A DNA stretch of 64,000 bases, taken from the NCBI GenBank assembly GCA_026545225.1, contig CM048848.1, forward strand, positions 15,799,353 through 15,863,352. Reading direction: 5' to 3'. The position numbers were made by a program, and so were the translations under genes. A model generated the notes under the pieces. The model ran no database searches, had not been told where the DNA came from, and worked only from the letters and a program-made list of their open reading frames with translations. This document shows positions 1 through 64,000 of the stretch, piece after piece (position 1 is the first letter of the stretch; every line of letters starts with the position of its first letter). This DNA comes from Cornus controversa. Taxonomy: Eukaryota > Streptophyta > Magnoliopsida > Cornales > Cornaceae.

Positions 1-156
1 GATAGGAGGAATAGGCACCAGAGCAGAAGTTAATAGAGATCCAGAGGATGAGATGTTAAGCTAGCTTATTATTATGATCACAACTAGTATTGTTATTTGA
101 TACAAGGTTATGAGATTTTGGTTGTACGATCTTGGAACTCGCACACGGGTTCCATT

Positions 157-268
157 TCAGTTAAATGCCAGAGGAATGACGAAACCCTTTGAATCCTTAT
201 TAGCTTGAAATAATCCTAAGAACTTTGAATCTTTCTTTTCCTCTGGGGTTGCATTTTTCTGCAGCCAG
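157..268 (-). CDS. Possible last exon of a second minus-strand gene
   Basis: On the minus strand a good acceptor (TCTGTTTCAG) is followed by 112 nt open in one frame, ending ...GFVIPLAFN and TGA. The peptide (WLQKNATPEEKKDSKFLGLF...) is charged and of normal composition, unlike most chance frames in this AT-rich DNA. Upstream exons would have to lie between 269 and 3285, and I could not find a convincing one. I do not recognise the family. It could be chance, or an extra 3' exon of a transcript reading through from NTMC2T5. Confidence 0.3.
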
Positions 269-1327
269 CTGAAACAGATAAGACATATCATCCATAGTGG
301 AGATAACTCGTCATGGTTGTGTGTCAACGTCATGTAAGGTTTCTTAGTTATTTTCGAATTGAAGTAAAAACAAAATGAATTTAGCGACACGTGTTCTCAT
401 GCATCTCCTTCCCTTCATTCACTGTCCAGTCCAACTTTTTCATATTCTACAATATTTAATAAACCATTATGGCGTAACATTTCGGTACAATAGATAAACA
501 AAAATACGCCAATACAATGTATGTAGCCAAAGAGAATAAGGTTCAAGACTCCTCAAATCAGTTTCTAAATCTTTTGCTTCAACAAACAAGGAACAAAATT
601 TAACACATTTTTATATTGCCACTTTTTCAACCACACAAACCTCTAAAGCTAGTATAAACTCCTTTTCTTGAAATATATTCAACTTATAAATGATAAACTA
701 CACACTGTTCCAAAAAAACTTGCCTGCCTAATGAAAAGGAGGGAAGAAGAAAAAAAAAAATTAGGAATGACTGGTATAACCTCGTAGAATATTAATAATG
801 AAAACATATCAACAGTATTTCATAGGATTATTGCTCAAGGAGAAAAGGCCAAAACTTCCTGCCGCCAAAAGAACATTCCTCTGCTTATAACCACAAATTC
901 AAACAATTGAAAATTACTAATCCACAGGACGTGTACATCTCAAGAATTATGTAGTTGCCAGCCAGCCTGCCAGAAACAACTTTATTAGGTAAGCAGACTA
1001 ATTTAATGATTATAAATGCTGGAGCAGTTGAGCAAGCTAAAGAAATTAACAATAAAAGGAATTTTTCTATAGATTGTTCCCAGCATATCTTTTTAGTGAA
1101 AATGAATTGGTATTTAAATAATGCTGAAATGGGCACTATATACAGAAGGCTATGGACCAAGAATTGTAATTCAAAGCAATTCAAGCAACGCATCATCTGA
1201 GATTTGTGACATGGTTTTAATCTTAAAAAGACAATCATCTTAGACTTGGCCACAGAAACTTAATTTGACATGAAACTGATAGGATAGCTTAGTCATCTCG
1301 AGGAAATAAATTCATTAAGAAAGGAAC
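269..1327. other. AT-rich stretch without a recognised gene
   Basis: Mostly A/T-rich sequence. The frames at 885-1253 (minus) and 955-1200 (plus) overlap on opposite strands, have no recognisable motif and look like chance. No repeat with clear ends was seen. Confidence 0.5.
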
Positions 1328-2220
1328 ATGGTGGCGGATTGATAAAATACAAGTACAACAACAAAAAAGAAAGAGATTCAAAGAACGGCAAAAAAGTAAA
1401 CAATAAGAGGATTTAGAAAAATATAGGAAATTGAGAAATGAAGCTAAGAAAATAATAAGTACTCCTAAACAAACTTACATGAAAAACTAGGTACAAAAGA
1501 GGGTGAAAAACCTATTTATGGGTTGGCAAAAATTAGAGATAAGTCAAGTAGAGACCTGGATCAATTAGATGTCTCAAGCACTCAAACCATAAAATATTAC
1601 CTAAAGAGAACGACATATTAGATAGATGAAGATATTACCTTCTATACCTATTAAATGAGGAATTTTCTAGAATAGAATTGGAACGTAATGAATTTAATAT
1701 AGGAATAATAAATAAAATCAATAATAAGGAAGTAGAGGACACATTGAAAAATGATAATGTGGTTGGTTCGGATGGAAAACGTTAGAAAAGATAGGAACTG
1801 AAAGGCATTCAACAAAAATTTGGAAGGAAAGATGCCACATGAGTGAGGAAAGTACAATAGTACCAATTTACTAGAATGAAGGAGGTATACAAAATTGCGG
1901 CAATTATTGAGGAATTAAATTAATGAGTCATATTTGAAGCTAAATGACCAATTTGGATTTCTACCGAGGAGATCCACAATGGAGGTTGTTTCCTGAATAA
2001 GAAATTAGTTGGAAAGTGTAGAATTAATCAAATAGACCTACCTATGATTATCATAGTTAAAAAAAAACAAACATATGATAGGGTATCGAGAGATATAATT
2101 TGGTGGGCTTTACAAATAAAACAAATCCTATAGAAATGATAAAGGTTATTTAAAATATGTATATGAATACAAAAACTAGAGTTTGCACTATATGTGGTGT
2201 GGCACTCCCAAAGAAACAAA
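1328..2220 (+). mobile_element. RTE-type LINE fragment (linker and part of RT)
   Basis: Translated pieces in several plus-strand frames match the region between endonuclease and RT of plant RTE-like LINEs and the first RT blocks: ...EKYRKLRNEAKKIIS, KLGTKEGEKPIYGLAKIRD, a GSDG box, then INYHGIKL-like, NQFGFLPRRSTMEVV and AYDRVSRD-like segments. The same order is seen in LINE J. Many stops and small indels interrupt it, and neither endonuclease nor the catalytic RT box is present. An old, doubly truncated copy. Confidence 0.75.
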
Positions 2221-2329
2221 TCCCAAAATCATCATGACAAGTCCATACAGATAATGTTAGCATGGCGTCATCTCATGGATGTTGAAGTCAGCACATCTCC
2301 AATGTTTTCAACGTGATCCAAAATATTGT

Positions 2330-2546
2330 GATGGCTTCAAGATTTTGATCGGGTCCTCTGATTCCAAGTTGGAATGTGATAATAAGTACTGACTGGGAGT
2401 AGGATCGAAAGAAAGAAAAAAAAATAAGAGGAGAATAAAGGAGAGGGTAAAAAAGGGTTAGAAAATTAGATTACCCACCACTCTATGCCTACATATATTT
2501 ATATTACTAAACAACTGATAATTACAAAAATACTGCACTCTAGAAC
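2330..2546 (-). mobile_element. Weak copia LTR-like remnant
   Basis: A primer-site-like CCTCTGATTCCAAG is followed by purine-rich then AT-rich DNA laid out like the 5' LTR of copia G (about 44571-44789). No clean ends or target duplication. Assigned by resemblance only. Confidence 0.25.
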
Positions 2547-2554
2547 ATTCTAAC

Positions 2555-2883
2555 CTACGTTACATGGACTCTTCAATCCGTGTTGGACACACATTACTTG
2601 GACATGGGTATTGGATATGTGTCCGACACTTTTGGTTGAACATGCACCTAAAACACATATCCAATAGTTCAATTTTACTCTATTATTACTTTAAAAAGAG
2701 TGAAATGCATATATTAATCACTATATTACATAAAGACGATAATTTACTCTAAAAAATAAAATAAAAATATTAAATAAAATGAATATTTGGCAGCTTCCAT
2801 GTGTCCTGTTTTGGGATCTAATACATCCGACATGTGGATACATACTTGTACTTAACACACGTTCCAGAGTCCATGTAACATAG
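2555..2883. mobile_element. hAT-type MITE, 329 bp
   Basis: Terminal inverted repeats CTACGTTACATGGACTCT and (reverse complement of the right end) CTATGTTACATGGACTCT match at 17 of 18 positions. Both sides carry the perfect 8-bp duplication ATTCTAAC (2547-2554 and 2884-2891), the size typical of hAT transposases. Arms near both ends contain GGACAC/GTCCGAC short repeats. No coding capacity; non-autonomous. Confidence 0.8.
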
Positions 2884-3285
2884 ATTCTAACTAGGAGAAA
2901 CTCTAGTTTTCTAAATTTCTGGAAAGACCGCATGATAGAGCAAAAGGTTATCTGCAAGAAACTGCGAGAATAGAATCACATGGATGACACAGAAGAGATA
3001 AACTCATGCACTACAAGTAAGATGAATGAGAGAGAGCAATAACTTTAATGGACAGGAAAAATACATTTCACCATATGACACAATTACAGTTTGAAATGAG
3101 AAAAGCAAAAACTTCAATAGAAAACAAAATATTGATTTCACATCAAAGAACTGCATAAGGATTTTTTTTTCTGTTTTAAAAAAAAAAAAAAGGCAAACAA
3201 GAAGCAGTCAAGAGGGTTTTGACAGAATTACTTGATCAAATAGAAGCACTGAATACTGGTTCTCTAGAAGCTCTGTCACGTTATA
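2884..3285. other. 3' UTR and downstream flank of NTMC2T5
   Basis: The 3' UTR of NTMC2T5 should start at 3285 and run leftwards. It contains an A/T homopolymer block (about 3163-3192). No decisive polyadenylation signal could be chosen. Confidence 0.4.
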
Positions 3286-3374
3286 TTAAGGATTGAAAAA
3301 GCTTGAACCACCCATATTAATAGTAATGAGCACCAAGATACTTGTAATCACAGCAAGCCAAAACAAAGCTGATC
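3286..3374 (-). CDS. NTMC2T5: NTMC2T5 exon 8: hydrophobic C-terminus and stop
   Basis: 89 nt encoding the last 29 residues. The hydrophobic stretch 665-681 ([17 protein letters not shown]) is long enough to cross or anchor in a membrane and is followed by [10 protein letters not shown] and TAA. The same ending is what I recall from Arabidopsis tricalbin-3 proteins. With the N-terminal segment, the protein may hold two membrane anchors with the SMP and C2 domains between them. The acceptor is TTGCAG; intron 7 is 113 nt. Confidence 0.9.
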
Positions 3375-6300
3375 CTGCAAATGATAATTTGTTCATGATG
3401 CATCCAAACAACAAGAAAAAGCACCATACAATGATGAACTTCAGAAATTATAGCATCAAAGTAGGAGACAAATTGAGAGAACACTACCTCCTGAAACTTC
3501 AGAACCACTGTCAGGATATGACTGTATGGTTTCAGCACTAAGACCGCGTGGTCTTAATGTTGTTGTTGTTGTGGTTTTGACAAAATCAGAAGATTTGGGA
3601 TTTCCTGTTTCAGATGCCACTATCCCTTGGAATTCCTCGCTGACAATTAAAGCTGCTAGAACATCCATGAAGGATTCATTTTCTGTTCCATTTGAGGAAT
3701 CCCTTTCATGCTGCTCATAAGTAGCATCTAATTCATCTGTATCAGACAACTCATCATCTGAAGCTTCTGTATCCATAGATTTTAGCTCATTCCTTTCATC
3801 TTCTTCATCCTCAACATATGCTTTATATGTCAGTCGAAGTAGTATTTCTCCAGAAGGTTTCTTTCTAAATAGTCCCCAACCGCCTCGCAAGACCACGATC
3901 CTATCTGTTGGTACAGTATCTTGCAGAGATCCCAGATCAACCTGGTAAACAAAATTTTGTTATATATATATATATATATGTACATGCAGGGAATGAAAAG
4001 ACTGTCATTATGACTACCTTATAATTGATCTTTTGAATTGTGAGTTAACACTGCAGGGAGTCAAATTTCACAGGCATTATTGTTGCTATAATTTATATAT
4101 AATGTTTAATAACAACACAAGAAGGAGAATAATCTCCTTTCCTTTTTTAGGCTTTATGGTTCAGAGTCCTCAAAAGGACAGTTAAACTCAAAAGTGTTAT
4201 TTGAGAACGTAAGCTCAATACGATCTTTCCCACTCTAATAGTGTGCTGTGGCACCTCATGAAAGCAAGCGCCATAAGCATCTTGACAGTAGCAAAAGGAA
4301 TCGGATTCAACCTGCCTAAACTTTCAAAAAAGTATCAAGATTATATTTTTTCTTTTCTTTTCCCTGCCCAATCATCCATAGAGAGCAAAAAGAAATTACA
4401 CAGATCTAGCAGAGTGAACTAGCAAGAGATGGCTAAACAAAACCAAAAAAAAAAATATGTGCTTTCCTAGTAAGATATACCTATAGCCCGCAAGGGCTAC
4501 CTCAACTGGTAAGACCTTTGGGGGTACTCCCCCTAGGTCTCCAGTTCGAGACTCACCAAAAGTGAGGCCTGGACTTAAATGATGCACATGGTTTGCGGGC
4601 AATTGCGTGCATCCGGAGTTTGCAAACCATTCGAGAGTTCAAAGTGACTGACATGTGGGTTGATTCTTTATTACCAAAAAAAAAAAAAAAGATATACCTA
4701 TCAGCAAATTATAAACCAAGAGATTGATTATTCAAATTTGGATGATTAGGAAAAAAAGGTCAAACATGTCTGTGTGATGGGTTTCACCAAGGGATTTAGT
4801 TCCATTGTGGCTCCTATCACAGACTGTACAGGGAGAAAATAAATGGATTACACTTGTAGCAGCAACCACTAAAGAGATTAAGAAGACGATGACTAAGGCA
4901 CCAGTTTAACGGCATCCTGAATTCTCTGGAGTTTTTTGAGGTTTTTTAGTTGCTTGTAATGCATCAGGAATTGGAAATGGTAGTGTCCTAAGTTAATAGT
5001 GTCAACACATCGTGTACTTCAGAGAGAAACTTAATGAACTAAATGGAAATACTATATTTAGGAGAAACAGTTTACGCTGTGGTATAAGCACTCCGCCATT
5101 GGAAATATTATTTGTTAGCTAAAGAGTTGTTTTGTACTCTGTAGAAAAATGAGATTGAATTCTTTAATATTCTCATTGCCTTTTGAAGAATATATACATG
5201 ACTATATATTGAGGAAGGAGAGAATCTTTTCCTCAAATCAAGTAACTAATTACTCCACTAATCTAGCAAGCTAAAAATAGGAAAGCTATAAAATAGGAAA
5301 CAACTAATCAGCAACTAATCAGGCAGAGAATCAGCAACTAATTCCTAGGAATCAGGCTGAAAATCAGCAACTAATTCCTAGAAATTAGACAGAGAATCAC
5401 AGATTTCCACACTCCCCCTCAAGCTAGGTTGTAGATGTTGAGTAAACCTAGCTCAGAAATAAGATCTTCAAATGTCTTCCGTAGCGAGGCTTTAGTCAGG
5501 ATGTCTGCTGTCTGCTGACTGGTTGGGATATATAGAAGTGATATGGTGTTGTTCTCTATCTTTTCTTTGATAAAGTTTTGATCTATTTCCACATGTTTTG
5601 TTCTATCACGGTGCACTGGATTCTTAGCTATGCTGATTGCTGACTGAGTATGACACTACTGATTGCTTTTTACTTCGCCAAGTAACTAAATTACCCCAAA
5701 CATAAGTGCAGTTACCTGAGGTTGATCGCCTATCAGTTACAGAACCTGCCCAATCTGCATCAGTAAGTATTCTAACTTCCTTGTTTGCTGTCTTCTGGAA
5801 GAACAATCGTTGTCCTGGTGTCATCTTCAAGTATCACAGAATCTTGTATATTGAGTCCATGTGCTCTTCTGTTAGTTGTTCGTGAATTGACTCACCATAC
5901 TTACAGCAAACCTGATATCTGGTCTAGTATGAGACAGATATATGAGTTTCCCAACTAATCTCTAGTATCTCCCTTTGTCAACAGGTGCACTATTGTCTTT
6001 GCTACCCAATTTTGTAGTGGAGTTCATAGGAGTGTCAGCTAGTTTACATCTAAGCATTCCTATTTCTTTCAAGAGATCTAGTACATACTTTCGTTGAGAA
6101 ACTGAAATACCTCTCTTAGACCGAGCTACTTCCATGCCAAGGAAGTATTTGAGATTGCCCAAATCTTTGATCTCAAACTCTTTAGCTAGGAAGCGTTTGA
6201 GCTTTAGAATTTCTTCATCATGATCCCCAGTTAGAATAATGTCATCGACATACACAATGAGTATTGCTTTCTTTCCTGAGGATGAATGTTTGACAAACAT

Positions 6301-9300
6301 AGTATGGTCTGTCTAGCACTGATCATACCCAAACTTCTTTACAGCCTTGGTAAACCTGTCAAACCATGCTCTTGGTGACTGTTTGAGCCCGTACAAAAAC
6401 TTCTTGAGTTTGCAGACTTTGTTGAGATTAGCTAGAGTATAAAAACCAGGAGGAATCTCCATGTACACTTCCTCTTCAAGATCACCATTAAGGAACGCAT
6501 TCTTCACATCTAGCTGATAGAGTGGCCAATCAAGGTTGGAAGCAAGTGAGAGCAATACCCAAACAGTATTGAGTTTAGCTACAGGTGCAAAAGTCTCTTG
6601 ATAATCAATCCCATAGGATTGTGTGAACCCTTTAACCACCAGACGATCCTTAAATCTGTTGGTACTTCCATCTGAATTATGTTTGACGGTGAAAATCCAC
6701 TTTCAACCTACAGGACGTTTTCCCGATGGCAACTCAGACATCACCCAAGTCCCATTCTGTTCTAAAGCTCGAATTTCTTCCCAAACAGACTCCTTCCATT
6801 CAGGTATGCTAAGAGCTTCATGTATTGATCTTGGAACCTATGTTATGCCAAGATTACTGACAAAGGCACAGTGACTGTGTGATAATCTCCCATATGAGAT
6901 AAAATTATAAATTGGATGATTAGTGCAAGATCGAGTGCCTTTTCTCAAGGTGATAGGTCTATCAAGATCTTCATCAGACATATTATTGGAAGCAGGTTCG
7001 TGACTAGTATTACCTGGAGAATTTTGTGATTCTAGACCCTGGTTGGACTCATGATCGTGATCGGTTGGCTGCAGTTCTTTATCCTCTCTCGTTTTGTTCC
7101 GCCTAGTATAGACACGTAACTCACTAGCTTCTGCAGGATGTGTCTGAATGGAACACTGGGGACTTTGGTACCTTATTTGAGAGTCAGGCTCGGAATGGAC
7201 ATCACAACTTGGGCTTGGGCTAGGATTTTGATCTGTATTGGTTTGGGATGGTTGAGGTGACTCGGTTGGAGATGTATCATGACTGTAAGTCGAATCTAAG
7301 GCATCAATGTTCCAAAGCTGATATTCTTAAGTGAAGTTCTCCCCCAGAATATCAGTTTTGCAGTAGAAAGGTTGATGTTCAAAGAATGTGACGTCCATGG
7401 AATTGTAGAATCTTCGAGTGACCGGGGAATAACATTTATACCCTTTCTGATTTGAGGAGTACCCTACAAATATACATTTGAGAGCCTTGGGATCAAGTTT
7501 ACTACGGTATTGGCTATGGATATGTACGAACGCTGAACAACCAAATACCTTGAAAGGAAGAGTGGACAAGACTCGGGTTGTAGGAAAAAAGTGAAGAAAA
7601 ACCTGGTAAGGTGTTTGAAATTTCAAGACTCGCGATGGCGTCATGTTTATCAAGTAGTTGTTAAGACTGCCTCTCCCCAAAAAAAAATTTGAACATATGT
7701 GGTGAACATGAGTGATCGGGCAACTTCTAGAATATGTCGGTTTTTTCTTTCTGTCACCCCATTTTGTTGAGGTGTGTCGACACAAGAACTTTGATGAACA
7801 ATGCTCTGACTTCTAAGATAGTCACCCAGAATTGTCTGAAAATACTCTTCTGCATTGTCAGTTTTCAACACTTCTATTTTTAGTTGAAATTGAGTTTGAA
7901 CCATATTGTTGAAATTTCTAAAAATTTGGCCGACTTCAGATTTTTCTTTCATGAGAAACAATCATGTAATTCTGGTGTGATCATCTACAAAAGACACAAA
8001 CCATCTAATACCAGTAATATTTTTTATTCTAGATGGCCCCCACACATCACTATGAATCATAGAAAAGGGATAAGATGCTTTGTATGGTTTAATGTGGTAA
8101 GAGATATGAACATGCTTTGAAAATTGACACACCTCACATTAAAACAATTTCGGATTTTTATTCATAAACAATGATGGAAAGAACTTTTGGAGATATAAGA
8201 AATTGGGATGACCTAGACGATAGTGCAATAACATGACTGCACTATCGTTATTGGAAACAGAAACTAAACTTTTATTTGAGTGACTTTTGGACTCAACACA
8301 TACCGCATTGTGAGTTTGTCTACTAGAAGGTTCATCATTCTTGAGAAGATGAAGGCCCGAGCACATCCTAGCACTGCCAATCGTCCTCCCCAAATCCAGA
8401 AATTCACACAAATTTGAGAAGAATTTAGCAACACAGTTAAGTCCTTAAGAAAGTTTGCTCACTGACAAAAGATTGCAGTCCAGATTGGGAACATGAAGAA
8501 CAGAATTTAAAGTCAGGTCCTTTGAAATAATGATAGAACTTGTCCCAGCCACTTTAGAAAGAGATCCATCGGCTATTTTTACAGTAAGACCTTCTTGACA
8601 TGGGTTGTAATTCTGGAAAAGAGAGACGTCTCATGTCATATGATCAGACGCACCAGAGTCTACTATCCATGTGCCCCTGTTTTCTGAATTAAAAGTGAGG
8701 GCACTCAAGTAATTACCTTTGTGTGCAAAAGATCCTGTTCCGATGCCGATGGTATTCTGAGTAGATGCTTGTAGTGAGAACATCTTTAGAAGTGCTTAAA
8801 GTTGTTCCTTGTTGAAAGGACTGGATTCCATGGAGGTAGGAGGTCCTTCTACAACAGCCACATGGTTTCCACGGTTTTCTTTGTCAGGAGTAGGTCTTGA
8901 GGGCTTCCAATCTGCAGGCCTACCATGGATTTTCCAAGCATGTCTCTCGGGTGTGGCCTGGTTTCCGGCAGTGGTCACACCATGGTCTTCCCTTCTTTGG
9001 CCGATTGTCATAGCTTGTGTTCTGGACTCCTCGGGCGGCTAAGGCTGATGAGTTATCAGATGTAGGAGTGATGGTTGACTCTCCCAACATTACTTTCTTC
9101 TTGCTCTCTTCTCTGCGCAACTCGGAGAAGACTTCTCGGATGCTCGGCAAAGGTTTCATCCCTAGTATTCTTCCTCGAACCTCATCTAAATTCTTGTTAA
9201 GTCCCAACAGGAACTTATAAATTCTTTTCTTTTCCACGAATTCTCTGAACTTCTTGGTGTCATTTGGGCAGTCCCATTTCTGGTCTTCAAACACATCAAG

Positions 9301-12300
9301 TTGTTGCCACTGTCGAGTGAGAATATTGTAGAACTGTGTGACAGAAAGATCTCCTTGACGAAGATCATGGAGTGTGGTCTCTATCTCGAAAATTACTGAG
9401 GTATTTTATTTGCTTGAATAGGATCTTTTGCAGCGTTCCATATTTCATGAGTCGTGCTATAGAGCAAGAAATTTTTGACCAACCAGGACAAGACCATATT
9501 ATTTTCTATCTTCCAGAGTTTAAATTTGGGATCTCCTGCCTTTGGAGTAGTGACTTCGCCAGTGAGATATTCATCCTTCCCCTTTCCGCAGTTATACATC
9601 ATAACGGACTGCGACCATTGAAGGTAATTGTTCCCATTCAGTTTGTGCCCTATAATGGGAAACGGAGAACTATCTGTAACGCCATGGATACTCGTGGAAC
9701 CCGAAGTAACTTCAGAAGAGGAAGAGACTTTTTCCGTGGACATGACGAATTTTGGTAACCAGAAAAATAATGCAGAATTGGTTTTAGAGACAAGGCTCTG
9801 ATACCATGTAGAAAAATGAGATTGAATTCTTTAATATTCTCATTCCCTTCTGAAGAATATTTACGTGACTATATATAGAGGAAGGAGAGAATCTTTTCCT
9901 TAAATCAAGTAACTAATTACTCCACTAATCTAGCAAGCTAAAAATAGGAAAGCTATAAAATAGGAAACAACTAATCAGGAAGAGAATCAACAACTAATTC
10001 CCAGGAATCAGGCTGAAAATCAACAACTAATTCCTAGAAATTAGACAGAGAATCACGGATTTCCACATACTCTAATCACCAAGTCTTGAGGCACAATCAA
10101 TCTCATAGAAAATTGTGTGTGAAGCATGCAAAATGGGTTGCTTTTCTACAATAGTACACTTTTGTGCTCAATCACCGCAGTGGTACAGAGAACAGACCAG
10201 CTGACGGTCTCAGTCGAGACTTGAGTTCTACCCATTCTTCAAGTTATGAGTGTTAATTTATAGAATTTGAAGGGATGAAGTATGAGTATTCCACTTCCGA
10301 TTTTGGTAAGATATTCTGGGGTTCGGGATGGTAACCATCGAAATGATATTGATTTTGTGGTTCATAACGGTTATCTACTTCAAGGATCTAGGCTTTCCGA
10401 TCCTTGCACATCTGTTAGAGACTTCTTAGTCTAGGAATTACATGGGAGAGGAATTGCCGCTCAGTTGGGTAGAGATAAGGTAGTTTGCCCAGTAGATGAT
10501 AGATTTTATTGGTTGTCTTTAAAGGGAGATGTTGCTCGAATTGTTTCCCAATGTTGTAGGTGAGAAGTAAGGGACCGTAACCCTAAGCTCTAATGTAGAG
10601 TTAGCGCAATGTTCGTGATCTAGACCTAGAGGGGGGTGAATAGACCTCAATAGCTTTGTTGGAAATCAGATTTTTTTCCTTTTGTTTTTCCTTATGTGAA
10701 GGCATGACTTTATTCCCTTATATTTTTCCTTATGTTAAGGCTTGATGTTCTTCTTTTGTGTATATATAAAGTGTTGTGAAAAACAGCCGCAAACCAAGCA
10801 CAATCACGAAACATGATACAAAACGAATCAAGCACAACACACAGAACACAAGAATTTATGTGGTTCGGCGACGTGCCTACGTCCACGGCAAAAGATTTCA
10901 CTATGCGAAAATCAAGAGATTACAAGTTTCAACCCAAACCCTAGCTCTCGCTCTCTCACTCTCTTTCTGCATTTTCAGTGTTTTCTCTCATTTTTTTTGC
11001 CTCCACACCCTTAGATGCCCTTATATATCGGGCTACAAGGAGTCCTAATCCGAGTCCAAAACCCGCAAGCGAAAAACGGGTCATAAAATTTTTCACACAA
11101 AGCCCATTTTTCGGGTCAATTGGGTCGCAACACGACTAGGGCCAAGACAAAATTCGGGCCACAATATAACAAATCTCCACCTTGGCTCGAATTCCGCCAA
11201 GCTTCGCAATCTCAGCTACTCCTTTCGCCTCCTTCACATGCCCCTAAGGGCATCAGCAGTAAACACCAATCAAGCCCAGACAATGTCTAAACTTGATAGT
11301 AGGAATGACCTTAGTCATCATATCTGTCAGATTCTCTATTGTCCCAATCTTCTTCACTGCAATAGCACCCTGTGCAATCACATCTCTGATGAAGTGGAAC
11401 CTGACATCAATATGCTTGGTCCTTTCATGGAACATCTGATTTTTAGTCAGATGTATAGCACTCTGGCTGTCGCAAAATACAGTCAAATCATCTTGCTTCA
11501 AACCCAGATCACTAACCAAGCCTCTAAGCCATATAGCTTCCTTCACTGACTTTGCGGCAGCCATGTACTCAGCCTCTGTAGTAGACAATGCAATTGTAGA
11601 CTACAAAGGTCGCCTTCCAACTAATCACACTCCCACAAAGAGTAAAGACATACCCTGTCAAGGACCTCCTCCTATCAAGATCTCCAACATAATTTGAATC
11701 AACATATCCAACAACACTCCCAGACGTGTCGCTGCCTCTGTCATAGACTAATCCAATATTTGTAGTGCCTCGCAAATATCGCAATATCCATTTCACAGCC
11801 TGCCAATGAACCTTCCCAGGTTTATCCATGTATCTACTCACTACACTAACTGCATGTGAAATGTCTGGCCTAGTGCACACCATAGCATACATGATGCTAC
11901 CAACTGCACTAGCATAAGGAATACAAGACATGTGCTCCACCTTCTCCTCGGTCTATGGTGACAATTCTGCTGAGAGTCTGAAGTGGGCTGCCAATGGAGT
12001 ACTCACAGGCTTTGAGACTTGCATACCAAAGCATTCCAGCACCTTCTCAATGTATTTCTTCTATAACAAATACAATTTGCCCGCTCCTCTGTCTCTGTAA
12101 ATCTCCATACCCAAAATCCTCTTCGCGGCACCTAAATCCTTCATCTCAAATTCACCACTAAGTTGAGCCTTCAACAAGTTGATTTCTGACATATTTCTGC
12201 AAGCTATCAACATGTCATCAACATAGAGCAACAAGTACAAATACGAACCATCTGAGAGCCTCCTGTGATACACACAACTGCCAAACTCACTCTTACAATA

Positions 12301-15300
12301 GCCACTCCCAACCATAAAGGTGTCGAATCACTTGTACCACTGTCTAGGAGACTGCTTCAACCCATACAAGGATTTCTTCAGTAGGCAAACATGGTCTTCC
12401 TTTTCCAGAATCTCAAACCCCTCAGGTTGATGCATATAAATCTGCTCTTCCAACTCTCCATGCAAGAACACAATCTTGACATTAAGCTGCTTAAGCTCTA
12501 AGTTATACAGAGCAACCATAGCAAGTAACACTCGGATTGAGCTATGTTTCACGACATGAGAGAAAACTTCATTGAAGTGCACCCCTTCCCCCTGTGTATA
12601 GCCCTTCGCCACCAAGTGTGCCTTGAACCTTGCATCTTCCACTCCTAGAGTTCCTTCCTTCTTCTTGAAGACCCATTTACAACCCACAATCTTCTAACCC
12701 TTAGGCTTCTTGACTAGCTCCCAAGTCTGGTTCTTATGAAGAGACTCAATCTCCTCACTCATGGCAACAGACCACTGTGCTGACTCTCCACCTGTGATGG
12801 CCTCATGATAAGTACACGACACCTGCTCATCAATACTCTTTGTCACACTAAGTGCATAAGCAACCGAATCAACATGTGAAAAACCATACTTTTGAGGTGG
12901 CTTAATCGCCCTCCTCGGTCAGTCTCTGGCCACACTGTACCGTTGCAACTGTGTATCCTCCTCAACCTGAAACTGCACCTGCTCATCATTCGACTGATGA
13001 GGCACACTCTCTAACTGAACCTCTAATAGCTCCACCTGCTCACTGACACCCTGAGCTCTAGCTGAATCAACTACATCCTTCTATGGAGTAAGCATCGCAG
13101 ACTCATGAAAGATCACATCACTGCTAACAAGTAATTTTTTTCCCGAAGCATCTGGACACCACAATCAGTACCCCTTGACCCCGGGCTCATAACCAAGAAA
13201 TATGCACTTCTTAGCCCTCGATTCAAGCTTCCCCTCATTGACATGAGCATACGCAGGACACCCAAATATTCTCATATTGCTGTAACTAGCAATACCTCCT
13301 CCGGAATCTTACAGTGGGCAACAGTCGATGGAGACCGATTCACCAAGAAACAAGCTATAGAAACAGCTTCAACCCAAAACACTGTCTAACCCAGCATTGG
13401 ACAACATGCACCGTGCTCTATCCAATAGTGTTCTATTCATCCGTTCTGCAACTGCATTCTGCTGTGGAGTTTTCCTCACTGTGCGGTGTCTCACAATCCC
13501 ATGAGTCTTGCAAAACTCATTAAATTCTCCATCACAGAATTCCAAACCATTGTCTGTCCTCAAGCGCTTAACCTGTTTTCCAGTCTGCTTTTCAATTAAG
13601 GTCTTCCACTGCTTAAACGTGACAAATGCCTCATGTGTTTTAGAATATAACCCCAAACTTTTCGAGAAAAGTCATCAATCAACGTCATCATGTATCTACC
13701 ACTAGCATGTGAATTAACCTGAGAAAGACCCCAAAGATTATAATGGATATAATCCACTGTGCCCTTAGTCCTGTGAATTTCCGTACTGAACTTCACTCTG
13801 CACTGTTTCCCAAAGACAATGCTCACAGAAATCCAGCTTTCCAATTTTCTGACCACCAAGCAGACCCTGCTTACTCAGAACATCCATCCCCCTCTCACTC
13901 ATATGACCCAATCGCATATGCCACAACCTGGTAGTATCTATATCTGGATCCGAGGACGCTACTATAGCAGAACCTGTAACTGTGCTACCCTGCAGAGCAT
14001 ATAAACCATGTTGCTTCAGTCCCTTCATCACCACAAGAACACCCTTTGAAACCGTAATGACTCCACCTTCAGCCTTGTAACTGCAGCCGATGGAATCCAG
14101 CGTACCCAGGGAAATCAAATTCTTCTTTAGTTCTGGAACATGCCTGACATCAGTCAGTGTTCTCACTATACTGTCAAACATCTTGATTCGAACTGTACTA
14201 ATACCTACAACCTTGCACGGCACATTATTCCCCATCAGAACTTCCCCTCCATCAATGGGACGATAAGAGGTAAACTAGTCTCTCTTAGGATAAATGTGAT
14301 ACGAGCAACCCGAATCGAGTACCCTCTGCAACAGCCACCCAGCAGCTTTTAAGGATTTTTCCTTTCCCTTCTTACGTTCCGGACAGTCTTTCCTGAAGTG
14401 TCCTTCCTTATGACAAGTGAAGCATTTCAGCACCTTCGATTTGTTCTTAGACTTAGAACGATCTCTGCTGCCAGACCCTCCCTTTTGATCCGTTCTTCCT
14501 GTAATAACCAAGCCCTCTGCCGAACTTTCTGTATTGCCCTCAAACGTCCTTCTCTGCAGCTCCTTAGAATTCAAAGATGCCTTCACGTCTTCTATAGACA
14601 AATTAGTTCTGCCATACATCATTGTATCAACAAAGTTCTCGTACGAGGGTGGTAGAGAACACAACAGAATAATAGCCTGATCCTCATCCTCTATTTTAAC
14701 ATCAATATTCTTCAAATCCATGATGACAGCATTAACCTTGTCAAGGTGGTCTTTCAGAGACGAACCTTCCGGCATCTGAAGAGTGAACAACTGCTTCTTT
14801 AGGTACAAGCGATTCGCAAGAGACTTCGTCATATAACGGGATTCCAGCTTACTCCACAGCCCATCCGCCATAGTTTCTCCAGAAACTTCTCGCAAATATT
14901 CATTACTCAAGCACAACAGAATCCCACTGTGTGCTTTCTCCATAGCCTCATCTTTTTGATCGTCCTTCCACTTTTCTGGCAGTGCATCCTTTCCCTTCAG
15001 CACCTTGGATATCCCATGTTGAACCAACAGGGCCTGCATCTTAACCCGCCACACGTTGAAGTCGTTCATGCCGTTAAACTTCTCGATTTCCATAAATTTG
15101 GTCAACATCCCAGCTTAGAACCGATGGCTCTGATACCAATTTGTTGTGAAAAACAGCCGCAAACCAAGCACAATCACGAAACACGACACAAAACGAATCA
15201 AGCACAACACACAGAACACAAGAATTTACGTGGTTCGACGATGTGCCTACGTCCACAGCAAAGATCCGGCAAAAGATTTCACTATGCGAAAATCAGGAGA

Positions 15301-18300
15301 TTACAAGTTTCAACCCAAACCCTAGCTCTCGCTCTCTCACTCTCTTTCTGCGTTTTCAGTGTTTTCTCTCTTTTTTTGCCTCCACACCCTTAGATGCCTT
15401 TATATATCGGGCTACAAGGAGTCCTAATCTGAGTCCAAAACTCGCAAGCGAAAAACAAGTCATAATTTTTTTCACACAAAGCCCTTTTTCGGGTCAATTG
15501 GGTCGCAACGCGACCCGAGCCAAGACAAAATTCAGGCCACAACATAACATAAAGAGTGGCTAGTCTCATTAAGAGCTAAGCCAATTTACACATTTTAATT
15601 TTTGGTATCAGAACTTAATTTCTGTCTTCTCTCCCTTTTATATTTGCGTCATTTTTTTCTCCTCCCTCTAACAACCCTAGACCACAAACTTCTCTCCCCT
15701 TCTCTTTTTTCTCTTGCTGCAATTGCCTAGGTATAGAAAAACCCTAGGGCAGTTGCCTGGTGTGTGCGACAGTGTAGGGAGGATCTCTTCCCAAGTCTGG
15801 ACCCTTATTTTGAGGTATTCCCTTAGCGTATGAAATGTGCTAAGGGTCTCTCAGTGCTATTTGTCACTTGTTTGGACTGCTGATGTGTTCGGTAGCATTG
15901 TTCTTCGCCTTCGCCTTCGCCGTGTCTCCTGTAGTTTTATTGGTATGTATTGGACTGTTTTTGCTACTTATTGAATCTGTCCAAATTTCTTTCGCCATTT
16001 ATTGATAGATACGGGTATTGTCATCTGTAATTTGTGATGTTTTTTTATTGTTGGATATTGGGAATTATTGGACTGTTTTTTCAGTCTTGTTCTTGGTCTG
16101 CGTTTGTGATATTTTTCGGGATTATTTGATAACATGGGTGATTCTAGTGGAAAGGATATGGGTGTTTCACATACTGACTTGTCTTTCCCTCAACACACAC
16201 CTGCTCAACGTGTCACTAGTGTGTCGTTGAATGGAAAAAACTTTGTTTCGTGGTCCCAATCATTTCATCTCTATATTGGAGGTAAAGGAAAAACAGGTTC
16301 GACTTTTGGGAACCGAAAAAAAACTTGATATCAATGACCCTAAAGATGCTCAGTGGGATATGGATAATTGTATCATTCTGGGGTGGTTATTTAATTCCAT
16401 GGAAGAGAGAATTTATAATATGTTCATGTTTTATAATACAACCTATGACCTTCGCACTGCATTGACTAAGATGTATGCGCATAAGCGCAATGATGCTCGG
16501 ATTTTTGAGTTGTATCGGGATATTTCTCATGCATCCCAAGAAACTTTGGGATTGTCAGTGACAGATTACTTTGGGTATTTGCAATCCTAGTGAGAGGAGT
16601 TGGCTCGATATGAGCCCCTGAGTGAATTTCCATCAAAGACGACTTCTATTGTGGCAAAACACCTTGATCATCAACATACACATCAGTTCTTAATGGGTTT
16701 GCAATTTGAGTTTGAATCCCTTAGAAATATATCATAAACAAATCTCTCTTGCCATCTTTGTTTAAGGCTTTCTCTACTATTGATGGTGTTAGGTTGGCTC
16801 AAATTCCTATTGTGATTAGGTTTCTATTATAGAGTTGTATCTTATTAGGTAATTTCCTAGTAGGCAAGTCTTGGTCTCAAGGAAGGAAAGTACTTATTAG
16901 GCAAGTCTTGGGCCCTAAGGAATTGTAATCCTTTTCCACCCAGGAATTGAGTTTTGGGCTCTATAAATAGTTACCTATGTTATAGGTTGAGATAAGTGAG
17001 AAGAGAAGAGGTAATACTCTAATTGTTCTTGAAAGGACACTTAGAGAGAGAATTCTTGTTCAGAATTTGTGATTTCCTTTTGAGTGAGATTGGGTATATA
17101 AGGGTTAAGGGTTGAGAGTTGAGCGTACTCTGGATACAATTTTTCAACTTGTACTGTTACAGTCTATATAGTGAAATCGGGCTCTTCGTGGACGTAGGCT
17201 TGTTTAGCCAAATCACGTATAATTCTTGGTGTGTTCTTGCAAATTTTTTCATGCTTATTTACTTATTATCACATCGTAATATTTGGTGGTTTGTGATTGT
17301 GGGCTTGTTTCTCAACAAATTAGTATCAGAGCTTCAAGGTGCACACAAGGTGTTTAATAAAAGTCTTGTCAAGATTTTTCTTCATAATACGAGTGTTGTT
17401 CGTCTTGGGCACTTGTGACAATCATGGTCGGTAATATTGCCACACAGTACAAGGTGGAGAGATTTGATGGTAAGGGTAGCTTCACTCTATGGCAAGGGAG
17501 GGTGAAGGACATCCTAGTTCAACAAGGCTTAGGGTGGGTGTTGAACGGAATGATGGAAAACCGAAAAAAATGTCAATTGATGATTGGCAAGATATAGAGT
17601 TAAGGTGTGTTAACACTATTCAACTCTGTATTGGAGATGTTCTCACAATTTACAAAAGTGACACTCTTACTCAACATGAGTGGTTTTTAGATTCACACAA
17701 GTTGCGGTAATCTAATTTCCTTGAGCCTGTTGGACTCCATGGGCTGTAAGTGCTCCATTGCAGGGGGAGTCATGAAGATCACCAAGGGCTGCATGGTATT
17801 AATGCGAGGAGAACAGAGTGGATGTTTGTATCGTCTAGTGGGGAGTGCCAATGGCACTCAGACTTCGATTGTGGATAGGAAACGGGGTGCACATGGTAAC
17901 AAAATCTTGAGACGTGTCTCGTTTGATTTATCGAAGACACGGGTTGCACGTTTCCAGACAGACATAGGTGAGATGACAGTTCCTGCTTGGAGAAGGGTTG
18001 CATCGAAGCCCCTTCCAAAGTCACTTGATAGTGTTGACTTGATACATCTGTATGAATACATTGGCCGTGCGGATCAAGGGGAGTATTGTTTTATATTTGA
18101 TTCAGGTTATGTAGCTGGAGTTTGAAAGGTCGATGGATCATTTGTGAATTTGCAGACGAGAGTCTCGTGTATTGAAGACTTGTCAAAAATTTTACCAAGA
18201 GGGAGATTTGTTAGGTTGACACAAATTCCTATTGTGATTAGGTTTCTGTTATAGAGTTGTATCTTATTAGGTAATTTCTTAGTAGGCAAGTCTTGGTCTC

Positions 18301-21300
18301 AAGGAAGGAAAGTACTTGTAAGGCAAGTCTTGGGCTCTAAGGAATTGTAATCCTCGTCCACCAAGGAATTGAGTTTTGGGCTCTATGAATAGTTACCTAT
18401 GTTATAGGTTGAGACAAGTGAGAAGTAAAGAGGCAATACTCTCATTGTTTTTAAGAGGACACTTAGAGAGAATTCTTGTTTAGAATTTGTGATTTCCTTT
18501 TGAGTCAGATTGGGTGTATAAGGGTTAAGGGTTTAAAGTTGAGCGTAGTCTTGATACAATCTTTCAACTTGTACTGCTACAATCTATATAGTGAAATTGG
18601 GCTCTCCGTAGACGTAGGTTTGTTTAGCCGAACCACGTATAATTCTTGGTGTGTTCTTGCAAATTTCTTCGTGCTTGTTTACTTATCATCACATCGTAAG
18701 ATTTGGTAATTCGTGATTGGGGGCTTGTTTCTCAATAGATGGCGATGAGCGTCGATGTCGCTTGATTCAGCCTGTCTCTGTTCCTATCTCTGAGCCTACT
18801 CCTGTGGTTGATGAGATGGCCTTTGCTGCTAATTTAGGATCTCGCTCTGTTGGGGGTAAAATTGTCATCATGTGGGGAATCAGGACATATCAAAGCTCGC
18901 TATTTCAAATTGCATCTTGAGTTGAAACAAAAATTTGCTGGAAATTGTATCTCTGGTTCTTCACGCACAGCTGCTATTGCTGAGGCTACCATTAGTACTG
19001 GACCCCCTACTTCTTTTTCTGATCTCAGTCAGCTTCAGTCTCACATTAACCAGCTTTAAGACCATCTTGGCTCTTTTCAACACGTTGCTAAGGCAGGTGC
19101 AACTACATCTACTCCTTCCACTGCTATCAATGTTATAGGTACTCCTGCGGCTTTTCATGTTAGGACTGAAAACCTACTTGGGTGTTGGTTTCAAGAGACA
19201 ATGATAATATGACTGGTGAGTTGTCAATTTTCAGTTTTCTCGTCTTATGTTTTTACTGTACAACAATTTGTTTGTCTTGCTGATGGCTCATCCACTCCTA
19301 TCCATAGCAAGGGTGATGTGTGTTTGTATCCTGAAATTACCTTATCATCTGTTATCCATGCTCCTAACTTTGCCTTCAATCTTGTATTTGTGAGTCGTCT
19401 TACTCAATCTTAATTGTGCAGTCGCATTCTTACCCAATCGTTTTCTGTTATAGGACCTGACTTCGAAGAGGACTTTTGGCAAGGCGTATGAGCGCGATGG
19501 GTTGTATTACTTCAAGGGGTCACCAACTTTGCAGTCACCTTCTTCTGGTCGTCAGTGTTACCTGATTCGGGGTCTTATGTTTTTGCTTGAGAAACTTTAA
19601 AATTATGGCATGCTCATTTATTGAAAAATACTCAGTATCTATGTTTGCTATTTTTGTCATTAATAAAAGCTTGTAAGACACATAAATTTCATTGTGTGGT
19701 GTGTGAACTTTCTAAACAAACAAGATCTAGTTACGTTCCTCAAATGCATCGTGCTCCTCGTGCCTTTGATTTAATTCATTCTGATGTGTGGGGGGCTTCC
19801 CCTGGTATTGCTTTCTTCGGGCATCGTTATTATGTGACTTTCATTGATGATTACTCCATATGTACATGGGTTTATTTACTTAAAAAGAAATCCAAGGTGT
19901 TTACCTTATTCTCTCAATTCTTGCCGATGGTAAAAAAATCAATATAACACTGTTGTGTGAAATATTCGATTAGATGATAGGCGTGAGTACATCTAAAATG
20001 AGTTTTGCTCTCAGCTTAACCAAAAGGGCATCTTGCAACAACTTACCTATCCTTGTACACCTGAACAAAATGGACAATGGTGTGGCGGAACGTAAAAATC
20101 GTCACATCATGACTATGGTTCGGTGAATCTTATGAGGAATGCAGGTACCAAATTTTTTTTGGCATATGGCTATTCTCACTACCACTTATCTGATCAACCG
20201 CACTCCTAATCGGGTCATCAATGGTAAAGCTCCGCTTCAAATACTTCAGCCCGATAGTACTTTATTCTCTCTCTTGCCTCAAGTTTTTGGGTGCACTTGT
20301 TTTGTCCAAAATAGTAGTCCTACTCGTTCTAAACTGGATGACAAGGCTATTTGTTGTATATTTCTTGGTATTCTATCATATCTAAAGGGTATCATTGTTA
20401 TAATCCAGTATCCAAACACTTGTATCACTCTCTTAATGTTACTTTCCTTGAATATGTTCCTGTTGGAGAATCTGTGAGTTAAAGGGCTAGATTACACAAC
20501 CCATATATGCTGTGATACAGCCTGGATAGGCTGGATATTTTCATTTTCTGTAGTTTCCTTTTCTTGTATAGTTGACTTTATTTGTTTCCTGTAATTAGTG
20601 ATTTTCTAGAATTACTCTGTACCAAGAATAGGATAGTTTCCTTTTCTTTTTCCTGGAAAAACCTGTATAAATATCCTGTAAAAACTCATTCAATATACGA
20701 TAATATTTTTTCCAGAAACTCTTCTCTGTTTACATGGTATCAAAGCTAGGTTCCCCACTGGAATCGGTAGACCTTTGTTCTCTCTAGCCTTAATTGCCGG
20801 AGGTGTGTTTTTTCCAGCCGTTTCTCTGCCCCTTATTGGCCTTAATTGCCAAAGTTGTGATCCATTACTGAAACTATTTTCTTCTCTCCTTCTCCAGATT
20901 TATTCATCCTTTCGCATATAACTAAATTCTCTGTCCTATTCAAATAACCTACCATAATAGAAAAATCAGATGCCTCTGCCACTACTATCACCCAAAACAC
21001 CACAAACACTCAAAATCCAAGTCCAATTCCCGGAGAATTCCAGAATATTTCTGCCTCATTCAAACTTAATGGAGGAAATTATCTTGAGTGGTCACAATTG
21101 GTGAAAACATACATGAAAGGAAAAGGAAGGTTGAGCCACCTGCTTGGACAGGAGATAAGCAAGAATGACCCAAAGTTTGATGTCTAGGATGAGGAGGATT
21201 CTCAAATCATGTCCTGGCTATGGAATTCGATGCAGCCAGAAATTAGTAGAACTTGTATGTTCCTTTCTACAGCTGAAAAGATTTGGGAGGCTGTTGGTCA

Positions 21301-24300
21301 GACTTACTCTAAGGCTAGAGATGCTGCTCAAATTTATGAACTTAAGACTAGGATTCACAATACCAAGCAAGGTACCCTCTCTGTGATTGAATATTAAAAT
21401 GTTATATGTGGTTTGTGGCTTGAATTAGACCAATATCAGAATTTAAAAATGGAGTGCAGTAAAGATACTACTATGTATCAAGAATTTATTGAAAGAGAGA
21501 GAGTTTTCGATTTTTTGGCTGGTTTGAATAATGATTTTGATCAAATCAAAGTCCAAATCCTTGGTAAAGAGATACTTCCTTCTTTGAGGGAAGCTCTTTC
21601 AATTGTTAGGGGTGAAGAAGGCTGAAGAGGTGTTATGCTAGACCAAAACTCCTCGGAAGACTCAGCCTTGGCTGTTGTTCAGCCCAGAACCAATACCACT
21701 ACAACTGCTGCCCAAACAAACAGTACAGCTGCTGCTGCCACAACAGCAAATCCAAGGAGGAACGAGGGTAGAAGACCAAGTGACAAGGACTCACAATGGT
21801 GCACCTATTGCCGGAAGCTGAGATATACCAAAGAGACTTGTTGGCAACTCCATGGAAAGCCGCTTTTGGGAGATGGAATGGAGGCCGAGGAGGAAACCAA
21901 GGGTACAAACCTCAGGCTAATCTCACCAACACCAAAGAAAAACCCACAGATAGTAATGTTAGTCGAGAGGGAGATTTGAACAAAGTAGGAAAACTGAAGC
22001 AATTACTATCATGACTTGAAATACCAGGTGGGACAGCGTGTTTTGCTCAAACCGGTAAGTACTCTCTTGCCCTGAATGCCTTAAAAGAACAGTTTTTAAG
22101 CCCTTGGGTCATAGACTCAAGAGCTTCGGATCATATGACCAATTCTTCAAGATATTTTTCAACCTACAGTCCATACCCTAGAAATCATAAAATTAAAATA
22201 GCAAATGGAACCTTCGCCACCATAGCTGGTCAAGGAAATATTTCCTTGACAAACGATATCAGAAAATGTCTTACATGATCCGAAACTCTTTGTCAATCTG
22301 TTGTCTATCTCTAAGATCGCCAAAAATTTGAATTGCTCTGTGAATTTTTCATCCTTTGAATGTGTTTTTCAGGAACTTCGTACGGGGAAGACGATTGGGC
22401 GTGCTAGAGAGGATGGACTGTACTTCCCGGAAGTGAAAGTGGCATAGCTGGCTCAACTCCTCTTTACTATCTGTATGAAAGCTCCACGTCAAATAAGACT
22501 CAAGTTTGGTTGCTTCATTTCTGTCTTGGTCACCCACCTTTTCCTTTGTTAAAAAGAATGTTTCCTAGTGTGTTTGAAAAACTAGATGTTCAAAATTTTC
22601 ATTGTGATGCCTGTGAACTTGCTAAACACCATCTAAGTGTCTTTTCCTTTGAGCAATCAAAGAAACTTTGCTCCTTTCAATATGATTCACACAGATGTTT
22701 GGGGACCTACTAGGGTCCAAAGTATTTCTGGGGCAAAGTGGTTTGTGTCTTTCGTTGATGAGTGTACAAGAGTTACTTGGGTTTACCTTATGAAGCAAAA
22801 ATCAGATGTTAGTACTATATTCCCTGTTTCCATAAAATGGTGAGCACCCAATTTAATACAAAAATCCAAACACTAAGATCTGATAATGGGAGAGAAGACT
22901 TCAACCCATACCTATCAGCATACCTACAAAAAGAGGGCATTTTTCACCAATCTTCCTGTGTTGATACCCCACATCAGAATGGGATAGTTGAGCTAAAAAA
23001 TACACACTTGCTAGAAGTTACAAGAACCTTAATTTTTCAAATGAATGTCCCTAAGACTTACTGGGGGAAGCTGTACTTACTGCTGCTCATCCTATAAACA
23101 AGTTATCCTCTCGAGTTCTAGATTTCAATACATCCATGAGTTAACTTATTCATTTTTACCCACACTTTGATGGTTACAATCGTATCCCTCCCAGGATTTT
23201 TGGTTGTGTAGCCTCTGTTCATGTACATACTCACCAAAGAACAAAACTTGACCCTAGAGCCCTTCGGTGTGTGTTTGTTGGCTACTATCCAACAAAAAAG
23301 GGATGTAAGTGCTATCATCTAGCTTCTAGAAAAAAAATTGTCTATGGATGTCACTTTTAATGAGAACCAACCTTTTTTCTTTCAACCTTATCTTCAGGGG
23401 GAGTCATTTGTAGAAGATAAGGAGTTTTTTTCCTGTTTTTCGAGATCTGTACCCTCTCTTGAGCCCTATGAAACAGTGTCTGCACTTATACCTGTGAGTT
23501 CCAAGAGCTTCCCAAATCCACCCGTGCCTAATCTCTCTGAGTTACACCTACCCGATTCCATGGAACCTCAGTCTGTTCAACAGAGAGAGAGGGAGTACCA
23601 TGCTACACCACTCAAAGTGTACTCCAGGAGGATATAGTCTATTCCAGAACCTCGAAGTGGTGCTCCAATTATCGACTCCGAAGAAGGTACTGAGAAACAA
23701 CTTGATTCTAATTCTAATGATTTTGAAGATCTCCACCTGCCCATTGCTGATAAGAAAGGTAACAGAAAATGCACCCAACATCCTTTGACCAACTTTGTTT
23801 CATTTGATAACCTTTCTGCATCTCACTGAGCATTTGTTACCAAGCTTAACTCCATTAATATACCCAAAAAACTATTCAAGAGGCACTAGGGAATGAGAAT
23901 TGGAGGAAGGCTATGCTAGAAGAGATGAGTGCGTTGAAAAAAATAATACTTGGGAGATTGTTGATCTTCCTGTGGGAAAAAATAGGTTGGATGTAAATGG
24001 GTATCTGTTGTGAAAAACTGTCGCGAACCAAGCACAATCACGAAACACAACACAAAACAAAACAAGCGCAACACACAGAACACAAGAATTTACGTGGTTC
24101 GGCGATGTGCCTACGTCCACGGCGAAGATCCGGCAAAAGTTCACTATGTGAAAATCAGGAGATTACAAGTTTCAACCCCAAACCCTAGCTCTCGCTCTCT
24201 CACTCTCTTTCTGCGTTTTCAGTATTTTCTCTCATTACTCACTCCAAACCCTTAGATGCCCTTATATATAGGGCTACAAGAAAGTCCTAATCCAGGTCCA

Positions 24301-27300
24301 AAACTTGCAAGCAAAAAATGAGTCATAAAATTTGGTGACTTAAGGTCATACAAAGCTCATTTTTCGGGTCAAAACTAGGTTGCAATGCGACCCGGGCTGA
24401 GACAAAATTCAGGCCACAACATAACACTATTTACGCTGAAATATAGGGTCGATGGGTCACTTGAGAGGTATAAGGCAAGATTAGTGGCTAAAGGCTATAC
24501 ATAGACTTGGGGGATAGATTACCAAGAAACATTTGCTCCAGTAGCAAAAATGAACACTATTCGTATATTGTTATCTCTTGCTACTAACCTTGGTTGGCCT
24601 TTGCAGCAGTTTGATGTAAAAAATGCATTCCTTCATAGAGTCTTAGAGGAGGAGGTTTATATGGAGATACCACCTAGTCTGGAAGGAAATTTCAAAGGGA
24701 ACAAAGTTTGTAGATTGAATAAGGCTTTGTATGGACTTAAGCAGTCACCTAGAGCCTGGTTTGGGAGGTTTGCTAAAGCAATGAAGAATTTGAGATATAC
24801 CCAAAGCCAAGGGGATCATACTTTCTTTGTTGAACACTCGGATTAGGGTAAAATAGCTGCTCTCATTGTGTATGTTGATGACATTGTTGTAACAGGGGAT
24901 GATTTAGAAGAAATAGGGAGATTGACGGAGAAACTTGCAAAAGAATTTGAGATTAAAGACTAAGACTTAAATACTTTCTAGGAATTGAAGTTGCTCGTCA
25001 AGAGAGGGAATAGTAATTTCACAACAGAAGTATATATTAGATCTCCTCAAAGAAACTGGGATGTTGGGGTGTAGGCCGGCGGATACTCCTATTGAGGCTG
25101 GTCACAAGCTTAATGAAGGAATGGACAGTCCTCCAATTGAGAGGGAGAGGTATCAACGCGTAGTGGGTAAACTAATCTACCTATCGCATACTAGCCCTGG
25201 TATAGCTTATGCTATGAGTGTGGTAAGCTAGTTTATGCATAATTCCAAGGAGATACATATGGAGGCAGTTATTCGAATACTTAGATACTTGAAGTTAACT
25301 CCTGGCAGAGGCATCTTGTTCCAAAAGACTGGAAGAATGGCACTTGAAGTTTATACGGATGCTGATTGGGCACGGTTGGTTATAGCTAGAAGGTCAACAT
25401 CTGGCTACTGTATGTTTTTGGGAGGGAATTTGGTGACTTGGAGGAGTAAGAAGCAGTCTGTAGTTGCCAGGTCTAGCGCAGAAGCAAAGTTTCGAGCCAT
25501 GGCGCATGGGCTATGTTAGCTCCTTTGGATAAGGATCATACTTAGTGACCTTAGAGTGAGTTGGGAAGGTCCTATGAAGCTCTATTGCGACAAGAAGTCG
25601 GCTATAAGTATAGCTCACAATCCAATTCAACATGACCAAACTAAGTATGTTGAAGTTGATCGCCATTTTATCAAGGAGAAGCTGGATAATGGGTTAGTAT
25701 GCACTCCCTACATATCCTCAAAAAAATAGTTAGCCGACATATTGACCAAGGGACTTGCAGCTCGACCGTTCCAATCTAACACAAGCAAGCGGGAAATGAA
25801 GAACATTTACTCACTAGCTTGAGGGGGAGTGTTGGAGAATCTGTGCGTTAAAGGGCTAGATTACGCAGTCCATATATGCTGTGATACAGCCTGGATAGGC
25901 CGGATATTTTCCTTTTTTGCAGTTTCCTTTTCTTGTATAGTTAACTTTATTTGTTTCCTGTAATTAGTGATTTCCTAGAATTACTCTGTACCAAGAATAG
26001 GTTAGTTTCCTTTTCCTTTTCCTAGAAAAAGCTGTATAAATATCCTGTAAAAACTCATTCAATATACAATAATATTTTTTCCAGAAACTCTTCTCTGTTT
26101 ACAGTTCCTTTCTATGGCACTTACTCTTCAGTGAAGGACCCTATCTCTAGTACTATTGAGAAGGAGACCTCTCCACTTGCTCGTCATGTTCCTATTTTTG
26201 AACCAACTTCAGTGTAGCAGTCTTCTCCTCCCCTTTTGCAGGTTTATTCTCAGCACCCTCGCCTCGGCCTCCTCTACCATAATCTTCCTCGAACTCAAGT
26301 AATTCTTCTACCATATAGTTCATATGCCTCTTGCCTCGAATTCGCAATCAAACTTCTCGCTATGGTTTTTCTAGTGGTACTAATCATCTTATTGCCCAAT
26401 ATGCTTCTTATAAGGGCCTTTCAAATTCATATTAGGCCTTTTTGGGGATGGTCGAATCTGTCCATATTCCTCGGACAGTATTTGAAGCTCTACAGGACCC
26501 TAAATGGGTTGTTGCCATGAAAACAGAGATGAGTGCCTTGCAGGAGAATCAGACATGGGAGCTTGTTCCATTACCTAAAGACAAAAAGATTTTGGGGTGT
26601 AAGTGGGTCTTCCCTGTGAAGTACTTAGCAGATGGTACTATTGACCAATACACGGCTCGACTTGTGGCCAAAGGATTTACTAAGACACCTGGGAAACATT
26701 TTAGTGCTACCTTACAACAGGTCATCTTCTTATGTTCCTGGCTACATCTCATTTTTGGCCTCTTCATCAGATGGACATCAAGAATGCCTTTCTTAATGGT
26801 GATTTACTTGAGACTATTTACATGGATCCTCCATCGGGTTTTAGGCTGAGGAGAAGTATGCAGGTGTCACTTTGATCACACATGTTTCATTCGTCGGCGT
26901 TTAGATGGTTGGTGTATTGTTCTGTTAGTATATGTTGATGATATCATTATCACAGGGGATGATTCCGACGGTATTACACAGGTGAAAGAAGATCTTGGTC
27001 GGTTCTTTGATATGAAGGACTTGTGTTCTCTTCGTTACTTCCTTGGCATTGAGGTTGCTCGCTCTCGCCATGGGAGATCTCTTTCTCAGTGTAAATACAC
27101 TTTAGAACTTTATGATACATGTATGATGAGGTGTAGACCAGCTTCTACTCCTATGGATCCAAACTTTAAGCTTTCAGTTGAGTCTGGGGAGTTGCTTCCT
27201 GATCCGACTATGTATTAATGCCTAGTAGGTCGCCTCATCTATTTGACCAATATTAGGCCAGACTTGACCTTTGTAGTGAGTGTTGTTAGTCAGTTTATGC

Positions 27301-30300
27301 ATGCTCCTCGTACATCTCACTTGGATGCAGTTTATCATCTATTGCGATATCTCAAATCTTGTCCAGGCCTTGGTTTATTCTATGCACCAGGAGAAAAGTC
27401 AGGGGTTTCATGCTTCACTGATGCAGATTATACAGGATGTAAGACAGACAGGCGTTCTACTTCTAGCTTCTGTCCTTTCTATGGTAATCAATCATCTTAT
27501 ATCATGGAAGAGTAAGAAGTAGGTCGTAGTCTCTAGATCCTCAGCTGAGGCTGAATACCATGTTATGGCTCAGGGTACGAGTGAGCTCCTTTGGAATCGA
27601 TCTATTCTCGCTGAGTCCCTGTCAAAGATTCATCTAAATTATTTTGTGACAATAAGCCTGCGAATACCATGCTATGGCTCAGACTCTATTTTGTGGAATG
27701 ATGGTGTTTTCACATTCAAAAAGGCAATGAAGTGTTGGAGTGGTAGCCAGCCCACGGTTAATTGGTATTATTTATGCTGGAATAACTCTCTGCCTAGAGT
27801 TTCCTTCACTTGTTGTTTGTTCTTTCACAACAGACTTCCTTCATTAACAAATTTGAGGCACAGAGGTATGACGGTGGCTGTTATCTGTCATAACTGCATG
27901 GGTGTTGCAGACTCATGAAATCATTTATTTGTTTGTTGCCCATTTGCTTCTTCTATATGGGACTGGATTTCCAATCTTCTCTCATGGAATTTGCAAGGTA
28001 TAACTACTGTTTTGCAGCTTTCTAACTGGCTCCTACATTCTCAATGGTTGAACACGGCAAAGAAGGTTGCTAAGATTATCTTCTCAACAACTATTTGGCA
28101 CATTTGGACTGAACGGTATAATAGACTTCATGACGATAGTGCCCGATCTACTGGAGAGGTTGCCAAACTAATCTTCTGGAAAGTCTTGGATATCACAGAT
28201 TTCCAGTTTCAAGATGTGCTCCATCTTTTTATCATAAGTGTGTTATTATCTTCTTGTTGTTTCTTTTTTTGTAAAGTGAGGGTATGCCCTCTTTTGTTTC
28301 TCTTGTACATTATTGTTTTGTATTTATAAAATTTCCCATCTTGCCTAGGAAAAAAAAAGTATAACTCTTCGCTTAAAAGGAAATGGAAATAACAATATAT
28401 ATAACATGAAAAACAATAATTTTATTTAAATTTATACACACATACATATATATATATATATATTAATTTTATGCATATCCACATTACTATGTTATATACA
28501 CATTAATTTGCTGTGTTCATGCCCTATCCATATCCTTCTTTCTATGAATTTTTCACATTGTTGTATATGTAGGGTATCATGTCTGTATCCCGTATTTGTT
28601 TCTATACTTCAAATGTCTGCCTCCTTTGTCTTGTACCTTGCTGACTGTTTTTCTATAAATGTCTTTTCTTTTCCTTTTTTATGAAAAACAATGTCAAGAG
28701 TACTTCAGTTTCTTTCCATTTTTCTTTGACTTCTAATTTTTTCATTTTATATCACTACAACTAAGAATTTTGTGTAGTTTTTTTTTATCCAAAACCACCT
28801 TTAAAGAACAATCAACTATGCTTAATAAGCCCTTGTTTCATTCCAAAATCCACTCTCCACTTATTCCTAGACATATTGCATGCCAGCACCTTTTTTGGTC
28901 CAAGTTAAAATTATTTATCAAAATTCTCAAGTGCTTACCTCTCCAGTACCAATAGTCAAATCAGTGAACCCAAGGGAATCCTTCACTTGAATGTACAGTT
29001 TCTGTTTTCTAGGGTTAGCAACTAGCATATGAAAATCCTGCAAGAGAGCAAGAATACATTATCATTGACTGGAGCTGGAACTTTAGATGAAAATTACATC
29101 CTGCTAATTTAACGGCTTTCCGCAAGTATATAAAAGACTATGGGTGAAAAGTAAATGCTTAGAAACTTCACCTGATTCCAAATTGGCTCACCAGGAGGCC
29201 CAATGACAGTGGTTTGACTGTTCTTCTTACTACGTATAATCTGATCTCCCAGGCTGAGAATAACATAGGGATCAGTTTTGCCTGGATAATGCAGGGGACC
29301 AATGAGTACAGAATAAAGAAGACGTATATGACAAATGGAAGATTGCATTCAAAGATAAGCAGTAGTCATCTTTTGCAGAAAACACATGACAACTTAAAGT
29401 CTATATTAAGGGTGGACTATTGAATAAGATAACTTTACAGCCTCACAGGATTTGCATCAAACAGTTGGATAAAACACACACGGAATTTCACTGAACCAAA
29501 AGGAACACGGGAAACTTCCTTATTTTAGAAGTACAGTTATACAAGGAGAAAATTTTGTTACCATAGAAAGCATAAGAAAGCTTCTGAGCATCTACAAGAG
29601 TAACCGATAATTCTCCAGCAAAATCTGTATTTCCTTCTTGCATTTCCCCCGACTTGAAATTATTTGGAACAGGAACAACTGCTTTTCCCTTCTGAAAATC
29701 TAAAACAATCTTCTTTGGACGTACAAATAGCCGAGGCAAATCCACAGTGAGAAGTTTAGTTAAAAACCTAGAAGAGTACCCAAGTCAATATTTCATTTTA
29801 GAAGTTGAAAAGAAGAGAGGGAAAACAATCAGCATTGAAGACCATAAGAAATACTTATAGAAAAAATCACCATACAACAGACCAACAGAAAGCATGCATC
29901 ACTTAGAGAAGGATAAGAAAATTAAAATGAGCAGGAATGGAATACCCAGGAGAAAACACAGTAAACTCAGAAAAATTAAAAAACCCAACCTCACCAACAA
30001 ATAATCCAAAAGATTTTAAGATAGTAAATGAATGTCCAAAAACAGCCGGACCATAAGGTCCATAACACATCAATGAAACAGCCAAACATCTTTCTACATG
30101 AAATAAATGTATGATAATTGATTTTTTATTCTTCTTTTTAATTGTCTTTTAATTTAAAAGAAAAAGTTTCTTACAAATTACCATAACATTTGTTAGAATC
30201 CGACCAATCAGGGATTCTCGTTGAAAATGGGGATTCTCAGGAAATATAGAAAGATACAGAACTCTATATTTCCTATATTTGAATTAATTATATATACATC

Positions 30301-33300
30301 CATAAGAAGGGAAGATCAAGTTCGTTTGTATTTGCCTAATTTAATGAAGAGAATAATTCATTGTTTTATCTTGTTGATCGAAGCTTCTAAAAGAAAAAGA
30401 ATTATCCACAACGTTTGATTCTTTCTATAATCAGATCTTATGTCACCAAAGAAAATTCTAATTCTTCTGATTCTCACTTTGATTTTGATAAACTAGCTAC
30501 TTGTTTGCTACAAATAAAATAATTTAACTTAATGCTCTACTTGATTGAATTTTGATTCAAAGGAAAGAACGCATGAAGCTGAAATCATTCAAAGCAGCAT
30601 AAAAATCATACCAATGAATCAGCAGATATTATAGCAAAGAAGTATGACTACTATTGTTGTCTTAGCCCAATGTGCCAAGAAAAGAAAATAGGGGGCATAT
30701 ACTTCCAGCGGTTGACAAGGGGATTTGTGAGAAGATCTGCCAAGTAATCTCTGTTCTAGAGAACTTTAGTCATTGGAACATATCACTTAATTATGAAATC
30801 ACTTTTCTCATAATTAGATTCAAATATAATGAGAAATTCCAATTTCAAGTATGAAATTTGACCAAGTCTAGTAGTATGCTCTCTCAACTTCAGATAAAAT
30901 ACTCAAGATTTAAACCTCTCATTGTCCTTTTGATGTTACATTGTTATGGAAAACCCACTACAAGAGAAACACAGGATTTTGAAAGACTCTGCAGTTTGAC
31001 TAACAATAACAACTTTCGGAATTTTGTCCGATCATATCGAACACTAGGTTGTAAAATTTGTAAATAGTTGTGGTTTTGGTTGACTTTGTTATTCTAGTAA
31101 GATCAGAAACATAAATGTAAAATAATTTGTTCTGAGAAATCTAGTCATCCAATTATACGAGGAACCTAAAATATTTTCAAAGATCGAACAAAGACCGAGT
31201 CGCAAAGACTTTACAGGCTATTGTCTTTCATTGTTATATTAAATTTAGATGTTAGAAACAAAATGTGAATGAAGTATTACTGCTTGACACTCCTTGCCAC
31301 CATCTCCTCTGGTTCCCAACTATGTTCCTAGACACTCCTTTCTGTTGTGAATGGCCATTAGACAGAAACTATGCACACTGGACTGAGTCCAGGTTTTTAA
31401 GACAATTCCATCCCCTCCATTCTTTTCTGCAGTAGCACTATCAAATCTCATTTCCATCTTTTCTTTAGTTGCTCATTTTCCCTTCACATTTAATCTCATA
31501 GGTCCATCATCTGTAATACCCAAATCACTCATCAAGGTCTAAACCCACATTAGTTCACATACTCCATGGACCATAGCCCAGTATTCTGCTTCGGCAGTGG
31601 ATTTGGCCACTATTGATTGTTTTTTGCTCCTCCTTGTAACCAAATTTTCTCCTACAAAGGTGTAATAACCTGAGGTGAACTGTCTATCATCAGCCGAGCC
31701 TACCCAATCTGCATTTGTAAAAGTCTTCAATATCAAATGTCTATAATTAGAGATTAAGATTCCTCTGCCCAGAACAAAATTCAAATATCTTATAATGTGA
31801 TATACGGTCTCTAAATGAGTGGTGCGAGGACCATGCATAAATTGGCTAGTAACACCCATTGCATATGCTATGTCTGGACAAGTGTGAGATTGATGTATAA
31901 GTTTTCCAACCGATCTCTGATATCTTATCTTGTCCACTTGTTCACCTTCACCATTCCGAAGAAGATGATTAATCTCAATAGGTGAGCCTGTCTGTTTACA
32001 GCCTAACATGCATGTCTTTTCTAGAAGGTCAAAAATATACTTCCTTTAAGAGATAAATATGCCTTTTATGATCTTGCAACCTCTATCCCAGGGAAATACC
32101 ATACATTCCCAAGTCTTTAATCTAAAACTCCTGGGCTAAGTTAGCTTTCAACTTGGACATTTCCTCAGTATCAACTCCAATCACCACGATGTCATCTACA
32201 TATACAATAAGAACAGTGAACTTGCCCCTAGCTCGCTTGCTGAACATGGTATGATCAGCATTACTAACAAAGCGGAAGCTATGAACAATCGCCCACGAAC
32301 AAGGACAACTTTGAATCCATGAAGTTAAAAGAAAATTGCAAAGCAATTGATATATTATTGATAAATTGATTGATTGATTTCTCCCCTATGGCAGTATATA
32401 TATTTATAATATAGAAATCCTAATCCTAACAACACAAGGAAATCTAAAAACAAAAGAAAACTTGTAGAAATCCTAATCCTAACAGGGCAAGGAAACCTAA
32501 AAACAAAAGGAAAACTAGCAGCACAAGAAATTGCTAAAAATAAAACTCTCCAAATATTATGAAAAAATTAAATAAGAAACCTAATAATTAAAAACTACTA
32601 AATATGAAATTTCAGCCAATTCTGAGTTCGTTTGGTCCCCAAACAAAATTACCGAAATATTCAGCTCTCTCCTTATAGGACGAAAAAACATGATTTTTGA
32701 GTCCTAAACAAATGTTTTCAACCATAAAACAACATGGGCCACTAGCTAAAGCTAATGGGTTTTGATTACTGGGTTGTTTCTGATTAAATATGGGTCTCAT
32801 GGAGTGAAAACAACGCAAACGAAAATTTTATCCTACATCAATTACTCTACTTGTATCCAAACTTGATCATGGCCTTGTGAAATCGGTCAAACCAAGCCCT
32901 TGGAGACTGCTCCAAGGCATAAAGTGACTTGTTTAATTTGCATACCTTCTCTTCAGTAGTTTTAGAAGAGAAGCCTAGTGGGATCTCTACATAAAATTCC
33001 ACCTTAAGGTCTCATGGGAAATGCATTTTTCACATTCAGTTGTTCAAGGCTACACATTAAATTGGTTGCACATGACATAATCACTCAGATGGAGTTCATC
33101 TTAGCCACGGTTACAAGCGTATAATATATGCAATATGTTTTGGTAAAACCATTGGCAACCAACCACGCCTTCTATCTGTCATAATTTCATCTGCTTTCTG
33201 TTTAAAAGTGTATACCCACTTTCATCCACAATTTTTTTTCATCTAGAAGTGGAATAAGCTCCCATGTCCAATTCTAACAAAGACAAAGAAGAAACAAATG

Positions 33301-36300
33301 CACAAAAGGAAAGAGATAAAGAATCATAAGAAACAAACTTAGAAATACGATATTATGTATCAATCCTAATTCCCTTTCAAACAGCAATTGAAAGATCACT
33401 ATTATCAACAACAGGAATGATAGAACACTCACGTGTCTACATTCTATTCCAGTATATTCATAGTAGGGACTTGATAGTATTCATTTTCTAGATTATTAGA
33501 TTATAATTTTCTTTCTAGTTATGGATTTAAAGGTCCTTGAGTTACGGGATTCCCAAGTTGTAATTAATTGAGGATTTTGGTATTTTATTCCGAATTATTT
33601 ATGGATTAATTACTTAGAGTTTTACGGAGAATTATGGTATTTAAATTTATTATTTATTAGTTTTCCTTTTTGCTGAGGTCGCACCTTGGTGTGATGGCAA
33701 GTGTCTTCGCCCAAAAGCGATAGGTCTCGGGTTCGAGACTTGGAAACAACCTCTCCAAAAATGGGAGTAAGGCTAGCCACCATCTACCTCTCCCAGACCC
33801 CGCTCAAGCGGGAGCCTTGTGCACTGGGTACGACCTTTTTTTTTTTTCCTTTCTGCTATTTAATTCTTTCTTTATTGCATCTTGTATTCTGTGCTTGTTT
33901 ATTGTCGATTGTTTGACGCCTCCCCATTTCGTGTGTGAGCCTGGCCAACTCATGCGTGGAAATTGTGGGGTGTCACACATCCAAATACTTGTGGAGTAAT
34001 GTCATTAATTACCTTGAAGTAACTCAATAGGAACCTTAAAGTCAAGAGCTCGCAAGGGCATCCAGTCAATGAGGTATGCAGCTAAACATCACCTCAGAAA
34101 GGGTTAAGAGCGATCTACTTCAAGAAGATGGCAATTTTTTCTTTCAACCTCACCTTTTTGTGCTAGAGTATCAACACAATTGATTTAATGAACAATCTCA
34201 TGCTCAACTAGATATACCTGAAAAGCGCCCTCAGTGTACTCGATTCTACGATCAGTTCTAATGATCGTAATCTTGGCATCAAACTAAGTTTATACCATCT
34301 TGTCAAATGTGTGCCTTACTCTTAGAGGAAGAGGTCTCCAGCAGATATATAGACCATCATATGCCTTATCACTGTCAATTGTTCTTCCCATCCCCAATAT
34401 CTGAGACACACAATGGGTAGGAAAAAGGGTACAAAACAATTTAAAGAATTGGTGGTAACACTAACAGAAAGCAAATTGGTAGAGAAATTTTGAACATATA
34501 ATATGGAAGAAAGTAACATGATCAGGGAGCATTGCACAAGTCCCTCTCTAGAGAAGATTACAGTGTCATTTGAAACTCCAAACTTATCCCTACCAAAACA
34601 TTTGGAATAAGAGGAAAGATAAGAACATGTTATGTGATCAGTGGCTCCAGAATCAATAACCCATGGATGGGAGGGTGGAAACACACTAAAAGCATTTGTA
34701 GATATACTTGTGTGAGCAAAGTTATAAGAAAATGAGGCAGTAATAGAAACTAAGGCAGATGGTGTATTAAGACAAGCCATCAAGAATCAAGTGTTTGCAA
34801 CTCATCTGCATTAAGAATGACATTATCCCACTGGTAGGCTGAGACACAGCCTTTGACACCTTTAACATATGAGCATGTAACCTTGTTGTGCCAGATCAAC
34901 CACCACCTCGTCCTCTAATGTGATGACCATGGAGTTTCCAATAATGATCCCTAGTGTTTCTCGTCTACCCTCATGGATCACACTTCAGTTGGTCCTTCTC
35001 AAATCCCCCACTCTTACCATCAACACGGGGTTGTCCTTATCACTAATCTCTTTGAAGAAAAGAAGCTATGACAGAGTAATCCTGAGTCATAATGTGAATC
35101 ATAGCACTCATAAGACTCTCCTCTTGCTGGACATATGCATAAGCCCTACCACAAAGATGGGAGGGGATCCATGCCAAGCGACAACCATGGAGTTTCCAAC
35201 AATGATCCCTAGTGTTTCTTGTTGAAGAATTTGCGTTGATTGGAGAAAAATCAGGAGATTCCCTCTTAAGAGGGAAAGTTGACTAATCCTGTAAATTAGG
35301 GATTCTCTGTAAATTAGGCAGCTCCCAGATTTGGTCCCTAATTTCTGTAATTTACTTATTCTAGTTAGTTGACTCACTAATTCCTAGGGTTACCTATTGT
35401 ATAATTAGTTTCCTTATTTAGTCATATAACAGTATATCTATTTTTGTATTTTCTATGAATATGAAATGAGAAAGATATTCTTCTTCATGGTATCAGAGCC
35501 AAGTTATAATTTGTTTCTCTAGTTTATATTGCCGAGAGAAACCCAGAAAACTCAGCCTTCATTGCTGAGAAGGAAAAAAATCAGATTCCCAAAAAAACTC
35601 AGCCTTCATTGCTGAGGAGAAAAAATCAGATTTCATCATGTCTGAAACCACAGAAACCACGTCCACCTGTACCCAACCTATCACCACTGGAACAAACTCA
35701 TCATTGGGTGAGCACCAGAATCTCCAAGCTTCCTTCAAATTGAATGGCAGCAACTACCTTGAATGGTCACAGGTGGTCAAGACCTTCATCAAAAGGAAGG
35801 GAAGACTGAGTCACCTCACTGGACCAGAACCTAGAAAAGATGAACCCAGTTTTTCCTCTTGAGATGTGGAGGACTCAATGATCATGTCATGGCTATGGAA
35901 TTCCATGCAACCCAAGATCAGCAGAACCTACTGCTCAGGAGATCTGGGAGGCAATTCGTCAAACATACTCCAAGTACAAGATGCTGCCCAAATCTATGAG
36001 ATAAAGACCAAAATTTCTTCTACCAAGCAAGGTACTCTATCTGTAACTGAGTATTACAGCACTATGAAGGGCTTATGGCTTGAATTAGATCATTATCAGA
36101 ATTTTAAAATAGAGTGTAGTAAAGATGCAGCCATGTTGCAAAAGTTTGTGGAAAGAGAGAGGATTTTCGAATTTCTGGCTGGCCTTAATGTGGAACTGGA
36201 TCAAGTAAGAGTCCAGGTCCTTGGAAAGGAGTCCTTGCCCTCCTTAAGGGAAGTCTTCTCAATTATAAGAGGAGAAGAGAGCCGGAGGAATGTGATGCTC

Positions 36301-39300
36301 GACAATCACACACAAAAAGGTTCCGCCCTTGTTGCTTTCAAACCAAACGACAAGAGTGGAACTGTTGTGAACCTAGGAAAGACGGAGGCACAGAACCCAA
36401 GCAACAAAGATGGTCTTTGGTACAATTATTGCAAGAAATCAAGGCATACCAGGGAGACATGTTGGAAAATCCATGGCAAGCCATCATTCTTTGGAAAGGG
36501 AAATGATGGGAAAGGAGGTAGATCTGGACAGAAAGGAGGACAAGCACATTTTGCCAATATGGAAGAGAGTCAGCACAAGACCCCTACAGCCAATAATCAG
36601 GAGATGGGAGGATTCAATAAGGAAGAGATAGACAAACTTCGGAGTTTTCTCAATTCTTTGGACAAACCGAGTGCCTCTTGTTCATTGGCACAGTCAGGTA
36701 AGTATCCTTTGGCTCTTAGTGTCTCGAAAAATTGTTTTTCTGGTTCCTGGGTCATAGACTCAGGTGCCACAGACCATATGACAAATTTATCTCATATGTT
36801 TACCACTTACAGACCTTGTCCAGGAACCCAAAAAATCAAAGTAGCTGATGGAACATTAGCTGCTATTGCTGGTTAAGGAACTATTGCTTTGACCTCTTCT
36901 CTAGCTTTAAAAAATGTCTTGCATGTGCCGAAGCTTTCTGTTAACCTTTTGTCCATTCATCAAATTACCAAGGACTTAGATTGTCGCGTAACTTTCCTTC
37001 CACATCACTATGTGTTTCAGGAAAATGCTACGGGAAAGACGATTGGGCTTGCTAAGGAAAGAGAGGGGCTCTACTACCTGGAAGCTGAGAGTGGCAATGG
37101 TGATCGTCTACCCCTTTCAGTAAAGGTTTCATCAAATATACCCCAAATTTGGTTGTCATTTTCGTCTTGGACATCCACCTTTTATTCTATTGAAAAAAAT
37201 GTTTCCTTCATTGTTTGAAGAGTTGGATATTAATAGTTTTCATTGTGAGGTATGTGAATTAGCCAAACATCATCGTGTTCCTTTTCCATTGAGTAATAAA
37301 AAGTCTTCAAGACCATTTGCTTTGATTCACATAGATGTTTGGGGGCCTTCTCGGGTTCCTAATATTTCTGGGGCTTGTTGGTTTGTCTCCTTCATTGATG
37401 ACTATTCTAAGGTCACTTAGGTATATCTATTGAAAAATAAATCTGATGTTAATACTGTTTTCCGCATCTTTCACAAAATGATTTGTAATCAATTTAGTGT
37501 TCAAATCCAAACCATTCGATCTCATAATGGAAGAGAATATTTTAACCAAATCTTGTCACCTTACTGTCAAAAGGAGGGAATTATTCACCAATCTTCATGT
37601 ACTGATTCACCCCAACAAAAAGGAGTTGCTGAAAGAAAAAATAGACACCTCTTGGAGATTACTAGAGCCCTTCTATTTCAAAAGAATGTTCCTAAATCAT
37701 ACTGGGGAGAGGCAGTTTTGACTGCTGCTCATCTTATCAATCGATTGCCATCAAGGGTCCTTGAATACAAAACTCCAATGAGTGTTCTTACTCAATTCTT
37801 TCCAAATTTCAGTGGGATTAGCAGTGTTCCTCCTAAAGTTTTTGGGTGTGTCGCCTTTGTCCATATACATGCCCAACATCGCACTAAACTTGACCCTAGA
37901 GCCCTTAAGTGTGTCTTTGCTGGTTACTCTTCAAACAAGAAGAGTTATAAATGCTATCACCCGACTTCCAGAAAAAATTTCACCTCCATGAATGTAACCT
38001 TTATTGAGAACCAATTTTTTTTTCCAAGCCTTATCTTCAGGGGGAGCCTTTGGAAGAAGATAATGTTGGGTCCTTCCTTCATGACCTGCTCAGCACAAAT
38101 TTACATGTTGATTTACCTGCCAATTTTAACGAACCATCACCTCCTCTTTCTATTGGAATTGATGTATTGCCTGAAACCGAACATGAGAAGGTGGGGGGTG
38201 ATCAAACTATGCTACTTAAGGTGTATTCAAGGAGGAAACAACCCATCTCTGAACTAGAGCTCGTCCAAGAATCAGAACCCGTGGTAGGTAATGAAACTCC
38301 AGTTAATGAAACTCCACCTTTTATGGATTCTTGTTTTTTTTATGACCTAAACATGCCAATAGCTCTTAGAAAAGGCACCAGGAGGTGTACCCAACATCCC
38401 ATATCCAATTTTATCTCATTTGATAAACTATCACCCGCACATAAAGCCTTTCTCACTCAATTAAATTCCATTGAAATACCCAAAACAGTTCAAGAGGCAC
38501 TAAGAGATAATAATTAGAGGGCAACCATGAGTGAGGAAATGAGAGCCCTTGAGAAGAACAAAACTTGGGAGATTGTTGAACTTCCTAAGGGTAAGAAACC
38601 TGTTGGGTGTAAATGGGTGTTTATAGTAAAATATAATGCTGACGGTACTTTGGAGAGATATAAGGCTAGACTAGTGGCGAAGGGCTACACTCAGACTTCT
38701 GGGATAGATTATCAGGAGACGTTTGCTCCTGTGGCAAAAATGAACACTATCCATGTTTTACTATCTTTGGCTACTAATCTTGATTGGCCTTTGCAACAGT
38801 TTGATGTAAAGAATGCCTTCTTACATGGTGACTTAGAGGAGGAGGTATACATGGAGATGCCACCTGGTATAGAGGGGAATGCCAGTAACAGTGAAGTGTG
38901 CAAGCTCCGAAAAGGATTATATGGCCTTAAACAGTCTCCTAGAGCATGGTTTAGAAGATTTACAAAAGCTATGGTGGAGATGAAATATCAGCAGAGTCAA
39001 GGAGATCACACTCTTTTTATCAAGTTCTCAACTTCAGGGAAAGTGAGAGTGTTAATTGTCTATGTAGAAGATATAATTGTAACCGAAAATGACCTAGAAG
39101 AGATAAGTCGACTAAAAGGGCATCTTGCAAAAGAATTTGAAATAAAGGATCTTAGAAAACTAACGTACTTCCTAGGAATTGAAATGGCTCACTCAAAAAA
39201 TGGAATCTTTGTCTCACAATAAAAGTACATTCTTGATCTACTCAATGAAACTGGAATGTTAGGATGTAAGCCAGTTGATACTCCTATTGAGTAGAATCAC

Positions 39301-42300
39301 AAGTTAGGAGAAGCAAAGGAAGATGTTGTAGTTGACTGAGGAGTGTATCAAAGGTTGGTGGAAAAACTAATCTATCTATCACACACAAGGCCAGATATAG
39401 CCTATGCAATAAGTGCAGTAAGTCAATTTATGCACTCACCAAAAGAGATACATTTGGCAGCTGTCTATAGGATTCTCCGCTATCTGAAGTCAACTCCCGG
39501 AAGAGGCATCCTATTTCGAAAGAATGAAAAACTGGAGTTGGAAGCATACACTGATGCTGACTGGGCGGGGTCGTAGGTCAACTTCAGGATATTGTATTTT
39601 TTTGGGAGGAAATTCGGTTACTTGGAGGAGTAAGAAACAATCTGTGGTGGCTAGATCCAGCGCAGAAGCCGAATTTCGAGCTATGGCACATGGGATTTGT
39701 GAGTTGCTCTGGTTAAAGATTATACTCACTGATCTTGGAATAAAGTGGGAAGGAACAATGAAGTTATATTGTGACAATAAGTCGGCTATTAACATAGCCC
39801 ACAATCCAATTCAACATCACCGGACCAAACATGTAGAAGTGGACAGACATTTTATCAAAGAAAAGCTAGACAATGGCCTCATTTGTACACCCTATGTCTC
39901 AACAGAAGGTCAACTTGCTGATATACTTACCAAGGGTCTTGCAAGTCATTCATTTCAAACAATCACGAGCAAGCTGGGAATGGAGAACATTTACTCACCA
40001 GTTTGAGGGGGAGTGTTGAAGAATTTGCGCTGATTAGAGAAAAATCAAGAGATTCCCTCTTAAGAGGGAAAGTTGACTAATCCTGTAAATTAGGGATTCT
40101 CTGTAAATTAGGCAGCTCCCAGATTTGGAACCTAATTTCTATAATTTACTTATTCTAGTTAGTTGACCCACTAATTCCTAGGGTTACCTATTGTATAATT
40201 AGTTTCCTTATTTAGTCATATAGCAGTATATATATTGTTGTATTTTCTATGAATATGAAATGAGAAAGATATTATTCTTCTTCATTTCTCATCTTCCCGC
40301 ATAAATCTCACTTGAATTGGTCCTTCTCAGAGTCCCCCACTCTTACCATCAACAAAGTGTTGTCCTGATTTACTGATTTCTCTGAGGAGTAGAAGCTAGA
40401 ACAGAGCAATCTTGAGTCATAGTGTGCATCATAGAACTCCTACGACTCTCCTCTTGTTGGACATATGCATAAGCCTGACACATAGATGGGAAGGGATCCC
40501 TACGAAGCACCTGAACATGAATCTGGCCATACTCCATGCTAAGCCCATCTAGGAAATCGTACATGCGCCCCTTGTCTAGTAGTTTTTGAAATTCGGAACT
40601 ATCATTAGCACAGTCTGCCTGAAAATCCTGATGACAGTCCAACTCTTTCCACAAACTACTAAACTCAACGTAATGTTGCGCAATAGACATATCTCCTTGT
40701 TTAGTCTCATGAATTTTCTTCCTCAATTCATAGCCTCGTGCATCATTCCCAATCAGAGATTAGGTCTCAACTATAACAGTGCAATGGCATGGGCAAAATC
40801 AAGAAGAAGATAGCCACAACTGATATGTGGTTGCATGGAGTGAAGTAGCCAAGGCATGACCAAGGAATTTTCAGATACCCATTGATCAAAAGAGGGTTTT
40901 GATGGTTTGGGCTGCTTACATGCTCTAGTCATATATCCATATAACCCACAAGCCTTAACCGTTAGCAAACAACACCGTGACCAGGCTAAGTAATTGGTGG
41001 TAAGGTGGAACCCAGTGCACAAGGCTCCCCGCTTGAGTGGGGTCCAAGCTAAGTAATTACTTCCATCCAATTTCACAGGACTAATTTGAAGGGAGGGATT
41101 TTCTACAAGTCTACATGACTCAATCCAACTTCACTACTATTGGCACAACTCGCACTTATCTCTGACATGTCTACATAGTAACACAATTTCTACTCACAAA
41201 GTGAAAGCCGAGGAAAACCAGAAAAAAGTCCAACAACAAAGGACATGGGAGATTTTCAATTTTAATACATAGCCCAAGCCTCACAGACCAAAGAATGAGT
41301 GAAATAATAGCAAAATACCATGGCTAGAGAAGAAAAGACACAACCAGCGACTGTATTAGAGAGAGCCAAACCTGTCCAAGAGCCAAAAAAAACCATCGAA
41401 TCTCAATTCGATTGTGACGAAATCAACAAAAGAAGACTCATCAACCCTATGCGCACCCCCATAGGATCATATGGGTCCAAATAAACTAGCCAATAAATCA
41501 AGGATAAGAAGATCACAAAATCAGTTCCAAAATTCAACAACAACAACAACTAAGCCTTTTCCCAATTGCTTGGGGTCGGCTACATGAATCCGATATTTCC
41601 ATTCCGTTCTATTTAAGGTCATCTCTTCAGTTAATCCACATGCTATCATATCTTTCTTTACTACCTCTACCCATGTTAGCTTTGGTCTTCATCTTCCCCT
41701 AGCATTGCCCTCAATTTGGACTATGTCACTTTTCCTGACTGGTGCAGTTAAAGGTCTTCTTTGCACATGTCCAAACCATCTTATCCGATTTTCCCTCACT
41801 TTATCTGCAATTGGTGCTACACCAACCATCTCCCGAATGTGTTCATTTTTAATTCTATCCTTTCTAGTCTTCCCGCACATCCATCTCAACATTCGCATTT
41901 CTGCGACACTCACTTTATGCAAATGTTGTTGCCTAGCTACCCAACATTCGGTACCATAAAGTATGGCTGGTCTAATAGTTGTTCGATAAAACTCCCCTTT
42001 CAATCATAAGGGGATACGCCTATCACACAATATACTAGATGCACCCCTCCATTTAACTCATCCTGCCTTGATTCTATGATTAACGTCATCTCCAATTTCT
42101 CCCTCATTTTGAATAATTGAGCCTAAATAGCGAAAATGTTCACTTTTTTGTACCTCTTGATTCTCAATCCTCACTACATCCTCATTTGTCCTTCTAGATT
42201 TACTAAAATTACACTCCATGTATTCAGTTTTATTTCGACTTATCTTAAACCCTTTTAGTTCTAAAGCTTCTCTCCAAACCTCCAATTTGTCATTAACTCC

Positions 42301-45300
42301 TTCTCTAGTCTCATCAACTAAAACAATATCATCAGTAAACAACATACACCACGGAATATCACCTTGGATGTGTCTTGTCAGCTCATCCACCACTAAAGCA
42401 AAGAGGTATGGACTTAATGCTGACCCTTGGTGTAGGCTTACAGTGATTGGGAATTCGCTTGTTTCCCCTACAGGCGTTCTCACTATAGTTACACACCCAT
42501 TATACATGTCCTTAATTGTGTCAATGTATCCCTTTGTGACTCCTTTCTTTTCTAAAACCCTTCATATTAGGTCTCTAGGTACCCTATCATAGGCTTTCTC
42601 CAAATCAATAAAAATAAAATGGAGATCTCTCTTCTTCTCTCTATATCTTTCCATTAGTCTCCTCAACAAGTGAATAGCCTCCATCATTGACCTACCCAAC
42701 ATGAATCCAAATTGATTCTCCGACACTTCCGTCTCCCGTCTTAGGCATTGTTCAATCACTCTCTCCCAGAGTTTCATAGTGTGACTCATTAATTTAATAC
42801 CATGATAATTAATACAACTTTGTACGTCCCCTTTATTTTTATATTTAGGTATAAGAAACCTTTGGCGCCACTCATCTGGCATCCTCTTAGTTGTTATAAT
42901 TTTATTAAACAATTTTGTTAACCAAGACAAGCCAACTTCTCCTAGACACTTCCACACCTCGATAGGAATGCCATCGGGTCCTAAAGCCCTCCTCGATTTC
43001 ATCTTCCTTAGGCATTCCTAACCTCCCACTCCTTGATCTTACAGAAAAATATAATATCTCTAACATCTTCCTCCACGCCTAAACTTCTTATATGGTTTTC
43101 ATTTAGCAATTTCTCCAAATAGTTTTTCCGTCTTTCTTTAATTTCATCGTCCTTTACTAAAACCCGTGAATCTTCACTCTTAATACATTTAATATGGCTA
43201 AAATCTCCAGTTTTCCTCTCCCTTAGCTTGGCAAGTTTATATATATTCTTCTCTCCATCTTTTGTACCTAGTTTAGAATAGAAATCGTCATATGCTCTAT
43301 GTTATGCCTCACTTACAACTTTCTTAACTTCTTTATTTGTTTTTTTATATTTGTTAAAAGTTTCACTATTCCTAGTTTTTTGCCAAATTTTATAGTATTC
43401 CCCGTTTTGTTTTTTAGAATTTTTGAACCTCGTCATTCCACCACCAAGTTTCTTTAAATGACGGTCTCGTTCCTTTTGATTCTCCTAGAACTTCTTTTGC
43501 CACTCTTTTTATATATGTAGTCATCTTATTTCACATTAATTTTGTTTCATCTTCTACATTCCACGATGCTTCTCTTAACATATTATTTTTAAACAAATTC
43601 ATTTTCTCCCCTCTTAAATTCCACCACCTAGTCCTTGGGTTTATGAACTTTATGGTTCTTTTTCTCCTTTTTGGTTGCCCTTTTATACATAAATCTAGGA
43701 CAAGAAGCCTATGTTGTGAGGTTACACTCTCTCCAGGAATAACCTTCCAATCTTTGCTTGCTAGTCTATCCACCTTTCTAATTAAAAAGAAATCACTTTG
43801 GCTTACATTTGAACCACTTTTAAAGGTTATTAAGTGTTCATCTCTCTTTATAGGAAATGTGTCCCTTATTATAAGGTTATATGCTACCACAAAATCTAAG
43901 ATAGTCTCCCCGGCATGATTTCTATCTCCATATCCATGCCCACCATGTACCATTTCATAGCCTTCGCTCTCTTTTCCTACATGGCCATTAAAGTCTCCTC
44001 CTATATACACTTTTTCTCCTTCGGGTATCCCTTGCATCAACTCGTCCATATGTTCCCAAAAAAGTGTTTTAATATTATCATCTAATCCTACTTGGGGTGC
44101 ATATGCGCTAATTATATTAACTATATGTCCTCCTAATACGAGTTTAACTAATATGATCCTATCTTCTTTTCTAGTAACGGTTATTACATCGTCTTTTAAA
44201 TTTTTCTCTATGATTATCCCTACTCCATTCCTATGTCTAGTCTTTCCTGTGAAGTATAATTTATATCCTTCAATTTCTCTAGCTTTTTCACCTACCCACT
44301 TAGTTTCTTGTAAACATAGGATATTAATCTTTCTTCTAATCATAGTTCCAAAATTCATAATTCAAAAATTAGAAAAGGCCCATCAAACGGCTTCAAACCT
44401 CGAAACAAATTACACATTAATTCAAAGATAATTCAGGCAGTTGATCCATGTGGTTTTCGCCATGTTCCGAGACCGTACGGATTTTGACATCAGTGCTTTC
44501 TCAGCCTACTCTGGTGTATTTCAGACTTCTTCAAGGGTTTCGGAACTCTGATTGGTGGCTCAATCACCAAGTGGAAATACAATATTATTATATTTTAGGT
44601 TTTGGATGATTAGGGTTTGAAGAAAGAAGAGAAAGAATGAGAGAGAAAAAATATAAAGGGTTGTAGAATGAATTTGACATCTCTACACCCATATATTTAT
44701 GTTAATGAAAAGTAAGATTTAATAATACTCCACGTGGTAATTTTCTGCTAAGTACGCTCATTACACGAATAGTCCCACATATTCCAACAAATAAGGAGAT
44801 ATGCCTGAAAACAAAATTTAAAATGCTAAAGACTAGAGAAAGAGAGAGAGAGACTAAATAAACAACAAACATAATGAGACCACTAATACAACAGTGATGG
44901 TGCTAGATGGTAATAGATTAAGAGATGCACAGAAACAAGTTGTAAGTTCATGCCAACAGAACTTGGTGTATTTACCCGGGGGGAAGATATTTGGTGCATC
45001 TTAGAAACTTGTTTCTCGTTTACTTTCTTCTAGTGACAAGAATGATATCATGAAATATCATATTAAGCTTTGTGCATGAAAATTGAGCATCGAAGCAAAA
45101 GAAAGCGCAGTCACAGAAGAACTCTTTCCTCCACGCATTCAGAATCAATAAAATAAGTTGACTCTACCTTCTAAACCAATAAGAAAGGGATAGAAGTACC
45201 AAAAAATGAAAAAATAAATTAAAAAGAAAAAGCACAACAGGGAGAAAGTAAACATTATTGTGTGTGCATAGATGAGAGAAAAAGACCACTCACATTGAGA

Positions 45301-48300
45301 GAACGGGAATTGCTGGTATTGCCCAATACATGCACATAGGAGGAAAAGAGAACAAAACACATTAGTATTTTCAATTCCAGGGAGATTTACATTCAAACAA
45401 GAAGTTTTACATACTACACGCAATATTAAACCATATTGGCCTTAACAATAATGTGAAACATCAAATGTGAGATTTGATTCATTGTGATATCAAGTTATGT
45501 ACTCAAAAAGGAGTAAACATTTTTTTTTTTTTTTTTATAAACGTTGTGTGTCCAAGAACTTCAAAAAGGAGTAAACATGATTTAACATACATCACAAGAT
45601 TGAGGAACCCTTTTTGAAGATTAAATGGGCTAGAAAAAAACTAACTTCAGTACGTTTTATCTCTCTCTAATGGAGAACACTATACCAAAAACTAAAAAGT
45701 AATAGTACTAATAGTGAAAAGCAAGCCATTGGATAAAATGGGATGTACAATCTCCAAATTAAGGTTAATTGGATAAACATCATAAGGCTGGACACTACCA
45801 GAATGGAACAAAGACCACTTCAATTTACTCGTTATATAATTTCTTTGATATAATCCAGTTGGACATCTGTAACAACCTATAAAAAAATAACAAAAAGGAA
45901 TAATAAATAAAGAAAAAAGATAATAATTTGAAAGAAAATTTGAATTAAAATAATGAATAAGTAGTATAGTCTAAATAAGAGTAATAATTGATAAATAGTA
46001 TAGTTTAAATAGGAGTTAAGATAAATGAAGATTACAACTATAAGACTTCTCTTAAAATAGGTAATCTCCCAAAGGGAAATTTAGGTTTATTCTCGAATGT
46101 CTATTAAGAAGTAAAATTTCCATGTCTTACCTTATGATGATTCTGAGGATTAATATTGTTCACAACCATCTACTCTAAAAAGCTTAAGCTGTTAGAGAGG
46201 GTGTAACTTAAATATATAAATCCTTCAACATGGCCCCTCACTTGTGGCCTTGTTTTGGTCCAACACGTGTTTCAATTTTAATTATCAGGGTGACGGTGAG
46301 GTTTGAACTCGAGACATTTGGCTTTGATACCATGTTAACCACCATCTACTCTAAAAGCTTAAGCTGTTAGAGAGGGTGTAACTTAAATATATAAATCCTT
46401 CAACAAATATCTTGGTAGTAGATATAACTATTAAAATTAAAAAACTAATGGTTAGAATTTCATAATAGTTGTAAAATTTGATTCTTGTAATAATGATTAT
46501 TCACTTCTTTTAGTCTAATACTAGTGTTGAGTGTGACAAAGCAAGGTAAATGGGTTGTTTGAGATTTAAATCTTTAAAATGCATTTTGGATGCATGTTCA
46601 GAATTTATTTGCATTAATATGATAATCTTGATCCTCTCTTATTGATATATTCAGAAACATGTATAGTAAGATTGATTAACCAAATGATTAAACTTAAAGT
46701 GTTGATTTAATGACACTTGAGGTATATGAATAGATTAAATTAGTGATTATTTTATTAAATATAATAATAACATGATTTCTATTTATGTGTCTCGCTCTTA
46801 TATATTTTTGTTTGAAGACTACGCCTTCCAGCTGTTGAAATTTAGTGATAAAACTAGATAGTTTGAAAAAGAAAAAATAGGATTCATGTAGCCAACTCCA
46901 AGTAGATGGCGGGCCCTAGCATAATGGTGATGTCGCTCCACTGTCACCTGGAGGTCACTGGTTCGAAATGGGATCCAGCCTCCCACATGTAGAGGTAAGC
47001 CTGAGTACATTTGACTCAGACTACATAGAGCAGGAGCCTCGTGCACTGGGCTGTGCTTTTTTTTTTTTAATGTAGCCAACCCCAAGTAGTTGGGAAAAAA
47101 GGGTTGGTTGAGTTGAGTTGAGTTGAGTTGGGTAAAGTACGTGATAGTTTAAAAAAGAAAAATAAGGAGTGTAGTTTGATTGATATTCAAAGTCTTTATG
47201 ATACGGATTCACCTATAAAAAAGAATAATAGATAAAGAGAAAAGAAGATAATTTGAATTTTAAATTTTGGATTAAAATAATGGATAAGTAGTATAGTTTA
47301 AGCTAAACTAACATTACAATACTTGTTGTAAAATAGGTAACCTTTCCACCTTATATATCGGTTGAAAAGAGAGAGAGAGAGAGAACAATGCAAACTGGGA
47401 AAAAAATGTGTAAGGGGGAGAGAAACTGAAGAAGGCAGGCTTGAAGGAGGCAGCCGAAGAAGAAGAATACTAGAAAAGAATTTATAAATGAAAACCAGGA
47501 AAGTTGATCTTACTTTATACCTTTATATAATTTGTGACTTGGTACCTTAATAAGCTGATTTAATGGACATTAAGATCATGTTGTTGTATATGCATATCTT
47601 GATATTTGAATCAAGTATAACTAAAAATCATTTTGACAACTATTAAATTAGTCATGAGATGCATATAATCTGATGTACTTGGATGTGAATGGACACAAAA
47701 TATAACACAGTCTTGTTATATTTCATCTAATCTACATCTTTATCTAAAGAAGAACATCAAGGGAAGAACTAGGAAAATAGTTTTGAATTGCAATTCCGTG
47801 TATGTGTACCGTGGCTTTGAACTTTGTTCCTGAACACAAATAGCTACGCTTAATTCAATGTGTGTACCGTATTTTGGAACTTTGTTCCTGAACACAAATA
47901 GCTAGGATATTAACCTTTACTGTAACTCTGACATACACAACAGCAACATGCTACTTCATCAGCAAAACATAGATGAAATGATATAATATAGAGGTAAAGT
48001 ATGATACTATGATTGGTTGCCTAGGGTTTCAGTCAAATGCTGGTAGACTACAGGGAACAGACATATGGAGTATACAAGCATAAGACCCCTTTAAAATGAA
48101 CTCATACAAAATGTTGTTGTCGGCAGGAGCTTGTGCAGCTTGGCCTCTGGTTTATCTGAACATTAGAAATGAGTTTTCCTTTAAAGATGTTGAAGAGGAA
48201 ATTTACATCACTGTCACCTGGGTTTAAGAGTACACCGTAGTGAAGGACAAGTAATAAAGAAGTTGAAGCAGTCTTCTAGAGCCTAATTTGAGACGGGGCA

Positions 48301-50641
48301 TTAATCAAGATCGGATATATTCAAAACCAAGTTAATCCTAGACTATTCACAAAACAGTCGGCAATAATTTTGCATAGATACATAAGCTGAATGGAGAAAT
48401 GGGAACTTTAAGCATTGAATATAAGCAAAAGGGTGCAAGAGACAATAATTTGATACTTCCTTTCATCTTTTTGCTTTTCTTTATCTTCCCTCTTCTTTTG
48501 CTTTTGTTTTTTTTTTTTATCAACTCCTTTTTTAATAGATCATTAGGTCAGTGCAATGGCTACACCATCACTTTATTTTCTTTTTCTATATAAGTGCCAC
48601 ACTCTCTCCCTTCCTTATTATAAAGATAATACCTTTACCCTTCTCCGGGGCCATAATGCCAGCAAAAACGAAGATACTCTAGCAAAGAAAGGATCAATCT
48701 ATTTATCATTTACTGGGCTTGGTAAATTTACTCCTAAATGTTGCAAAATTTTCCTCTCTCTTTTGTTTCTCATTTCCTTCCACTTTTGACTAAATTTTTT
48801 ATTTTTCTTATATTTCATAATAGAAAACACATATCAAGAGACTCTTCAAACTTTGATGCAGAAATAAGAACATTCTTGAAAGCCATGAAACTATGACATA
48901 CCCATTAGATTGAACAAACGAAATGGTGACAGTTCAAATTTTATCTTTGGAAGCGAAACAAAAGCCCATGAAGCAGCTCCCACCCACGGCTCTGATGGTA
49001 TCAATCGCAATTTGACCCAAAGTTCCCCATCAATGTCAAAATCTCGGACACCAACTGGCACGACAACAGGGATAATGCCGAATTTCAATGATAGCATTAA
49101 CAGCATTCGAGCACCGCCAGTATAACGGAGGCCTATCTGGTATCTGATAACAACACAAAAAAAAAACAGTTACATGCAATAAAGAATTACTCTTTGGTCA
49201 ACAGATAATGAGCTCCAAAAGTAAAAGAAAAATACAAATTCTAAGCATATCTGTTTAACAATATAGCACATCCCACTTTATAACCAAAGAAGAGTGAATT
49301 TTGGCAATTAATTTTTATAAAACTGGATTGATAAATACCCAAGGGCCAAGGCAAACCAAGAGAAACAGAATCTCCAATTTATTCTTCTTACCGCAACTCA
49401 TTTTTATCTGTTTTCAATTATCTTGTTCTCCTTCTCATCTCTCATGGCATATTACCATAATTCCTCTGATCCGACAAAGAACTTCCTCTTCTTTATTACC
49501 CTTACCATTTAGACTGGAGTATCTATTATATTGTCGAAAACATACTGTTCTATCATTAACAAAATGTGAAAAAACACATAATACAACGTGGAATGCTCTT
49601 TTCTCGTCTTTTGTCGTAGTGGTTCAAAATGCAGACTGAAAGCAAATTAAATTGATAAAATCTTGAAGATTATCAAGTCAAAACAAACAATGAAGCGCGA
49701 CCCTGAAGGATGAGCATAAAACAAGAGCTGAAGCAAACAAGATCTGATTAAAAAAAAGCAGCAGAATTTCTATGAATGACTTACTGCAAATCATTGACAC
49801 GGCGAGAAGTTCTGCGCTCGACATTCCTAACTGACAATGGTTCATCACCCAATGAGAACTGCTTAATTTCAACTCTTTGCACATAGTCAGGTTTCTTTAG
49901 ATTATCAATGACTGGCTGAAGCAACCCAATGATCCAATTCTCAAGCCCAGCTCTGTAAACCTTCCACAACTTCCCCAAAACCATATTCACCCACTCAACT
50001 GATTCTTTCCTTTGCAAATCCTTCTCGAGGAACAAAGAAAAACTAGTTGGTACCTGTGGCCAAATACCAGGCCGATTCCCACTGCCCGATTTGTTATTCT
50101 TCTTCCTCGAAGTCCAGAGTTTATCGAAGACAACCCCAACGAAGAAAAAGAACACAAACAACCCAACAATGTTCCGATTAATGGGAGGTGAGGGGATAGG
50201 GTGTATTACACCCAGCTGAGTCCTTAGCTTATCGACAATAGGGTCTTCACTGAAGTTAGTAAAATTAGAACCCATTTGAATGGAGTCTTGAGCAGCCACC
50301 TCTCCTTGATCCAGTTCATCAGATAACTTCTGCTTCAATACGAAGCTTTTTACGCCCTGTCTCGCAGCAGCCGAATTTTTGGTGAATTCAATGTTAAAAT
50401 TATGGTTACTTCCGGAATTGGTTGGGATCATACATGCCTGAAGAATAATCCATTTTGGCCGAGAATTCTTGTACGAAAGAGTCATTCCGACAAACTTTTT
50501 TCTTCTTCTTCTTCTGGAAGAAGAGCCAATCAGTGAGAAATTCCATTTCCTTTCTTCGGAGATACTAGTAATTTCATGGATTTTAGGTAAAGAAACTTGA
50601 AAGAAATCACAGCCCGTAGAGGTTGATTGTAAAACAACCAT
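3286..50641 (-). CDS. NTMC2T5: Tricalbin-3/NTMC2T5-type SMP-C2 lipid-transfer protein, 8 exons
   Basis: Joined exons (minus strand): 50641-49785, 49143-48902, 45312-45294, 29767-29562, 29281-29172, 29037-28939, 3941-3488, 3374-3286; 2076 nt, 691 residues. Every junction is GT-AG and in phase. Seen in the protein: Arg-rich basic patch 43-49, membrane segment about 157-174, SMP domain about 213-403, C2 domain about 424-535, acidic linker 553-585, Thr run 634-639, hydrophobic segment 665-681 and a short tail ending SSFFNP. Known for the family: plant synaptotagmins/tricalbins are membrane-anchored at contact sites; SMP domains carry glycerolipids between bilayers and C2 domains bind acidic membranes, often with Ca2+. 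From memory the length and motif order match Arabidopsis tricalbin-3 proteins (At3g19830, At1g50260). The ATG is fixed by an in-frame TAA directly before it. Odd points: a 19-nt exon and introns of 15.5 and 25.0 kb filled with transposons. The host frame shows no break. Confidence 0.93.
3488..3941 (-). CDS. NTMC2T5: NTMC2T5 exon 7: end of C2 domain, acidic linker
   Basis: 454 nt encoding residues 512-662. It starts [21 protein letters not shown], the last C2 strands, then [16 protein letters not shown] and an acidic stretch (Asp/Glu-rich, residues 553-585). A conserved helix-like segment [21 protein letters not shown] (601-621) follows, then a short Thr run coded by a small triplet repeat. 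The exon lies 25 kb from exon 6; its acceptor TTACCAG is intact and keeps phase 0. The donor is GTAGTG. Confidence 0.92.
3962..3979. repeat. (TA)n microsatellite in intron 6
   Basis: A short perfect TA run about 20 bp inside the acceptor end of intron 6. Nothing else is recognised between 3980 and 4472. Confidence 0.7.
4485..4689 (+). mobile_element. tRNA-derived SINE, 205 bp, complete
   Basis: Starts AGCCCGCAAGGGC with an A-box-like TACCTCAACTGGTAAG and a B-box-like CAGTTCGAGACTC, and ends in a poly(A) run. It is flanked by a 12-bp duplication AGATATACCTAT (4473-4484 and 4690-4701). The pol III boxes, size and A tail are diagnostic of a plant SINE. It lies antisense to NTMC2T5 in intron 6. 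Confidence 0.85.
4735..10562 (+). mobile_element. Ty3/gypsy pol fragment (F), split by copia A
   Basis: Plus-strand pieces on both sides of element A resemble gypsy pol: RT end and RNase H on the left (4735-5134); late RNase H, the [13 protein letters not shown]-like tether and the zinc-binding start of integrase ([36 protein letters not shown]) on the right (10073-10562). No LTRs, gag or integrase core are recognised. An old, broken fossil with several breaks; older than A, which sits inside it. Confidence 0.8.
5140..10067 (-). mobile_element. Ty1/copia element A, 4.9 kb, with both LTRs
   Basis: LTRs 5140-5411 and 9807-10067 (TG...CA) are flanked by TACTC on both sides (5135-5139, 10068-10072). 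Minus-strand order: primer site complementary to initiator tRNA-Met next to the right LTR; gag (about 8920-9743) with a CCHC knuckle [15 protein letters not shown]; protease region near 8650; GAG-pre-integrase and integrase (about 7330-8410); RT (about 5960-6640) with the YVDDI box; RNase H (about 5420-5830); a purine tract beside the left LTR. The structure looks whole but the coding region is broken in several places. The LTRs differ by about 4% by hand count, so perhaps 1.5-3 million years. It is in sense orientation to NTMC2T5, nested in gypsy fragment F. Confidence 0.9.
10772..15549 (-). mobile_element. Tnt1/Tork-like Ty1/copia element B, 4.8 kb, with both LTRs
   Basis: LTRs 10772-11171 and 15142-15549 begin TGTTGTGAAAAAC and end ATAACA; both flanks carry TAAAG (10767-10771, 15550-15554). 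A primer site (TGGTATCAGAGCC on the minus strand) abuts the right LTR. Gag about 14290-15108 with CCHC knuckle [17 protein letters not shown]-pre-integrase ([14 protein letters not shown]) about 13800-13935; integrase about 13370-13800; RT about 12060-12690; RNase H about 11250-11590. Domain order and wording resemble tobacco Tnt1. Structurally whole, coding broken in several places. The LTRs differ by about 5-6% by hand count. Nested in the 5' LTR of C; sense to NTMC2T5. Confidence 0.9.
16787..18737 (+). mobile_element. Short non-autonomous copia-type element D, 1.95 kb
   Basis: LTRs 16787-17317 and 18209-18737 (start TGTTAGGTTG) are flanked by GATGG (16782-16786, 18738-18742). A TAGTATCAGAGC primer site follows the left LTR and a purine tract AAGAGGGAGATTTG precedes the right one. 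The 0.9-kb interior holds only traces of Tnt1-like gag ([20 protein letters not shown]) and of the protease/pre-integrase region; no RT or integrase domain is seen. It must have moved with enzymes from another element. The LTRs differ by about 9% by hand count, the oldest dated insertion here. Nested in the gag region of C. Confidence 0.88.
20461..26103 (+). mobile_element. Ty1/copia element E, 5.6 kb including a nested solo LTR
   Basis: LTRs 20461-20734 and 25830-26103 (TGTTGGAGAATC...TTTACA) are flanked by GTTCC (20456-20460, 26104-26108). The primer site TGGTATCAAAGC abuts the left LTR and a purine tract GAGGGGGAG the right. Parts: gag about 21060-22020 with a degenerate CCHC, protease near 22110, integrase about 22500-23330, RT about 24440-24960, RNase H about 25230-25800. 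A solo LTR of the B family (24006-24426) lies in its RT region. Broken in many places. The LTRs differ by about 5-6% by hand count. Nested between integrase and RT of C. Confidence 0.9.
24006..24426 (-). mobile_element. Solo LTR of the element-B family
   Basis: About 420 bp closely matching the two LTRs of B (TGTTGTGAAAAAC...ATAACA), in the same orientation as B, with no internal region. It interrupts the RT region of E. The flanks are GTATC and CTATT, so the target duplication is not preserved exactly. Solo LTRs arise by recombination between the two LTRs of a full element. Confidence 0.88.
27690..28358 (+). mobile_element. 5'-truncated LINE, RT zinc-finger (zf-RVT) end
   Basis: The translation contains [17 protein letters not shown], then a Cys-x2-Cys...His-x4-Cys array ([10 protein letters not shown], then NHLFVCCPF) and [15 protein letters not shown], typical of the C-terminal zinc-finger region of plant L1-type LINEs. 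One in-frame TGA (near 27916) lies between the two halves. The piece ends in a poly(A)-like run at 28350-28358. Endonuclease and RT core are absent. It marks the right end of recognisable C sequence. Confidence 0.75.
28359..28938. other. Donor-proximal end of intron 6, unique AT-rich sequence
   Basis: Contains a (TA)n run at about 28446-28463 and T-rich tracts. No mobile element is recognised. This and 3942-4472 are probably original intron sequence around the retroelement nest. Confidence 0.5.
28939..29037 (-). CDS. NTMC2T5: NTMC2T5 exon 6: C2 domain, second Ca2+-loop region
   Basis: 99 nt, phase 0 at both ends, encoding [15 protein letters not shown] ... GTGE (residues 479-511). The loop reads [13 protein letters not shown]: Asp498 and Asp504 are present, but Leu500 stands where many Ca2+-binding C2 domains have a third Asp. 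Lipid binding may therefore be weakly Ca2+-dependent or independent; that is inference. The acceptor is TTGCAG and the donor GTAAGC. Confidence 0.92.
29172..29281 (-). CDS. NTMC2T5: NTMC2T5 exon 5: C2 domain core
   Basis: 110 nt encoding [20 protein letters not shown] ... PIWNQ (residues 442-478). It holds the hallmark C2 motifs: TDPYV (Asp445, second Ca2+-ligand position) and the P-x-W-N-(Q/E) strand. The acceptor is ATCCAG and the donor GTGAAG. The flanking introns are short (280 and 134 nt), so exons 4-6 form a compact island between the two giant introns. Confidence 0.93.
29562..29767 (-). CDS. NTMC2T5: NTMC2T5 exon 4: end of SMP domain, start of C2 domain
   Basis: 206 nt encoding [19 protein letters not shown] ... 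[18 protein letters not shown] (residues 374-441) plus one base. It closes the SMP domain, crosses a short linker ([12 protein letters not shown]) and starts the first C2 strand. Asp432 in LVDAQKL sits where the first Ca2+ ligand of C2 domains is expected. The acceptor is TTCTAG and the donor GTAACA, a weaker donor than the others. Confidence 0.92.
29768..30190. other. Acceptor-proximal end of intron 3, no feature seen
   Basis: AT-rich; one chance minus frame at 29903-30085. No element ends or repeats recognised. Confidence 0.4.
30191..30410 (+). mobile_element. Probable solo LTR, 220 bp
   Basis: Begins TGTTAGAATCCG and ends TTATCCACA, with flanks ACATT and ACGTT (one mismatch). Contains TATA-like AT-rich blocks. 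No internal sequence, primer site or second copy in the window. The orientation is assumed from TG...CA and could be reversed. Confidence 0.5.
30411..31429. other. Intron 3 sequence without a recognised feature
   Basis: AT-rich, with no open frame that resembles a known domain and no clear repeat ends. Confidence 0.4.
32265..32840 (-). mobile_element. Solo LTR, 576 bp, inside G
   Basis: A block foreign to copia coding interrupts the RT region of G and is flanked by a perfect ATTAC duplication (32260-32264, 32841-32845). On the minus strand it runs TGATGTAGG...TTTGTTA. It carries a TATA-like block near 32385-32415 and a doubled motif (GAAATCCTAATCCTAAC) at about 32405 and 32467. Family unknown. 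Confidence 0.7.
33445..33977 (+). mobile_element. LTR fragment of the Tekay-like family, with a SINE inside
   Basis: Closely similar to the minus-strand fragment at 56071-56300 and more distantly to the 3' part of LTR H: shared segments GTGTGAGCCTGGC, TTATTTATTAGTTTTC and TTGAGTTACGGGATTCC. It ends with GGGGTGTCACA. No target duplication was identified. A SINE occupies 33675-33847. Confidence 0.6.
33675..33847 (+). mobile_element. tRNA-derived SINE in an LTR fragment
   Basis: A-box-like TTGGTGTGATGGCAAG, B-box GGGTTCGAGACT, 3' end GCACTGGGTACGACC followed by a T run. Flanked by TTTTCCTTTTTGCT and TTTTCCTTTCTGCT (one mismatch). The T-ending tail and GTGCACTGGG end place it with the other SINE copies at 40996-41047 and 46906-47069. 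Confidence 0.85.
35220..40284 (+). mobile_element. Ty1/copia element I, 5.1 kb, best preserved copy
   Basis: LTRs 35220-35487 and 40014-40284 (TGTTGAAGAATTTGCG...TTCTTCA) are flanked by TTTCT (35215-35219, 40285-40289). The primer site TGGTATCAGAGCC follows the left LTR directly and the purine tract GAGGGGGAG precedes the right one. Parts: gag about 35640-36640 ([15 protein letters not shown] near 36420), protease DSGATDH near 36760, integrase about 37090-38030, RT 38530-39220 and RNase H about 39340-40006. Structurally whole with a handful of coding breaks. The LTRs differ by about 4% by hand count, among the youngest here. Antisense to NTMC2T5, inside G. Confidence 0.92.
40996..41047 (-). 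mobile_element. 52-bp SINE 3' fragment with target duplication
   Basis: The insert reads, on the minus strand, as a SINE tail (GGAGCCTTGTGCACTGGG) and is bracketed by GCTAAGTAATT at 40985-40995 and 41048-41058. It interrupts the gag region of G. A 5'-truncated insertion with its own duplication is expected of LINE-driven retrotransposition. Confidence 0.7.
41537..44343 (-). mobile_element. RTE-type LINE (J), 2.8 kb, 5'-truncated
   Basis: Flanked by a perfect 14-bp duplication AGTTCCAAAATTCA (41523-41536, 44344-44357). The 3' end (left) has a (TTG)n tail on the minus strand after TAGCCGACCCCAAGCAATTG, usual for plant RTE LINEs. An APE-type endonuclease is open over 43531-44343 ([39 protein letters not shown]), starting at [12 protein letters not shown], so the 5' UTR and first residues are missing. 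RT follows in pieces: 42562-43002 ([18 protein letters not shown]), 42058-42507 and 41689-42003, separated by frameshifts/stops near 43000-43030, 42510-42560 and 42005-42055, with more between 43020 and 43530. The catalytic box reads FTDD instead of FADD (42328-42339). Dead copy, sense to NTMC2T5. Confidence 0.9.
44790..45293. other. Intron 3 near the microexon donor, no feature seen
   Basis: AT-rich with a (GA)n patch near 44835-44853. Probably original intron sequence next to the microexon. Confidence 0.4.
45294..45312 (-). CDS. NTMC2T5: NTMC2T5 exon 3: 19-nt microexon in the SMP domain
   Basis: The exon reads CAATTCCCGTTCTCTCAAT on the minus strand. It is preceded by TACCAG, with a pyrimidine tract about 25 nt further upstream, and followed by GTGAGT. 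With the G carried from exon 2 and the G that opens exon 4 it supplies A-I-P-V-L-S-M (residues 367-373). The family motif at this place is LFNLM-(A/G)IPVLSMFLTKLLT, so the microexon is needed both for frame and for protein. Nineteen nt is not a multiple of three: skipping it would shift the frame inside the SMP domain. Introns of 3.6 kb and 15.5 kb flank it. Confidence 0.9.
45877..46075 (+). repeat. Diverged repeat, copy 1 of 2 in intron 2
   Basis: Shares CCTATAAAAAA, AATAAAGAAAAAAGA, AATTAAAATAATG, ATAAGTAGTATAGT and AAAATAGGTAA, in that order, with 47208-47355. The sequence starts near TGTAACAACC, so it could be an LTR fragment. Family unknown. Confidence 0.5.
46157..46405 (-). mobile_element. 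TRIM-type miniature LTR element, 249 bp, complete
   Basis: Terminal direct repeats of 74 and 73 bp (46157-46230, 46333-46405), TG...CA, flanked by a perfect AATAT duplication (46152-46156, 46406-46410). On the minus strand the 5' repeat is followed at once by the primer site TGGTATCAAAGCC; a purine tract GTGAGGGGCCA precedes the 3' repeat. The interior is 102 bp and non-coding. These are the defining parts of a terminal-repeat retrotransposon in miniature. Lies in intron 2, sense to NTMC2T5. Confidence 0.88.
46870..47140 (+). mobile_element. RTE LINE 3'-tail fragment, split by a SINE
   Basis: GGATTCATGTAGCCAAC and CCCCAAGTAGTTGGG match the 3' end of LINE J, followed by a (TTGAG)n-type tail at 47098-47135. 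Only the last tens of bases of the LINE are present. The SINE at 46906-47069 sits inside it. Confidence 0.75.
46906..47069 (+). mobile_element. tRNA-derived SINE inserted in a LINE tail
   Basis: A-box-like TAGCATAATGGTGATG, B-box-like TGGTTCGAAATGG, 3' end GCCTCGTGCACTGGGCTGTGC and a T run. Flanked by a 20-bp duplication ATGTAGCCAACTCCAAGTAG (46886-46905; one mismatch in 47070-47089). Confidence 0.85.
47208..47355 (+). repeat. Diverged repeat, copy 2 of 2 in intron 2
   Basis: Partner of 45877-46075, same motif order, with indels. It begins at CACCTATAAAAAAG and ends near AGGTAACCTTTCC. Confidence 0.5.
47803..47905 (+). repeat. Tandem duplication, 58-bp period
   Basis: Two adjacent copies of a unit starting TGTGTACCGT and containing AACTTTGTTCCTGAACACAA ATAGCTA (47803-47860 and 47861-47905, the second shorter). 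Intron 2; no function evident. Confidence 0.75.
47906..48901. other. Intron 2 next to exon 2, no further feature
   Basis: AT-rich; T-rich tract near 48470-48540. The intron 1 interval (49144-49784) is likewise unremarkable. Confidence 0.4.
48902..49143 (-). CDS. NTMC2T5: NTMC2T5 exon 2: SMP domain core
   Basis: 242 nt encoding residues 286-366 ([15 protein letters not shown] ... FRLFNLM) and one base of codon 367. This is the strongly conserved middle of the SMP fold, including the [15 protein letters not shown] and [10 protein letters not shown] segments. The acceptor is TTATCAG and the donor GTATGT. A second AG seven bases downstream could serve as an acceptor, but only the first keeps the frame with exon 1. 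Confidence 0.93.
49785..50641 (-). CDS. NTMC2T5: NTMC2T5 exon 1: N-terminus, membrane anchor, start of SMP domain
   Basis: Encodes residues 1-285 plus two bases of codon 286. It begins with a Ser/Thr- and Arg-rich region without clear domains (residues 1-150), then the hydrophobic segment at about 157-174 followed by a basic KLWTSRKKN stretch that would stay on the cytosolic side. The SMP domain starts at about residue 213 ([15 protein letters not shown]). The exon ends in ...[10 protein letters not shown] and CA, then a donor GTAAGT. The basic N-terminus could be an organelle-targeting extension, but the sequence does not settle this. An in-frame TAA abuts the ATG and G is at +4. Confidence 0.93.
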
Positions 50642-51097
50642 TTATTAAGAACCCTACACTACACAAACCGATTGGTATAGGGAAATTGAAAACAACCATT
50701 TATTGCAAAACAACAATGATAGGGAAATTGAAAGCAACAATTGGTAGAACATAAGCGTGAACATTCAGATTAGTAAACCTGAATTGAATTCAAAGACGGA
50801 CCAGACCAGACTAGACCTTGTTGTGCGTGTGTTGTGTTGTGTTGTTAAGAACCCAATACTATACAACCGGTAGTACAATCGCAATTGTGAATGAAGAAAG
50901 ATTGAAGTCTGAAGACAAGTTGAAGTTTAACTACCCTACTTCATTCAATAAAAATCGAAATCGTGATAGCTTTGGATGAAGATATAAATATATTATGTAT
51001 GTATGTATAAAAGAGCAGGTATTGACAAGAGACAAAGTGCTCTAAAGAGAGAAGGTAATGGAAACTTGGTAAAGAGCCGGGGAACTATTGTTAGATT

Positions 51098-51121
51098 GAG
51101 AGAGAGAGAGAGAGAGAGAGA
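51098..51121 (-). repeat. (CT)12 tract at the presumed start of the 5' UTR
   Basis: A perfect GA repeat on the plus strand, which is CT on the gene strand. Pyrimidine-rich CT microsatellites just downstream of the start site are common in plant promoters (Y-patch-like), so this supports the placement of the NTMC2T5 core promoter. Confidence 0.6.
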
Positions 51122-51147
51122 GGTGATGATTCAAGTCCGCACGAGTG

Positions 51148-51154
51148 TTAAATA
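51148..51154 (-). promoter_or_regulatory. TATA-like box of the NTMC2T5 promoter
   Basis: TATTTAA on the minus strand, about 25-30 nt before the (CT)n tract where transcription would begin, giving a 5' UTR of roughly 480 nt. A second AT-rich candidate (TTTATAC and ATTTATATC) lies near 50985-51013 and would give a shorter leader. Position and sequence only; no transcript data. Confidence 0.4.
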
Positions 51155-51273
51155 AGAAGATGGTCGGTTCACGCGTGATTTTGATTTAAGAGAATCGCAG
51201 AGCTCGTTTTAAAGCCTCAAAAAATGAAAACAACGTGGATAATAGTATTACTGCTGCCATATTTTTGTAACGA

Positions 51274-51279
51274 CACGTG
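51274..51279. promoter_or_regulatory. G-box CACGTG in the NTMC2T5 upstream region
   Basis: CACGTG within ACACGTGGA, about 120 nt upstream of the TATA-like box. On the gene strand it reads CCACGTGTC, an ABRE/G-box form bound by bZIP and bHLH factors. Two related elements lie close by: ACGTGG at 51233-51238 and the palindrome CACGCGTG at 51170-51177. Three ACGT/CGCG-type sites in about 110 bp suggest light- or ABA-type control, by analogy only. Confidence 0.45.
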
Positions 51280-51434
51280 GATCGTAGCAATTTGATGACT
51301 CGTTTGACACGATACCTTGGTCCGCCGTAGCACAATACTTGCGCAGCTCGGTGGCCGGTGGAGAATTTGCCATTATTCACCGTAACCATTTTATTTTGGA
51401 TAAATTGCATTGGCCTCCGTTGATATTTGAACAA

Positions 51435-52236
51435 ATTACACGTTTAAAATTTATTACTTTCACCTCAAGTTTAGCGTGTGTGTTCAACGACACTTTTAGC
51501 GTTTTTTTTTAGTTAAAATCACTAACCACGTTTTTAAAATAACCATTTTACCCTTCCCTTCATCAATATTGGGTAAAGCATTTGATGATTATTAATTTGA
51601 GCTCTCCTAAACTTGTTACTGAACTGACGGACATTAAAATTGATTGTGAAAAGTCATTAATGCCCTAAATTACAATAAACTAAAAAGTCCTTTATGCCCT
51701 TTAATTAAATATAACTTGTGTCAGGCCAGTTGTAAAGCAAATTATGTCCCTCTCGTTCTATCATATATATATATATATACTAGCGTATTGTCCATGCCTA
51801 CGACACTATAAAAAAAATTCTCCTTAAGACTTGAAAAAAATCTTATTTATAGATGTGATGCATTTGGCAACATGAAATCTTAACTTGGTAACTCTTTTGA
51901 AATAGGACTTTGCTATTTACAATCAACAAAATAATTGAATAGTCAAATCCAGCAACGGACTCAGGAATTTTTGTAAGGGTGGCCTTTAATACAATAAAAA
52001 AAAAATTCAAACCATCGTAATAATTTTATTGCATAAATTTATCATTGTTCATTGATAACATTTACTTTATGTATCAAGAATTTTCAATAAAAACATTTAC
52101 CTTATTATTTTTTAATTTATTTATTAAAAATTAAATGAATTTACTATTTTAAATTGTTTTTTATAGATATAGATAGAGATGGGATAGAGAGAGAGTGCTC
52201 AAATATTACATTGAATGTTGAAAGATATAAATGCAC
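51435..52236. other. Upstream intergenic DNA, no gene
   Basis: Contains a (TA)n run at about 51764-51779. No coding region or element ends recognised. Confidence 0.4.
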
Positions 52237-52244
52237 TCTATATT

Positions 52245-52773
52245 TAGGGATGGCAATTTGCCCCGCCCTGCCCTGTTTAAAACCCGTTTACGAAACCATT
52301 TAAGGAAACCGGGTGGCGATGGGGTTAGGAAAAATAACCCGCGCTTAAACGGAGCAGTGACAGGGTAAGACCCTACCCCAACGGGTACCCACCCCGCCCC
52401 GTTTAAGTATATATATATTTATACTTATATATATAATATATAAAGAAAATATTAATATTATATATATCATACAACTATACAAGTTATATTATATTAATAA
52501 TGGATGATTCAATATTAGCCATTATATTGGATGTACCTAAATGTGTGTGTTTGGTGTATATGTATCTAAATATTAGATTTATTATTATAAAAAAAATTGC
52601 ATTAAAAAAAAGTATAAATGAGGCGGGGGCAGGGCGGGGAAAATTAAACGGTTGCGGGGATGGAGTTTGGGGATGATATTATAAATGGATGCGGGGCGGG
52701 GACGGGCGGGATAAGTTAAAACGGTTGCGGGGACGGGGAAGTCAAAACCCGCCCTGCCCCGTTGTCATCCATA
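52245..52773. mobile_element. hAT-type MITE, 529 bp, GC-rich ends
   Basis: Ends TAGGGATGGCAA and (reverse complement of right end) TATGGATGACAA, flanked by a perfect 8-bp duplication TCTATATT (52237-52244, 52774-52781). The sub-terminal regions are C-rich on the left and G-rich on the right (CCCCGCCCTGCCC / GGGGCGGGGACGGG), so single strands could fold on each other; the middle is AT-rich. The TAGGGATGGCAA end is typical of plant hAT elements. Non-coding. Confidence 0.85.
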
Positions 52774-52781
52774 TCTATATT

Positions 52782-53369
52782 CCTAGCACTCCACTTTTAA
52801 TGTAAAATGACATAATTGCTCTTGATTCAATTAATGAAAATCAAGTATAAGGGACATTTATGTCATTTAATTTTTTAAAAAAATAAAATGCATTTATTAT
52901 CTCCCGGATTTTTTAGATGCTTCATCTTAGGAAAAAAATTATAAAATATTGTGAATAATATACAAACATATTAATGGACATATCATAAATATCGAAAACA
53001 ATAATATACAAACATGTTAGTGGGATATACATAATTCACCACCTTGGTGGTAATTTTCACAATTTATTTTTTTATACCAAAGTTATCAAGAAAACAAAGC
53101 TATTGTACCTGATCTTGGACTTTTAGTAGGAATTTAGTAATTAATTATTTGTAGCTACTTCCATCCGAATAACAACTTATTCAATAATAATATATATAAT
53201 TAATATCCTTATTTTTCACACCCCGCCTTTCTTGAGCGTTGATTAGAGTTGTCAAAGTCTACAGTGACCTCAACCTCCCTTAGATCCCAAGAGAATATGC
53301 TACAAAGTAAAAGGGTATTACAGAAGCATGAATTTCTCAAGTAATGACACTAAAACCTATTGACCCCAC
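52782..53369. other. AT-rich intergenic DNA, no gene
   Basis: No open frame or repeat end recognised. A CACACCCCGCC motif near 53219 resembles the complement of gypsy LTR ends (GGGGTGTG). Confidence 0.35.
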
Positions 53370-54286
53370 TTGACATTTTGGATATTTTTGTATGTGGCTA
53401 TCCATGCCGGCTTGTGGCATGTTAATTCATTGTAGTTGTAGTCATAATTGAATTATTATGCTTTTGGACAATATATATGCAATTCATATAGTGACTACGA
53501 ACTTTGGTGGCCACATTAATGAAATGCTCATTTTGGAATCAACTGTATAGATTTGTGATATATGGAGTTATGAAGTTATGAATTCTATCTACATTATAAC
53601 ATTGTATAGATGATTATTGGGGCTTAGAATGTGGATTAGGCATTATTGAGATAGTTTGAGGAAAATGTGCATGAATGTGTATTCTTGAGTTGTATTTGGG
53701 AGATGTATGGATTGTGGTGGTAATGAATGAGGGTTATATGAATTTCATCAAGTTTTTATCATACTTTAGCTCGTGTATGAGTTGGTAATATAGTGGAATG
53801 CATATAAACTTAGATCATACAGGTTTTGAGCGTTTAAAGCACTTTTGGTCGCCTAGGCTCTGCAGCAGCCTGTCGAAAGTGTGAGATACCTAACATTTGC
53901 AAATAAGGTACCTATTTCGGATAACTGAAGGAGGGTTTTAGCCGGCTGAAAGCATCCTTTCAGCTAACCAAAACCTCTCTCCAGCCGACTGACAGAATTA
54001 GGAACCAAAGGTCAGCTAAGCCCAGGTTTCAACCGACCGGAGGGTAGTATCAACCGACTGAAACAGGGCTGGAAGGGAATTTATGGAGTGAGAGTGAACA
54101 TATATGAATGTATAGACTAGTGTGGGACCCATTAGGGTAAATGGTGATGAGCATACGCCCACGTAATTGCATATGTATCATTAGCTTCCGCGGTGGTATG
54201 GTTTTAGGATGATTTTTGAGGTTAGAAGTGGTGATGTGTAACCCAGTCACCCTTGGCTTCCAGGAGTTGGAAATCGGGACATGACA
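53370..54286 (+). mobile_element. Gypsy LTR-like block, copy 1
   Basis: Collinear with 54452-55289: shared start TGTGGCTATCCATGCC and CATAATTGAATTATTA, shared end block with CAGGAGT and AAATCGGG, closing ATGACA. The end resembles the closing block near 63160-63186 (GGGAATCGGGGCGTGACA). Between the shared blocks lies a short-motif cluster (53860-54080) with repeated CCGACTGA / CAGCTAACC-like words. Fossil, no internal region. Confidence 0.55.
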
Positions 54287-54359
54287 ATGTAGGTCAGTGT
54301 CGGGTCGATACCTAGGTGGGTTAGGGCACTCTTACTGAGTGTAGTTGTGTGCTCACCCC

Positions 54360-54378
54360 TCCCCCCCCCCCCTCCCCC
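54360..54378 (+). repeat. C homopolymer between two LTR-like blocks
   Basis: A nearly pure C run, very unusual in this AT-rich DNA. It may also be an assembly-sensitive spot. Confidence 0.6.
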
Positions 54379-54451
54379 CAAAACAAAAAAACTTTTTACA
54401 GATAAGGCACTAATGACGGATGGAACAGGAATGTCCAAGTGGAGTTCTTTC

Positions 54452-55289
54452 TTGATATTTTGAATATATTTTGTATACCTTGTATGTGGCTATCCATGCC
54501 AACATGTGGCATGTTGATTCATTATAGTTGTAGTCATAATTGAATTATTAATATTTTTGGACAATATACATGTAATTCACATAGTGACTATAAACTTGGA
54601 AGATCACAATTATGAAATGTATGATTTGGACCTTTTATGTGTGTCTAATGAGGATGATGTATGGATATTGGACTTGTGATTAATGGTGTGTGTAACTTGA
54701 TTCAATGTATGGTAATTATAGATCAAAGTGTTTTAATTGTGTTGCAAGTGTTGTGTGGACGTATCTAAGGAGTTAGAATGATATATGATTGATTCTAGGA
54801 TGTTAGAATAGATTTGAGTGAAAAATGGACCAAGTGTGATGAATTTAGGAAATTCTGCAGAAGGGATTTCGATCATGCGAAATGCCATTTTTGCACAATC
54901 GAAATACCTTCGATTGTGCGAAGCTAGCATCGAGAATTTTGATTGAAGTGTGTCTAAATTCCAGCAGAATTTCGCAAGAACTTCACACATACTTCAATCA
55001 ATCGAAGATTTCGATCATGTGAAACCCTTTTTTCGATTATGAGAAATGAGCTATTCGATTTTGCGAAATCTGCACTTTGATTGTGCGAAATATTTTAGTC
55101 CACATAGTGTTGGATGCATATGTAGGACTAGTTGAGGGGCCATTGAGATTAGTTGATGATGTATTGTAAATATGCATATGTAAGAATGTGATTAATCTTT
55201 CGAGGATAATTAAAGGTTAATACAGTTCACTAGGGTTTAGTGGACGGGTTCACCCACGGTTCCCAGGAGTCAAAAATCGGGGCGTGATA
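54452..55289 (+). mobile_element. Gypsy LTR-like block, copy 2
   Basis: Same outer blocks as 53370-54286, ending AAAATCGGGGCGTGATA. Its middle (54860-55100) holds at least six copies of a different short word related to TTTCGATNRTGCGAAAT in both orientations. Fossil without internal region. Confidence 0.55.
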
Positions 55290-56070
55290 GTTTACTTGCT
55301 CGTTTGCTTAATTTTCTAAATTGATTCAATTTTAAATTCAATTAAAATTAATCAAACACATAAAGCAAGTAAATAAAGTTTAGAAAGACACCAGATATAC
55401 GTGGAAAAGTCAGAACGGGAAAAAACCACAGGTAAGGCTTGTAGCCCGGAGAACCAAATCCACTATCTGGAACAAAGTACAACAGACTTTGTCCCATACT
55501 CACACCTACTCTACTTTGCCTAAAACTTGATGCAAAAAGCCTCAGGATTACTCTTGCGACTCGAAGTCTAATTGTTGCAGAATTTCGATTAACGTCACAA
55601 TCTTTACAGAAGGCTAACTAAAAGAATATGAATACTCCGCAAGTATTCTGTCTCTTTTATAGTGCAATCTTCTTCTCCTTCCTCACCAACGAACAGTTGT
55701 AGAAGAAACCAAATAATTCAATGTTTTGATCAATAAGAAATCTCTAAAGTAGTCTTCGATTGATCAAACAAAGAGAGAGACACACCCTAAATCACTCATT
55801 GTGTATATGTGTGTGCTCTCAAAACATAAACAAAATATAAGAATTTTTGTTTAAAAAATAACTCAAAGCTCTCTCCCTCTAAAACTAGAGTTTTCTAAAA
55901 TTCTTTTAAAAGAATTAGAAAGAAGACATGAGAGTTTATATTGATGATGAAGTTCAGAGATTACTTGGAAAACAAGTTGAAAAATAATTAGGAACGTTTC
56001 CCAACGTTTTTGGAAAGTTTAGAGACCAATCATAATCAAAATAGGACAAACTAAGTCAGCTCGAACATTG
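55290..56070 (-). mobile_element. Possible LTR remnant of unknown copia family
   Basis: Contains ACGTGGAAAAGTCAG and GGGAAAAAACCAC, words found in LTRs of some plant copia elements, and lies between two gypsy LTR pieces. No TG...CA ends or target duplication could be fixed. No coding. Confidence 0.3.
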
Positions 56071-56300
56071 CGACACCCTCCAATTTTCATGTATAAATTA
56101 GCCAGGCTCACACACGAAAGTAGGGGGCTTCATCAACTAATAAATAAACAAGCACATAATACAAAATGTAATAAACAAAGAATTAAATAGTAGAAAAGAA
56201 AACTAATAAATAATAAATTCTAATACCATAAAACTCTAGGTAGTTAATCTATAAATAATACGGAGTAAAAACCAAAATTCTCAATTGAGACTACTTTATT
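56071..56300 (-). mobile_element. LTR fragment of the Tekay-like family
   Basis: The reverse complement matches 33540-33975 closely (ATTTATTATTTATTAGTTTT, TGTGCTTGTTTATT, GTGTGAGCCTGGC), ending GGAGGGTGTCGC. Its left part merges into AT-rich DNA to about 57290 with no clear end. A chance frame at 56522-56803 is low-complexity. Confidence 0.55.
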
Positions 56301-58666
56301 AGTCAGCCCACAGTGGTTCCATCACACATTCCATCAATACATTATGACAAAAATCAGTATAACATATTTAACAATTAATTTAAACAATTCTCACATTTAT
56401 CACTTGATGAGAGGCATCCCATGCCCTATGCATACTCACATTATGTCAAACCAAACATTGTACCAAACATTACCATGTTTTGAAAATTAAATAATCAATA
56501 CACTACACAACTTTAATCATATCATACTAGTTCATAAAATTTAGAAAAGAAATCAATCACACATAAACCCAAGTAATAACATGTGAAAACATTGCACACA
56601 AATTTTAGATAATTACATGAAAATATATAATAAAACAAACATAAAAAATAAATCCTAACATACATTATACAAAATAATAAATATAGCAGCCTATATATAC
56701 AAATAACAAAATGAATACTAGTCCAAAAAGTACATGCGAGCATTATCGTGTGTTCATAACAGCATATATATACATATATAGCACAACAGATGCCCACAAC
56801 CATCTTAATATTGAGAAATTCATATGTGGAGACGGGAACAAAATTTAATCAATTTTTTGAATTTTCATCATTTTCGTCATAAACGCGTTTATGATGATGT
56901 TATGGATGTTTCGAGAGTGGGAAGTAAGTTTAGAAAGTTATTTAAAGATTTTTGAAAGTTTTCAGAAAGTTTAGAGAAGTTTAACTTTTTGGGTCAACAG
57001 GGCCCCGAGATGCAGTCTAGGTGGGCCCAAGAATCAAAAAAAATTTCAAAAAAGTTTATTTTTGGTAATAGACCAAAAAAATTGTTTAAGAGTTAAGGAA
57101 GTGATTTTGTGTCCGTAGGAACTTTCAAAATCAAAAACGGAGGTCGAAAGGGTACGTTAAGTGGCTTAGGGGTATTTTGGTCTTTTTGCGCCGTAGTGAG
57201 TTTTGTGCTAGGTTATGAGTTTTGTGCATAAGAATATATTGTGCATGTTTTGTGACATGCATGTAATTATATGTGATGTAGAATAATAAAATACATCATT
57301 GCAAGGTTTGGGATGTGTGTTGATGCAAGAGGAGAGGCCAATATCATATGCTTCATGTAAAGTTAAGCCTCACGAGCATAATTACCTGACTCGTGATTTG
57401 GAGTTAGCAGCTTTGGTTTTTGCCTTGAGGATTTGGAGGCATTATCTCTTAGGTGAGACCTTCAGATTATTCAGTGACCATAAGAGTTTGCAGTATCTAT
57501 TATCACAGAAGGAGCCGAATATGAGGCAGCGTAGGTGGTTAGAATTCGTGAAAGATTATCACTTTTCCATTCAGTACCACATAGGAAAAACGAATGTAGT
57601 AGCTAATGCACTTAGTCACCGACCCTATGCTAGTCTTTCATCTTTATTTGAAACATAATGGAATGACTTGAGAAGCGTTGATGATTTAGTTGATACTTTT
57701 GTAGTGTGTGTAGTGGTTACATCTGCTATCATTTGGAGGGTAATTGCATATCAACTTACTAACCCGCAGTGCATAGAGAAAGTAACTAAGTTGAAATTTA
57801 GAGAGATACCATTTTATGCAATCGGTACGGATGGAGGATTGAGATACAAGGGGCGGTTAGTGGTTCCTCCCAAGGATGATTTGAGGAGGGCAGTGATGAG
57901 TGAAGCCCATAGTTCTCAATTTTTGGTACACCCATGAGGGGATAAAATGTACTAGGATATGAAGCGACAATTTTGGTGGGCAGGCATGAAGAAGGACATT
58001 GCTATATTTGTTTCTAAGTGTAGCACTTGTCAAATGATCAAGATTGATCACCAGAGACCGCCGGGATCTTTGCAGCCATTACCTATACTAGAGTGGAAAT
58101 GGGAGAGCATTTCTATTGACTTTATTGTGGGACTTCCCATCTTCTAACGAAATTATGATGTTATTTGGGTTATAGTAGACATGTTGACAAAATCAGCTCA
58201 TTTCTTGCCAGTTCGCCCGGATTACACCTCAGAGCAATACACAAAGCTTTACATTGCAGAGATAGTGAAGCTTCATGGCGTGCCTTTGTCCATTATATTG
58301 GATAGAGATTCGAACTTTGTTTTAGGATTTTGGGAGAGCTTTCAGCAGGCTATGGGTACTGCGCTGCATCTCAGTATAACTTATCACCCTCAGACCAATG
58401 GTCAAACTGAGAGGGTTAATCAAATTTTGGAGGATATGTTGTGGGCATATGTACTTGACTTTAAAGGTAATTGAGAGAGTTGTTTACCACTTATTAAGTT
58501 TACCTATAATAATAGTTATCAGAAGACTATTGGTATGGCACCATTCGAGGCTTTATATGGGCTCCCATGTAGGTCGTCGGTGTGTTGGTTGGAGGTTGGA
58601 GAGAATATATTCTTAGGTCCTGAATTCATTAAGGACACCTTATAGAAAGTTGCTCTTATTAGAGAC

Positions 58667-60072
58667 TGATAAGTAATGAATATTGCATATTCAATGCCCT
58701 TAAAATTATATGAATTAGTGTCATAGTAATATTTATTTCATGGTTTTATTAATAATTTTAATCTTTTCAGGATTTCAGGTGATTAAGGGTAATTCTAATT
58801 AATAATGGTGCAATTGGGCTACAGATGGTGTTAGGCCTATTCACATTGAAGATTGGGCCAATTCAGGCCTAAAAAGTCTTGGACCCGTTTTGGTATTCAG
58901 ACCATATCTCCGTACACGATTGTCAAAATGACCCAAACTCTGAATGGGTTGAAGGAAATTCAATTCTGCATAATTTCATATTTCATGAAAATTTCCTAAA
59001 ACAGACGTTTTCATCAACTTTCTGCCTTATTTGCGCAGCTGTCACTTTTTGGACGCAAATGCCACTTTGTGAGGAGTAAGTGCCATTTTCTTATGCGCAC
59101 TTGCCACTTTGGGAAGGCCAGGTGTCCCGTTGGTTTGTTTTCGCAAAGTAAAAATGACGAAATGAAGAAAACTAGGGTATTCTGGAGGGGGGAAGCAGAG
59201 AGAGATATACAGAGGCGATTTGTAACGATACGGGCAAGACGATAGCGACTTCATCATCGTTCAAGCCAGGACCTCCGATCATGAGCGGCTAAACACCATT
59301 CCGGGGAAGTGATGTAACCCTAACCTATCTTTCAATGTATTAGTTTGTATATTAATTTGGAAATTATTTATTTTGTGCATTGATTGTATAACCAAGACAT
59401 AAACAACAGCTGTACTGTTAGTTTTAATTTGAATGGATTATTTCATTGCATATTTACTTTTGTTCTTGTAGAATGAATGCATGTTTACAGTGACTAGGGT
59501 TTAGTTCTTTTCAACTTCTGTGATTTTGTTAAGACAGGTTATACAATAGTTTTCACAGATCATTCAATTTAGAGTTTTTATAATTCGTACTAAGCGAAGA
59601 TGGGTTATCATATCATTAGTTAGTCAGATGTATAGGCCATGCTTAGCGAAGACGAGTTATGCTTAATTGTATGTTGAATGAATCCTCTTGATAGAACTGA
59701 ATTTGGCTTGTAGCCATTCTTTTCTGAATGCATAGATTAAACGTCTCAAATTAGTACAACTTTCATTGTAAGAAGGTTAGTGGTGAAGTCAATTCCCAGG
59801 ACCCTCTATCTCCAGTATCCATCATTTATTTATGTTATTTAATTTCAGCAACTTAATTTAAAAATAAAACAAATTCTCTTTCAATTAAATTAGACAAGAT
59901 CTTGATAGCTTAACAACACAACCAATGTAGTCTCTGTGGGTTCGACCCCTACTCACCACTTTACTAATTTTAGTAGAGTATTTGTAGGGTTTTATAAATT
60001 CTTTTTTTGTCGAGGTGTAAAACAACAACGACATTATTCCATATTATTTTATCTCATTTTGCACGTCGAACA
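58667..60072 (+). mobile_element. Solo LTR, 1.4 kb, inside H
   Basis: TGATAAGTAATG...GTCGAACA, flanked by a perfect GAGAC duplication (58662-58666, 60073-60077) and interrupting the integrase region of H. It contains CTCTGTGGGTTCGACCCC near 59930, a word typical of LTR ends in Athila/Tat-group gypsy elements. Non-coding; the frames inside are chance. Confidence 0.78.
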
Positions 60073-60622
60073 GAGACCGCATGTGGACTGCCCAAAGTAG
60101 ACATAAGAGTTATGCTAACCGAAAGACTCGAGCATTAAAGTTCAAGATGGGGGATCAGGTTTTGCTTAAGGTCTTTCCCATGAAGGGAGTAATGCGGTTT
60201 GGGAAAAAGGGGAAGTTATTGCCTCATTTTGTGGGTCCTTTTATGATTACTAACAAGATTAGGGCGGTAGCGTATAGATTGAAGTTACCAGATACAATGC
60301 ACAGGGTGCACAATGTCTTTCATTTGTCTATGTTGCAAAAATTTCTTAGGGATGATGATACTTATCAGCACATTAAGGTTGGGGAGATTGAGTTGCAGCC
60401 AGATGCAACATATGTGGAACAACCTTACTGTATTATTGATCGTAGGAACCAGATCCTTCATTCCAAGACTATTCCGTTAGTGCGTGTTCAGTGGAGCTAC
60501 CACAACGAGGCAGAATCCACTTGGGAAAGGGAGGATGAAATAAAAGCAAAGTATCCAGAGCTTCTTATTTCAGGTAGGGGGTGAATTCCGAGGACGAAAT
60601 TCCTTTTTTTAGGGGGGAAGAA

Positions 60623-61162
60623 TGTAATACCCCATAATTTTGAGGTTATTTAATTTGAGTTTTTCATTTGTTTATATTGTTTATTTGTGAGTGTTTTAAA
60701 TTCGTTAAGTTAATTTTTGTCAATGTTTTTTCTTTTATGTTTAATGTGGATGTTTTATTTGTGTGATACTAAGTGGTTGGTTGTTTTAAATATGTGTGCA
60801 GTGTTTTTTTCTTTTAAATGCATATTGGGATGAATATATATATATATTTTATTATTTTGGGCTGACTATATTTTATATTGGGCTAAATAGATTTTATATT
60901 GGGCTGAAAATATCTTTATATATATATATATTTTTTTTCTTTTAGTATTTTATTTGTTTAATATTAGGGTTTCAAAAGAAAAACTTCAGCCATTTCACAC
61001 ACACACACACAGAGAAGGGTAGGCACATGAGAAAAGGAGAAAGGCAAGGTTGGGGTTGTTTTCCTTTTTGTTTTGAGTTGCGACTTCTTGTTCGGATTCT
61101 AAAGGCAAGTTCATGCTCTACACCATCCCTTTGATCTTATAAACATGGTATCTTCATGGGTT

Positions 61163-61220
<58 letters not shown>

Positions 61221-61603
61221 TATGTATAGGCGACTGGGTGTACAAGTATTGGTTGAATGTATGCTTATTATATATATATTTTTTGTATTGGTGGCATTAT
61301 CGTACGTCTATACGGCTGATCATATATATAGGTGTTGGGTTTTGAAGTACATATGCTAGTCATGTATATATATGTATGCAGCTGACTACATCTTTGAGTC
61401 TTAGATTATATTGATTATCATATTAACATAGGGCCTGATCATGTGTTTTTGGTTATGGATTACATATGCTAAGTATATATATATATATACATATATATAT
61501 GTATATATATATATATGTATGTATGTGGTTGTCCAGGTCTTTGGGTCTTAGATTACATTGCTTATCATATTAACATTGACAAGTGATCATATGTTTTGTT
61601 ATG

Positions 61604-61661
<58 letters not shown>

Positions 61662-63081
61662 TGATCATGTCCTTGGGTCTTAGATTACATTACTTATCAT
61701 TTTAACATAGGTGATTGATTATCTGTTTGGTTATGGATTACATATGCTTATTATATTAGTATACATGACTGATCATGTGTTTGGTATTGAATCACATATG
61801 CTAATCATATATAAATATATATGTGGCTGACCATGTCTTTGGGTCTTGGATTACATTGCTTATTATATGAACATAGACAACTGATAAAGTGTTGGGTATG
61901 GGATTACCTGTGCTTCATTTATTGTTTTCTTTTTCCATGGCAATCATATGTATATATTTATGCGGCTCATCATGTACTGGGCTTTGGACTTCATATTTTG
62001 ATTTATATTTTTGGCAATCATATACATATATGTGGCTGGGTATCTAAACTTCTGTTGATTTTTTTATAGTTTAGTATAGTGTATACAAAGTGAATAGTAT
62101 TGTGAATCGTGTCAATGAACAACTATGTTTTATTTATATATATTTTTACTTTATTTATTTATTTATTTATTTTTATTTCATAGACTTGATTCCTCTCATT
62201 GGTCTAAATTAATTTATTCTTGCAGTGATTCTGGTATGTCTCATTATATATTTTTAATCATACATTTCAAGTATTTTTTTAAAAGATTATATGTGGAGGC
62301 ATGTCAGGATTGCCTAATACCTAATAAGGTATATGTAAAACATATGTGAAGGCATGTTAGGATTGCCTACTATCTAATAAGTTAAGCACTTACTATGTGT
62401 TCAGGCATATTAGGATTGGCTCTTGTTAAATTTGAAAACTTGTTCTATATTTTGTGACAACGGATGGGTTTGTACGGCATGTGGTATGGTTCTAATTTTG
62501 GGTCATGATGATTGAATGTGAAATTGTATACACATTTATATTTTAATGCTATAACACTGTTCCTATTGGAGATGGTTTGTTTATCGATTCTCTATTGGGT
62601 GGTAGAGAGAGAACTTGCTCGTGGGTCTAACCCACTTTGTTGGTATTTCAGGTTTCATACCGTTTCTACCTCGTGTTATGCCTATAATGTGGATTAGTTT
62701 GGGATACTGTTTTAAATTATTTTATTTTTACTTTTATTGGTTTAGGGGTTCTTGAGTTACAGGATTTCCAAATTGTATTGTTTCGGATTCGTATCTTTTA
62801 ATTAAAAAGTTTATGACTTCGGGGTGATAGAAATGATCTTAATTAATTATTTTTATTTATTTATTATCTCAGTTAAAATTCCATTTTCGCAATTCTTCTT
62901 CTTCTTCTTTTGTCTTTGTATTATGTGCTTGTATGCTATCAAGTGTAAGTATTCCTTATGTTTTTATGTGTGACACTGGTCAACTCATGCGTGAAAATTA
63001 GGAAGTATTTCGAGAGGGTTCATTATGGTTAATGGACGGGTTCACTCTCGAGTTCCGATGACTTAGAATCGAGGCGTGACA
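60623..63081 (+). repeat. 3' LTR of H, about 2.46 kb, with minisatellite
   Basis: An unusually long LTR, as known for Tekay/Del chromoviruses. It includes (TA)n runs at about 61165-61216 and 61608-61657 and four or more tandem units (about 130-165 bp, starts near 61382, 61529, 61660, 61823) built on TCTTTGGGTCTTAGATTACA and CATATGCTAATCATATATA. A second block with the same type of ending follows at 63082-63186. Confidence 0.65.
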
Positions 63082-63186
63082 AATTTTGGTATAAAAATAT
63101 GATATCTAGGTCTTTTGAGGTTTCGAAGTGTGGTTTGATAACAAAATCACCCTCGGTTTTTGGGAGTCGGGAATCGGGGCGTGACA

Positions 63187-63245
63187 CCATATCTCTTATA
63201 CATATAGAAAGCTATAGCAATATATAAATATATATAAAATTTTAT

Positions 63246-63280
<35 letters not shown>

Positions 63281-63530
63281 CATATCACCAATTTCATACC
63301 TATACATATAGAATTTATACACCTAATTAGACCACAATATACACATAATACGTATACGAGGTGATATGTTTTATGGGGCCAAAGGGCTAGAAGAAAGAAA
63401 CTTACCTTATGATTCGCATAGCAACGCCATGTATCGCATCGCGTGTTTGTCTCAGTTTGTCATTCGCAAATGTGCAAGACAAAGGATTAGGGTTTTTGCT
63501 CCTTCTCCCTCTCTTTATCTCTATCTAAAC

Positions 63531-63565
<35 letters not shown>

Positions 63566-64000
63566 TGTACAATAGGGTTTTTCATAAACCCAAAACAAAA
63601 TAGGAAACCTACTTAAAACATAATCGCATAACAGAATCTCGTTACAAATGCGATCAATCATATTGCATTTTATGATCAATCGTATTACATATTATGATCG
63701 ATTGTATGTCAAATTATAATCTATCATATTCTAAAAAAATAGAATTTTATATTTTCCTGAAAATCCTAAAAAACTATTTTTTTTAAAAAAATTATTTGAA
63801 AATGATTGGTTATTACACACATATCAGCGAAAAACAATCGGTTGTGCAAATAAAACAATCGGTTCCTTTTGGCTAATTTTTAGAACATGAAAAAACAGAA
63901 CTATTGTGGACCAGTTGTGAGGTTAAGGCAGCAGGTTCCCTTTGTATAAAATGTGACTTTTTGTTCTAAAACCTTAATTTTTAACCAAGGACTTCATCCT
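63187..64000. other. AT-rich end of window with microsatellites
   Basis: (CA)n(TA)n at about 63246-63281 and (TA)n at about 63534-63560. At 63640-63740 and 63830-63870 short words recur (TATGATCAATCGTAT-like; ACAATCGGTT twice), like the motif clusters in the LTR blocks at 53860-55100. No gene is supported. Confidence 0.45.

Follow-up and report, generated by a model that had tools for sequence, protein, structure and literature searches.

Here we report that a 19-nt sequence in Cornus controversa, CAATTCCCGTTCTCTCAAT, is with high probability the third exon (exon 3) of an NTMC2 type 5-like gene that is itself intact, that it is most likely present in all normal transcripts of that gene, and that transcripts from which it is skipped are predicted to be degraded. 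This microexon lies at 45294..45312 on the minus strand of the window (the whole stretch of DNA analysed, 64,000 nt in length), is bordered by AG and GTGAGT, and carries the reading frame from phase 1 to phase 2 in the midst of a synaptotagmin-like, mitochondrial-lipid-binding protein (SMP) domain.

The spliced model of the gene comprises eight exons on the minus strand, separated by GT-AG introns, and with exon 3 included it can be read directly as an open frame of 691 codons (691 aa). Exon 1 (49785..50641) begins with the earliest in-frame ATG, a putative start codon, and extends to its donor site; exon 2 (48902..49143) encodes SMP sequence (PF25669), and exon 4 (29562..29767) the end of the SMP domain and the start of the C2 domain. 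Exons 5 (29172..29281; PF00168) and 6 (28939..29037) contribute to the C2 domain, exon 7 (3488..3941) comes after an intron of 25.0 kb, and exon 8 (3286..3374) holds a C-terminal TM-like stretch, recognized by eye, together with the stop codon. Introns 1 to 7 measure 641, 3,589, 15,526, 280, 134, 24,997, and 113 nt, respectively. Pfam analysis of the spliced protein identified the SMP domain (PF25669, 58.5 bits against a cut-off of 35) and a single C2 stretch (PF00168, 45.8 bits against a cut-off of 22), and inspection of the translation by eye revealed two hydrophobic TM-like stretches, one in the N-terminal part and one at the C terminus. The presence of an SMP domain, one C2 domain, and two TM-like stretches supports, at the level of sequence, the assignment of the gene as NTMC2 type 5-like made in a preliminary description of this DNA; the type 5 label itself is based on the domain order and on the Arabidopsis members. 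The product would be an extended-synaptotagmin-like protein consisting of a membrane anchor, an SMP lipid-binding domain, one C2 domain, and a C-terminal anchor.

A protein search of the 771.7-Mb genome, in which the best 17 candidates were scored, matched 10 places, of which seven were the gene's own exons and three were weak C2 matches elsewhere; no second copy of the gene was found among these 10 places. The PF25669 profile, run over the genome, gave four matches, all below the cut-off, two of them belonging to the NTMC2 type 5-like gene and two to paralogues. The absence of any PF17047 (SMP_LBD) match over the genome is uninformative, given that the controls were silent too.

Within the window, the exon 3 sequence occurs once on the minus strand (45312-45294), where it is preceded by ..ATACCAG (longer context GGGCAATACCAG) and followed by GTGAGTGG. 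A search of the window with AGCAATTCCCGTTCTCTCAATGT at up to three mismatches returned a single match (0 of 100 shuffles had one), and at the same tolerance the window held no second copy of exon 3 that might serve as a mutually exclusive exon. As can be seen directly from the sequence, the 19 nt convert the phase 1 in which exon 2 ends (48902) to the phase 2 in which exon 4 begins (29767), encoding the peptide A-I-P-V-L-S-M with its first (A) and last (M) codons split over the junctions. In length and in its GT-AG borders, exon 3 falls within the definition of a plant microexon used here (an internal coding exon of ≤51 nt). The sequence, coordinates, strand, and AG/GTGAGT flanks put forward in the preliminary description were exact, and its statements that the exon restores phase between exons 2 and 4 and codes for A-I-P-V-L-S-M are borne out by the spliced model and its translation. 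An imperfect 9-nt tandem repeat (GCAATACCA GCAATTCCC, 7/9 alike; 45322-45305, minus strand) straddles the intron 2 acceptor and would read A-I-P-A-I-P, which might bear on the origin of this acceptor.

One alternative is that the 19 nt are a chance AG-N19-GT, in which case the gene would either join exons 2 and 4 through a different small exon or be no longer functional. Open 19-nt candidates are indeed common: the 19,134-nt gap between exons 2 and 4 contains 44 open, phase-compatible AG-N19-GT candidates, and 408 open candidates when lengths of 4-30 nt are admitted. A donor of the form GTGAGT, GTAAGT, or GTATGT is present in three of the 44 and in nine of the 408, however, and exon 3 alone among the 408 encodes I-P-x-[LIVM]. 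The motif x-[ILV]-P-x-[LIVM] appeared in a 19-nt candidate in 40 of 300 dinucleotide shuffles, and in combination with any of the three donors in none of 300. When each of the 44 peptides was set between the flanking exon sequences and the resulting 89-aa fragment was scored against PF25669, exon 3 ranked first with 40.6 bits, followed by candidates at 37.3 and 32.2 bits (19.6 bits with the residues removed). The runner-up, VVPIVVK, scores close to exon 3, but its donor is GTTGGA. In a longer fragment, the SMP score was 68.3 with exon 3, 48.9 with its residues removed, and 52.9-64.1 with six substitutes. This Pfam scoring took in all 44 of the 19-nt candidates and, of other lengths, only DPW.

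Comparison with single sequences gave exon 3 a less exclusive position, which would favor the alternative in so far as exon 3 is outscored by some candidates that differ from it in length. Against E-Syt2 alone, exon 3 ranked fourth of 692 open candidates of 4-60 nt, with five candidates sharing its score; against two SMP paralogues taken singly, it ranked 45th and 52nd of the 692; and by summed BLOSUM62 it was second of the 44, behind EALELKG (donor GTTTAA; 13 vs 12). Single distant sequences are a weaker yardstick for exon 3 than the family profile. The remainder of the gene is open from end to end. A chance match or a non-functional gene is extremely unlikely, and on the evidence of its sequence there is a very high probability that the 19-nt stretch is a genuine coding exon.

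Alignment with other SMP sequences is consistent with this reading. The segment that exon 3 would supply, AIPVLSM, falls within the C-terminal third of the SMP domain. The E-Syt2 (4p42) alignment, covering residues 213-558, pairs LFNLMAIPVLSMFLTKLL with LTNLLDVPGLNGLSDTII and is free of gaps through AIPVLSM, whose counterparts are DVPGLNG in E-Syt2 and ELPGIAG in two SMP paralogues of the same genome, L012 and L013. In these paralogues the sequences are GLDVSELPGIAGWV and GLDVTELPGIAGWL, continuing with DKI and DKL, and the distance from the proline to KLL/KIL is equal in L012, L013, and the exon 3 gene. A short exon is present in the paralogues as well: by reading, a 42-nt exon lies just downstream of ELPGIAG in both (DKLLAVAFEQTLVE in L013). 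Their introns, in contrast to those of the NTMC2 type 5-like gene, fall after ELPGIAGWL or GWV, and ELPGIAG therefore sits in a larger exon. The 19-nt exon 3 and the 42-nt exon of the paralogues are accordingly neighbours and not counterparts; two branches of the family divide this stretch of the SMP domain into small exons, but not at the same positions.

Exon 3 is separated from exon 2 by intron 2 (45313..48901, minus strand; 3,589 nt) and from exon 4 by intron 3 (29768..45293, minus strand; 15,526 nt). The final 100 nt of intron 2 contain a single YTRAY match, CTAAT from 45365, which is the putative branch point for exon 3, and no AG other than that of the acceptor. Between CTAAT and the acceptor there is, by reading, a pyrimidine stretch, TTTTGTTCTCTTTTCCTCC, ending ~26 nt before exon 3; this distance is greater than usual and counts against the preferred reading of the 19 nt as an exon included in all normal transcripts. 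Downstream of exon 3, T accounts for 54 of 100 nt, and U-rich motifs have been described around plant microexons (PMC8831610). Inclusion of exon 3 nevertheless appears most likely, because its acceptor has a pyrimidine stretch, one match to the branch-site consensus, and no competing AG, with GTGAGT as the donor. The plant microexon factor GRP20 is reported to bind poly-purine motifs in exons (PMC10808074). By composition, exon 3 has 5 purines in 19 nt, outside the poly-purine (GA-rich) character of GRP20-dependent microexons, and for this reason it is not an obvious GRP20 target.

Both of the gene's very long introns contain transposable elements. In intron 3, a Copia element lies on the plus strand at 35220 to about 40284; its LTRs are 95.9% alike, and by reading it is flanked at either end by TTTCT. 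The minus strand of this intron carries LINE-like pieces (42058-44361) with endonuclease and reverse-transcriptase matches; a direct repeat of ~215 nt, 82.9% alike, flanks the Copia element (34957-35170 and 40285-40499). Intron 6 (28938-3942, minus strand; 25.0 kb) contains four LTR pairs with LTRs 91.3-94.5% alike, located at 5140-10067, 10772-15549, 16787 to about 18737, and 20461-26103, with 5-nt flanks, by reading, of TACTC, TAAAG, GATGG, and GTTCC, respectively. Upstream of the gene, at 57290-60584 on the plus strand, a Gypsy-type retrotransposon is represented by pieces with RNase H, a Tf2-1-like SH3, and a chromo domain. A 100-nt unit is present in four diverged copies at 61362-61906 with spacings of 147, 132, and 166 nt. 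In Arabidopsis, 99.23% of introns are reported to be shorter than 1 kb, and introns longer than 5 kb, composed mainly of transposable elements, can be spliced (PMC5575664).

The consequence of skipping exon 3 for the reading frame follows directly from the sequence. Joining exon 2 to exon 4 turns exon 4 nt 6-8 into TAA and yields a frame of 368 residues ending ...NLMGF-stop, with four exon junctions (exon 4/5, 5/6, 6/7, and 7/8) downstream of the stop. By the usual junction rule, an mRNA in which a stop codon lies upstream of exon junctions is a target for decay. With four such junctions, decay of the skipped mRNA is therefore likelier than a stable truncated product, and the exon 3-skipped mRNA is predicted to be a decay substrate; omission of the exon would lead to degradation of the transcript and to a protein of at most 368 residues. 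Any such protein would lack the C2 domain, and its SMP domain would be broken. The view in the preliminary description that the exon is essential for the SMP domain was right as to frame and domain integrity, since the domain is cut short without it; of the SMP-truncated product proposed there, the truncated frame stands, while a stable protein is less likely than decay.

It had further been proposed that inclusion of exon 3 acts as a switch, in which case inclusion would vary by tissue or stress, and skipping would lower protein levels through decay or give an SMP-truncated protein. An exon whose length is not a multiple of three, with a stop right after skipping, would suit such regulation, and the long flanking introns could make recognition of the exon inefficient; in addition, Arabidopsis AT3G19830, labelled NTMC2TYPE5.2 in PMC11036579, is among the genes differentially spliced under stress according to a Figure S27 legend that leaves the event unspecified (PMC11202685), although the authors of that study caution that artefacts may account for several of the new isoforms. 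The length of the exon, however, implies only that skipping breaks the frame; exon 3 is needed for the protein, which does not make it a switch, and beyond exon length no support for the proposal emerged. The one strong donor fits plain inclusion, as does the lack of a second AG over the final 100 nt of intron 2; the purine content differs from that of the exons bound by GRP20, and no published report of regulated skipping of exon 3 was found in a literature search whose scope excluded most subscription journals and supplements. Regulated switching is consequently unlikely. Less likely again is that exon 3 acts as a dose valve, being partly skipped under stress or in some tissues with degradation of the skipped transcripts, such that introns grown by transposable elements tie the supply of a single-copy SMP lipid-transfer protein to recognition of a microexon. 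Exon 3 is probably an ordinary, constitutive microexon.

The setting of exon 3 is mildly notable: its 19 nt have 3.6 kb of intron on one side and 15.5 kb on the other, and no second copy of the gene was found among the places matched in the genome. For annotation, its importance is that a gene model lacking exon 3 would be split or would stop at 368 residues, and 19 nt between multi-kilobase introns provide a demanding test case for splice-site pairing in plants. Beyond these two aspects, the exon is an ordinary one in a conserved gene. No title or abstract naming exon 3 was retrieved in the literature search, within the same scope as above. The earlier remark that automatic gene finders usually overlook such small exons has documented support for microexons of ≤15 nt (PMC8831610), but 19 nt is outside that survey.

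The microexons of that survey, 45 conserved plant clusters of 1-15 nt (PMC8831610; MEPDB, PMC12409088), resemble exon 3 in being internal coding microexons within protein domains whose skipping breaks the frame. They differ in size, the 19 nt of exon 3 being above the 15-nt limit, and the main text of PMC8831610 contains no mention of NTMC2, synaptotagmin, C2 domain, or SMP. The closest comparison is with the NTMC2Type5 genes of land plants, the intron positions and phases of which were charted in 2007 (Craxton 2007, PMC1976326). As far as described there, these genes have TM regions, an SMP-containing linker, and one C2 domain, an order that the C. controversa gene with its TM-like stretches appears to follow, and their intron pattern is conserved within the type; the C. 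controversa gene is unlike them in its introns 3 and 6, which measure 15.5 and 25.0 kb and are partly filled with transposable elements.
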